Below the pieces are notes generated by a model. The model worked only from the letters and a program-made list of their open reading frames with translations, did not search any database and had not been told where the DNA came from. A stretch of 64,000 bases of DNA from Cenococcum geophilum 1.58 (Eukaryota; Ascomycota; Dothideomycetes; Gloniales; Gloniaceae). The stretch covers positions 4,078,536-4,142,535 of the forward strand of contig KV748178.1 of assembly GCA_001692895.1 (NCBI GenBank), in the 5' to 3' direction. Below, piece after piece: positions 1 to 64,000 of the stretch (the first letter of the stretch is position 1; each line of letters opens with the position of its first letter). The position numbers and the translations under genes are program-made.

Positions 1-3000
1 CCTTAGGGTATTTAATTAGGCCTAAACGGAAGTTTTTTTAGTAGTAGTCTATACTATAGCTCTAGTAGGTTTATATAAAATACTAAATATATATAGACTA
101 TAGATAGGGGTAGCTAAAGACAGTAGGCTAGCTTACTAATTTATTCCTTAACTTAGAAGGGACCTAGGTATCTTATATTAAGCTTCTTTAATAGTTAACG
201 GGTTTTAATATTTGTTAAACGTAATAGAACCTTATTACCTACTCCAAAATGCTTATTTTAGTATTTATAGTTATACTAAAGTCTCTACTACTCTTAGGCA
301 TCCTATAGGCTCTGCTTTATATACTTTTACTACTCCTATTTCTAAAGATATCCTTATACTCTTTAGTAGATGTCCTTAGACTTCCTAATAAGATCCTATA
401 ACTAATTATACGGCCTTAGCTAGTAATTATTAGGTATACTATCGAACCCTAATAGTTAAATACTATAGGTAATCTAGATTGGTGTAAACCAATATAATAA
501 ATATTGCTTTAAATTATAAGCATACTCCGCGTATAGAAGTAGCTTATACTAATTATCTTACTAGTAGTTTAAATATATTTATAAGTAAGACTCTAGTTCC
601 TAGTTCTAGCGTTCTATTTACCCATTCGTTTATAGATAGAAAGCTATACTATAATAGTAGTCTATCTTTAAATAGAAGTATAGGTCTGACCAGTACTGGC
701 TTATAAAGACGCCACCCCTATTAGTAATAATAGAGTACGGCTAGTTTACTTTAAGAAAGTATTTCTCCTTAATTAGGTTAGTAAGTGCTTATATATTAAT
801 TGCCTTATTAATAGGAAAGTATTAGACGTACTTTAAAAATCTATTAATAAGTACAAGAACCGAATTATATATTTGTCCTTACCTATCTTTTAAGGGCGGG
901 AGATCCGTAATAATAGTCTATAGCGTAATATTACTATAGCTTACTAATAGGGGAAACAGATTTAAGTAAACCCTATAGCTTATACCTTTGGATTTTATAT
1001 ACTTAACACTTTTTATAGTAACTAATATCCTCCTTTGCTTCCTAATTAAGCTTTAACCAATAGTATTTATATTAAAGTACTTCCACTATTTTAGCTTAAC
1101 TATAGTGGCCGCCTAGAGGATTATTATAATTCTTTATAAGAATCTTCTATTATAAATTTGCTTTTTATAGCACCTAAACCTTACTACCTTCATATAGTAG
1201 GCCTATTAGGTCTAGCTCCTAATAGTAGTACCTAGCAGCTTCCTTTTTATTACATTTTTAGTCTACTTTTATATTAAAGATAGTATAGAAAGCGTCCCTT
1301 TATTATACCTTACGGATAAAATCTATTAACCTTTTAGATAGTTCTTAGGTAAAAGCTATTTTGTTCTATACTGCTCTAAGCATAAGACTAGATAGTATTA
1401 TAAATCTTATAACTTCTTAGTGCGCGTATATTAGGAAGGCCGCTATAAGGTTAAAGTCCTTTAGTTATTATAGGGCTTTAAGTTCTAATTACTCTATAGC
1501 TTCGCTATTAGTTTAAGAGGATAACTTAGTAATTAGAGGTAGTGTATTACTAGGTTCCGAAAATATATTAGGGACGTCCTATCTAGGTATATTTAGACCC
1601 TTATTAGCAATAGACTGGGTACTAGCTAGAACGTTAATAAAAACTAATAGGGCTTATACTGCCTAAGACTTAGTATATAGAGCTATAGGTGCTTAGGCAT
1701 TCTATACTTAAAGCTTATTCTATAATATAGGGAGTAAGATATCTATTATCTATTTTCCTTCTCCTGTTTTAAAGCCTTTAGTATAATCTAGCCATCATAA
1801 TGGTTTATTGGTAGGGTTATTTTCCCCTAGCTTATATTTAATTTTAAAATTAAATTATATAAGCTTTTTTACCTATCTGGTTTATTAAGGTATAAGCTCC
1901 TTTATAGTTATAAAGTAGCGTAAATTATAATAAATTAAGAGTATATAAGTGGTATAGCTTACGTACTTAAGGTAGTATCTCCACTATTTAAAGTAGTTAA
2001 CTATAGCTAGTAGTTCCTTATTATGGGTATAATACCTAACTTTAGGTCCCTAGAATTTTCTACTATAGAATACTATTAGTTTTTAGTAGAGCTGGGTAGT
2101 ATCTAAATGCCTATTAGGTTGCAGTAGGATACTAATAAGGGCAAAATTTAATATATTAGTAATTATTATTAATAGCTAATATAGGTTAAAATACCGCAGT
2201 AATAGAGCTTTTATAAACTTTATACGTAGTTCCTAAAAGGCCTTTTAGCCCTTTTTAGGCTATAACTATAGTTTATACTATTTAGTTAGTCCCTTTTTAG
2301 TTTTTTTTCTTACTACCTTTAAGCCTTTTACTCCTTAGGTTAAGTCTTAAGAAGCTTCTATAATATAGTTAAATAGGTATTAGGTAACGTCTAAGTAGTT
2401 ATAGATAAAGCGCCTATAGAAATTGGTAAAGCTTAGAAATACTTAAATATCCTAATAGCTCTCTAGCTCTAGCTACTCCTAAATCGTCTATACCTATACT
2501 AGGTCTATAACTATACTTATAGGCGTTACAATATGACCCAGGAACTTAACCTACTTAGTATTAAAGATATACTTTACCGCCTTAGTATAGAAGCCCTAAT
2601 TATCTAAACATTTTAGCACTTCGCGGATATATTACTTGTGTTAATCCTTATTTTCTAAGTAGATTAAAATATTATTTAAATAGATAATATATATGCGGTT
2701 AACTAGTCCCCCTAAGGCACTATAAATATATAATTAGAATATTATAAGCGTATTAGCTAGCCTAAAAGGCATTACTAGATACTTAAAGTGGCCGTATTAG
2801 GTCTTAAAAGCGGTCTTTTACTTATCCCCTTTTTTAATATAGAGCCTATAATAGGTGTCTTATAAATCCAGCTTTATAAAGATCTTCGCCCTAAATAGTT
2901 AATCCAGTATTTTACTAACTAGTAATAATAGGTAACGGTTCTTAATTATAATCTTATTAAGACTGTAATAGTCTATATATAGCCTTATAGTTCTATCCAG

Positions 3001-6000
3001 TTTTAGAACAAAGAGGATTAGTACGCCTACTAGCGACTTACTAAGCTAGATCTACCCCTTTTCTAGTAACCTATTAAGGTATTCTCGTAAAATCTTAAGC
3101 TCTTTATAAGAGAGGTTATAAATAGGGAGGTTTAGTAGTTATTTGCCTTCTTTTAAATTAATTATATAATTATATTCCGAGTTTTATAGCAGGACTTTAG
3201 CTTATCTGCCCTAAAATACCCTTAGTAAGCCCTTTAGGCCTAATAGAATATTTAATAAATTAGGGTCGCGTTTGTCTTTTATATTATTATTAGGTAGATC
3301 CTAGAGCTCCCTTAAAATACTTATGGGCAGTATTACGCGCTATAATAATTACTTATATATAGTTGCCACCGTATATTAAACCATTTTATATAATAGCTAG
3401 TAAAGGGTAAAGAAATCTTTAACGCATTATTTAAGGTGCTGTAGTATACTCTCTGTATATTACTTAAGCTAGAGTAACCCGTAGCGGTTAAAGTATCTTA
3501 TAAGATCTTTAAGATTGCCGCCTCCCTATAATGTCTCCGTAACCTATCTAGTAGTTCCTTAAAAGGTTTCTATTATAGAGGGATTATTACCTATACTAAG
3601 CTTTATACCTATTTTATTATAAAATAGGGGTTAGATCTAATACTCCTTTAGGTATAAAGCGTATACTATTTCGCCTAAAGCTATATCCTTTAGAATATCC
3701 TTTAAGCTTATTAGTAATATACGCCCTTCTAATTCTTTATTGTTCTACTATTTAAAGGCTCCTATTTTAAAGTATATTTTAAGATCTACTTTTATAGGCT
3801 AAGGGTATTTAAGGATAAAGTTATAACCTACAAAGTTAGCCACCTAAAAGGGTTATAGGCCGACTACCTTAATGCGGTTATATATATTGGCTACTAATAC
3901 TATAAGCTTATAGGCACTATATAGTTTAATCTAATGCTTATCTAGGAAGCCTATAATGGATTTCCACTACCTTAATAATAGGATAAGTTTATACTCTTTT
4001 ACTAAATTATATTATATAAGATTAATTTTAGCGCCGCTATTATATAGTACTTAGAACTATTATACCTCACTTATAGAAAGTACTATTTTTAGCTTAATAG
4101 CAATATAGAGAGTCTCTTATTCCGTATTTTACCTTAGTTATAGCTAGAAGAGGTCCGCAACTAGGGCTTTTCTTTGTTTAGATTATTAGTACGGTTATTA
4201 CCCTGTTTATTTTTCTAATAAAATATACTTTTAGAGTTTTCTCTTAACTTTTTAAAGTGTTTCTATAAAGATGCTAAATAGGTATTAAGCTAGCCCTAAG
4301 AGTTTTTCCTATTACTTAAGGCCTCTAACTTTAACTCTTTTAAAGTTCTTTTTAAAAACAGCTTCTTTAAAGGTTAGGTCTACCCTATATTACTATTAAA
4401 GTGCCTACGCTTTTAGTAACCCCTTAGCTTCCTACTAAAAGAGGTCTAGTTTCTTACTATATCTTTAGCATTTAAAACTGCTCGTTTAAAATCCGTATAT
4501 ATAGTAATCCGCAATAGGGCTCCTACGCGCTTTATTTTATTATAAATTACTAGCTTAATTCTAGCCTAGATAAACTTAATCTTCTCCTTTTTACAGATAC
4601 CACCGCCCCTATTCTCAAAGGGTTTTAAATCTATCTATTAAGTATAAGTTTTTATAAAGTTTATAAACTAGTAAAAGTTAGCAATTAAGCTATATCCTAT
4701 TCTACAATAGCTTTATATTATTATATTAGACAATATATAGATCTTAAGTCCATTTCTTTAAAAAGGTTTGCAGCTATAGCTATATAGTAATTTACTCTTT
4801 ATTAAGCTAATTAAGTACAATTTAGTTTAGTAATTAGTCTTTAATCTTACTAATAATCTAGTATATACGCTCTTTGGTATTATTTTATATTATTAGCATT
4901 TTAAAGAAGTTATTTACCTTATAAACCCAATTATCTAGCTGCTAGGCGTTAGGTCTATAGCGGAGTTCTAAACTACTAAAGGCCTTAGCTAGTTAGTCTA
5001 TATTCTTTTTCCGTTTATAGCATAAATAACTTTTTAAGTCTTTTATACCTTCTTAAGTAGGTATTAGGTAGCCCCTAGAAAGCCCTTAGCCTTAACTAGG
5101 TTATAAAAGAATTTACTTAGCTTAGATTAACCCTTACTAGATATAGATTTGCCCTTAAAGGGTTCTAATATATTTATTAGTAGCTTTCTCCCGTATAGAT
5201 TTTAAGAGCCTTATAATAGCTTCCCAATATCTATCTTAAAGGAGATTGGTATAGGGCTCTTAACCTTCTAAACTTAGGCCTAGGGAAGCTCCTACTATAA
5301 AGGTAATATTAGCACTAGTAGCTAATACGGGTTTCCTAATAAGCCTTAGGTCTTAAGTTAGTATTTAGGTTTAGTTTTCTAAAGGAGTAGGCCTACTTAG
5401 CTTATAAGTAGTCTATATACCGCTACTATACTAATTATAGGCCGGTGGTCTTCCGAGAGGGTTTTAGTTGGGTCCCTAGTTAAACGCGTTAGTATATTCC
5501 TCTAGTATTTCTAGCTTAGGGGAAGATCTTAAAGTTACCTTTAGCGCTTAATCTTTTAATTAGCCTAGGTAGGACTAGAGGGGTTTTAGTTACTTTTTAG
5601 TAGCGTTATAACCGTTATAAAGGGTGTCTACGTTTTCCTTAGTGGTAACTATAGGTATATAAGAGTCTTTAAGCTCCTAGCGCATCTAAGTATTAGGGCT
5701 TATTCGGCCGTCTTGCCTAGAGGTTTATATTGTTGTAATCTCTTACTATTAAAGGGACCTTTCTGCCTTAGCGCGATGGCTTTCCATAAGGTATTTATAG
5801 AGTTTCTATTTAGGTCGTCGCGAGATTTTAAAAGAGGATAGTAGTTATAAATAAAAGATATAAATAAATAATCTGGTCCTTAAGCCAACTACCCTTCTAA
5901 AAAGGAGTAGGAAGGATTTAAATATAAGGGGCTATAAGGCACAATTATAAAATAGGATAGATTAGTAAGAGAGACGAATCCTTAAGGAGGTAAGGCCTTT

Positions 6001-6112
6001 AGGATTATAGAGACTATATACTACGGGTATATACGTCTAGTACGTAACCAGTAACCATCGGAGGGGCATCCAGGGGTTGTCCTAAGGGCAACCCAAGGTG
6101 TCTGTAATAATA
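1..6112 (-). mobile_element. Ty3/gypsy LTR retrotransposon relic 1
   Basis: Minus-strand remnant of a Ty3/gypsy element, seen from its right (5') end to a 3' end beyond the window edge. The order read on the minus strand is gag-like (about 5800-4400), protease region (about 4100-3600), reverse transcriptase (about 3300-2300, with a recognisable block related to the family motif YLDDILIYS near 2650-2700), RNase H (about 2300-1700) and integrase (about 1600-500). The right end carries LTR-like sequence (about 5880-6112), whose outer end on the minus strand resembles TGTTACAGACACC; its inner edge is not certain. The element is thoroughly broken, with dozens of stops across all domains, and has the TA-rich signature of RIP. 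It is old or was heavily mutated soon after insertion. Confidence 0.8.
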
Positions 6113-6474
6113 TCCCTTATAATGTATATATATTAATTAGGGGGGTATATATACATTAATTGGGGGGTATACGTGTATTATTTAGGGGGTGTATAATTAT
6201 CGCTAACCTTAATTAATAACTAAATTAATCTATATTTTCTGCAAAGCCTTCTTAGTAACTTAAATAAGTTTAAATATAATATTTAAAATAAATAGGTTAA
6301 GTTATAGTACTATTTTAAAAAAAAAATTAAAAGTTTTAATTATAGTATAGTCTACTTTAAAGTAGTAAATAATGGCTTTTATTTAATAAATAGTATAATA
6401 GTAATCTAAGCTTTAGTAATAATTTTAGTAATAGATATTAAATTATAAAGAGTATTGAAATTGGTAATTTTAAT
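6113..6474. other. Intergenic spacer with short tandem repeat
   Basis: AT-rich spacer between the gypsy relic and the 3' end of the Argonaute gene. About 6128-6205 holds three imperfect copies of a roughly 24-bp unit of the form TATTAATTAGGGGGGTATAT. The rest probably contains the Argonaute 3' untranslated region. No gene is seen. Confidence 0.5.
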
Positions 6475-9400
6475 CTAAATATAAAACATAGTATCTCTTA
6501 GTCTTTGATGCACACGCACATCGTCATTGGTGGCCTGGGCTCCTCCATGGGTACTGCCCGCCACCGATGCCGCCATCGAATGTGTTGGCGTATCAAAGAG
6601 ACTGCTCAAATAATGCCTCGCCCTCTCGCACACCATGTCCGCATACTTCGCAGGTGGACATATACTGACCGCCTTTGTGGCGCGCCCGAACGCATAGCTC
6701 ATGGCATGCGTCAGGTCCTCCAGCACGTCTGCAACATTATGAAATGGCTGGGGAATTGTCTTGTAGCGCTGCTGAAAGATTTCGTCGAGCAAGACGTAAT
6801 AGTGCGCAGGACGCGCAGTGCCTTGGAGTGCGGCGTGCGGCTGGAGGAAGAAGTCCCAGTTGTGTGCCTCTGTGACACTACGGTCAACAATAGTCCCAGG
6901 CTTAGGATTCGAAAATCTGTCCGCCGTCTGGACCGTAATTGGGTAGAAGCGTGTGTGGTGGCGCTTGCCGACGATAATGATGGTGAGTCTCGGGAGGCCG
7001 TTCTTCTGGTCTGCGGGGGGATACTTTTCCTTGCATGCTTGCCTGAGTTGCGGCAGTTCTTCGTTAATTACTTTTCCGTACTGGCCTTCGGAAACACCAT
7101 CACGGTAGACCAGAATGTTCTCTGGGAATGATAGATGCCTGCCCTTGGTTTTCCAAAGGTCCAGGTGATGCTTCAGCATCTCCGCCAAGTTATCGACCTC
7201 TTCTTTGCGAGCTCTTGACTGAATGCGGATTGTCGCAGGCCATTGGCCAAGCAGTTTGTCAATACTGGCAACCATGCCTGCCACACTTGGAGCATTGGCA
7301 CTGGATCCCGGCGACGGGTGGGTAACATCAATACCAACAACCATAGTTTTGTCTTCATTGATGATGCTGAGACGGAGATTATCGACGATTTGATTGGTTC
7401 CCCCTAATTTTAGATTGAACTTAAGAGCCAGGTTTTTGAGATATTGGTCTTGGCCCTTCTCCTTAGCGAGTTTCTCGCCGACGCTGCATATAGTCTGAAT
7501 TCCATATTTGACGTCGGCTAGTTGTTTTATTCGAGGGTAGAGTGGGTCGTTGGCTTTTGGTAAGATGATGAATAGAAGATCAAGACTCCCAGCAGCCAAC
7601 TTGAGGCTATTCTCTACTACTGGGTCATCTATTTCATTCACAACTATCCTTCTGCCTTTGGCGGGCTTGTCTGCCAATACCCCAGTTGCTTCCAAAGACC
7701 TGTGAAGTTCGTCTACCACTGCAACCAAACTTGGTTCATTCGGAAATGCATCCCGGGAATTGGGTGTTGAGATAAGCAAGAAGGACCATTTCTTCAGTTT
7801 CACGCCCGTAGCATTAAATTTAACTTTGAGCATGTTCCAGGATCCAGACTGTACTACAGCAGTGCTGTTACCTCTATAGACAACCTTGGGTTCGTTAAGG
7901 ACGCGACCCTGGACTGTGATTAACTTTTGTGGCACTGATATGCCAAAACTTCCCTGGTTGAAGTTAGCTATGCACCTAATAACCATCAAGAAACCTACCA
8001 AGAGTATATTCCCCTGCGGAGACAGGCCAGCAGTTTGGAAGCCTTGGTCAACTATCGAATTGGCGTTCTCCCAAGGCCTGCGTACAGCAAACCGTATCAT
8101 ATGTTGCGTTTGGTTCGGGTCAAGCTGCCCATTATATGCCTGCCCAGGCACAACCACGCATACTTCAGCTGGTAGATAGCTGGGATTCTCCTTCGTTCCG
8201 ACATTGATCACAGGAATGGCCGGATTTGTAATGGGTATGCCATGTGCTGTTCACAAAGTCATTATGCTGACCTGATACTCTAAAGACATACTTACTGGTC
8301 CTAAAAAATTCAAACACGCTGATATATTTATCAGAAGGTGCAGGTCCAGTAAGGGGGCCCGGTTTTTGCCCTTTTTTCTTTCCCCCAGCTTTGCTGGCCG
8401 CTGTTGCTGCCGGAGACGATTGAGGTTGACCGTCAAGCCAAAACTCCACATCTTTTGGACCTGCGCCGTTTTCTCTGACACGCGGTGGATGTTGTAAACC
8501 ATGGCCATCGTCTCTGGTAGCAAGGCCGTGGATAGTTTTCAATCTGATAATAGTCTGGCCAGCTTTGTTCTTCTTTTCAGCCAAGTGAGTGGTCTTGATT
8601 TTGAGCTTCTTTAGGAACTTGTTCAATTTGAATTTGTTGGGGCCATTGGCGTGTTCATATTTCTGGATCAGCTGATCCAACCTGTCAGTGTCGTAGAAAG
8701 CGCCATGGCTGACATTGACATTCACCAGGATGCGGCAGGTAGCGAGTCTGACACTAGAGAAGAAACCTCGAATCGCAGTTAAGCCGGCACCTAGGCCCAA
8801 CTTTTCCGAATTAGGACCAAGCGAAAAAGTCTTGCTCGCTCCAATCGTGGCAAGGTTTCCAGTGGACTTGGAATAATGGTTCAAGAAGATGTTGAAAGCC
8901 TGAATTATAGGGAGCTTCTCGTCGTAGTTTTTGCCAAGTTGTGTAGATGTCAAATAATTAATGAGGTCTGATACGGGCAATGTATTCGTATACTGGATAC
9001 GAACATGGTATTTAGTGGCACCCTGCCGCGGATCGTCCTCATTTTCGGACCGGTACTGGAACTCAACTACCATCTCGTCCTTCTGCAACTTCTGCCGCGA
9101 TATAAGGGTTGATTTAAAATCGGTGACTATATCAGACTGGATTGGAGTCATTTCAGGGGACTCTAGAAATAGCCTGATAATTTGGCCAAGTTTCCTTCCG
9201 GAAGCCTCGGGAGATACGGAGATGTCATATCGGAAAAGGATGAGTTTCGGGTCAGGCACCATTTCCACGTAATTAGCCCATAGCGTGACGGGCATGCCTC
9301 TTGTACCATACCCGGGGCGATGGGCAAACATAGAGTCAAGCTGTAGTTTCTGAAGACTAAGAGGGTCTTTCGCCGCCTTTTGGACAGCATCTTCAATGTT

Positions 9401-9726
9401 TACGACCCGCGCATCAAGAATAGGTGCTTCGTTTGGAGTCCTGGGCCTGCAGTAGTTAGTTGAGCAGCTGCGGCGTGGGTATGAGCAGAGAATGCCAACA
9501 AGTATACTTGGACTGCCGCACCACCTCGCCCTCCCATGGCGCCTCCGCCGCGTCCACCACGAAACCCCCCTCGAGCGCCTCCTGTGAAGCCTCCTCGTTC
9601 CCCGCCCGGAGCTCTTCCTCGGCCGCCTTCCCGATCGCCAAACCCATGATCTCTTCCGCGTCCTCGCGAGTCTCCTTGGCCTCTTTCTCCTCGGCCTCTG
9701 CCCCCTCGACCACTTTGGTTGGACAT
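6475..9726 (-). CDS. Argonaute (fungal QDE-2/AGO-like), slicer type
   Basis: Small-RNA-guided Argonaute, the effector of RNA silencing (quelling or a related pathway). Three exons, 9726-9500, 9446-8296 and 8246-6475, total 3,150 nt and encode 1,049 residues. Residues 1-75 form an RGG/arginine-glycine-rich tail starting MSNQSGRGG. The N and linker domains follow. The PAZ domain spans roughly residues 310-480, and its end matches the family pattern NPSYLPAEVC across intron 2. MID and PIWI complete the protein, which ends in the canonical MFYI. All four catalytic positions are present: D766 in GIDVTHP, E808, D842 in VYRDG and H941 in PAHYYV, so it is predicted to cleave. Intron 2 (8247-8295) is canonical (GTAAGT...CAG). 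Intron 1 (9447-9499) has a good branch site and acceptor, but the only donor that keeps frame is GTTGGC, so that edge is less sure. An upstream in-frame ATG at 9816 exists, but the RGG start fits the family better. The gene shows no RIP although repeats lie on both sides. Confidence 0.93.
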
Positions 9727-10571
9727 AATTCTATGAAGAAATACAAATTGGTGGAGAAAGAGATTGTGGGAATTATGGGAGCACACTGCATAAATGTCAT
9801 TTCGGTTGCGGGGCATCTGTGCGTAAGTTTTGCGTCAGATCAGCGTAATTGGTCCGGGTACCAACCTAAATAGAGGCTAGTCTTCATACCGAAAAGAAAT
9901 ATAATTTTTCTTTTAAGGTTTTAAATATATTTACAGTATTTCATAGCTATTATTAAAGCATCTGCTTAATCATTTATACTATAAATAACTAACCCAATAC
10001 GGTAACGTTGTTTTAACTGCTTGACTTTTTCGTTCCCCCACTCATTGCGTGCTCCATTATTCAATACCTAAACCTAGTCACCGCCTTAACAAATAGCGTT
10101 ATATCCATCAAGTCTTCTTCCCGGTTGGCTCAGCCACATTGTCCGAACTCGCTGTTACAGTCTGACAAAGCTTCAGCATCTATGAACCCTGCGCCCGACC
10201 ATAGGTCCCGTGTACCTTCTGGGTCGGAATTAATAACCAAAGCCCTATATTAGAATAGCGCCCATAACAAATTTGGCATAATTTATGTTCTTCACATTAA
10301 TGCTTAGTAAGGCAGAATCAGCAGAATATTCAATTCAAACCAGAAACGACGCTGACGTAATGTTGACTGGACAATACCAGGTGAGGAACTCGTGTCTCGA
10401 TTGATCTATGAAGGAAAAACGACTAGCTGCAGGCAACAGGAACGGGGTCGTAGGCAACAGGAACAGGTAGGTAACACACAACGTTGACAGTTATGTTAGC
10501 TACAGCCTTTGTTATGTGCTTTTGCGGACGATTACGGCGTAAAGGCCTAAGATGAGCACAACGATTCTGTC
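9727..10571. other. Argonaute upstream region / intergenic
   Basis: Sequence of ordinary base composition (less so at 9890-10010, which is AT-rich) between Argonaute and the CHAT relic. It should contain the Argonaute promoter and 5' UTR. A 13-bp direct repeat (AGGCAACAGGAAC) occurs twice near 10430-10466. No convincing gene, RNA or repeat boundary is seen. Confidence 0.4.
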
Positions 10572-10787
10572 CTAATAGTCAATATGGACGAATGACGCCC
10601 ATTGCAGAACCACCCCGGGCCTCCGTGCTCGGACTTCAGGAACAGTGTTATGCAAGGCTGATGCCACAGGCCATTTGTCGTCTTTTTGTAAGCGAAATAG
10701 CTTGGCAGCAATCTCCAAGCAAAGCTCGTTCTTGTGCGGCCAAAGGCTTGCAACCACGTGTCTAAATCCAGCCAACTGAAATTCAGA
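10572..10787 (-). pseudogene. CHAT-domain protein, C-terminal fragment (split gene)
   Basis: Last segment of a host gene for a CHAT-domain protein (caspase-like fold, usually at the end of a TPR-repeat protein in fungi). The minus-strand frame contains LAGFRHVVASLWP, then LHNTVPEVRARRPG and VLQWASFVHIDY before a TAG stop at 10572-10574; this is the typical CHAT C-terminus. The frame runs straight into the target-site duplication of the 10-kb transposon at 10780-10787 and continues without a break on the other side, at 20877-20950. With one copy of the duplication the codons read ...LHIASEF-QLAGF.... The fragment is not RIPed. It no longer has a promoter or N-terminus here, so it is a relic; a read-through transcript is possible but not supported. 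Confidence 0.78.
10780..10787. repeat. 8-bp target-site duplication (left copy)
   Basis: AATTCAGA immediately left of the 10-kb element. The identical octamer lies at 20869-20876 immediately right of it. An exact 8-bp duplication bordering matching inverted termini shows transposase-mediated insertion. Confidence 0.9.
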
Positions 10788-10820
10788 TTATCTCAGTTGA
10801 CTCATACCCTCGGAGAGAAA
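10788..10820 (+). repeat. Left terminal inverted repeat of 10-kb transposon
   Basis: The outer 17 bp matches the inverted right end (20852-20868) at 15 positions. The following CTCGGAGAG block has its counterpart at 20837-20846. Confidence 0.8.
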
Positions 10821-10844
10821 ATCCACCTCACCTCCTGCAAACTC

Positions 10845-10925
10845 CTGAGCCAATCAGCGGCTGGCACCGCCACACCTCTATAACCCCTGTGACTCCTATA
10901 AACTCCTAAGCCAATTAGCGACCGC
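10845..10925 (+). repeat. Least-mutated subterminal repeats (CCAAT-containing)
   Basis: Two copies of an approximately 20-bp motif, consensus AACTCCTGAGCCAATCAGCG, carrying a CCAAT core. It is the first of the repeat families that recur through this transposon (12060-12160, 14670-15260, 16955-17160) in this orientation and in the opposite orientation near the right end. The subterminal position suggests transposase binding sites, but that is inference. Confidence 0.65.
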
Positions 10926-12478
10926 CGCCACAGCCTAATGTACGCCACGGGCGTTAGCGCTTGCGCTAGCTTCAGCAGCCAATTATAGAGCGCCGAGGTA
11001 GATTCCTCTCCGAGGGTCTAAGAGATTATAGGCGCCTTTTGTAAGGGCTGTACAGCCTCGCTAGTAGAAGACAGTTCTATTGCCTTTAACGTTATATTTC
11101 GCCCCCTAATATAGCGCTACTTAGCTCGCCAATACCTCTATTTAAAAGCTTATCTTTTACTCTATATATTATATCCGTAATAGAGCCTAATTATGCCCCT
11201 AATGGGCGTCTATTTAAGCGGAACACTTAAAGTCCTCTCTTTAGCTAACCTACTCTTTCCAGCCCGCTAGAATAGCTTATTAATATATCTAAGGGTTCCT
11301 CTAATAGCGACAACTAGATAGATAATAATAGCTAACCTAATACTAGCGAGCCTAAACCTCCCTTATTAAACCGAAGTATATAACAGTAGAGGCGCGCGAG
11401 GAAGTTATAAGCCGTGGTTAATACCCTAAAACAAAAGGGTTAGAGCTTTATATAATTCCTATCTGCCTAGGTTAGAGCAAATAATGCAGATAATAGGGGG
11501 GTTATAATTAGGCACCGTTGGTATAATTGCGTTAAAAGACGATAACAAGCATTATTAAATGCAGTTGTAAAAAATCCGCAACTTAGCTATATTTAAGGGG
11601 CAGTTATACTAGTAGGGTCTTTTACTATAGAGCTAGACCGTCTTATTTAGGAGCTATACTTTAATATATTTAACAGGACGTTAAATATAGAGGACTTAGA
11701 CTTTAAAGTCGCCTTCTATACTATACGAGATATTGCCCTAATATAGCATATAACTTTACTATAGCTACTTGGTAACTAGCGCGCCTATAGAGTAAGTTAT
11801 TAGGCGGGAGGTTAGAAGGCGAAGGGTTAGGACGCTTTAGTTAGGCGGGTATATGCTATTACTAGTATAATCTATTCTTCTAGAGCAAAGAAGCAGTTTA
11901 ATTTCTTTACTTTACTTATAGATATCTATCTTATAGGCTCTAGGGTAAAAAGGAGGGTGTTTAAAACGCTATCCGGCTTTAGGCTATATTATAGCTATTA
12001 TTTAGTAAATCGCATTATAAATAGTATTGCTAAGAAGGTAGAGATATATTAACTATCTTATATCTATCTCCTGCGAACTCCTAGGCTAATTAGAAGAGCT
12101 CCTATAAACTTCTATAAGCTCCTATAAACTTCTATAAACTTTTAAGCTAATTAAAAGAGCTTTTATGGACTCCTTTAGGGGCTAATATTTATAGAGGCAT
12201 CTTAGAACCCTAGCGTATAACCCATAAACAGTGGTTATATATAATAATGTGAACTTTAAGGACACAAAATGTAATAAATTGCTTAGTTATACGTCTGTTA
12301 TGCGTTCGCTAATAACTACTACCATTATATTCTATCCGGAATTACCTTTATCTAGGCTACGCTAATTAATATATAATCTAACAAAACCGCTATAACTTAA
12401 TAATATCTTCCGGTTACCTAGCTTTATTAGAGACGAGTTAATAGTAAAGGTTAGCTATTACCTTATCGCCAATGTAAT

Positions 12479-12486
12479 AAAGGGGG
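12479..12486. repeat. 8-bp target-site duplication of nested hAT derivative
   Basis: AAAGGGGG left of the 609-bp element; the same octamer lies at 13096-13103 on its right. The eight base pairs are the hallmark of hAT insertion. Confidence 0.88.
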
Positions 12487-13095
12487 TAGGGGTGGATTTG
12501 CGGACGTCCGAATTAATTTCGGTCAGGTTTTAGATAGTCACTAGCGTCTTTTAAAATCCTAGGCCTCTAATTAGTGTAACCTTAATTTAAGTTATTATGT
12601 TAGCGTGCAAATCTACTTACACGGCCCCCACTAAAACTAAATTATTATCTTCTTGACGATTTAAAGCTCTATTACCACTAATATGTCTACTAAACGTAGT
12701 AGAAATAAGGATTTTAATATCGCAGTTGCCTTCTAGAAGTTTAGAAAGGAAGGCGCGAAGACTAAGCGAGCCTAATGCACCCATTGCGGCTACAAACAAT
12801 CGTAGAAAACTAATATGCTGTATACTTACCTATCTAGCTGCAAAAAATATAAAGCCTTACTATTTATAAAGGATTTAGCTAAACTACAGCTAAAATAAAG
12901 TTAGAATAAAATCCTATAATCGCCTAACGTCATGCATTGTAATATTATCTCTAAAATCTCTTATATAAAACCCGGAGAATTGTTAAAATCTAGGCCTTTA
13001 AAATATAGAGGATCTGGCTTAGAATTTCGGTCAGGATCCGGACCTTCCAAATCCGGTTAGATCAGGATTTACATTTTAGACGGATCGCACCCCTA
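12487..13095 (+). mobile_element. Nested non-autonomous hAT element (609 bp)
   Basis: A short hAT-superfamily derivative inserted inside the coding part of the 10-kb transposon. The ends are TAGGGGTG on the left and CACCCCTA on the right, a perfect 8-bp inverted terminus of hAT type, flanked by the 8-bp duplication AAAGGGGG. It keeps the start of a transposase with a BED zinc finger but has no catalytic domain, so it would need transposase from a full-length relative. Its coding remnant is less degraded than the surrounding transposon. Confidence 0.85.
12683..13020 (+). pseudogene. BED zinc-finger N-terminus of a hAT transposase
   Basis: The frame begins MSTKRSRNKDFN at 12683. It runs through a BED-finger pattern: CTHCGY (the C-x2-C pair), then YTYLSSCKKYKAL (position of the second metal-binding pair). 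BED fingers sit at the N-terminus of many hAT transposases and bind the element's subterminal DNA. The frame has a few in-frame stops at positions expected for Gln or Trp, and it ends where the element ends, with no RNase H-like core. It could act only as a DNA-binding fragment, and the stops argue against even that. Confidence 0.7.
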
Positions 13096-14669
13096 AAAGG
13101 GGGTTTATCTATATAGGGTAAAGCGCGTCTTTACTAAAAGTGATTTTTTCCCTTAGATGCTAAGTATACACTATATTAATACTAAAAAGACTAAGTTTTA
13201 GTAGTTTAGTGCTATAATAGAAGATAAGGGTACTATCTAGGGTATATACGGCATCTATAAGAATATTTTCCTTAATTAGCTTGGACTTTAGGCTCTGGAT
13301 AACCCCTATAGCTCTAGCTTGCCTATGGTAACCAGCTTACTACGTATTATATTAGGTTAGTAAAATAGAAATAGGCCTACGCGGGTTATCCTTTTAACCG
13401 TTAGGACTAGCTCCTTAGTATACCTTCGTGGTTCTATATTAAGATAAACCTATACAACACTATTATATATACGCATTTAGCGCCTAAGGACTATTAAGAG
13501 GAGGCGCACTATTATCTAAGATCCGACGTTACTTTATAGAATTATATACCATTTACACGGGAGAACGCTAAGTACTATTAAGTGGTACCGATTATTAAGT
13601 AGGGCTTTATAGCGCGCGTAACAGCCCTCTTCTATACAGCTATATAGCGCTAGGGTCTCCTTACTATAATACCTAAACTATCTAACCTATTTAATCCGTT
13701 ATCGTCGGAACGTATAGAGAATGTTACTTAGGCAATCGGTTACCTTATACTAGAGCAGTTCCTAAAAATAGTTAAGGATATTTAGTTTACTGCTTTTACT
13801 ATTAAAGTATAGAGCGGCGTAGACTTAAGTGGGCGCTTATATGGTAATATTAAGTTTCGGATAATATATCGCCTGCTTTAAAAAGCTAAGCTACTTCTTA
13901 CTATTCGGTATACCATTAAATATACCAATATAGGTATACTATAACGGCTTATTAACCCCCTTATTGTCTACTTCTTTAGCGCGTCACAGTATAATTATAG
14001 CCGCGAGATACTGTTCTATTGGTGGAATCTTACTTTAGTAAATTCGCCTAAACTTTAGTATGTAATACTAGCTTTAGGGGTTATAAACTGGCTTAGGTCT
14101 CCTAATACGCATAAGGCTATTAATCTTAGATTAAAGCACCTAAACGGTAGCTATAAAATTAAGATAAAGTGTTATAAGAACTCTACCTATAATACTAATA
14201 TCATATTCAATTAAGTATGTCTATTAAACGCGATAGTTAGGATAGTGCGTGGCAAGATAGAGCATATATTTAGTGAGAAGATATTAGGTGCTTATACGCG
14301 GGCTTTTACAGAACTTAATATATTCCTGCTTACTTATATAATCTATTTAAGTAATCTAGCTATACCGCGAGGCCCCAAGTAGCTGGTAGGCTTACAGCTA
14401 TTTAACTCCTATAATATTCTCCGTACTAGTATAGACGTTTTAGTAGAGAGGATTAAGCAGTTTAACTAGCTCTATATACGGGACCCGCATTTAGCTACTA
14501 CTTTCTATTCTCTTCTAGATACTAATAACCTAACTAGCTTTACGGATATATAAGAGTTTACCAATATTATTAGCGATAGGTTAAATAAGGTAGATCTTAC
14601 CTTTAACTAAAATATAGGCTAGGAGCTAGACGTCTCTCAAGCTCCTTACCTAGATATTGCCTAAACTGC

Positions 14670-15260
14670 TATAAACTCCTAGGCCAATTAGAGCGCGCGT
14701 TAAACCCCTTACTACCGTCGTTCCCTAGGGTCTCCTAATAAACTATTATAAACTCCTAGGCCAATTAAAACGCGCGCTAAGTTTTCTACTATCGCTATTA
14801 TTCCCTAAGGTCTCCTAGTAAACTACTACAAACTCCTAAGCTAATTAAAACGCGCGCTAAGTTCCCTACTGTTATTATTATTCCCTAAGGTCTCCTAGTA
14901 AACTACTACAAACTTCTAGGCTAATTAGAACGCGCGCTAAGTTCTCTACTATTGTTATTATTCCCTAAGGTCTCTTAGTAAACTGCTATAAACTCCTAGG
15001 CCAATTAGAACGCGCGCTAAGTTCCCTACTATTATTATTATTCCCTAAGGTCTTCTAGCAAACTACTGCAAACTCCTAGGCCAATTAGAATACGCGCTAA
15101 GTTCCCTACTATTATTATTATTTTTTAAAATCTTTTAGCAAACTGCTGTAAACTCCTAGGCTAATTAGAATGCGTGCTAAGTTCCCTACTATTGTTATTA
15201 TTTCCTAAGGTCTCCTAGCAAACTGCTATAAACTCCTAAACTAATTAGAGCGCGTGCTAG
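14670..15260 (+). repeat. 80-bp tandem array (about 8 units) in 10-kb transposon
   Basis: About eight tandem units of exactly 80 bp. Each starts AACTCCTAGGCCAATTAGAA and continues with a CGCGCGCTAAGTTCCCTACT segment, a short ATT-rich stretch and CCCTAAGGTCTCCTAG. Units differ mainly by C-to-T or G-to-A changes. The array follows the DUF6589-like frame and carries the element's CCAAT-type motif once per unit. Confidence 0.85.
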
Positions 15261-15353
15261 GCTATAAGCTTATATACTTTAAGGGGGCAGGAATAGTTAT
15301 AGCACGTTTAAGCGGTAGAATAAAAATAACCTCTATTTTAATACTACTACTCT

Positions 15354-15528
15354 AGAGCAGAGGCCCGCTATACTTGCTCTCTCTATCTACCTATACCAGA
15401 GCAAAGGCCTACCATGCTTACTTTCTCTATCTATCCATACTAGAGCAGAGGCCCGCTATACTTACTCTCTCTATCTATTTATACTAGAGCAGAGGCCCGC
15501 TATACTTACTCTCTTTATCTATTTATAC
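15354..15528 (+). repeat. 44-bp tandem repeat, four copies
   Basis: Four adjacent units of about 44 bp of the form AGAGCAGAGGCCCGCTATAC followed by TTACTCTCTCTATCTATTTA, inside the 10-kb transposon. They are distinct from the 80-bp array just before them. Confidence 0.85.
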
Positions 15529-16210
15529 TAAATACCCCTCTAACTTAAACCTAGATAGAAAGTAGAATAAGGGCTTTTATAACGCCTTACAGTTGCCTAT
15601 AAAGGATAACTTATAGTTAGGCCCACCTAGAATACTGGCTTCTTTACCTATATAGGATCTAAACTAACTAGAATAAGGTTAAAGCTTACCCATAAAGAGA
15701 TACTAGTCTTTACTATAGCCGTTAATCCTATACTATACCTTTTTACGCTATTATACCCAAACCCCTAGCTCCCGGAGGAGGCGGCAGCGGCCCCTTTAAA
15801 AGAAGAAACTAAGGGAGAAGAGGCGGCGACCGTAAGCCTCTTTAGAACTTACGCCGCTTTAATAAACTATACCTACTGGAGTGGGCTACTATATAATAGC
15901 GAGTATAGGCGTTATCGGGCCTACTTACCTACTAGGAACCCTTTCTAGAGTAGGCCCAGTACTCCTTGTCCCTTACTTAGCAAGCTAAGTACTAATCCTC
16001 TTCTATAAGCTACTTACCTAGCTCTATCTCTATAATCCTCTTAATATAAAAGGTGTTTTTAGCACCTACTAACGCCAAGAGGTCCGACTACTATTTGCCC
16101 GCAACCGTAGGCATATAGTTAGTAGTAGCCTTCCTATAGATAGCCTAGTTCTATAGGAGCCGCTATTAGTCCGCTTATTAGGCGGCCACAAAGCCAGCCT
16201 AAGTAAGGGG
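15529..16210 (+). other. Coding-like stretch of unknown identity in 10-kb transposon
   Basis: A plus-strand frame can be followed in pieces here, with relatively GC-rich patches such as an alanine-rich block near 15785-15800. I do not recognise a domain. It may be a third, small gene of the transposon or the degraded end of another. Confidence 0.3.
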
Positions 16211-16212
16211 TA

Positions 16213-16345
16213 GCGGCGGGGCCGCGAGCGGCAGTGGCGGTGGTAGTAGTGGCGGTAGTGGTAGTGGCAGTAGTAGAGGAGGTGGTGGTGGTGGTAGTAG
16301 TAGAGGAGAAGGAGGTAGTGGTAATAGTAATAGTAATGGTAATCT
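16213..16345 (+). repeat. GGT/AGT trinucleotide microsatellite
   Basis: Purine- and G-rich trinucleotide tract, mostly GGTAGT and GGTGGT units decaying to AATAGT at its right end. A second triplet tract (GTTATTATT type) lies at about 16421-16458. Confidence 0.85.
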
Positions 16346-17299
16346 ATATACTATATTAGCTAATGTTTAAAATATAAGGCATTACAAAATATACAGTAGA
16401 TTAGGCCACTAGCCAATACCGTTATTATTATTATCGTTATTATTGTTATTGTTATCATCCTCCCTACTAGGAGGCAGTATAGAAGGGGGATAGGGGATAG
16501 GGACGGGGATAGGGACGAGGATAGGGGGAGTGCGAGCGCGGTAAGGGCGAGGAGGAGGGCTATAGAATTAGTTAGCAAACGGCCTTTCTAAGTAGGGAAG
16601 TAGTTGGAAGCTTAGGTTAATTTACTAAAGCTTTAATTAACTACTTAGCATAGGAAAATACTTATAAAGGACACCGGACGCGACCTAAATATAGGGCTTC
16701 GCGATAGAGTATAAAGGCGGCGGCGAGAATAACCTCCTTATTAATTAGAAAGTTTACTAGGTACAAAAGCACCCAGGCCATAAGGGGAGTTATTATAAAT
16801 AATTTTTTAAAAAAAATATTAGTGTTAGTATTATAGAGAGAAATAAGGGGTATAGATAACTGTAAGTACTAGCTTATCTACTTTACCTTTATAAATATTC
16901 ACCGCAATCTAACACTTATTCACCTTATATTATTAATTAAGTTACTAGCATAAAACTTCTAAAGACTCCTATAAACTCCTAGACTAATTAAAATACTCCT
17001 ATAAACTTCTAGGCTAATTAGAATATATTATAATACTCTAAGTAGAGGTTACGGGTTAATAGGTAAGATTCTATATAAAATCCACTATATAAACTCCTAC
17101 TAACTCCTGCTAACTCCTACTAACTCCTACTAACTCCTACTAACTCCTAAACTAATTAGAACACGCCATTATATAAAACCCTAAGCTATCTCTATCTACG
17201 ATTCTATAAGGAAATTCTTTTTACTCCTTAGTGTCGCTTTCCTAATACGCCTAAATCTAGTTTTTGGACTAAATATAAATACTACATCTATATTTACAT
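16346..17299. other. Central spacer of 10-kb transposon with further subterminal-type repeats
   Basis: No gene is seen. 16955-17035 has three copies of the AACTCCTAGGCTAATTAGAA motif. 17092-17160 has five tandem copies of a 10-bp TAACTCCTAC unit followed by one more full motif. A long C-poor open frame on the minus strand (16360-16578) is a product of the skewed composition. Confidence 0.5.
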
Positions 17300-19840
17300 T
17301 TATATCCCTCTCCTATATAACTATCTAACGTTTAATAGGCGAGTCCCTTTAGTTACTAGCTTATCTTTTCTGGCTAGGCGTTAAAACTACCTATAACCAG
17401 GATATAACTAGAACGGCGGGCTAAGAATTAAGAATAGCTACGACTTAAGAATTAAGACCGGCTATATCCTAGGAGTTAAGAACTACGGCATCCTAAGCGT
17501 TAGGAGCAGCAATATCCTAAAAGCCTATAGTAGACGTACTATATATTATAGGCGTAGAGATCAGTCTTTAAACATCCTTAAGTACCTATACCGCGCGTTT
17601 AATACCCTCTAGTATAGCTAAAAGTAGAGTACTAGATAAAGAGCCCGGCGCGCTAAGTAGTGAAGCTAGTATATCCACTACGCTCCGTACTGCTTCCCGT
17701 ATAGCAACCTAAACGGTAAAGCTATTATCCCGTCGCCGAACGTGTGTAGTATACTCCGCTAGTATAGACGGCTGCTTTAGCAACTCGCGCACTACTAAGG
17801 CCTCGCCTTAAGTAGCTTTACCCATCTCTTCTACGCTAGATTGCTCTTATAAGTAGTCCTAACCGTTTTAACTATACTTCTTAACCGCTTAATTAACTAA
17901 TCGCTATAGGTATTATAATATCGCCATAAAATAAATAGGGAAGCCGCACTTTTTAGTAAATCCACCGTAAGTGTCTCCTAGAAGGTATTAGGTGTGGTCC
18001 TATTATATAAATACGCAAGCTGCTAGCGATATTTCTCGTCTATAAATGTAGACAATAGCATAGGGAAGTGTTAATATTTGCTAGCGTATATTAACTCTAC
18101 CTACTTAACCGCCCACTTATTAATAAACCCTAATATAATATTAGGCTAGGTACTAGCCCTTAGCTAACAAAGCAGTGCTAAAGTATTAGGGGCCGACGTA
18201 AACGTAGGAAATAATAAGGGATTGTATTAATTACAGCACTAATTAGTTAGGGCGCGAATAATATAGTTTAAAACTGCTAGTGGTAACCTATCCTCTCCTA
18301 GGAAGGTAAGGAAGGCCTTTTAATAGCATTTACCGTTTACTATTTCCTTCTATTTAGTTAATATCTTCTTACAACTAGCTATCTTAGCCTTTAACCAAAA
18401 TAGAAGGTTGCTATTAGCTATAGAATTGTAACTTATAGCTAATTTCTCCGAGGCGATACTCTCTATATTACTAATATTGCTAGGCGTATAACTCTAGATA
18501 AGTTAACTCCGTCTATATCTAGCAGGTAGGCTATTACGTCCTCTTTAAGGCGCTTAAGTGGGCCGCGGCTTTATATATAGTGGTAGTGGCTTCCATCCTA
18601 GCCTATTTACTCCCTTTATATTAAACGCCTAGTATAGTAAGAAGATAAAGCCTATACTAGTATAATTCTTCTTTTACCCGCTTTAACTAATCCGCTACTA
18701 TATATTGCCCAGGCTCTTTATAATTAGAAACCCCTAAACAATTACGCGCTTAATATTAGCGACATTTACGCCTATACTAAGGGAGGTTATAGCTATTATA
18801 ATTTAGATAATAGAAGAAGGCTTCTTAAACTCTATATACCGTTAGTTGCAATTATACTCCTATATAGTAGCGGTAAACTTCTAGATTACGCTACTAATAT
18901 AAAAGGCCTCGCTATTATTATTGGCCCCTTTTATATACGCCTTAGACTTTTAGAGCAGCATATTCTAGAGGTACTCTACTATATTCTAAATAGAAATTCG
19001 GCCATTAATAAAGACTATTATCTTTAGTATACGTATAGGTGTAGGTATTCTGTTACCGTCCATATAGTTATCTAATAGAAAATATAGGTTTTCCTATGGG
19101 TTTACCTTTCGCCTAGAAATTGGCTATATATATATAGATATGTCCAGATAATTAATAAATATTCTTATAACCTCGGTCTAGTATAAACGAACGCTAGCTA
19201 CTTAGAATCTAGCGCGTAATAGGACTAATCTCTCTGCCTTCTTATTAAATATTGCAGAATAGGTAAACTAGATAATACTTAGACGGAGGATTATCTACAG
19301 CTCGCCTAGTATTAAGTAGGCTAGTTAGAAGCTTTCCTAATCCTTTACCAGATAATATTTATTAATTATAACTAGCCTAATCCGAGACTATAGCTCTAGC
19401 CCCTTTAAGGCGTCCTAGAACGACTTTGTCGACGCCTACTTAGGTCTAAGAAGTATATACATATACACCCCTTCTTAAATCTTTATAATTAGATCCTTCT
19501 CCTAACTTTTTATTTTAGCGTTAATAAGAACCGGATTAGACCTATTTATCTTCTTAATATTATCTAACTACTCGTCGCTAAGCTTGTTTAATGGTATTAT
19601 CTAAATAGTAATCTTACCGGTAAGGATAAAATATATATAGAAGATTAGACTTTTACTAAAGCCTATACGGGCAATAAGAAGAGTGTCGCCTTTTCTAAAT
19701 ATAAGCTAACGTAGAGTGCGCACCTGCTTATTACGCGGCTTAAAGTCTTTAAGCTATAGATAGGTTTAAAGAATAATTCGCTAAAGGTAAAGGCTAATAA
19801 CCTTATACTAGAATGGTACATTCTCTATATACCCTACCTA
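17300..19840 (-). pseudogene. RecQ-like DEAD-box helicase of the 10-kb transposon (RIPed)
   Basis: Minus-strand superfamily 2 helicase frame, readable in order despite many RIP-type stops. A Q-motif-like block lies near 19735-19760. Walker A (TLLIARIGFSKSL, family GxGKS) is at 19645-19683. A degraded DE-H box (INKYYLVKD) is near 19340-19370. The motif IV-V region GVNVANIKRVIV is at 18735-18780, and a motif VI block, QRISQSG-like (family QxxGRxGR), is near 18668-18710. A C-terminal region of several hundred residues with a CC-x-x-C-like cluster follows, down to about 17300. The organisation is that of fungal RecQ-like helicases. It points towards the DUF6589-like frame, so the element has two convergent genes. 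The role in transposition is unknown; a helicase acting on excised or replicating element DNA is inference. Confidence 0.68.
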
Positions 19841-20044
19841 TTAGATAACTAATAGTAATTGCTTTACGCTTAAACTCCAAATTAATTATAGAGTCTCTAA
19901 GATAGGACTATAATTAGCTGACGGTTGTAGTATAGGCGACTCCACTACCCTACCCTAAGATCTATGCCATTAACCCTAACGGTTAGCGCCCTTCTTCTTC
20001 TTCTTTTTTAGTTTAGATTCGTATCTTAGTATCTATCTAGCTTA

Positions 20045-20275
20045 GCCTAGAAGCTTATATAAGCTTATCTAATTAGCCTAAAAGTTTATAGAAGTTTGTA
20101 AAAGCTCTTCTAATAGCCTAGAAGCTTATAGGAATTTATAAAAGCTCTTCTAGTTAGCCTAGGGGTTTATAAAAGTTTATAAAAGCTCTTCTAATTAGCC
20201 TAGAAGTTTGTAAAAGTTTATAAAAGCTTTTTTAATTAGCCTAAGAGTTTACAGAAGCTTGTAAGAATTCCTAAA
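20045..20275 (-). repeat. Inverted family of subterminal repeats, right arm
   Basis: Five to six imperfect copies of AATTAGCCTAGAAGTTTRTA, the reverse complement of the left-arm motif, spaced about 35-45 bp apart. Two better-preserved copies lie at 20727-20782. The whole repeat family therefore points outward-to-inward symmetrically on the two arms. Confidence 0.7.
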
Positions 20276-20836
20276 AGAGTATACCCGACTAATAACACGC
20301 CACGAATGTTATATAGGTATATTATAATTAGGTAAGCTATTTATAATAGGGTATAAAAGGCACCTTATAAAGTTTAATAGTAAATAAAGTTGTGGTAGTA
20401 GAGTACGGTCGCTATATTAATAAGGCTGGTTAGGTATAACCGGGTTTAAAAACGCGTCTTTAAACTTTAACGCTGTACTTCGCCCCCTAATATATTAATT
20501 AGCTAGTTAAATTTACTAGAATATACTAATAGAGGATATTATAATTTAATTGTATTTGGAACTATAGCTATAGCCGCTATATTAACCCCGTTGCAGTTAC
20601 TTAAAGTTAGTATATATTAAGAATCGCGCCCGGTTTATACTAAATACACGCCTATAATCTCTTAAACGCTTTATAGAGGAATTTTAGGGTTGTAGGGGGG
20701 CTAAGGGGTAGCGCGACGTTCTATTGGCTTAGGAGTTCGTAGGAGTTAGTGCGCGCCGCTAATTGGCTCAGGAGTTCGCACGAGTTGGCAGAGTGGGGCT
20801 GTGGTGGGAGAGTGGGGCCATGTAACGCCATAAATT
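20276..20836. other. Right subterminal region of 10-kb transposon
   Basis: No gene is seen. RIP decreases towards the right end: 20690-20868 has near-normal GC content and holds two CCAAT-type repeats in inverted orientation. Confidence 0.5.
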
Positions 20837-20868
20837 CCTCGGAGAAGCGGCTGAGGCACCTGAGATAA
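20837..20868 (-). repeat. Right terminal inverted repeat of 10-kb transposon
   Basis: Inverted copy of the left end. The outer bases read TTATCTCAGGTGCCTCA on the minus strand, followed by CTTCTCCGAGG. Confidence 0.8.
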
Positions 20869-20876
20869 AATTCAGA
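20869..20876. repeat. 8-bp target-site duplication (right copy)
   Basis: AATTCAGA, identical to 10780-10787. Confidence 0.9.
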
Positions 20877-20950
20877 AGCGATGTGGAGGCTCTTGTCCGC
20901 TAAGGTAGCAACCTTTATATTGGCTATAGAGCAAGCTGATATGTAGGCTA
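20877..20950 (-). pseudogene. CHAT-domain gene, middle fragment with catalytic Cys motif
   Basis: Short segment of the same CHAT gene, between the 10-kb transposon and a MITE. On the minus strand it reads LAYISACSIANIKVATL (the first codon spans the TA at the MITE junction) and ends LHIASE before the transposon. SAC is the conserved block around the catalytic cysteine of CHAT peptidases. The fragment is in frame with both neighbours once the two insertions and their duplications are subtracted. It is not RIPed. Confidence 0.78.
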
Positions 20951-21238
20951 CAGCTTGTACGAGCTTCGGTTTCTCTCCTCCCCCCGTATGCGCGCAACAT
21001 ATACACCTAATTTCGCTAACAACTAGTTAAGTGCACTATCCAGCGTAGACACTGTGCACTTGTAAAAAAGGCTGTGCACTTATAGGCAATGTATGTGCAC
21101 TTACAAGAAAGGTAAAGTCTCTCATTTTTAAGCTTAATTGTAAGAGTTAAACTTGAAATTCTCTAGTGTGCAAGAAAGCGAAATTAGGTATGTTGCGCGC
21201 ATACGGGGGGGGAGAAACCGAAGCTCGTATAAGCTGTA
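20949..21238. mobile_element. 286-bp MITE with long inverted repeats and TA duplication
   Basis: The element proper is 20951-21236, flanked by TA at 20949-20950 and 21237-21238. The ends are CAGCTTGTACGAGCTTCGGT on the left and the near-identical inverted CAGCTTATACGAGCTTCGGT on the right. The inverted arms extend about 63 bp and include a run of C (left) or G (right). The central 150 bp holds three copies of GTGCACTT with short spacers. CAG termini and TA duplication fit a pogo/Tc1-mariner type MITE. There is no coding capacity and little RIP. It lies inside the CHAT gene. Confidence 0.88.
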
Positions 21239-21318
21239 AGTCTGCTTTCGGGCTTCGATGAGTGAGGAGATAGCTTATAGATGTCGACCTGGTGTCGATC
21301 ACTACTATATTTGGTTAG
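21239..21318 (-). pseudogene. CHAT-domain gene, upstream fragment
   Basis: Continuation of the CHAT frame beyond the MITE. The minus strand reads SYLLTHRSPKAD, directly in frame with LAYISAC across the MITE junction. The catalytic histidine block expected further upstream is not found; the next DNA is the pogo-like transposon. The left edge is approximate. Confidence 0.55.
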
Positions 21319-21330
21319 ATTAGGGGTGCT

Positions 21331-23410
21331 TATAACTTACCTGCTTTATGTAAGTTACAAGAACGGTATAGCGCGAGCTCTTGTGGTGTTGGAAACCCTA
21401 TTTTTAGAGCTGCGCCCGATGGGAGGTTAATTGCCCCGGAGGATCAGGAACAACCATTCTTTAATAGAATTGCTTAATTCTTAATGGAGGTTAACTGTAT
21501 ACATCTGCTTTATTAATCTATAGTTTAACCAACTAGTAAATGTATATCTATAGATTATTATAGGGGTGGTTTAAATCCCATCTCCACCAGGCGTAATTTA
21601 GCGCTATGTATTGACCCCCTACTCTTAAGCCTACAAACTAGCACCGCTGCCATTAATATTTATTAATTTAATACCCCTCTTGCCCTATACAATGGTGAAG
21701 TCTAAGGACCTTAAGCGCCTTCGCCGCCATGGTGTTTTAGAGCGTGAGAGGCAGCAGATCTGGGTATACTGCCGTAAAACCCCTAGAAAACCTTAGAGAG
21801 ACACTATACGCTTTTTTACCGATTAATTTTAACGCCCTATTTAACAGTCTATTATATTAAACTCCTTAAAGCCTAAATATAAGTACCTTAATTTACTTAT
21901 ACTTTAACGCGGCTAGGAGGGCTTTAAGAGGCGTAGAGTTCCTAATAATTCTAAGCTTAAAGAAGCGCTATTTAAATGGCAACAGCGGATACAGGCTGCT
22001 AATATACTTATTACCGGCAACCTTATACGGGCTATAGCAGTAAAGCTTTAGAATACAATAGCGTGTTATTAGGGTTAATAGCCTAGCTTCTTAAGTAGTT
22101 GGGTTAATAACTTTAAGAAAAGGAATTAAATATTAAAATGGAAGCTATATAGTAAGGCTAGGTTAGTAAATATAGAAGGCGCCGAGGAGCGCATATAGGA
22201 GCTTAGGGTTATTATAGATATATATCTAAATTAAGACGTTTATAATATGGATAAGGCAAGGCTTTTCTATAAGGCTACGCCGGATATAAGACTTACAACT
22301 ATAGGGTAATTAGGCACTAAAAAGCAGAAGAAGCGTATTATAACCGTCCACTATAGCAACGTAGATAGCAGCTATATTATACCCCTGTAGATTATTAGAA
22401 GAGCGAAAAATCCTTAATATTTTAGTATATAGCGTAGCAACCTAAGGGGCTTTAACTTCGCCTAGAGGTTTAATAAGAAGGCATAGATAACGGCGTTAAT
22501 ATTCCTTAATTATATTAAGTGGTTTAACGGCTTAATAGGCGGTAGAAAGGTTCTCTTACTTATTAATTCCACTCCTGGCCATACTAGGAGTATACTTATA
22601 ATATTGAAGCACGCTAGCTTGCTTAATACTAGGGTTATATTTTTACCTAAAAACGCTACCTCTTTCTATTAGCCTTTAGATTAGGGTATAATTTAAACCT
22701 TTAAAGCCTATTACTGCCGCTACTAGCTATCCTATATAGTAGATTAGGTAGAGTAAGATAGGAACCCCCTTAAGATAATAAACGTACTTAGGGCCGTTTA
22801 ATAGGTTATCGCAGTATAGTATAAAATTAGCCCTTAAACCGTAATAAATTGCTTTATATATTTAATAATCTTTAGACCCTGTAAGGGCCCCTAGAGTACG
22901 CTAAGCGGGTATAGTAAGCCTTAGCTTAAGGCCGAATTGGAGGTATATTTATAGCGGCTTAGCTAAATAGGGCAAATCAGTTAATTATTGGCTATTAGTA
23001 ACTTTATTAATCTAAATAAGGAGGACGCTTTAATAGAGCCTAAAGCCTCCTTATTATAGGAAGCAATTAAAGCCTTAATTATACCTTTATATAATGCGCT
23101 AGATAATAAGGAAAGCGATAATAAGGTTAAGCTATAAGTTATTAAGCTTAATAAGCCTTTAAATGCACTAGAGCGCCTTAAGCTCTATAAGGGTTAGTAA
23201 GAAGAGGGTAATAAGACTCTAATTACAGCTCTTATAAAGGCAGAGAGAGCAATTTAAGGCCGTCGAGTTGCGTAAGTAAAGTAGACGACTATTACGAGCT
23301 TCTTTAAGTAGTTATAGATAGAGAGAAGAGTTGATTTAGCCCCTTGCAGCGATTAATAAGTAAACTCGCAATATAACGTTTCTATACAGCATAACGTTTA
23401 ACCCCCCTAC
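21331..23410 (+). mobile_element. pogo/Tigger-like DNA transposon
   Basis: About 2.1 kb holding one transposase frame. Possible termini flanked by TA are GGGGTGCTTATAAC on the left (TA at 21329-21330) and the loosely matching inverted GGGGGGTTAAACG on the right (near 23410). The similarity is only moderate, so the ends are tentative. A leader of about 360 bp (21331-21691) of near-normal composition precedes the start codon. The coding part is RIPed. Confidence 0.6.
21692..23250 (+). pseudogene. pogo/Tigger-type DDE transposase (RIPed)
   Basis: The frame begins MVKSKDLKRLRRHGVLERER at 21692. Typical pogo/Tigger landmarks follow in order. YNMDKARLFYKATPD, near 22240, corresponds to the first catalytic Asp block (family YNMDETGLF). 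LLINSTPGHT, near 22553, is the second Asp block (family DNAxxH). FLPKNATSFY-PLD, near 22640, matches the family pattern FLPPNTTSxxQPLD. Numerous in-frame stops, mostly TAG/TAA where Trp or Gln is expected, make it non-functional. The N-terminus should hold the CENP-B type DNA-binding domain, but that part is too altered to outline. In the intact family this protein cuts and pastes the element at TA sites. Confidence 0.8.
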
Positions 23411-23645
23411 TACTAAGGTAAACGGTATGACGAGGTTTTACTATAGTCTCTTTTTCTTTGTAAATCAATCTATACGAGTTTGTTTGACAATAGGTAACGT
23501 TCTAGGCTAATCACCGTCCTAGTTATACGGATTGCTTAAAAGTAGGCGACTATTTAAAGAATCTATGGGATTAGAGATGTTATGGCAAGCAAAGTAAATC
23601 AGGTTATAGTGTAGGAGTTACTCTAGAACTTGACAAAGAGTTAGA
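23411..23645. other. Spacer of near-normal composition
   Basis: About 230 bp between the pogo-like element and gypsy relic 2 that looks little RIPed. It could be a further part of the interrupted host locus, but no CHAT-like or other coding pattern is recognised. Confidence 0.35.
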
Positions 23646-26600
23646 TCCTTAAGCGGCACGATTTATACAGCCCCGCCCGCAATAGCACTTAGGTATACCT
23701 TAAGCTCCTAGTTCTAGCGTTCTATTTAACTATCTATCTACGGGTAAAATACAGAACTAAGCTTACGCTAAACGCGGAGGTAGTAGTATATAATCCTCTA
23801 GTACTCGCTTATAAGTACGCTACCCCTATTAAAGACGATATTATCTAGAGGCCCTATTTATATAAAGACTCTAAATAAAAGTTCTGCGAGTTGCGTAGCA
23901 TTAATTATCTTACGTACTAGATAGTAACGTACTAGCTTTATAATACGGTCTATAAAAATAAAAACGGAGTTATGCTCTATATTATTAGGAGTTTTAGACT
24001 TAGGGAGATCTATAATAAAGTTAAGTAAATAATGCCGCTAGGCTTAAATAAGGACCTAAAGAGGCTATTGCTTACTATAGGGTTTATAGCGGCGCGATTT
24101 AAAGCATTAGTAGGTATTATAGTTATTTAGGTATTTATAGAGGTCCTTAATAAGGCTTTTTTAAGTATACTTCTACGCAATTACCTTATAGGTATAGTTA
24201 AATCTATAATAGCCGCCTATAGGATTATTATAATTCCGCTTAAGGATCTCCTATTATAGTAGTATATAATTTAATACCTAAACCTTATTATTTTACTTTA
24301 GGAGTCCTTAATTATTAAGGGTATAATCTCTTTAGTATTTTAATAGGTTATAGCCCTCCGTATAGCTTATGCCTTATTAGTTTATTTCTTTAGCAATTTA
24401 AATACTCCTTTATTACTTTCCTTACGATATTTTAGATTCTATTAATAATATATTCTTCCTAAAGTCTTAATACTAAGCCTATTACTCCATTATGTCTTTA
24501 AGTTATTCCCTTATAAAAGTCTTCTACGAAATGCTCTGCTATACTCTTTAGAATATATTTCGCTTTTTGATTTTCGTATATATCTATCTATAGATCTTTT
24601 AGCTATGCTTTTAGGATTCTTTATACCTAAAAGCTCTCTAGTATCCTATAGACTTTTCCTAATTTATTATCCTCTTAAGTTACTACTAGTTTAGGGTGGT
24701 TATATCTAATCTATCTATCCTTATCTTTACGTAGCATTGCTCCTAATAGCTTTTTATCGTCCTATAGTTTAGCTTTTCTACTAAGTGCGTCTGCTCTTAT
24801 ATTTTTAGTTCCTTTAGTATACTAAATCTTAAAATAGTATTCTATAAGTATCTCTACCGATTTAACCTATCTATAATTAAGTTCTTTTGTTATTAGGAAC
24901 CCTATTAGGTTCTTATAATCCGTTTTAACTATAAATAGTTTTTCTACGCCTTGTAAGAATGCTCTCTATTTCTTAAGTACTATAATTATACCTAATAACT
25001 CCTTATTATAGACGTCGTAGTTTAACTCTAGTAGTGTTATCTTTCTACTATAGTATAATACTGGATGCTATGTATCCTTATACTTCTATAGCAAGTATAC
25101 TCCTAATATATAGTCTAATGCGTCCGTTTCCACAACCGTATTTAGTCCTGGTTAGTAGATTTTAAGGATTAGCTCCTAGGTAAACAGCTCCTTAAGTTCC
25201 TTAAATAACTTTCTTTATTCGTTTCCCTATACCTATAGTTCCTCTTTCTTTATAAGCCTGGTAAACGGTTTAATATTCTTTAACTATTGTGCTATAAACC
25301 TTCTATAGTAGTTATAAAACCCTAAAAATAACCTTAACTGTGTTACATTCTCTAGTTCCTACCAACTTACTATAGCTTTAATCTTCTTTAGGTCTATACT
25401 AATATAACTTAGTTCGATAATAAACCTAATGAAATTAGTCTTCTTTATAAAGAACTCGTATTTTTTAATTGTTACTAGCATCTGTTCTTCTTATAGTCTC
25501 TTTAAGACCTATTTAACGTGTTCCCTATATTCTTCCTTAGTTATCAAGTAGATAATGATATTATTAAGGTATACTATAATAAACTCATTAAGGTGTTTTC
25601 CTAGTATACTGTTAATTTGTTTCTGGAATATTGCTAGTATATTTATTAATCTAAATTGCATAACCAATGGTTTATATAGTCCTTCTCTTAATCTAAAGGC
25701 TGCCTTCTATTTGTTGCCTTCCTTAATCTTAATCTAATAGTATGCCTATCTTAGATCTATCTTTATAAAGATTTGCGCGTTACCTATCCGATCCTAAATT
25801 TTGCTAATTAAGGGTAAAGGATACCTATCCTTCTAAGTAATGCTATTTAACTGCCTATAGTTAATGCATAGTTTAAGTTTCCTATTCTTCTTTAGTATAA
25901 ATAGTACTAAATAACCTACTAATAACTATAATGGTCTAATATATCCCTTTTATAAGTTTTCTTAAACAAACTCTTTAAGTGCTTTGGACTCTTTTTCTAT
26001 AAGCTTATAGGTTAGAAAGAACCTTAGACTTATTCCTAGTTTTAACTCTATTTTATAGTCCTATGCTATATAATTTATCAGCTTTTTACTTTCTAGGCTC
26101 TATAGTTTCTTACTATATTTATGGTATCTCTTTAGTATATAACTTAAGCCTTACTTAGTCTCTTTATATATCGCTCTGACCTAGTACTATACTAACTTAG
26201 TTTACTATTATGTCTTACGGCGTTAAGTATTTTTAATATTAACTTAACCTATAATCTAATTAATCTTTAGATTATATTCCTATAACTAAGGCATTCCTAA
26301 TACTGCCTCATCCCGTCCCAATAGTAGGATATTAAAAGATATTTCGACTCGTCTTCCTTTAATGGTTATTTAAATAGGTCCTATTTTAAGATTAATAATC
26401 CCTCCTCTATAGGCTATTAGATTTCCTAAAATTGTAACTAATAGGTAAGGTTATTCCTTCTATCTGTAAGGTAATTCTATTTTTTTTAACTGCTACTAAA
26501 GAGATATGATTTCTTATTGCTCTACTATTTATTAGTGCTTTAAACTGCTAATCTTACTATTTAACTTATAAATTTAGGTGTTGTCCTTAAATTCCTTTAA

Positions 26601-28794
26601 GGGTTTAAGGCTTTACTACTAGCTCCCTTTAGTCCTATAGGCCTCTACTTTTCCTAACTATTAGCTGCTTAATCCTATTATACTTAGCTTACTCTTTAGC
26701 TAATGCCTAGTTTGCTTTTTATCTTCTATATACTATAGACATGTGTTTTCTAGGTATTCCCACTATTATCGTCCATCTAAGTATTCTTCCGTAAGGAATC
26801 TTTCTAGTTAAAGTATTAAGTCTCCTAACTCTTAAACTTCCGTTAAATGCCATCTATATATATATTTGGTATTTTTATACTATTGCTTATCTAGCGCCTA
26901 ATATATCCTTATAGGGTATTTCTAATTATTTTCTTTGGATTTTTGTATATTTTATATATATCGTCTATATATACAATCTATAATAGTATATAGTATACTA
27001 GGTGCTTTAGGTTAACTCTTAACTTATTTTTATCTTTAAGTTTAAACCTTTACCGCGTTAATCTAAACGTTATAACTTTATTTATAGGTATTAAAATGCG
27101 TCTCTTACTTTTCTAGTTCTCTAATTATTCCTCTAGATCCTTTAATATAAGTTATAGCCTTCTCTATAATTAGGTAGTCCTAAATAACTCGTTTATCTAA
27201 CTATATATAGAAATCTTCCTACTTATCGTTATGTCGCTGCCTATACTACTTTTAGTATAGCTATTAGAGTATATACGGTTTATCCGTAAGGAAGTATCTT
27301 CTTATTACTATATTGTAATAGCCCTTTATATGTCGTTCTTCGAACCTAGTAAGGATTCCTAAATCTTCTTTATTTTCCAATTTAGTAAGCTACTTAGCTC
27401 TTAAGGTGCCTGCCTTAGGCCTATTGGTAATTCTTTATACTAGTGCTCTGTCCCTTATACGACCTAATATGCTAGATCTCTTATCTAGTTTCTGTTCTTA
27501 CTATACGATAATTCTTCGTCTAAATTCCTCTATAGTTTCTTTTGGTTTACGTCTTATAGATAGATCCTTAAAGTCATCTTACTTCTTAATTTTAGTATTA
27601 GCATTTTAATCCTATTGCTAAGCCTTACTCGCAATTTCTTTAATAGTCCTTATTCTGTCGCTAAAATCTTAGTCCTATAAGATTCTTAATCCTAAGCTTG
27701 CTTCTATCTTAAGCTTAGCTCTAGCCTTAGTCTAACTAGGCTTTACTAGTGTTCTTATCTTATCTTAAGAGTCTTATATCTTTAGGAAACTTTGTCCTAA
27801 GCTTATTTATATATTACTAAACTAAGCCATTGCTCTGCTCTATTAGTTATTGTCTATTATAGGTCCTTAAGCTTACCTTATCTTATCTTAAAAATCTTAG
27901 TCGTCTTATATCTTGTCTTAAAAATCTTAAGCTTTTGGCCTTTTGCCTTTATTAAGTGCTAAAGTAGCTTACTATCTTACTTCTCTTATATCTTATAAAG
28001 CAATAGACATTATATCTAGTGGGGTCTTAATCCCTACTAATGTTCCCTATTCTATAGTGGAATTATCCTTTACTTCTTATATAATATTTCTAAGGTCTAT
28101 ATACTCCTAGTAAGCTGCCCTTATTGCCTTATTATTATAGAATGTTTCGCCTATATTAAAGTTATTATTCTTAATATCCGATTTACGAACTAGCTTATTA
28201 ATTCCTCTATATTTTGCTAATTATGGCTCTTATAACTAATAGCTTACGCCGTACTTAGCGTCCTTATAAATTTGGTATACGTTGTTATAACAAAACGCAA
28301 AACTTTTAATTAAATATTCTTTTATTCCTTATAGCATATTATTATCCCTTTATACGTATATATTGTCTACTAGTCTTATTCCCTTTATTACGTAGTAACT
28401 CTAACCACTTCTATAGTCTTTAACGTAATAACCCTATTTTTTATAATTTATATAAGCTCCTTCTTTAAACTATTTTTCTTACTATAGAGTCCGCCTAAAT
28501 ATCTTCTACTACTAAGATCTCTAATTTAGCCTTTACTCCTTAGACCTTTAATTACTTAATCCTTATCCTCTAGGTTTCTATAATTTCTTATTCCACTTCT
28601 TAGATTCTTTAGTACTACTTAGGTTTATTAGCTCTGCGCCATACTATAGTTTCTAACTTAGCTTTAGTTGTTGTGTACTCTACGCCTTATATAACTATAG
28701 AACTTTATCCTAGCCTCTTTTAGCCCGCTCCTTTTAGTAAATCCGATTATTAATCTTAATTACTTAATCTATTAGTTCCTATAGGGTTTCCGTA

Positions 28795-29631
28795 TCGATT
28801 GTGCAGACGTTTATAGAGCCGTTCGTAGAGCCGTTCGTAGAGACGATTGTATGGCGATTAATTATATGGGCGTTCGTACGGCCAATTGTAGAACCTTCCT
28901 AGTATATTAGTACTGCGTGTTAGTAGAGCTCTAGAGCCCCGTATTAAGCTTTAAGTGGAGCTTTAAGTAGAACTTTGAGCTCAAGGGGGAGACCCCCTTG
29001 GACCCCACCTGCGCACTACGTGCTCTATTTACTGCGTGGGTAGAGCTCTTGCAGAGGCTTCGGTAGAGGCTTCGGTAGAGCTTTTAGGAGAGCTTTTGTA
29101 GAGCTTTGTACGGAGGTTCGTGCGGAGCTCTTATAGAGCTTGTATTTAGGCTTGTTTTTAAAGGCCTTATAAACGACTTTGTATAGAGCTTTAAGCAGAG
29201 CTTTGTATAGGCGTTCGTGCAGGCGATCGTGCAGGCGATCGTGCAGGCGTTCGTGCAGACGTTCGTGTAGGCATTCGTGTAGACGTTTGTAGAGACAACC
29301 GTAGACGTTCGTACGGACGATTGTATGGGCGATTGTAGACGTTCGTAGAGACGTTTGTGAGACTTCCTAGTATATTAGTGCTGCGTGTTAGTAGAGCTTC
29401 GGAGCTCCGTATAGGGCTTCGAGCAGAGCTTCGAGCAGAGCTTTAAGGGGGAGACCCCCTTGGACTCCCCTGCGCACTACGTGCTCTATTTTACTACGTG
29501 GCTAGTACACTGCGTGGGTAGAGGTGTTGCAAAGCCATTGGTAGAGCTTTTGGTAGAGCTTTTGTAGAGCTTTGTATAGAGCTTCGTGCAGAGCTTTTGC
29601 AGGGCTTTAGTAGAGCTTAGTGTAGAATATT
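28795..29631. repeat. GC-richer minisatellite block, duplicated
   Basis: A region made of irregular 12-nt-like units (GTTCGTGCAGACG, GTAGAGCTTTTG and relatives). It contains two related segments of about 170 bp (near 28885-29050 and 29363-29530) that share CTTCCTAGTATATTAGT and a palindrome-like AAGGGGGAGACCCCCTT followed by CTGCGCACTACGTGCTCTAT. Unlike its surroundings it is not TA-rich. It resembles the 12-bp minisatellite at 55917-56180. The origin is unknown. Confidence 0.7.
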
Positions 29632-29900
29632 TTGATGTTCGTTACGTGGATTCTGCTACAACCTACCGCCCGCAAGTTTTTTTCTAACCAATCAGAAGCC
29701 AACTTTCAAACCAATCAAAAGCTGGCTTGGCGGGAGTTTGAAAATTCGAACACCCAACCTGAAAGTATAGACCACTCGTACCTCGGGTCAATAAGCCAAC
29801 TACTACGCCAACGGAAGCGCAGAGCATTATTAAGAGACGCTCGTCTAGATTTAAAAGGAGATGCACGTCTATAGTATCTACGTCTAGGTTATCCAGGACC

Positions 29901-30203
29901 TATCCCTTAGCACGTCAATTCGGGTCCAATTGTTATCGATAAGATCCAGCCAATCAATTGAACTGCATTTAACGCCCGTACTCAGGAATACGAAGCTTTT
30001 GATAGAGGCCAAACTCCATAGTATTTTAATATATAAGCTTATTCTTTGAAGTTGAGTCGCTCAATATGAGGTTACTAGCACTTATCCTTTCTGCAGAAAT
30101 TCTAGCACGAGTAGAAGGCATTGCGGTAGGTATTTGTGCGTTTTTGAAAACGGTGTTCCCGCACGGACCACTTACTCGTTGGACCCTGACGTGCTAAGGG
30201 ATA
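29901..30203. mobile_element. 299-bp MITE (TA-flanked) in copia relic
   Basis: The element is 29903-30201 with TA on both sides. The ends are TCCCTTAGCACGTCA and its exact inverted copy, followed by a shared GGGTCC. It interrupts the copia integrase region, and the copia sequence on both sides is continuous when it is removed. A relative lies at 60091-60231. There is little RIP and no coding capacity. Confidence 0.85.
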
Positions 30204-33200
30204 AGCCTTTATTATTTAGGTCTCAACGCCTTAGGAGTTAAGCTTCGAGGCCCAAAGACGATAGAATGTCAACAGTGTAGTCTCGCCAAAATCAAGCGTT
30301 AGGTCTTAAGAAGGTTCTTAAAATAGAAGATTAATAAACCCTATCTTAACCTCTATATTAACTGGACTAACCTTAAGGAAGCGCATGCCGGATTTATACA
30401 AGTTATGCTTATCTATAACACCTACTTAGGAAGATCCTTCCTGTACTTTATAACGACGTACGGTAAGAAGAAGGAGACACTATAAGTGCTTAAAGATTTT
30501 ATCTAGTGGATTCGTCTAAGGTATAACTTTAAGGTTAATACTATTAGATTAGATAATAAGCTAGGGAGAAGGAGAACCCTTAAATAGCTATAGACTTAAG
30601 GGATTATATTTAAGCCTTTAGCGCTATACACCTAAGCTTAGAATAGTACCGCTAAACGCTTAGGGGGTGTAATTATTAAGAGAGTACAAGTAATAAGAAT
30701 TGCTGCTAATCTACTATATAACCTATAGAACGAGATAGTTAACTATATAGTCTACCTTTAAGATTAAACGCCATGGGAAAGTAACGGTTGGATATTGCTA
30801 TATAAGAGGTTCTATACCTTCCTAGCCAATAGAAGATTAAGAAAGCCGCAACTAGCGTACCTAAAAGCCTACGGCTATAGGGCGTACGCGATAACGTTAA
30901 ACGCCCAGCTAAGGAAGAAAAGGCTGAGTAAGCTAGATCCGCGAGCCTATATTGGCTATCTTGTCGGCTATAACTTTACTAATATCTATAGGATCTAGAT
31001 CCTATATAAGGGTATCGTCATCTCTATAAGGGATATTATCTTTAATAAAAAGACGTTTTTTAACGGTAAGCGAACGGACATCTTAAAGGACCTATACGCT
31101 GAATTAGATATACTAATCGAGAAGATTTAACTTCCTAATACTTAGACTAAGAACGAGGTCCTTCTAAAAGACGATAAAGAAGTATTTAAACCGTCAATTT
31201 AAGAGGAAGACGACGACGTTAATAAGCCAGTTTAAGCCTTTAATAAGTTAGCAGATCTTAAGCTTGCAAGAGCTCTCGAAGATGCGTACTATACACCACC
31301 TCCAATAAAAGAAGACAAAGAATCTCTATATGCTTTTTACGTTGAGTATCCTATAAAGTTAGATATATAAGGTACTAATTAAGACGTCGCTTATTAAGTA
31401 GGAGATACATTTAACACTTAGGGGGTGTCTAACGACTTAGCTAAAGACTCGTTTAAGGAAGCCAGCGATAATAGGTTTAAAGACTTTATTACTAAAAGGA
31501 TTACGTTAGCCTATTATAGCGCCTTCTTAGTAGGAAGGAAGTTTAACCTTAGTAGTTAACTTAATAACAGCAAGCTGAAATTAGGCAGAATACGTAATAT
31601 TAGATTACATAGGAAGAATCTACCTTCGCCACCCTAGTTAATCCGGGACCTTAATACGCATCCTCTTTAAGATTAGTTCTAAGAGGCTTAACAAGCCTAT
31701 CCCTAATCTTATTATTAAATAAGGTTATTTTAAGAAATAGATAAGAAGCACGTAAAGGGACAGCAGGTCCTTAGCTTAATGTAGGTGTTCGTCTATAAGA
31801 CGGACAAGTATAGATTTCTCCAGAAATGTAAGGCACGCTTAGTAGTCTGCGGAAATTAATAGGCCCTAGGAGACCTACCTATAAGAGCTACTATATTAGC
31901 TAATACGACCTTTCAAACCCTTATGGCGATTACTATAAAATTCAACCTAAAGATAATACAGATAGATGCAGTTAATGCGTTTATCCATTGCGATCTTGAC
32001 GAGGTCGTCTATATAAAGCTACCGCTAGGGTTTAATAAAGGAAAGATAGGTAAAGTACTGCGCTTAAGAAAAGCCCTATACGGACTACGACGATTACTAC
32101 TATTATAGTAGAAGAATCTTACGAGCTTATTAAACGAATTGGGTTTTAAAGAAGTACCCTAGGAGCCGTGTGTTATGCTAAAAGGTAAAATAGTTATTTT
32201 CTTTTACGTTAACGATATTGTCTTCTGCTACTAAAAGATAGATAAGAAGAAAGCTTAAGAAGCAATTAAGGAGCTAAGTAAGGAATACTAGATAAGTACC
32301 CTTAGCGAGCTAAAATGGTTCCTAGGAATCTACGTACTACGTAATCGTAGCTAGAGGCTCCTATAGCTATCCTAGGAAGCCTATATTGAGAAGATAGCTA
32401 ATTAGTATAAGATAGATTTTAGAGGGCGTCTTTTAGACACTCCTATGGCAGAATTGGAACTCCTCCCTACTAATTACCATATAATTTATCTAATGCGTCC
32501 GTCCCCCAATATAGACCTATTAGTCCGTCCTATATCCCTACTAGCTTCTACAATGCTATATTAGAGAAAACTAGGTTTAGTACTCTATATAGCCACTATA
32601 ACGCGTCCGGATATTGCCTTTATAGTATTACAGCTAGCAAGGTTTAATTAGGACCTAAGCTAAAAGCACTATTAAGCGGTAGATAGAGTTATCTAGTACC
32701 TATATGGCACGAGGAGTAGAGCAATCTACTATAGAGGAGATAAGGAAGGAACGAACGGTAGAGGGAGAGATAAAGGAATACGCGACTAAGGATGAGACAA
32801 CGGAGACGGTAGAAGTGAAGCACAATTATTTATCTATGCTAGCGACGCATTATTTATAGACAACTCTATTAATAGAAAGAGCTTATAAGGATATATTATA
32901 AAGCTATTTAGGGGGTTAATTGCCTGGAGAGCAAATAAGTAGGGTATAGTTACGACGTTAAGCATAGAAGCTAAGCTATTAGCCCTATTATAGACAGCAA
33001 AGGAAGCTATTTTTATTAGTAGGCTGTTTAAAGCAATAATATTATAACTAAACGAGCCCTTAATTATCAACTGTAATAACACCTAGACGCTCTAACTAAT
33101 TATAGAAGATACGGCAAAGCTGATTACGAAGCTCCGATACGTTAATATCTATTAATACTAGCTACGTCAGGAATACGTAAAGAGATGAGTATGATTTCGA

Positions 33201-33456
33201 TGGACAGCAATAAAGGAGATAATCGCTAGTGGACTTACGAAGGCCCTACCTAAGTAGAGGTTTTAAAGCTTTGTTAATATAATTGGGATAGTGGATATTA
33301 AGGAGCGGCTAAATAAGGAGAAGTAATTAGAGGACCTAAGGGAGAATATTAGAGCGAGACGGAAGGATTTAGAGGAGATTATAGTTTAATTAACGCATTA
33401 ACGGACACAAGAAGGTAGTTAGCTTTAACCTTAAAGAGCTCGAAGCTAAGGGGGTG

Positions 33457-33631
33457 TGTTAGATAATCTGTATTCTCTGTAGCGTAGGACATGCACGAGT
33501 CACGTGTACGGGGCCCATGCTGTGTAAATATCTTCATCTAAGCCCAGGGGCCCTAGGTCAAGAGGCGATCAAGATTATCAATTAATCAACCCATTTTCAT
33601 TAATAAATAGCTCTATATAAACTATCTGACA
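33457..33631 (+). repeat. 3' LTR of copia relic (175 bp)
   Basis: Begins TGTTAGATAATCTG directly after a purine-rich tract (AAGCTAAGGGGGTG) and ends CTATCTGACA, giving TG...CA termini. The 5' LTR is not present in the window. Confidence 0.8.
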
Positions 33632-34004
33632 ATAGTCCCGTATAGGCTATTTAATCCATAGGTATTGGCAGCTTTGCTCCTTCTTATATAACCTTAAAGT
33701 GCATTTATATAAGAAATCCTTTAAGTTTTAATCTTTCCCCTACGTACCTCTTAATTAATAGTAACTTAATCTTTGCTGCTCCTATCCCGTTAATTCTACT
33801 TTTTTAGTATTATATTATTCTCCGTTAACTAGTTAACTATCTCTTATAGTTATCTAACCATTATAGGTTGCTATAAGTTAGTGTCTGCTATACTAGTGTC
33901 GTTTCCTAACCTTAAAGTAGTTGCCGCTGTTAATAGCGTTATAGTAGCTGCTTTTGGTGGCATATTATTTAACTTTATTAATACTATAACCTTAATAGTA
34001 AATA

Positions 34005-34424
34005 TATAACGAAGCCTTATAGTAGGAACTACGGTAGACTTATTAATGGGTTAGGTATATAGGTAAATAAGAAGTTAATAACGTAATAATAACTAGTGGA
34101 GTGGTTGCCTAATAGATTAACTCTAATTATATTCTAAGATTTACTACAAAGGAGAGAACTATCTAGGTAGGGACTGTAGTCCTTTAAATACACAACCGTA
34201 CTCCTAAGAAATCCCCTTTATACGTAAGGTACGTGTTATACGTATTATATATACGTTCCCTTCGTACACTATATATACTGCGTATAACGTTATATAACCT
34301 TAGTTACTATTCCTCGTTACATAGCTCTACTAGTTCCATCCTAGACCGTGCCTAAATTAACCAACTAGCTTCTTCCGACTCTTCTCTAAGTAGTTATAAT
34401 ATTATACTTAAGGCGTCCGTAATA
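34005..34424 (-). repeat. 5' LTR of gypsy relic 2 (420 bp, RIPed)
   Basis: Same family as the solo LTR at 49914-50334, colinear over nearly the whole length, but more TA-rich. It lies immediately upstream of the gag start on the minus strand. Confidence 0.8.
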
Positions 34425-36850
34425 AAAGGTCTATTAAAGTAGTAATATAGCTATAAACTAACCGCTATAAAAGCCGCGTCTCCTCTTAGGGTATATTACC
34501 GTTAGCTTTATAGCTCTTTCCTTTTAAGGGCTAGCCTATAACCTCCTTAATAAGAAAAAGAAGTAGCTTATCCTCTATAACGGTATTACTATTATAGTAC
34601 TACTTTTATTTATAAAAGGCCTAGGGCTAAATAATACATTAGCTATAGGCCGCAATACTTTTAATAAAAGGGGAGAATTATATCCTTCTTACCTTAAACT
34701 CTTTTTACTTTAAGTTATACACTAAAAAAATATTTTTAGGCTTAGTAGTACGCGTAAGGGTAAGGATATACTACACGTTAGCGCGTAATTTAGCATTATT
34801 AGTAATATTAATCTCTACGTAGTTAGTTAGCGCTATCTTATATAGTAGGTATAATAGTAGATATACTACTACGATTAAGGATTATATAGGGAGGACTTTT
34901 CTATATATACTTAGGCCCCTAATAGCCCTAATTACCCTATAGTTAGCGTTAATTAGCAGCTTAATTAACGGGCGGCCCTTAATATGCATATATTTATAGC
35001 TTAGCGCTAATAGCGCTATAAATATACGTGAATATCCTATAGGTAGCTAGCTAAATATATAATTTTTTTGCTAACCCAGGATTCGCTAAGTTATAAATAC
35101 TAATAATATATCTATAGTTATGTTTATATAGCTAATTTAGCGGCTAAGTTATAATTACGTAGACGAGGAGGCCTGTGTACTTAATAACTATAGATATTAC
35201 CCTATATCTATAGTTGATTTTTAATTACTAGTAACGCCGCACTTTTAATACCCGTTAAGCGCTATATATAGAGCCTATTAAGCGCTTTCTACTTATACTA
35301 GAATTATAAGAATTAGCCGCAGGTTAATAGAGATATTCGCGTTTTAAGTTGTGTGTTGCTATTATATAAGTACTCTGAAGCACCCTATTAAATTTATATT
35401 GTACTAAAATAAGCCCTTAGGAGGCTATAGATAAAGGCTATAATAGGGCCCCTTAGTATCTTATTAGAATTTAGATATAGATAATATATATAACTATTTT
35501 AAAGCTTTTCTATCCGCTTAAAGCCATTTATAAAGCTAATCTAGTAAATACTCTATCTACTTCTGCTATATATTAACCTACTATATAGCCGCTTCCTTAC
35601 TAACCTTTTAGGCCTATATAACCCGCTTAATCTCTTTAATAACCTTAAGCTATAGGGAGTACTATTAGACCTCCTTCTACTAACTAGCCTACTATTTACT
35701 GCCCTATTTAGAATTTAGCGCTATTATAAAGGGGTTACCTCCTAGCCCTTTAGTTTACTTACGCTAAAGGGCCTATATAAAGTTTACCGCGCGGCTTATA
35801 TAGTATATAGGTGGAGACTTAAACCTTAGCTATGGCTATAACAATAGTAGCGGTAAAGCTATATAGAAAGAAGAGTTTATAGTGCTTACTTAGGCAGATA
35901 TATATTTACTAAATTCTATAATAGATAGAGCTAAAGGGGCCGCTTTTATAGGTGGATATAAAGGGTTAGTAGACTAGCCCTAAGGCTATATAGCTATAGC
36001 TAAAGGGGCTTCTAATTAAAATATAAGACCGCTAGATGTTAGTAATTAAAGCTATAAAGATTAGGCCCGCTAGGACTTATTTAAATAGTCTAATAAGCCT
36101 ATAACCTTATTAGCTATTTACTTATTTTTAGTATATAGAGCCTTTAGTTAGTTAGTAAGAAATAGTATAGCCTAATAAAGAATTAATAGCTAGTTTAGGC
36201 TTCCCTTTTCTTTTTATAAATAGGGCTTTAGCTTCTATATAAAGGCCTTATATACCTTATACTAAAAATAGGGTAGCTTTATACTAAATAGCTTAGGAAT
36301 ATCTTATAGAGGGCTACTAAGTCCTATAGAATAACCTTATGGAGGTAAAAGAGAAGGTTTATAACCCCTATAGTAGCAAGGTTATTAATTTAGTATAGCT
36401 ATAGGCTAAAATAGCCCTTCTATTTATCTAGTTTAGGCTATATTATTAATAGCAGTATATTAGGCGGTATAATACCTATATAGTAGATTTTAAAGCAGCC
36501 TATTTATAAGGGGTGTCCTACTATTAACCTTATAAACTCTTATAGGAGAAAGTTTAAGTAATAGCCTATTATTTACTTTTAGTTTTACCTCCTAGTATAC
36601 TAAATCTAATCCTTACTAACCCCCTTCAGCTCCGCTATTTTAGCGCTAGCGCTTTACCTAATATATATAACGGTGCTAGAGCGCGTTACCTACTAAGTTC
36701 TGCTATATTCTACTACCTGTTATATTATCGTATACTATCTAGTACTATTTCTTACTGTTAGCTCGCCTACTATTAGCTCGTCTGCTGCTAGCGCCTTAGC
36801 GGCTTGCGCTACCTATTTATTAACACTAGCCCTTATAACCCCCTTTCCTT
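34425..36850. other. Unidentified RIPed repeat block
   Basis: About 2.4 kb of TA-rich DNA between gypsy relics 2 and 3. It includes a copy of a dispersed repeat (about 34798-35085). A plus-strand frame is partly readable at about 36070-36620 (for example EYLIEGY, NNLMEVKEKVYNPYSSKVIN), but I recognise no family. It is probably one or more degraded transposons. Confidence 0.4.
34798..35085. repeat. Dispersed repeat copy A
   Basis: About 290 bp closely matching 52445-52727 in the same orientation. It contains an inverted repeat around GTATATCC...GGATATAC, better preserved in copy B. It is more RIPed than copy B. No TG...CA ends or clear target duplication are found. Confidence 0.75.
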
Positions 36851-37242
36851 CTTCTTAGCTTAGTATCTTTATTAAATAGTAATCTATAAGCTTTGATTTA
36901 GAGGCATTTATGCAAGCCGTTATATTATACTAAGCTCTCCCTATATTGCCTAGGAAGGCCTTAATAATATCCCACTTTATAAGCCAGATAGGACTAGATC
37001 TATACCCCTAAAATTAAAACTAAAGCGTATAATACTAACAAACCCTAAGAAGCCTATAATAGCACCTAAAGCTAGCTTATTTAAGAGAGCTATCTTTACC
37101 TAAGAGGAATCTAAGATCTAATTAGGATTAGAAATTAAAGATAAAAATAATATTATAGACGTACGCGAGCAGATTCGCGCCCTTATAGCTAGCTAGAAAG
37201 CCGATCGTCTTAAGGTAAGAAATATATAAAAGACCCTATAAG

Positions 37243-37458
37243 TGTTGGTTACACAAGGGGATATTACGTAGCTACGGTTCGTAGATAGTATAATAATTGT
37301 TCTATATTCTTCTTAAAGAAAGGGGTAAGGAACTTAAGGTTCCTTACCACGCTAGTGCCGCGGCGGCACGTGATGGCAACTTGCCGCATGTAACGGCAAC
37401 TTGCTACACGTAACGGCAATATGCCTTATATAGTGACTATTTACCTTTATTCCTAATA
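37243..37458 (-). repeat. Left LTR of copia-like element
   Basis: 216 bp. On the plus strand it starts TGTTGGTTACACAAGG and pairs with 43343-43558. The two LTRs differ by roughly 17 transitions with no transversion or gap seen, which is a RIP pattern. Confidence 0.88.
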
Positions 37459-39225
37459 CTGGCAACTCTTCTTTTAGGGTTGCCATCTATATATATATAC
37501 CGCTTAACTAGCGGAATAAAAATTAATCCTCCTTACTTACTATTGCNATTNTAATATAAGTCTNNCTNTCCTAAAATTTGCCTCTTAGCANNTNGTGCTT
37601 TCTTACTTATAAGTTATGGGTAGGTATCTTATTAGTAGGGCCGCTAAGGCGCTAGCGGTAAGCGAGCTAATAGCGATTTTCTATCCTAGGGATGGAAAAT
37701 TCTAATTAGCTAGTTTAAGTTAGGGTCTATAGAATCTAACTAATTGGACAACTTTAACCGCCGGTTAAAGTTCCTAGATATCTTAAGACCTTATATAACT
37801 AAGAAATTTCTAGGGACTCCTTTTTAACCTAACCTTTAACTCGTATATATAGAGTATTTATGTTAATAAACGTCTCTAGTGCCTTGTTTAGGTTCGCCTT
37901 TATTATTATATCTACTAGGTTATCTTAGCCATTAATTTATTAAATTTTAAAGAGTTTTTAACGCTTATAGGATTGCCGAAGTGCTATAATATTAATTATA
38001 AGGCGCTTCTCTTTTGTGGTACTAAGCTTAACTAAATACTTATAGAGGGAATATAAGTCGGTATATACGATTATAGGGATAATAAGAAGTTTAAGTCGAT
38101 CTATAATTATCTTTAGAGTAGTTCCAATTATAATTACTATATTAACTCCGCTAACTATTCTATATATCTCTAACGCTAAAACACTTTAGGTAACGCGCTT
38201 ACTCTTAGTTAAGCTTTAATAAATAAGATTGCTATAGATTGTAAAGTCATTCTCTTTAATAAATTCGTTTATAATAATAATCTTATATCCTAACTAGGAG
38301 CTAAAATCTTTATTATTTATAAACGATCTATTAATAAATATAAAGAGCTTAGCGGTAGGAAGATTAATAGGCATATAGAGTAGTCCCTAATCGAGATGGT
38401 TTATTTGCCAGGAAAGACGTTTATTTAGGGTAAGAACGTTATCCTTAGTTGGTTCCTGGTATTAGGCGGCAATAGAGAGATTAAATAAAGCCTTAGGTTA
38501 ATAGATAGAAGTAATATAAGCTTTATAAGCGCGTTACTCCACATACCCTTACTTTAGGGAATTAACGTTAATAACGTTAATTTTCTTACCTTAACCCTTC
38601 TAGCGTAAAGTAATGGAATCCTCGTTTAGGGAAAAGATGCATTTATTAAAGAGTAATGGTGTTATTAAGTTAAGCTTTTCCTTTAGCTTTGCTATAAGAT
38701 TTGCCTTTACTAGCTTATCCTCTTTAAGAGCTAAGAATTGGTCGTCTCCTAAGATAATTATATTATTAGTTTATATACCAACGATTCTAAATGGAGTTCC
38801 TATAGTTATAATAAGAAAGCAGGGATTAAATATAGAAGTAGTTATTAAAAGCTTCTCTTTATAGTGCTTGCTGTAGGTAGCCTACCAGTGAGTTCCTACC
38901 TCTACGATTTTATATAATAGCTTAAGCATAACCATAATTGTATCTTTAGGATACTAGTAGTAAATTTGCTCCGGAAGGTATGCCAATATTAAGCGCTAAA
39001 GGTGCATCTCTAATTGGGTGTAGGCTTAAGTAATATCTTATAAATAAACCGCTATTCTATTTTTTATTAAGGAGGGAGCTAGCGTAATAATAACTCGCTA
39101 ACTAGCTTGTTAAATTATAGAAGATTATATAAGAATTACCTCCTTACCATTATTGTTGTAACCTTAGATAATAAGCCTTAATTTCTTAAATAGGGCGTTA
39201 GTAGCTTTGCCTTTAATCTCGTTAA

Positions 39226-39482
39226 TATAAGGGTTATTTTGGCCCTTACTCGGCTGCATCGCCTAGGGGCTCTTAGGGGTCGCCAAGGCTAGCCTTCGGC
39301 TAGCCCTTGGCACCTCCTTATAAGCACCTCGGGCTTGCAGCCTCCTTCCTCCCCCATTGGTTCGTCTCCGTACGAGGCTATTGCCTACTCTTTATTATAT
39401 CGTCCTCTTCCATCGACTCCCTATGTGACTCATGCTCGGCTTGCCTGCTCCCTACCGTACACCCTAGCAATACTGTCTTACA
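39226..39482. repeat. Solo LTR (257 bp) nested in the copia-like element
   Basis: Flanked by a GTTAA duplication (39221-39225 and 39483-39487). Its sequence is the inverted counterpart of the solo LTR at 48491-48746. It includes a hairpin-forming GCTAGCCTTCGGCTAGC. It is GC-rich and little RIPed, so younger than its host element or spared by its length. Confidence 0.85.
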
Positions 39483-42400
39483 GTTAACCATTCTTAACTT
39501 AAAGATACGAACTTCATCGAACTTAGTAGGGTCATACTTCTTGAATTTAAAGGCTCCTCTTGCGATAAGACCGTCGATCTCCTGCTTATCGGATGCTTAG
39601 AAAGGAGCTCCTAGGGTTATAATATGACCTTCCTTTTAGAGCTATTTTACGAGCTTAAAGTTAGCCTTCTCTTTAGCTGTTATAAAGGCCATTAATAACT
39701 CGACTCTATTCTCAATGGCGGTAACAAATTGTTCTTTAAAATTAATAAGATATTGGCGATTTTGTAATCCCTTCGGGCGACCTCTATCGCGTCATGGTTA
39801 TAGCGTATCTACTATAATTATATTAGGATTATAGTCATCTTTTAAAGCACGTTAATTGTGGTTCTTTTCTAGGGCATCTTCTAGGGCATCCTATAAAGGC
39901 TTAGAATTGTTATCTTTGTAGTAAGGCTTAATAACAGTTAAATAGAATTGGGTAGGTCCGTAAGGCATCTAAATAGTGCAAGTTTAACTATTAATTATAA
40001 TAAGTTAATATAGGCTTAACCATCCTCCCCTTTTACGCTATACGCGTACTTTAGACTAGAGTGGCAGATTAAGCGTAGTTAAGGTGTTTGGGCTATTTCT
40101 TATTCCTAGTGCGTTATTAACCTAGCGTATAGTATAGAGGTATTATACCTCCTTTATTGCCTTACAAATCGCCTTAGCTCGTTATATAACGGAGGGAGAT
40201 AGTAAAGAATTATTAGTTATTTGTGGGTAGGCGCTAAAGACTAGCAACGTAGGTACGAGTCCGTCCGGGCCAGCGGAATTATTAATAGCTTTAATAGCCA
40301 TTTATAAGGTAAGTTCTTTATTAGCGTCCTTTAGTTCTAAAGAGATAATCTTATATACGCGGTATAATGGCGCGTAATATCGCTCTACTTTTCCAATACT
40401 ATTATGTGCCTTAATAGGGACTTCCTTAACCTTAATTGCCATTACCTTTATTTATTNTTNGAACTCTATANATAAGAAGTTCTTTTCTANNTTATAGACN
40501 ATTTAATTAGGGGGTCCTANGTAGANATTAATCTAGNATAANTANAGGNTATCCTATGCGTTNNTAGCTAATATATCCTTTAANAANCNTNCGGCTTAGA
40601 AGGAGGTTAAGAAGTTAATAACTTAGAGTACTGGCTTGCCGCTAAGATATATAACGTTAACAACNATATAGAAGTTAAAGTTATAGTTATCTTTAAGGGT
40701 AAACTTAAATCGGCTAGGGGACCTCTGGTTTATTTAGCAGTGGTAGTAGTATTTTATAAGATACTTAATTGCCTTAACCTCGACTTTATGGCCTATTTGC
40801 TAAAAAACCCTAAGCAATTAGTAAACTAATAGGTAACCAAAATAATAGTATAGTTGGCGTAACTTTAACTTAGTTAAATGGCTCTAAGCAATACTCTTTT
40901 CTGGTTATTAAAGGAGCAGCTAAGGGTGACCCTATTTACGTATAATAGGCACCCGATTATCTCCCTACACGAGTATATTCTTAAGGTTATTAAGCTTAAC
41001 GCCTAGTTTATCTATATTTCTGATGTAAAATAGAAATAGGGTATTTGTAGGAATAATGTAAAAAGTAATATACCCTAAGGGGGTTTAAACCCTAATTGTG
41101 CTAAGAGAGATTATAGTACCTTTACTAAAACAAATTGTGTGTTAGCCTGCCGTTAAATAGTTAATCTAAATAGAGCTATTAAGCTGCTAAAGGGCTCGAA
41201 CTTAAGGTTTTCCTACTATAGATACTCCTGCGGCTCTAGTATCCGGTATAATACTATAGAAGACGTTTGCCAAGTATCTGTCGTTAAAGGAAAACGCGGA
41301 GCTCTCCTTTAGCTCGTTAAAGATATCTAACTTTGTAATAAAATAGAGCGTAGATTAGTTATTAAAAATAGTAACAGTTTATATACTATTTACCTTACCA
41401 TACTTAGTAAAGTATTAGTTAGGTAAGTAGTCCTTAATTTCTATATCTATAAGGAGCTGTTTGGTCTTATTAACCTTACCCTTAAGGTCTTTTACGCCTT
41501 TATATTAAACTAGGAAGCTTTAGAAGTAGGCTATAGTAACCTTATAATTTCTAACGTTTCTTATACTCTAACGGAACTTATTATATACCTCTTTTCGCTT
41601 ATTAGGGGAGTGTCTAGTTAACTAGTAATTTGGCTTCTTATAAACGTAGTATTTCTTTTAGCAATTACTTCGAAATGAACCTCCATAAGGACCTCTATAA
41701 TTACCTTATAGTTAACGTTAATTATACCCTCTTCCATATTCCCTACCGCGGCCACTATATATTTAATTAGTCTAGTTATAATTATATTAGTTAGGAATAC
41801 TTAGTTAGGTAGGGTTTTTAGTATAGAACTATTAAGATTCTTATATTTGCATTACAGTACCTACGGCAGAGCGTAGCTTAGTATATACTCCTTTAAACGT
41901 ATCTATAGGTTTATATAGCGCTAAGTTACACTTAGGAATGCTATAGCATGCTAAGATAACCTAGTCCCTTAGGCTATTCTTATTTTAGTAAGTTTTGGTA
42001 AGACTATATTAGATTTTCTAGAGTTTATTAAAGAGTAGTTAAAGGCACTCTAAACAAGTCTTTATTGGGTTAGAAGTAATAACTCTCTAAAATATAGTCT
42101 CCCGCTATTCGGATATATAAAGTTAATCATTCTTATTAGTCTTAAAGTGGGCTCTAGTAAGCTAAAGCATTACATTAAAGTTATAGTTTTTACCCGCAAT
42201 ATAGTTATAATAGAATGTTACTGCCCGTCCCTTTAATATAATAGAGAAAGCGTAATAGTACTAGTGGCGTTAAATTCTAACCTTATTGCAATAGTTATAA
42301 AAGACCTATAGTTTTGCTCCAAGTATGTCGTATAGTTCTCCTCTAAACTTCTTCTTTTCGTCCGAATATACCTTTATTAGATTTGTAACTTCTTATAGTA

Positions 42401-43342
42401 AAGGCTTACCGGTTAGCTGGAGTGGAGGAGGTAGAGATAGAGCAACTCTAAGTAGGAGAGCACCTCTAGGTAGGGGAGTAGCTTTAGGTAGGGGGTTAGC
42501 GTTCTAGGGGTTTTAATATAAATTAAAGTTGCCTTCCAAAGAATATAGGTTATTTTTAGGTTTCCGTAGTTAACGTATAATCTTAGCTTCCGTCCATATT
42601 GGTTTATCTATATTAGTAATAACGGCCTAAATATTGCTAGTAATTAGGTTACCGTTCTTAGCAATATATACCCTATTCCTATAAAGGAAGTCTTAAAAAT
42701 CCTAAACAATATTAACGTTGCTAAGTGCCTAGGTATTAGCAGTCTATCCCACGAAATCCTCCCTAAAATACTCCTATAGTTATAAGTCGGCGTAGTATTT
42801 ATTTTGGTAGAATATAATATAGTGTAAGAGAAAGCCGTTAACTTATTTTATGGTATAAGTTATTATATTAAAGGCGAATTCGTTCTAGTTTTTATTAATA
42901 AGTTTTGCGTACTTAGCTACCCCTAATAGTAAGGAGTCTTTCTAGTTATTTAAAGTAGGCGTAGCTATGTTTTTGGAGAGAGGGAAGTATTATTAGTATA
43001 GGGATTGTCGTTTAGTACGCGTTTGTTGTTTAGTACGCGTTTATAACGTATATTTGCGGTTATAGGGCTTAGGACCAGTTCTGGCCTTAAATCGCGAAGA
43101 CTTGTAAAGCGTATTATTCTACGTAATGGACGCAAGAATCCGTAATCTTAGAAAGGCTTAGGACCAGTTCTGGCCTTTAGATCCTTAGATTCGTAAAAGA
43201 GTTCTATTTAAGGTTTAGGACTAGTTCTGACCTTAAAAGACAGCTTCCTCTAGCACGAGTAGCACTAGTATAGTGGCTCGTCTCTTCTTAGTGGAATACC
43301 TAGCTGTTCTATAGTATAATAGTGAAGTTAACCACTAATTAG

Positions 43343-43558
43343 TGTTGGTTATATAAGGGGATATTACGTAGCTACGATTCGTAGATAGTATAATAATTAT
43401 TCTGTGTTCTTCTTGAAGAAAGGGGTGAGGAACTTAAGGTTCCTCACCACGCTAGTGCCGCGGCGGCACGTAATGGCAACTTGCCGCACGTAACGGCAAC
43501 TTGCTATACGTGACGGCAATATGCCTTATATGGTGACTATTTGCCTTTATTCCCAACA
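43343..43558 (-). repeat. Right LTR of copia-like element
   Basis: 216 bp, ending CCCAACA on the plus strand and followed by the ATAAG duplication. It is less RIPed than the left LTR. Confidence 0.88.
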
Positions 43559-45758
43559 ATAAGAGATCCTAGAAAGCCTTATAGCCCTATAAAATAGCCT
43601 AGCTTCCCCCTCTTAAAGCCCTAGCTAACCTATTTACTTAACTAAATATAATACCCTAAGGAGTATTAATACGATTATAAAGTAATTAAAGTCTGTTAAG
43701 CTCCCTAACCCCTAACTACTATCTAATAGAATAAACCCTATTATTAAGAATAAGAGGATTTAAGTATAAGGAAAGCTTTATACTAACTATAACTATTTCC
43801 TTTCTAAAAAGGCTAAAATACTCTACCTCTTTAGTCGAACTACTGGGAATGTCTAACGGCAACCTTAAGCCAAGTTTAAGGATAAGTCACCTATTTAATT
43901 TATATCTATAAATAAGATAATACGGTACCTAGCAGCTATTTATATTAATCCAAATAAAGTACGGGATATCTGTTATAGCTATAATCGCCTAATAATAAAA
44001 CTAAACTAACCCTTAACTAAATTTTAGACTTAATTCCTATACCTTATAGGAGAAGGCTAGGTCCCCCTTAAGAACTACTAATTAGATCTATATAATAAGC
44101 TAATAATCCAGCTATAAGAGAAGATTATTATAACCTTAAACAACTTACTAACCTATAATAGATTCGCAACTTATTGCTTATTATTAAATTTAGAACTAAA
44201 GCGAATTAACGCCTATCCTAATTAGTAGAAGCAACCCCGTAATAATTAAAACTTATTAGCTATACCTATAGGAGCTAGAGTAAGAAGATAAGCTATAGCT
44301 GCTCTTATACTAAAAGCGGTTATATCTATGTACTAGCGAGCCTTGCCTAACTAGCTATATATTATACTCCTAACTAGTACTTATTATAATACCCTAATTA
44401 ACCCTACCTCGGCTATATACTATAACTATAATAAAAAGGGTTACTTTGCCTTATCTTACCTAGAGTTAAAGGATATAGGCAATATTAAGGAAATAAAGGA
44501 AGGAAAAACGTCCAATACGTTAGGAAAAGAAAAACCCTAGGAAAAGACTCCCCCCTAGGGTATCCTATTAATCTAAGTTAGTTAATAGGTGGAAAACACT
44601 TTATAGTTCTATATATAGTATCTTAAAATAGATATAGAGTTAACTTAACCGCTCTTATTAACACTAGAGTAAATAGCTTTAACTTTATAAATATTACCTA
44701 TATAATTAACGTTACTAAGTTTCTAAATATAAAAGCTACCTAACTAAAGAAGCCTATTTAAATAAAAGGCTATAATAGTTAAGCCAGTAAGCTAGTTACC
44801 CATGTCCTAAAGTTATATATCTTCTTTAATAGATAACACTAATATAGTATTCCCTTTTATATTCTAGACCTAGGTTCCTATAATATAATCCTTAACTAAA
44901 AATAGATATTTTACTTTAATATTTAGCTAAATATACGGTAAAGATAGTTTATTTAGCCAGAGGATAGACCAAAATTACCCTCCTTTATTAGGGAAATCTA
45001 AACTAACTATAAAACACTAGCCGCGAAGGCTAACCCTACCTATTAGTAGGATATAATTAATTGTGACCTAGCCTTTACTTAAGAAGATACATATTATAAG
45101 GCTAGAAGGAATTCTTTTATACTAGTAAAGATACTTTCTTAAAGCACTATAGTTAATAAAGGCTTTATATATAGAAGCGGGATAGATAGTAATATAAATA
45201 ATGTCTAAATCGCGCAGATCTAACTAGTATAAAAAAGAACGTACTAATAAGATATAAGGGATAACTTCCAAAAGATGCGATAGGAGCTAAAAGGAGTAAT
45301 AATAGCGCTAATACCCTAGAAGTCCCTAAAGTTATATACGTCCTTATTATTATATAGCCCCCCTCTAGTAGATATTACTATAATTAACGCTATAGCGTTC
45401 CACTTTAATATATACCGGAAAAACAATAAGGTCTTTATAATAAGCCTATATAAGATTAATTAAATTATTAATAATAGGGAGGAAAGGCTAGCTAGGGAAA
45501 CTAATAAGGAACTAGTTAAACGCCTTCTTTTTACTATCTACGTAGATTATAAAGATGTATTTTTAAAGACAGCTTTAAATACGCTACTACCTTACCGGAT
45601 ATATAACTATAAGATTTAATTAAAGCTAATAACTTGCTAGGCTTTAGCCCCCTCTACTAATAATTAATAAATAAGCTAAAAGCAATAAAGTAGTACTTAA
45701 TTAATAACCTTAATAAAGGGTTTATTAAGCTAAGTTAAGCCCCTTTTACTTTACCTAT

Positions 45759-45951
45759 TGTGACGGCGCTGGAGCGCGTCACCTAGTCAGGGGTTCGCTT
45801 AAGACTTGGCATATATATATAGACGTGGCCTCACCACCTTCTCTTGCTCCTTAGCTTAATATCTTCGTAATACAGCATTCGTTCGCTTGATCTTGCAAGC
45901 ATTCGTTCAAGTCTCTGTTAAGACATTTGTTCGATAGTTCGAGCCGTCACA
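45759..45951. repeat. Solo LTR (193 bp) with CCTAT duplication
   Basis: Runs from TGTGACGGCGCTGG to GAGCCGTCACA and is flanked by CCTAT at 45754-45758 and 45952-45956. It lies inside the reverse transcriptase region of gypsy relic 3 and is hardly RIPed. A short similar start (CGGTGCTAGAGCGCGTTACC) occurs near 36672. Confidence 0.87.
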
Positions 45952-47047
45952 CCTATCCTATTTATAAAAAAGCTTAATAGAGACCTACGCTTCTATATTA
46001 ACTATTAAAAGTTAAACGCTATTACCTAAAAGGATCGGTACCCTCTTCCCTTAATTAATAAGACCCTTATACGTCTAAGCTAGGTAAAGATCTTTACTAA
46101 ACTTAATATCCGTTAAGCTTTTTATTAAATTTAGATAAACCCTACTTCTAAAAACTTAATAACGTTCTATACCTATTACGGGTTCTATAAATATAAAGTC
46201 CTCCCTTTTAGACTTATAAATGGGCCTACTATATACTAAAGGTATATAAATAACGTCCTATTTAACTACCTTAACGAAATCTATATAGTATGCCTAAACG
46301 ATATTATTATATACTTAGATAACAAACTAGAGTACCAGGTTTATATTAAAAGGGTTTTAAAAAAACAGCAGAACGTAGGCTTATAAGTTAATATTAAGAA
46401 ATATAAATTTAGGGTAAAGCGTATAAAGTATCTTAGGTTTATTATTACTAGAGATAAAATTAAAGTTAATTTAAAGAAGGTTAAAGTAATCTATAACTAG
46501 AAACCCCCTTATAATATAAAAGGAATCTAGTCCTTCTTTAGCTTTTATAACTTCTACTATTAGTTTATCCGTAACTATAGAATAGTAGTAAAGCCTCTTA
46601 TATAACTTACCCGGAAAGATACGCCTTTTATCTTTAATAATAACTATATAAAAGCCTTTAGGGAGTTAAAAGATCGGCTTATCTCTACTTTAATTCTTTA
46701 ATACTAGAAATGGATACTTTTAATAAAGTTATAGCGGGAATCCTATTATAGCTACATCTAAACGGCGAATAGTACCCTATTGCCTTTTTTTTTATAAAAA
46801 AATTAACCTAGCTAAGTATAACTATAAAGTATATAATAAAGAAATGCTAGCTTTTATCTAATCGTTATCCTAATAGCGCGTAGAGCTTAAAGGCACTAAC
46901 TCTTAGATTAAAATATATACGGATTATAAAGCCCTAAAGTATTTTATAACTATAAAGTAACTTATTAGATAATAAGCCCGCTAGGCCAAAATACTCTCCT
47001 AATTCTTCTTTATAATTATATATTATTCTAGTAAGTAAAACACTAAA

Positions 47048-47262
47048 TGTAACCGACTACCTGGACTGTGCTGAGACACAAGGTTGCAGCCTGGAAGGCT
47101 GCATTAACACTACTTTCGTATACCTCGTATACCTCGTATATGGTTAAAATTGAGTCATAGACCCTACGGTCATGACTCTACTTTCATGTATTTATATCAC
47201 TTGATTTCCATAGATTTACAATTAAGTCGCTCGTTTAATTCCCACACACTGCAAAGCTTACA
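47048..47262. repeat. Solo LTR (215 bp) with CTAAA duplication
   Basis: Runs from TGTAACCGACTACCTGG to GCAAAGCTTACA and is flanked by CTAAA at 47043-47047 and 47263-47267. Same family and orientation as 51763-51987. Confidence 0.88.
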
Positions 47263-48490
47263 CTAAAGCTAATATATTAACCCAAAGGGAATAAAATATA
47301 GAACCCTAGGATAAGCTAAAGACCCAATACTAGATACGCGCCGTCCTTTACTTTAAATAGCTTAACCTATAGATTTTTAAAGAACTAGACTCCAAATAGA
47401 ATAAGTTAGCACCCTTAAAAGAAGAAGTCTTAGACGAACTAATAGGGCTAATTAACCGCATTCTAACTATAAACCGTACGGCTAACTTCTTAAAAGCCCT
47501 CTATAACTAAGCTATAAAAGGTAACCCTAATTTAAAAATAGAAGAAGGACTACTTTTATACTAAAAACGGCTTATAGTCCCAAATATTAATAACCTATAA
47601 ATAGAGCTAACCTGTAAAGCCTACTATTAAGTCTCTATAGTATACCCTAGTTAAAATAAGACCTACTAACTCCTAGCGCCCTATTACTACTAGTAAAGAC
47701 TTCTATCTAATATAGAACGATTTATTAAAAACTACTACGCCTATAAACGCGTAGATACTCCTAAGGATTAAACCCCTAGGTGGTTATAACTACTACCTAT
47801 TCTAGAACGCCCTTAGCAATATATTATAATAGACTTTAAGTTATTTCTAAAGAACGCCCATGGCTATAATGCGGCCTTTATAGTGATTAACCGGCTATAT
47901 AAGCAATCCGTCTCCCTCCCTTATTTTAAGACCATAACTACAAAGGATATAGCCCGCCTTTACGTTAACAATATCTATTAATTCTACGGTGCCCCTAAAT
48001 TAATTATTTTTAACCATAGTCCCTAGTTTATATTAGATTTCTAGAATAAACTCTACTATTTTCTTAAAATTAAGATTAAACTCTCTACTATATTTTACCC
48101 TTAAATAGACGGCTAAACCAAGATTATAAACTAGTATCTTAACTAGTAACTACGCCCCTTTATAAACTACTATTAGGATAACTAGTTGGAATTACTACCT
48201 ATAATAGACTACGCGCAGCTTATACTCCCCTATAATAGTATAGGGATATCGCCATTTAAACTGCTTAACGGGTATACACCCTAAATGTCCTTTAATTGGG
48301 ATAGGCCTACTAAACCTACTATAGCTCGCGAACGCCTTAGCTATAAAGAGGCCTAGGTATTTACTAAGAGAATATACAAAGCCTAGAAGACCGCCTAAAT
48401 AATTATAAAAAAGGTATAAGAGAAGAAGAAATCATGATTTTATTAATAAGCCCTACCAAAACACCTTAATATTGCGATGCCAACGAAATA

Positions 48491-48746
48491 TGTAAGGCAG
48501 TATTGCCAGGGTGTACGGTAGGGAGTAGGCAAGCCGAGCATGAGTCACATAGGGAGTCGATAGAAGAGGACGATATGGTAAAGAGTAGGCAATAGCCTCG
48601 TACGGAGACGAACCGATGGGGGAGGAAGGAGGCTGCAAGCCCGAGGAGCTTATAAGGGGTGGCCAAGGCCTAGCCGAAGGCTAGCCTTGGCAGCCCCTGA
48701 GAGCCCCCGGGATGTAGCCAAGTAAGGGACCAAAAGTACCCTTACA
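48491..48746. repeat. Solo LTR (256 bp) with AAATA duplication
   Basis: Runs from TGTAAGGCAGTATTGCC to GTACCCTTACA and is flanked by AAATA at 48486-48490 and 48747-48751. It is in the opposite orientation to its relative at 39226-39482. Its open frames are by-products of its GC-rich composition. Confidence 0.88.
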
Positions 48747-48751
48747 AAATA

Positions 48752-49908
48752 CTACCTAAGGCCACCACTACAAAAACACTAAATATTTTTTAAGGAAGTT
48801 AGGCAAGAAGTCGTAATATATATAACGTTATAGCTATACGTTCCTGTCCTTCCTCTATTAACTAGCTACTAATTATATAGGAAAAGCCTTTATTAGAGTC
48901 CTCCCCTAAATTCTCCCCATCTATACGATTTATATACGTCCTTAACGTTAATAAGGATAAACTAGTAAAGGATTAGCTTAAGGTTATAAGGGAGGATGTG
49001 TTATATACATTAAATAAAGTAGATTAGGTACTACAGGTAATTAAACGGTTTAATTAGCGATTATTTAATATAGAGGCGCGTTTAAAGGTAGTAGAGGAGG
49101 GCTTAAGGATAAACGCTATAGTAAAAGCCTAATTAGCTTTAGAGTTTTAATATTAGGCGCAAGGAAGTAGAGGATTAAAAATAGTTACCTAATCGTTGCC
49201 TACTAAATAAAAGTCGTTAAAGCACTATAGGTATAAAGGAAGCCTATAAACCTCGCATTCGTATACTATTCGCCTTATCTTTACTATAAGCTTCCTTGCA
49301 TTTTTCCATCTATATATCTAGCACGTTAGTAAACTTTTATAGCCTTATTTCTTTGTATAGCTCTTAATATAGCGGTAGGTTCGCGTTTTACACCATTAAA
49401 TTATAGGTAGTAGGGTTTTAGCAGTAACGTAGGTGCTCTTTTAATTTGTTTTAATATTTTTATAACTAGGCCCAATACTAGGTTTATATTGCTTATAATT
49501 TAGTAATATTAAATAAAGAAGACGCTTAGTATCTTCCTTATTTATGCCTATCTACTAACTGCCTATAATAATAAAGTTCTATACTAGTTTTATGCGGAAG
49601 CGGCGATAGGTTTAAAGGAAGGGTTTGCTTAACGTTTAAAAGATATTCTTGCTAATAATATAGGCGTTAATTATAGCTATATTAAGCGCCTAAAAGAATA
49701 AGGGCATCTAGGTGCGTATAGTAGTAATTTGGGTAGTATAGTAGCTTTAAAGTTAATTATAGATATTAATACCGCCTATTTAGTTATTATAGTTAATAGA
49801 AAGTCTAGGAAGCGTTAACTTCTTAATTAATTATTGCCCTAAATATTAGCTACTAGCTTCTTAAAAAAGGAATTATATACTTATAGCCGGCGGCGATTAA
49901 CTTTATTA
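48752..49908. other. Unidentified RIPed repeat
   Basis: TA-rich DNA following gypsy relic 3. It may include the last part of that element. Coding-like pieces are visible, but no domain is recognised. Confidence 0.35.
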
Positions 49909-49913
49909 ATATC

Positions 49914-50334
49914 TGTAACGGAGCCTTGTAGTAAGAACTACGGTGGACTCGTTAATGGGCTAGGTATGTAGGTATTGCAAGTAAGTCAACAACGTAACAA
50001 GAACTGGTGGAGTGGTTGCCCAACAGATTAACTCCAATTGTATTCTAAGAATCACTACAAGGAAAGAACTATCTAGGTAGGGACTAAGGGTCCTTAAATA
50101 CACAACCGTACTCCTAAGAAAGTTGTTGCTCTGTCTGCTCTGTCTGCTCTGTTCGCTCTGCTATAGATCTCGCAGATTACACAGATTACACAGATTATAT
50201 CACGTGACTCTGCTTACTATTCCTCGTCATATGGTTCCACGGGTTCCATCCTGGACCGTGCTTGTATTAACTAACTAGCTTCTTCCGACTCCTTTCCAAG
50301 TAGTCGTAACATTGTACTTAAAGCGTCTGTAACA
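49914..50334. repeat. Solo LTR (421 bp) with ATATC duplication
   Basis: Runs from TGTAACGGAGCC to GCGTCTGTAACA and is flanked by ATATC at 49909-49913 and 50335-50339. Same family as the 5' LTR of gypsy relic 2 (34005-34424). It has short internal microsatellites: TCTGCTCTG units near 50126-50160 and ACAGATT units near 50175-50195. It is clearly less RIPed than the 34005 copy. Confidence 0.9.
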
Positions 50335-50339
50335 ATATC

Positions 50340-51757
50340 CTTATTACCATATAAGTAAGCTATTATTAAAAACCGTACTAAATTCTTATCCTGCTATATA
50401 ACCGAAAGCACTAGATTAGCTACGCTAATAACTATTTCTGTAATAAAGTTAAATGGTAGCCTTGCCTTCCTTTTATTGGCTCTTTTATGTACCTCTAGAT
50501 AGTTCTTTAAGTTTAATTAAACTGTGCTAGCTATAGCAATTTTAAGCCGCTAAAGCACCTAGAGCAATAGAATACTTATAAAGTAGTTATCTAAAAATAG
50601 GCAGAATTAACGGGCCTAAAGAGAAAGCTATTAAGTAAGGTAGAGGACGCACTCGGAGGTCTTTAAGAGGACAATATCTTAGTAATCTATTTAAGGAGGA
50701 AGCCTAAAAAAGTAGCTAAGTAAGGTAAATATAAAGCTATAGCAATCTCTATATTAACAAAGACTTATTATTTTAAAGCCTTTAGGTACTGGCTTACTAG
50801 GCAATTTAATTATAGCCGTAAATTGTCTAGTAAACCTTACTATTATTTTATTAAAACTAACTATAGATCTAGGTATAATGTACTTTCTAAATGCCTTACC
50901 TAAAAGAATTGTTAACGGCTTAATTTTCTTAAAGATCTGGCGTTTAATGCCTTTTAGTGGAGGCGGTAATATATATAAAAAAAGTGCTTAACTTGCTCCT
51001 ATTTTTTCTAGCCTATAAATAAGCTAATTAGGTACTAAGGATATTTAAGATCTATTACCCAAAAGTCTCGCACTTAAGGAGCTTTAAAGACGCCTATATA
51101 GATAATAAGTCCTACCTAAATTATTAACTCGCTAGTAGAGGTCTCCTTTTATACCCGTAATTATCTACTAGCATATTGTCCTAATTAGTAATATCTACTG
51201 GCGTTTTTAGAGGCTATATAAAGGTTCGTGTTAATTATAAGCTTTTTAAATATACTAATACTAAAGAATAATAGAAATACTTAAATCGGCAGGTTCTATT
51301 TAAATTTATACCTATTAAACGTTATACTAATCTAATCTGCTAGTATACAGTAAGCAGAGCGCTTAGTATCCTTATTTTAAGCGGAAAGATTAACAGTTTT
51401 AATACCCGCGCTAAAGCTGTAAATAGGCTCACTAGCACGCCAAGCGGCGAATATTAACCCCTTAGGAAGATTAATAACTTTAAGGTTTGGTTTAGGAACG
51501 GCAGCTATAGGCTCCTATATAGTAGGTACGGCAAAAAGGCCTATTCTTATAACTTCTTTAGCTAATAGCTCTGGTAATTTAGTCTTATCTACCTTATCTA
51601 CCTTATCCTTAGCAGTCTTACTATAAGCCTTAAAACTAGCTCCTACTTTATCCTTAATATCCTCCACCTAGGTACTCGGCCGAGCCTCCTCTTAAATATC
51701 CTTACTTAGCGCCGCCACCTGCTGTATAAGTATTGGAGCTACTAAAGCCTCTAGAGG
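50340..51757 (+). other. Unidentified RIPed coding-like block
   Basis: One plus-strand frame is partly readable. It includes a basic stretch near 50695-50730 reminiscent of an AT-hook (family RGRPRKK) and a proline- and tyrosine-rich part near 51550-51760. The block continues across the solo LTR at 51763-51987. No transposon family is recognised; it is probably a degraded mobile-element gene. Confidence 0.35.
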
Positions 51758-51762
51758 CTATA

Positions 51763-51987
51763 TGTAACCGACTACCGGTACTGTGCTAAGACATATAACT
51801 GCAGCCTGGAAGGCTCCATAGCACTACCCTCGTATATCTCGCATACCTCGTATATAGCTCAAATGAGTCAAAGATCAAGTCATAGACCCTACTGTCAGGG
51901 CTCTACTTTTGTGTATATATTTCACCTGATTTCCATAGATTTACAATTAAGTCGTTCACTCAATTCTCCTATACTGCAAAGCTTACA
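51763..51987. repeat. Solo LTR (225 bp) with CTATA duplication
   Basis: Runs from TGTAACCGACTACCGG to GCAAAGCTTACA and is flanked by CTATA at 51758-51762 and 51988-51992. Same family as 47048-47262. Confidence 0.88.
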
Positions 51988-51992
51988 CTATA

Positions 51993-52444
51993 TAACTCCC
52001 ATCGCAAAGCTATTATATATATACTGTGTTGCCTAAAAGGATTGTAAATAAGACTCCTACGCTTAAGGTGCTTTTAGAGGCTTTATAGGCTTTGGAGCTT
52101 TTAAAGCTTTTAAGGCCTTAGGAGGCTTCGGAGCTAAAGACGCACGACGTTTTCTAGGTAGTATAAGGACGATATCTTGCTAAGGGTTTAATTAAATAGG
52201 CAGCAATAATATTGAAGCTTTTTAATTAACTATACTACTAAATATTCTATACAGGCTTCCTAGCTACGTCGCTGCTGCTTACCGCAATATTTAATTAGGC
52301 GCGGATAATGCGTCTATACCCCTACCGCCGAGCAATCGCATTAACCAAGTCTTTAACACTAAGCTATATACGGTATAGAGCCTTTAGATTGGCTTAAGAG
52401 GCGTGTATATACGAAAAGTGCAAGAAATCGTGCCATACAATGGG
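51993..52444. other. RIPed repeat remnant
   Basis: Continuation of the unidentified block after the solo LTR. It contains a repetitive GGAGCTTTTAAAGC-type stretch at about 52080-52140. No gene is seen. Confidence 0.35.
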
Positions 52445-52727
52445 ATTAGCAATATTAATCTTTACGCGGTTAGTTAGCGCTATTTTATATAGTAGGTATA
52501 ATAGCAGACGTACTACCGCGATTAAGGATTATATAGGGAGGACTTTTCTATATATACTTAGGCCCCTAATAACCCTAATTACCCTATAGTCGGCGTTAAT
52601 TAGCAGCTCGATTAACGGGCGGCCCTTAATACGCGTATATCCACAGCTTGGCGCTCGTGGCGCTGCGGATATACGCGAATATCCTATAGGTGGCTAGCTA
52701 AACACGTGATTTTTTCGCTGACCAAGG
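52445..52727. repeat. Dispersed repeat copy B
   Basis: Copy of 34798-35085, less RIPed. It contains an inverted repeat at about 52631-52677 (CGCGTATATCC ... GGATATACGCG, with an inner GGCGC...GCGCC-like part). It lies close to the broken end of the glucanase relic and may be what truncated it. Weak similarity between the two loci may run on to about 52770. Confidence 0.75.
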
Positions 52728-52879
52728 ATCAGCCGGGCCTTGAATACCATTAGATGTGTAGTTACGCACCATCTTAGTAGTGCATTTAATTAAGGAAGTT
52801 ATTTGTTTACATTTGGACACCAAAGTTTTAATGTTCTTAACCCCTCGCACGGGCCGCAAAATATAGCACCTGTCTATAC

Positions 52880-53440
52880 AAGGGATAGACGGTGGCAAGG
52901 CCATTAGATGGCATTCTCGCAACATGTTAAGTACCGCCCGAAGTATTCGTTAAAGTCAAGGAAACCGGCTTGCTGACAAAATCGACGTAGCTGGTATTGG
53001 CAAATAATTGAGCACCGTTGTACGTGAATTCACAAAAAGCCCACGAGATATTGATATCCGGATCGCTGTAGTTAGTAACAGATGGCTCAGTTAATGCCAG
53101 TCCTAGGTTAACAAGGAAGGCGAGTGGCTCATCAATCGAGAATCAAATTCTTCCTCCTGCAATCTTCGGAATTGTTACTGTAACAGTTAAGCTAAAAGCT
53201 CCTAGCGGGATGGCGCAATTGACTGAGAGGGGAGCACATGTTGAAGAAGGCGACTGCAGGTAATACAATATCCTGCCATCGGACTGCAGTAAAACAGGTG
53301 CGTTGTTATCATTAAGAGCTAGACCTGTAGCGTATGCGAATACCGTGTTTGATGAAGTGTGATTCTTGAGAGCGATATTCAACGAACCCGGAGGAGCATT
53401 CAACGTCTGTTGGGTACCGCTATGAGCTCCGCACCCAGAT
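52880..53440 (-). pseudogene. GH64 beta-1,3-glucanase fragment (RIP-type stops)
   Basis: Host-gene relic of a GH64 (thaumatin-like) endo-beta-1,3-glucanase, an enzyme that cuts beta-1,3-glucan of cell walls. The minus-strand frame contains PPGSLNIALKNHTSSNTVFA, YATGLALND, VNCAIPLGA and TVTVTIPKIAGGRI, then a TGA where the family has Trp (GGRIWFSID). It continues FSIDEPLAFL, EPSVTNYSDPDINISWAFCE and YVDFVSKPVSLTLTNTSGGT, then a TAA (52927-52929) where the family has Gln, and finally HVARMPSNGL. The C-terminal half, with most of the catalytic cleft, is missing towards the repeat at 52727. Both stops are C:G-to-T:A changes, as RIP would make. The N-terminus is not clear; no signal peptide is evident. 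Confidence 0.8.
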
Positions 53441-53790
53441 TGGAAAGACGGAGTACGGTCTTGTGATGGTGCCGGATGCGGCTGCTTCGCCGGTGAGTCC
53501 TAGTTGGGAAAGACTTTATGTATAAATTTCTTCATTATGCGTGTTAGAAATAACGATCACGGTTGAAATTGTTTGGAGTTGATGAAAGCAAGAAGTGGTA
53601 AAAACAGGAAAGCATCTAGATGAAAGACGGTGACGTAGACTCCACATGCCGAGGCTAAGGTTAGATTAGGGTAAATTCCAAGCTTCCTGAACTTGTCATT
53701 GGTGAACAGAATGGAGTTGTGGAAGATAGAAGATGAATCCAATAGAGCTACTGCTTAGAGGAAGCTATAACTCGGAGTCCATTTCCGAAG
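53441..53790. other. Intergenic region
   Basis: About 350 bp of near-normal composition between the glucanase relic and the 3' end of the methyltransferase gene. An open frame of 61 codons (53557-53742, minus) has no recognisable features and is probably chance. Confidence 0.45.
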
Positions 53791-55376
53791 TTACTCAATA
53801 TCAGTCGCGCTCTCTAACGGCTTCTGCGCCCAGAAGATGTCTCTGAAATCAAATCGTTTTAGCAGGTATCGTAGTATTCGAGTAAGAGAAAGATTAAAGA
53901 TTCCCGACTTACATGGGAATATATATATGGATCTATTTTTGATATCAGCTCACTTCCGGAGTCCCACAGCTTCGACAGACTTTACTTACTTTAGGGTTAA
54001 AAATATCATTGCGAACCTGTGTGATGAATGTATCAAATTCCTCCTGCGACTTTCCCAATATTTGCATAAGCATCTTTTGACTAACACCCCTCAAATTGTC
54101 CGCAAGATCCTTCGCAATCATGGTTCCCATCTTCTTTTCTTTGCGTCCCTTTGGCCATGGACCAATCGGCCACTTACTATATGATTCTTCCGTCTTGACG
54201 AACCCCGTCTTCCTCAGTCTCTCTATATGCTTGAAGCTTGCTAACGTATCAATCCCAACCTTTTTTGCCGCGTCGTATATCTCATAGCTCCACTTCATAA
54301 GTGGTGTATCTTTTGTTGCCGTACCATCATCACATTCAATGGGAAAATGAAGCTCCTGCAATTCAAGCCATCCACCAGGTGTGAGATTTTCAAATGCCTG
54401 CTCGATAAACCGATCCCAGTCACGTATGCCGCTTGTAATTGATCGAGTATGTATGTAATCAAATTTGCGGTCGAAGGCCCAGTCCTTCCCGGCATCGTCA
54501 ACCATGAAACTGCAGTTCGGTGGAACTTTGCTTGGCTGAATGGGTGAGAGGTCGGTGCCAAGAACTTCGCAGTTGGGATGGGTATCGGCGAAGTCAATAG
54601 CCCAGGCTATACTTTTATTAACTTCGCATTTTAAGAGAACGAATAAGGAGTAACTAACCACCGGTCCCACAACCAATATCCAAGACATTTTTGAGTTTAT
54701 CCTTCTCTAAAGGTGAAAGGTAGAGGCCCCCGTTGAAGACAATATACCAAATTCGATGTTGCAATTCTTTCAAAGACATCAGATACACATTGTCAAGACG
54801 GAGTTGAAGTATTTTATACCAAGTCGATTGATCTCTTCCTACAAAGTGCAAAGCGTTAGCTTTTAAGGGAACAAAAAGTTCGAATGGTGTCTCTACCTCA
54901 TCATTCGGCAGGAAATAATCTAATTAGGTCATATTAGCATGACTCTATGACCATACAGTGGTCGATTATTGTCCCGCCTACTTGCCGACTCGAATCCATG
55001 GTATCTCCTGCCCATCTCCCAATTACCCGCCACTACAGACGCAGCTATTGACGTTGATACGCTTTTAACAGCCAATGGTGAGCTTGCTTTATAGCCTGAA
55101 AGGACGAGTTCGAACGTACGAAGAATCATCGTCATCCAGTGCGGAGTCTGTCTCATACTTTACACTAATTTCAGCGACAAAACCAGGGGGGGCACGGGGT
55201 GATGAGCATACGTCAACTTCAAGCTCGGTTCCTACGAGGTGCGACGGATCTATTAAGCTATGCTCTGCGGTCAATTGGTTGCGCTCGGCATCCAGACGGT
55301 CTTCCACTGCGGCAGACTGAGCCGCGGCAATGGTTTGGGAGATAGCCTGGGCGTCTGGGGTAGCATGATCAGTCAT
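53791..55376 (-). CDS. SAM-dependent methyltransferase (LaeA/TAM-like)
   Basis: Class I SAM-dependent methyltransferase of the large fungal LaeA/UMTA-like family; the substrate is unknown. Six exons are inferred: 55376-55106, 55044-54982, 54919-54659, 54606-53990, 53932-53913 (20 nt) and 53842-53791. They total 1,284 nt and give 427 residues. The start MTDHATPDAQ is followed by the family's acidic block ETDSALDDDDSSY, then GRRYHGF and YFLPNDE. The SAM-binding motif VLDIGCGTG spans intron 4, then come AIDFADTHP, LGTDLSPIQP and FDYIHTR, a LTPGGWLELQE block, and a C-terminus NPKIHIYIPIDIFWAQKP that matches the family only after the last two introns are removed. Introns 2-6 have ordinary GT...AG borders. 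Intron 1 (55045-55105) has a weak donor (GTCCTT). The stretch just after NDE is about 25 residues longer than usual and could hide an unrecognised intron. There is no RIP. The neighbouring glucanase relic and repeats give no functional context. Confidence 0.87.
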
Positions 55377-55916
55377 GTCGTAGAGGTGGGAACGAAGAGG
55401 GAATCTAGACGAACAATTATTGAGAGGGTGGTAAGTGAAGAGGGTGCAAGATAAGGCTCGAACAAGATAAGGGTCGAAGTGAATGCCCTCACCAAGAGAC
55501 GGTCAATAGTTGTCTCGTTCCCAGACCTTCTTGCCAAGGCTTACCTTGCCAAGACGCTAGCCGCTTTTGGCAAGACCTTCGTTAGAAGGTCTGGTACACG
55601 GTTCGGATTTTTGTTAGTCCCACGCGGGGTATTTAGGCCTATATACACCTACTTTAAGCCAAATTATCTCAGCTTCTACAGCTCCCTAGGCTATTCCTGA
55701 TGGCCAGAATTACCAAATCAAACCTGGCGAAGAAGACTACGTTGCCCGATTTGCCCGATTCCAATTCATTGTCTCATTATTACGCCCGACGACCCTAAGT
55801 CGTAGCAGCCGTACCCCTCCCACCGCCCTCTTCTTACTGCAGCTAGAGTACCTAAACTAATAAGCTAGCTTTAAATAATAATTAAGGACTGCTAGTAGGT
55901 ATAGATTTGCTTCGTA
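55377..55916. other. Methyltransferase upstream region with hairpin
   Basis: Promoter side of the methyltransferase gene, of near-normal composition up to about 55850. It contains an imperfect palindrome at 55520-55593, starting CCAGACCTTCTTGCCAA and ending AGAAGGTCTGG with an internal TTGGCAAGACC. No gene is seen. Confidence 0.5.
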
Positions 55917-56180
55917 GAAGGGGGTAAGCTTTAGGTAGAGCCTTGTGCAGAGCTTCTNCAGAGCCTCGTGTAGAGCTTCGTGCAAAGCTTTATGCAGAGC
56001 TTCGTGCAGAGCTTCGTGCAGAGCTTCGTGCAGAGCTTCTGCAGAGCCTCGTGCAGAGCTTCGTATAGAGCCTCGTGTAGAGCTTTGTGCAGAGCTTCGT
56101 GTAGAGCTTTATATAGAGCTTCGNGCAGAGCTTCGTGTAGAGCTTTGTGCAGAGCCTCGTGCAGAGCCTTATATAGGGCT
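55917..56180 (+). repeat. 12-bp minisatellite, about 20 units
   Basis: Tandem units of consensus CAGAGCTTCGTG with occasional CCTCGTG, TTTATATA or shortened variants. Because the unit is 12 bp and stop-free, several frames stay open (QSFV, RASC and AELR repeats). These frames are artefacts of the repeat. There are two ambiguous bases (55959, 56124). Confidence 0.88.
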
Positions 56181-59100
56181 TTATATAAATATATAGGTAT
56201 ATAGACGTATATATTTATACTAGCAATTAATTATAAAGTATATAAAGATAATTATATAGGAAATTATATAAATATTTATTTATTTATTTATATAGGCATT
56301 TATATAGGCATTTATATAAATAACTAATTAATTAATTATAATGGCTTATAGGCTAAGGAGTCCTTTAGTAATTCTGGGTAGTATATAAGATCTAATAGGA
56401 GGACACCTATAGATACGCCCCCTTCTAACCCCTTAGGGACTAGATATTCCTACCCAGCTAAAGGTAGCTTATAGGCGAATTACTAAACCCTTTTACTTAC
56501 TCCTACCCTAGATCTTTTAAAGATACCTTAGAAGTATAGTATATAAGGTAGACTTATTATAAAGATATATAGGCTAGGCAAAGGCGGAGCGTATAAGACT
56601 AGCTAGAAGGATATACTTAGGCTTTTCCCCTACTAGGGATTTTTTCCTATATATATAGAAGGTAAAAGCCTATATAGACCTAAAAGAGGGACCAAATTAG
56701 GCAATAAATAAGAATTAATTATATAGATATTATAGAGCTATTTATATAGCTTTTTTTATATATTAGTACTATATATTAGTAAAGCTTTAGGCTTAAGTAT
56801 ATAATTACCTATTTAAGCTAAATTTAAAATTGTTATAGCGTTAAATAAATGCCTCTAAACTAAAGCTTAAATAAATACTATATTATAAAAGATACTAAGC
56901 TAAAGAAGAAAGAGAAGGAAAAGGGCCGCTAGGGTTAGTATAAATAAATATAGAGGTAGCCGTTAAGGGCTAGTAGAGAAGGCGGCTAATAGTAAGGGGT
57001 AGTAGTATTTGTGGTAGTATAACTTAATACTATTATAGGTATAACTAATATATATTTTATAAGTATATTTATACTGAATAGTATTACAAAACAATAAGCT
57101 CATACTATAAGCTATTAGTATAGATAAAATATTTAAAGGTAAGTAAGTAACTAGTAAAATACTAAGTATAGCTATTATAGAATAATATATATAAATAATA
57201 TAACTCTATTACCTAATATACTCCTTTAATAATAACTATCTTTAGGTATAATACCCTATTTCTTAGACTTAAACGGCAGATAGACGAAGCTATTATTATA
57301 GTATATACTAACTGTTAAGGTAAAGTATACAAGGAAGTACTGTATATATTAACAAATGATATTTTATAAGGATCTAATAGAGTGAGGCGGAGCAGGAATA
57401 TATACGTTCGCTTCAGGGGTTAGGTCCCGTGCTTATAATATACGCGTACGCTTATAAGACAAGTTAAATAACGCGTGCTAGTCCCAGAACAGCTATAAGA
57501 AAAAATAAATACCTTAAGGGTTACATAGGCTTAAAATATTACCCTTTATAGCTAAAAAAGTGGCCTAAAAAGGCCGCCTTAAAGACTCTAGTTATAATAG
57601 TAATAAACGTGTTATCAAAAGTTTAATATAGGAGGTTATCAAAACCTCAAATAATAGAGAATAGCGATAATATAAAAATATTAAAAGGTATCAAAATAAA
57701 ACGGCGAAGCAAAATTATATTATCTATAAGACCTTAGGTATCTAGACTAGTTTAGCTATTATAAAAATTTAACTTATGAATCCTATATTGAAATATAAGT
57801 GCAGTTACCTACTAATAAGCCCTTTAAAACTAGCTAAATAGCAGTCTATATGCGCCGAAAAAGACTAATAAAAAATATTCCTATTAATACTATAAACCTT
57901 AAATTTAGCGTTAGTAGAGGCTAATATAAGTAATTTTCCAGTATAGGCAGAACTAAAGCAAGACTAATAATAACAGAAAAAGCACTGTAATGCCTAAATA
58001 ACATAACTTATACAGCATGCCCTTATGAACGTCGTTTTATAAACTAATATAAGCAGTAAAATAAACCAACTAGCGTACAGTATAAAGGCAAATCTCTTTA
58101 ATATAGAAAAGAAGGTAGACTATATAATTAATAAACCTTAAAATACGCCGTTATTATATTAAGCGAAGCTTATCTAAACCTAAAAAAAGGGACCTATAAA
58201 ATAAAATACCCACCTAAATAGTAAAGGCAATTAAAAAATAGATGTTAGCGGCCTTTTAAGAAGGCCATAAATAATCACGCTAAAAGAGCTAGACCAGCGT
58301 TTTATAAGTCTAAATAATCTTATATCTATATATATTCACTAGCCACTAATACCTTTTAATGCCCTAAGCTATTAAGATAAACTGCTTACAAGCCTATAAA
58401 AGTAAATAAATTATAACAATATACAGCAATACCTGATAACCGACAAACAAGAGGCCTCAAAAAGTAAAATAGTAGGATAGCCTCTAAAAAATATATAACT
58501 CTAGCCTGACATAGGACCTCAAACACCCCCTACGGATATAGGCCGTAAAAGAACATTATAAAAGGTATATTACGGGCGTAATATTATAGATAAAGGATAA
58601 AAAATAGGCTAACAGATTAGCAAAATATCGCGGTAGACGTAAGTCCTGAGAACTTCAGCTTACCTGAGCATTCTACTATATTAGTAGAGGTCTTTACGTC
58701 CTAAATAGGCGTTACTAAATCTAAGGCCTAAAAAAGGCTACGAATATATAAGCGATAATCAAACGTGAATTATAACTAAGTGGGCTTATAAAGGAAGGGC
58801 CTAGCGCAGCAACAAGGCTAGGACAGACTCTAAGATACGAGAGGTTAACTGTTACTTATTTAGGCATTATTAAAAAGGGCAGTAAAATATGCATTTAATT
58901 AAGGCTTTTTCTTAAAAAGTGGACTCTAATTCTAATATACATAGTTAGATAACATGTCTAGTAAACGCAGTGTTAAATACTCAGGGCCCTTAAATTATAT
59001 ATGCTAAGAGCTATAAAGAGAGGCCAGATATAGTACTACAATAAGATGTATAATACCTAGAACCCTTTATATAAGCTTTTTGCGATGTTATTATATAACA

Positions 59101-59600
59101 GCGTAGGCTATAAGGTTAGAGTAGACGGGCGTAAATAGTATCTAATCGGCATGATATATAAAAGGAGGTCTAATAATAATTAGAGGCCTTTATACTAATA
59201 TACTCATATAAGCGCGTAATAAGACGCCGCCTATACAGATAGGCAAATATATCTATCAGTATAAGATTACATAGAGAGCGCTATATAAGGCTACGAAGGG
59301 AAGCTATATAGGAGATAGCTATATATGCGAGCTACTTATATTAGGCAGAGGAGGGCCTTAAAGGTTAGCTGGCTATAGTTATTAACTAACCTTTAGGAGG
59401 AAAGGGGCTAAAAGACCTCCCCTAAAATTACTACTCTAAATTAAATACCCTAATGGCGCTTAAAGTCGTATCATATTGCCTATTTAAGCCCTAGTACCCT
59501 ATAGGAAGAACTATTTAATACTAGGCTTAATATAAATATGAGAGAAGACCTGTACCGGCCAGACTAACAATATTAAAGTGCTTATTGTTTTATAGACAAA
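56181..59600. other. Long RIPed region, no identifiable gene
   Basis: About 3.4 kb. 56181-57350 is extremely TA-rich, with short AT microsatellites (TTTATTTATTTATATA type near 56275-56340). 57350-59600 is A-rich on the plus strand and may hold the first reading frame of the LINE that follows (a possible degraded zinc-knuckle pattern near 58850), but this is weak. Confidence 0.4.
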
Positions 59601-60850
59601 TAATTTATTTTTAAGCTTGTTTTGGGTTTAAAATGCCAGGGAGTAAGCGGACCATTAGAGGATATTAATTTAGCCTAACTTAGAGGCTAATATAAGACTC
59701 CTCTATATACTAGGACACCAAGAAACCGCTTAAATAATTATATACTAGTATAATACTAATAATAGTAGGAATTGTTTATGCTACTCTACTTTCTATAAGG
59801 AGGCGAAGTATACGGACCCCTAACTAGATATACTAGCTATTTAGGAGCTATAGTAAAAGAATTAAAGAAAATATAATATATATATATAAAGTCTTACTAT
59901 CTAGTATATATAGGACTTAGTAATATAAGGATCTGTTTCTATATAAATAAAGCTATCAATATAAATAAAATAAGTAGACGTCTATATACTACTTAGCGCA
60001 CTATACACGCAATTTAACCTAGAAAAGCCATAAGTAAACTATCTAGATTTATAATTTCTATAATTTCTAATAGATAAATAGTAGCCTTTATCCCTTAATA
60101 CGTTAGGGTCCCTTACCAAGTTTCGCTTATATTAAAAACTGGATTTAATTAGATATTTATATTAACCCAGCTTTTCCAATTAGTTGGTTTTTTATCAATA
60201 ACCTAAGGACCCAAATTGCCGTGTTAAGGGATAGGCTATTAGAACTACTAAGGACTAAATGGAGAATATATACTATTAGGAGATTTTAATCTATACTATC
60301 CTTTTATAGGGGGGTATAGTAGTAATAAGTATAGATAATGCAGTAGATAACCTTATCCGCGCTATAGAGGTAGTAGGCCTAAGCCTAGCTACTAAGGCGG
60401 GTATATTAAGGAGCATACTAGATCTAGTATTTACCTCCCCCTAAATTATTAATAGGCTACTATAGAGTTAAAGATAAGACTGCTAGTATATAGGGTTTAA
60501 TTACTTTTTAATTACTATAGAGGTAGATATAGAAGTAATAAAGGGGCTTTTACTACTTAGAAGACCGCTATAGAAAAGGCTAATTAGAAATTAATATAGA
60601 GTAAGCTAAAGGACTAGCTCTAGCCTCTATATAGTTTCCTATATAATATAAAAAAAATAAACTAAACGCACTAGTAGAGGCTATATATTAGCTAATTAAG
60701 AATATTATAGTAAAGATAGTATCTAGTATATAACCCTTANTATAAGCCTTTAAAGTATAGTTAAAGAAATATATAGGGGAGGTAAAGGAAACCTAGTAAT
60801 CCTTTTAGGCGTAAAAGGCCTTATAGTTAATACTAAACTAGATTAACTAT
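59600..60850 (+). mobile_element. Tad1-like LINE fragment, endonuclease domain
   Basis: Plus-strand start of a LINE second reading frame. Apurinic-endonuclease (EEP) patterns are readable. A degraded N-terminal block near 59750-59790 corresponds to family LQYNVN. The GDFN block reads as a degraded LGDFNLYYPF near 60280-60305. A TKAGILRSILDLVFTS block at about 60385-60440 matches the family pattern of T--G--STIDLVFTS. Many in-frame TAG/TAA stops of RIP type are present. A 141-bp MITE sits at 60091-60231. The reverse transcriptase part is absent: the sequence runs into the DIRS-like element at about 60850-60900, which probably inserted here. In the intact family this domain nicks target DNA for target-primed reverse transcription. 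Confidence 0.68.
60089..60233. mobile_element. 141-bp MITE (TA-flanked), RIPed relative of 29903-30201
   Basis: The element is 60091-60231, between TA dinucleotides at 60089-60090 and 60232-60233. The ends TCCCTTAATACG...GGGTCC and the inverted TCCCTTAACACGGCAATTTGGGTCC match the MITE in the copia relic but with RIP-type changes. The order of the two slightly different ends shows it is inserted in the opposite orientation. It interrupts the LINE endonuclease region. Confidence 0.8.
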
Positions 60851-60899
60851 AGAGTTATATATTACATATCTATACATTACTTGGCCGAAAACCCTATAA

Positions 60900-63800
60900 C
60901 TTAGGTATTTAACCAGATTTTTAACACGGTTAATAACATCATCGCTTATAACTGCACTTAATAGGTCGTTCTTTTTATTATAGATTACTTGCGATTAGTG
61001 TTCCTAGTAGCGATAATTATTAAGGCCTATGACCGACTTTCCAGCCAATAGCACCCGTTTGAAAACTCCTCACTTAACCGCCTTATTATCTACCTCCTTA
61101 TCTACTACCATCCCATCTACCGAACATACTATGGTTTTATCTTCAGAAGAAGAAAGAGCTAGGAAATAAGACGAGAGGTTTTAATAACTCCATAACCTAG
61201 AGATCTAAAAGAGAGAGTAGGAGGAACAGGCATAGATCCGAAAGACAGAATAGGAAGAGGAGCTTTACTAGGCAAGGCTAGCCGCTCTAAAGCAGCCTGC
61301 TCCACTAGAGCACACCTTTACTACTAAGGCAGATAAACTAGGTAAGTCCTATAACCTACTAGAAGGCTTAGGCACGCTTAAGCTCGACCTCCCTAGCCTA
61401 GCTAGAAGAGACCTCTATAATATATGGAAAGGATCCTTCTGCCTAGAGAACCTAGCCTGTTTATGGGTACACTCTAGCCGCCCAGACCTTTCTAATATGG
61501 CTACTATTAAAAATGGAAAGCTTATTTTAAAAAGACCTATTACTAGCCGCAAGGTCTACGAGAACAAGGAGGTCTGGTTTATTGGATTTACGAACTACGT
61601 AGTGATTATAAGCACTCTCTATGTATGCCTAACCAACCTCCATATAAGAATGTTACTCTAGATAAATAAGATCCGCGACTACTCCGCGACCTATAACTGG
61701 ACCTCTATCCTAGACCTCGCGCTTAACTACTATAGGTATATTATAGATCGCAATTAGCTTAAGCCTAGTAACTAGGATATACCTACCCAGTTTAAGGCCC
61801 TATACTGCCGGGCAGCTAATATAAAGGCATAGAGCCAGGGACTTAAAGTCCGTAGTATAGCATTAAAAAGATTACAAAAGAATACCTCCCCTCCCCTCTA
61901 GCAAGCCCTGTTACAGCTAAAACAACCAACAGGCTTATAAAGAAGATCCATATTATTACCGCCACGCATACTCTAAATGCGATAAAAACTACCCATTAAA
62001 GTCGTGCCCTAGGTAGCTTACTGCCGTAAGTAGTTAGACCTAAGATTTAATGGTAGATAAAGATATCTTTCTAGGTTTAACTATCTAAATAGACCTGCTA
62101 TAAACGCTAAGGCTCTAAGGCAGGCCTAATTTAGTACCTCTTTTTAAAACTTACTTATAAATAACTTTCCTAGCTAACTCACTATTACCTCTAAGACCTC
62201 TTGCTTGGAGCACGCTCCTTTATAAGTACCCTGGAAATCTCCCAGCAATTTTATAAGGCATCCTCACCTATAGGGCGGAGATAGGTCCCTTATTACCTAT
62301 ACTACCTAATATCTACAAAAACCACCTCTCCTCACACAATAACGAAGACCTTATCTCTAAAAAGATCGTTACTAACCTGGCCCTAGGCCGTATATAGGCC
62401 ACCAACTCTACAGTTACCTTACCCCTAGGCCTAGTGCCTAAGGCAGATAGCGGCTTTTGCTATATTTACGACCTCTCTTTACCTAAGGGCTTCTTAGTTA
62501 ATAACTCTATTAACCTAGCCTGGGCAGTACTATACTATACCCGGATAAAGACTATACTAGCACACGTAATTACAGCTAGTAGAGGCTGCTACCTAGTTAA
62601 ACGAGACATTAAAGATGCCTTCCAAATGGTGCCCATTTCAGTGCGGTCACGTTACCTACTCGGCTTTATCTAGAAGGGAGTTACATACATTAAATGCTGT
62701 CTGCTATTTAGCTTACGAACAGCCCTATTCCTTTTTAACTTATTTACCGAAGGTCTCCACTAAATCCTAGCATAATAGATTAACTTCGCTATTAAGCACT
62801 ACCTTAATGATTTTATATTTGTGGTTAAGTATCCGACTATACTACCGTTACTAAGGGAGGTATACCTCTTAGTTACTAACCAGCTAGGGGTACCCCGAAA
62901 TAATACTAAGAATATTAAAGGTACGGAGGCTAAAGTATTAGGTTATACTATTAACACTATAGCAATAGAGATAAAACTCTTACCAGCTAAGCAATAGAAA
63001 GCTATTAATTAGGTAACCGAAGCCCTCTAGAAGGGCTGGCTATTATTACAGCAAGCCTAACAACTAGCGGGCCGCCTAGTATAGTATATAAGAGTTATCC
63101 GCCTTAGGCGCTTGTACTCTCGCTCCTTATAGGACTTTATAACAAAATAGCCTACTAGATTATTAAGAAATATGCCCTAACGCCTCCCCCTAGAGCCAAA
63201 AAAAGACCTTAACCTTTGGCTTAAGGTTCTTATATTAAGTAACAGTATACTATTCTTTAATAATAAGGAAAGGCCGCAGTTTTACTTATTTACTAACGCC
63301 TTATCACTTAAAGGCTATGGAGGCTTCTACTTTAGCAGAGAGAACGGCCACTGGCCTAATTACGCGGCTTCCCTACCCTAGGCCTAGGCCTTTAGCTATT
63401 ATCCCCCACTAGACCAGGCGGATAATTATATTAACCCAAAAGAGATACATGCTATTGCGAAGGCATTTAAAAAGTAATTATTAGTCTGGCGGTATAGGTC
63501 TCTCTATATTTATACAGATAATATAATTACTTATAGCGGCATCTAGAATGATATTATAAAAGGTTTTGGAAACCGATTACTCTAAGAGATACTTATATCC
63601 TTAATAATAAATGATATTACTATAATAACTACATAGGTCTCCAGCGCTAATAATAGGCTTACTAATACTCTCTCGCGATTTAACCGCAAGAAATTATTAT
63701 TACTGTGCCCTAAGTGGCAAATAAATAACGGCTTCTTACCAGATAAATAACGGCTTCTTACCGAATAAAGGACGGCTTCTTACCGGATAAATAAAGGCTT

Positions 63801-64000
63801 CTTACTAGAAAAATAATATCTCTCCTCTAGGTGGCTACTAACTCTTATAGTTGACCTAGAGTTGTTTAATTAACCCCCCCTAACCTTCTAGAGTAAGATC
63901 GGTAGGTCTTATTGCTTTTTACTACTTATATAGCATAGCTTAGCAGCTAATATAAGGAAAGGCTACTCCTCTACTATTAAGAGCTAGGAGGCCTTCTTAG
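60900..64000 (+). mobile_element. DIRS-like tyrosine-recombinase retroelement, partial
   Basis: Plus-strand element running off the window end. A gag-like region (about 61080-62250) is followed by a DIRS-type reverse transcriptase (about 62430-63000, with blocks VHDLSLPKG-like, KRDIKDAF and HYLDDF-like). RNase H follows (about 63230-63700), then a 22-bp tandem repeat and, from about 63890, sequence resembling the N-terminal part of a tyrosine recombinase (STRKGYSS-like). This order, with no DDE integrase, is that of DIRS elements. It is broken at many points but has one open block of nearly 80 codons, and it is less RIPed than the LINE before it. The 5' edge is approximate. Confidence 0.75.
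63721..63808 (+). repeat. 22-bp tandem repeat, four copies
   Basis: Units of the form ATAAATAACGGCTTCTTACC plus two bases, four times in a row, between the RNase H and recombinase parts of the DIRS-like element. Confidence 0.85.

Follow-up and report, generated by a model that had tools for sequence, protein, structure and literature searches.

Two transposon superfamilies named in fungi are already reported to carry a RecQ helicase. In one of them, Academ, fungal copies carry PF00270 together with recQ_fam (CDD:129701), and Academ copies are often annotated as host genes (PMC6416283). AcademH has been found, in low copy number, in Basidiomycota, Ascomycota and Mucoromycota (PMC10799480), and makes target duplications of 9 or 10 bp, compared with 3 or 4 bp for AcademX (PMC10045372). 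The other superfamily, Kolobok, makes 4-bp duplications of TTAA; in its lineage KolobokH, which has been found only in fungi, the transposase domain is followed downstream by a RecQ helicase. A Kolobok element of a red alga has its RecQ helicase on the complementary strand (PMC9587614). In addition, low-GC subtelomeric RecQ gene families have been described in fungi (PMC4522978).

Here we consider a single inserted unit of about 10 kb, at positions 10788-20868 of the window, by which we mean the whole 64 kb stretch of DNA that was analysed. Like AcademH, it is a transposon of fungi including Ascomycota, encodes a helicase of RecQ/DEAD type and has a long target duplication, although that duplication measures 8 (or 9) bp as against the reported 9 or 10. 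With KolobokH it shares being a fungal transposon that carries a RecQ helicase. With the subtelomeric genes it shares a RecQ-like helicase that is low in GC and surrounded by repeat-rich DNA; however, those genes are telomere-linked, whereas the helicase considered here sits between transposon ends and a target duplication. We think it likely that the element is a RIP-destroyed, AcademH-like (Academ superfamily) cut-and-paste transposon lying in a CHAT gene, with a DUF6589 protein as its transposase. The element would then probably be a degraded member of a kind that is already known.

Element bounds and the interrupted CHAT gene

The following features define the element and its insertion site.

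10560-10787, minus strand: disrupted host gene, C-terminal part of the CHAT domain (PF12770, E 2.2e-5)
10780-10787, no strand: left target site duplication AATTCAGA (in the 9-bp reading AAATTCAGA, 10779-10787)
10788-10804, plus strand: left terminal inverted repeat TTATCTCAGTTGACTCA, 15/17 match with the right end
20852-20868, minus strand: right terminal inverted repeat TTATCTCAGGTGCCTCA (reverse-complemented, ending at 20868)
20869-20876, no strand: right target site duplication AATTCAGA
20869-20950, minus strand: disrupted host gene, preceding CHAT stretch (joining the flanks extends the PF12770 match to profile position 192)

An initial annotation had described a single element with matching inverted ends and an exact 8-bp duplication, whose subtraction restores a reading frame, and all of this is borne out. 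The two ends agree at 15 of 17 bases, falling to 28 of 60 when the outermost 60 bases are compared. The octamer AATTCAGA occurs twice on the plus strand of the window, at 10780 and 20869, and its complement once, at 7494. Note that a 9-bp duplication is also possible, because AAATTCAGA is found on the plus strand of the window at 10779 and 20868 only and, at the right end, cleavage may have taken place one base to the left. This reading assigns the terminal A at that end to the target, so that the element ends become uneven by one base; the empty site is identical under the 8-bp and the 9-bp readings.

Ends and octamer alone were rejected as proof of an element. When we searched for end pairs with at most 2 mismatches in 17, an exact 8-bp repeat and a spacing of 300-20000, one or more pairs as good as the one reported here turned up in 15 of 200 shuffled windows; the real window holds four, the other three of which lie inside longer inverted repeats. 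A looser count, of exact 9-bp ends with 8-bp repeats, gave 75 in 60 shuffles versus 4 in the real window. Imagine, then, that the bounds had arisen by chance and that two unrelated decayed genes merely happened to lie between a random inverted pair. The shuffles provide pairs of the quality that this scenario needs, but the CHAT match runs on across the joint, and the subterminal repeats described below are inverted between the two ends. We give the scenario next to no credence, and it is the host CHAT gene rejoined across the joint, rather than the statistics of the ends, that lifts the element above chance.

The evidence from the host gene is as follows. By itself, the left flank matches PF12770 over profile positions 217-287 (24.5 bits, cut-off 24), and the right flank by itself gives no CHAT match in a profile search. 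Once the element and one copy of the octamer are removed, the flanks form one open frame, and the joined flanks match PF12770 as one stretch over positions 192-287 with 33.7 bits (E 3.5e-8). Further upstream, the three minus frames of 21237-22138 contain no more CHAT sequence. The element looks to have inserted within an apparent fungal CHAT-domain gene. Apparently in the same gene, and 74 bp from the duplication of the 10-kb element, lies a short hairpin-like repeat of 286 bp (20951-21236), which is flanked by TA dinucleotides, has long inverted arms that are 87% alike (20949-21017 versus 21177-21238) and resembles a TA-target MITE.

With the element masked, neither a second copy of it (blastn, E<=1e-3) nor relatives of its two read-through frames (tblastn, E<=1) were detected elsewhere in the window; the unmasked window served as positive control for the second-copy search and returned the element.

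The DUF6589 and RecQ-like frames

Inside the element, two decayed frames can be followed by reading through stops. The coordinates are those of the read-through and of the profile matches, not of the genes themselves.

11302-14703, plus strand: decayed frame read through stops (111 stops in 1134 codons)
about 13312-14271, plus strand: match to PF20231, DUF6589 (E 8.9e-20, 71.2 bits, profile positions 106-401 of 410)
17001-19903, minus strand: decayed frame read through stops (84 stops in 967 codons)
about 19774-19358, minus strand: RecQ family match (TIGR00614 recQ_fam, E 1.7e-7)

The two frames are convergent, as first described, with DUF6589 on the plus and the RecQ-like sequence on the minus strand of one element. 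In the interval between them (15201-17302), a search of six frames found no third gene, the only hit being a chance-level one to SSP160 (E 0.47).

The DUF6589-like nature of the plus-strand frame is confirmed by profile search: with X placed at stops, one of the three plus frames matches PF20231 at a score well above the curated cut-off of 27 bits. DUF6589 is also the sole Pfam family to reach E<=1 in the three plus frames of 11300-14703, where no Pfam transposase model (e.g. KDZ, hAT, MULE) gave a match, keeping in mind that decay may hide weak ones. The plus frame matched no PDB sequence at E<=10, and an AlphaFold2 model of the decayed DUF6589 stretch, from a single sequence, reached a mean pLDDT of 32.6 and a pTM of 0.19. 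Scans with the DUF6589 stretch (13102-14649, 516 aa) gave 8 pattern matches in viral contigs and 74 in prokaryote contigs, none of which was confirmed, and tblastn at E<=1 returned nothing from plasmids and phages; these negatives are weak since the protein is decayed and the scans were seeded with exact peptide patterns taken from it. PF20231 had no match in 14 control genomes, which does not imply its absence. GDQxT and PGxxH-like motifs, which may be common to DUF6589 or Academ proteins, are perhaps represented here by GNQLT and IPSWFYIK, a lead rather than evidence. The DUF6589 protein is a fair transposase candidate, and to this extent we agree with the initial annotation. Its further proposal, of a new class of transposase, is not the simplest reading, because RecQ-carrying transposons with terminal inverted repeats (Academ/AcademH and KolobokH) have already been named in fungi.

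For the minus-strand frame, the annotation had proposed a RecQ-like helicase with its motifs in order. Membership of the RecQ family stands: TIGR00614 recQ_fam, presumably the same model as CDD:129701, the domain named for fungal Academ copies, is the best of three families listed, all of them RecQ, even if its 30.4 bits lie below the curated cut-off of 219.8, the match being decayed and partial. Among PDB chains, the frame matches WRN from E 2.9e-5 and RECQ5 from E 4e-4, and every one of the 22 sequences at E<=0.005 (32 are listed at E<=10) is WRN or RECQ5. The Pfam DEAD profile, in contrast, stays below threshold in the minus frame (E 0.073, 13.2 versus 26 bits). The motifs fare less well. 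The RecQ-like match spans motifs 0 to about III, yet Walker A and DE-H are not literally there: the place of the former reads IGFSKSL and that of the latter NKYY. Each of the replacements involved (D to N, E to K, H to Y) corresponds to a C-to-T or G-to-A change of the kind that RIP makes, and such changes could explain the altered motifs. Motif V is visible by eye only, its stretch scoring -1.2 bits, and motif VI receives no support from the sequence search of the minus-strand frame.

Subterminal repeats and RIP-like decay

A number of short repeats are distributed along the element.

10829-10920, plus strand: left subterminal repeats (AACTCCTAGGCCAATTAG-like at 10840 and 10901)
14662-15259, no strand: 80-bp tandem array of 7.5 copies, containing 8 of the 20 copies of the 18-nt motif
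15352-15530, no strand: 44-bp tandem array of 4.1 copies
20048-20264, no strand: 41-bp tandem array of 5.3 copies, containing 4 motif copies in the opposite direction
20720-20787, minus strand: right subterminal repeats, in the opposite orientation to those on the left

When up to 4 mismatches are allowed, the 18-nt motif AACTCCTAGGCCAATTAG matches the window at 22 places, 20 of which fall inside the element; fifty shuffles of the element gave a mean of 0.14 matches and a maximum of 1. The copies point inward from either end: fourteen, between 10840 and 17142, have the plus orientation, and six, between 20069 and 20759, the minus orientation. Note that 12 of the 20 copies are not independent, because they are located in two of the tandem arrays. 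Inward-facing motifs at both ends are what one would expect of subterminal repeats bound by a transposase, and AACTCCTAGGCCAATTAG is a putative binding site of this kind. Its copies also link the half that holds DUF6589 with the half that holds RecQ, as parts of a single unit.

Both frames are so full of stops that this copy must be dead. The composite RIP-like index (the indices are used in their generally known definitions) ranges from 0.94 to 1.83 across 11001-20000, as against -0.14 to -0.68 in 7001-11000, and TpA/ApT ratios of 1.51 to 2.24 across 11001-20000 agree with RIP. This composition is not specific to the element: AT-richness and RIP-like dinucleotides characterise most of the window, apart from two ordinary stretches at about 7-11 kb and 53-55 kb, and the right boundary of the element shows no sharp change. 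The outermost hundred bases at each end appear less altered, in 100-base steps that are noisy. RIP would account for the damage to the element and, as RIP acts on repeated DNA, the element was probably present in multiple copies in its genome.

The start of the element, 10788, is at the same time the edge of the ordinary-composition stretch that holds an Argonaute gene (6475-9730, minus strand). In that gene ArgoN (E 2.2e-21), ArgoL1, ArgoL2 and Piwi (E 8e-72) score above cut-off and PAZ just below, so that a gene of RNA silencing adjoins a repeat-rich, RIP-like stretch. Taken together, Argonaute, DUF6589 and the RIP-like composition would point to a filamentous ascomycete as host. The second low-RIP stretch contains a methyltransferase-like frame (53945-54706, minus strand; Methyltransf_23, E 1.2e-9). 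The window holds other repeats as well. An inverted repeat of about 255 bp (39228-39482 and 48491-48744, 91% alike, 9.0 kb apart), at whose edges a limited scan found no target duplication, encloses decayed RVT_1 (E 7e-14) and RT_RNaseH (E 2.2e-8) sequence. A direct repeat of about 219 bp with 20-nt tandem units lies at 37238-37456 and 43338-43556 (92% alike), and related tandem arrays of 12-nt units (e.g. AGAGCTTCGTGC) at 28801-29626 and 55926-56183.

Identity of the element and its implications

What kind of transposon is this? AcademH is the nearest known kind, given the RecQ helicase of fungal Academ copies, the occurrence of AcademH in Ascomycota, and the failure of the insertion site to show the TTAA of Kolobok. 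Several points speak against an AcademH-like element. Taken at face value the duplication has 8 bp, and reading it as 9 requires the uneven ends discussed above; neither the PDB sequence search, nor the poorly scoring AlphaFold2 model, nor the scans of viral, prokaryote, plasmid and phage collections provided a link between DUF6589 and Academ or any DDE fold; and the dependence among 12 of the 20 motif copies and the spread of RIP-like composition over most of the window, both noted above, weaken the case further. As for KolobokH itself, a transposon found only in fungi and encoding a RecQ helicase fits in outline, and the red algal Kolobok shows that the helicase can lie on the complementary strand, as it does here. 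However, KolobokH's own helicase is placed downstream of the transposase domain, and the element is flanked by AATTCAGA instead of the Kolobok tetranucleotide. An assignment to KolobokH is, for this last reason, very doubtful.

A different kind of alternative takes DUF6589 as the transposase of its own, unnamed superfamily, which would make 8-bp duplications, have an array of subterminal motifs and owe its RecQ helicase to an acquisition separate from those of Academ and Kolobok. An 8-bp duplication taken at face value, next to the 9 or 10 bp reported for AcademH, favours this idea, as do the entry of DUF6589 in Pfam as a family of unknown function and the outcome of a search of the open-licence PMC literature, which found no relevant paper on DUF6589 or PF20231. 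In this respect the initial claim that no named family pairs DUF6589 with a helicase is half right: a DUF6589 link was not found in print, whereas RecQ-carrying Academ/AcademH and KolobokH elements do have names. But with two named superfamilies already carrying RecQ in fungi, a third carrier becomes less likely, a known superfamily hidden under an uninformative Pfam name is in our view the likelier case, and the duplication may be one of 9 bp; we regard a separate superfamily as unlikely. It could also be that DUF6589 is the sole working transposon gene and that the RecQ frame is a passenger, a captured or nested telomere-linked host helicase, for which the subtelomeric RecQ families described in fungi would supply a source. 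This we find quite improbable, because AACTCCTAGGCCAATTAG copies flank the helicase match (19358-19774) on both sides (16974-17142 and 20069-20759), RIP-like indices are similar throughout the element, and no second set of ends surrounds the helicase, at least at up to 2 mismatches in 17 with an exact 8-bp repeat.

Returning to the AcademH-like transposon that we favour, its mobility might be pictured as follows. As a transposase of the DDE type, the DUF6589 protein would bind to the inverted ends and to the subterminal AACTCCTAGGCCAATTAG array, excise the element and join it to a staggered target cut, the repair of which would leave a duplication of 8-9 bp. The product of the opposite strand, the RecQ-like helicase, would take part by helping to open the ends, or by processing or repairing the donor or target site.

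The new lead is a small one, given that RecQ-carrying fungal transposons are already known, and consists in the suggestion that DUF6589 may be a transposase. Should it not be the transposase of AcademH, a further superfamily would carry a RecQ helicase, and if it does belong to a superfamily of its own, fungal genes annotated as DUF6589 would be unrecognised transposons. If, on the other hand, AcademH does use DUF6589 as its transposase, a role would be assigned to a Pfam family that has had none, and some of the fungal genes now labelled DUF6589 or stray RecQ helicase may turn out to be parts of transposons.
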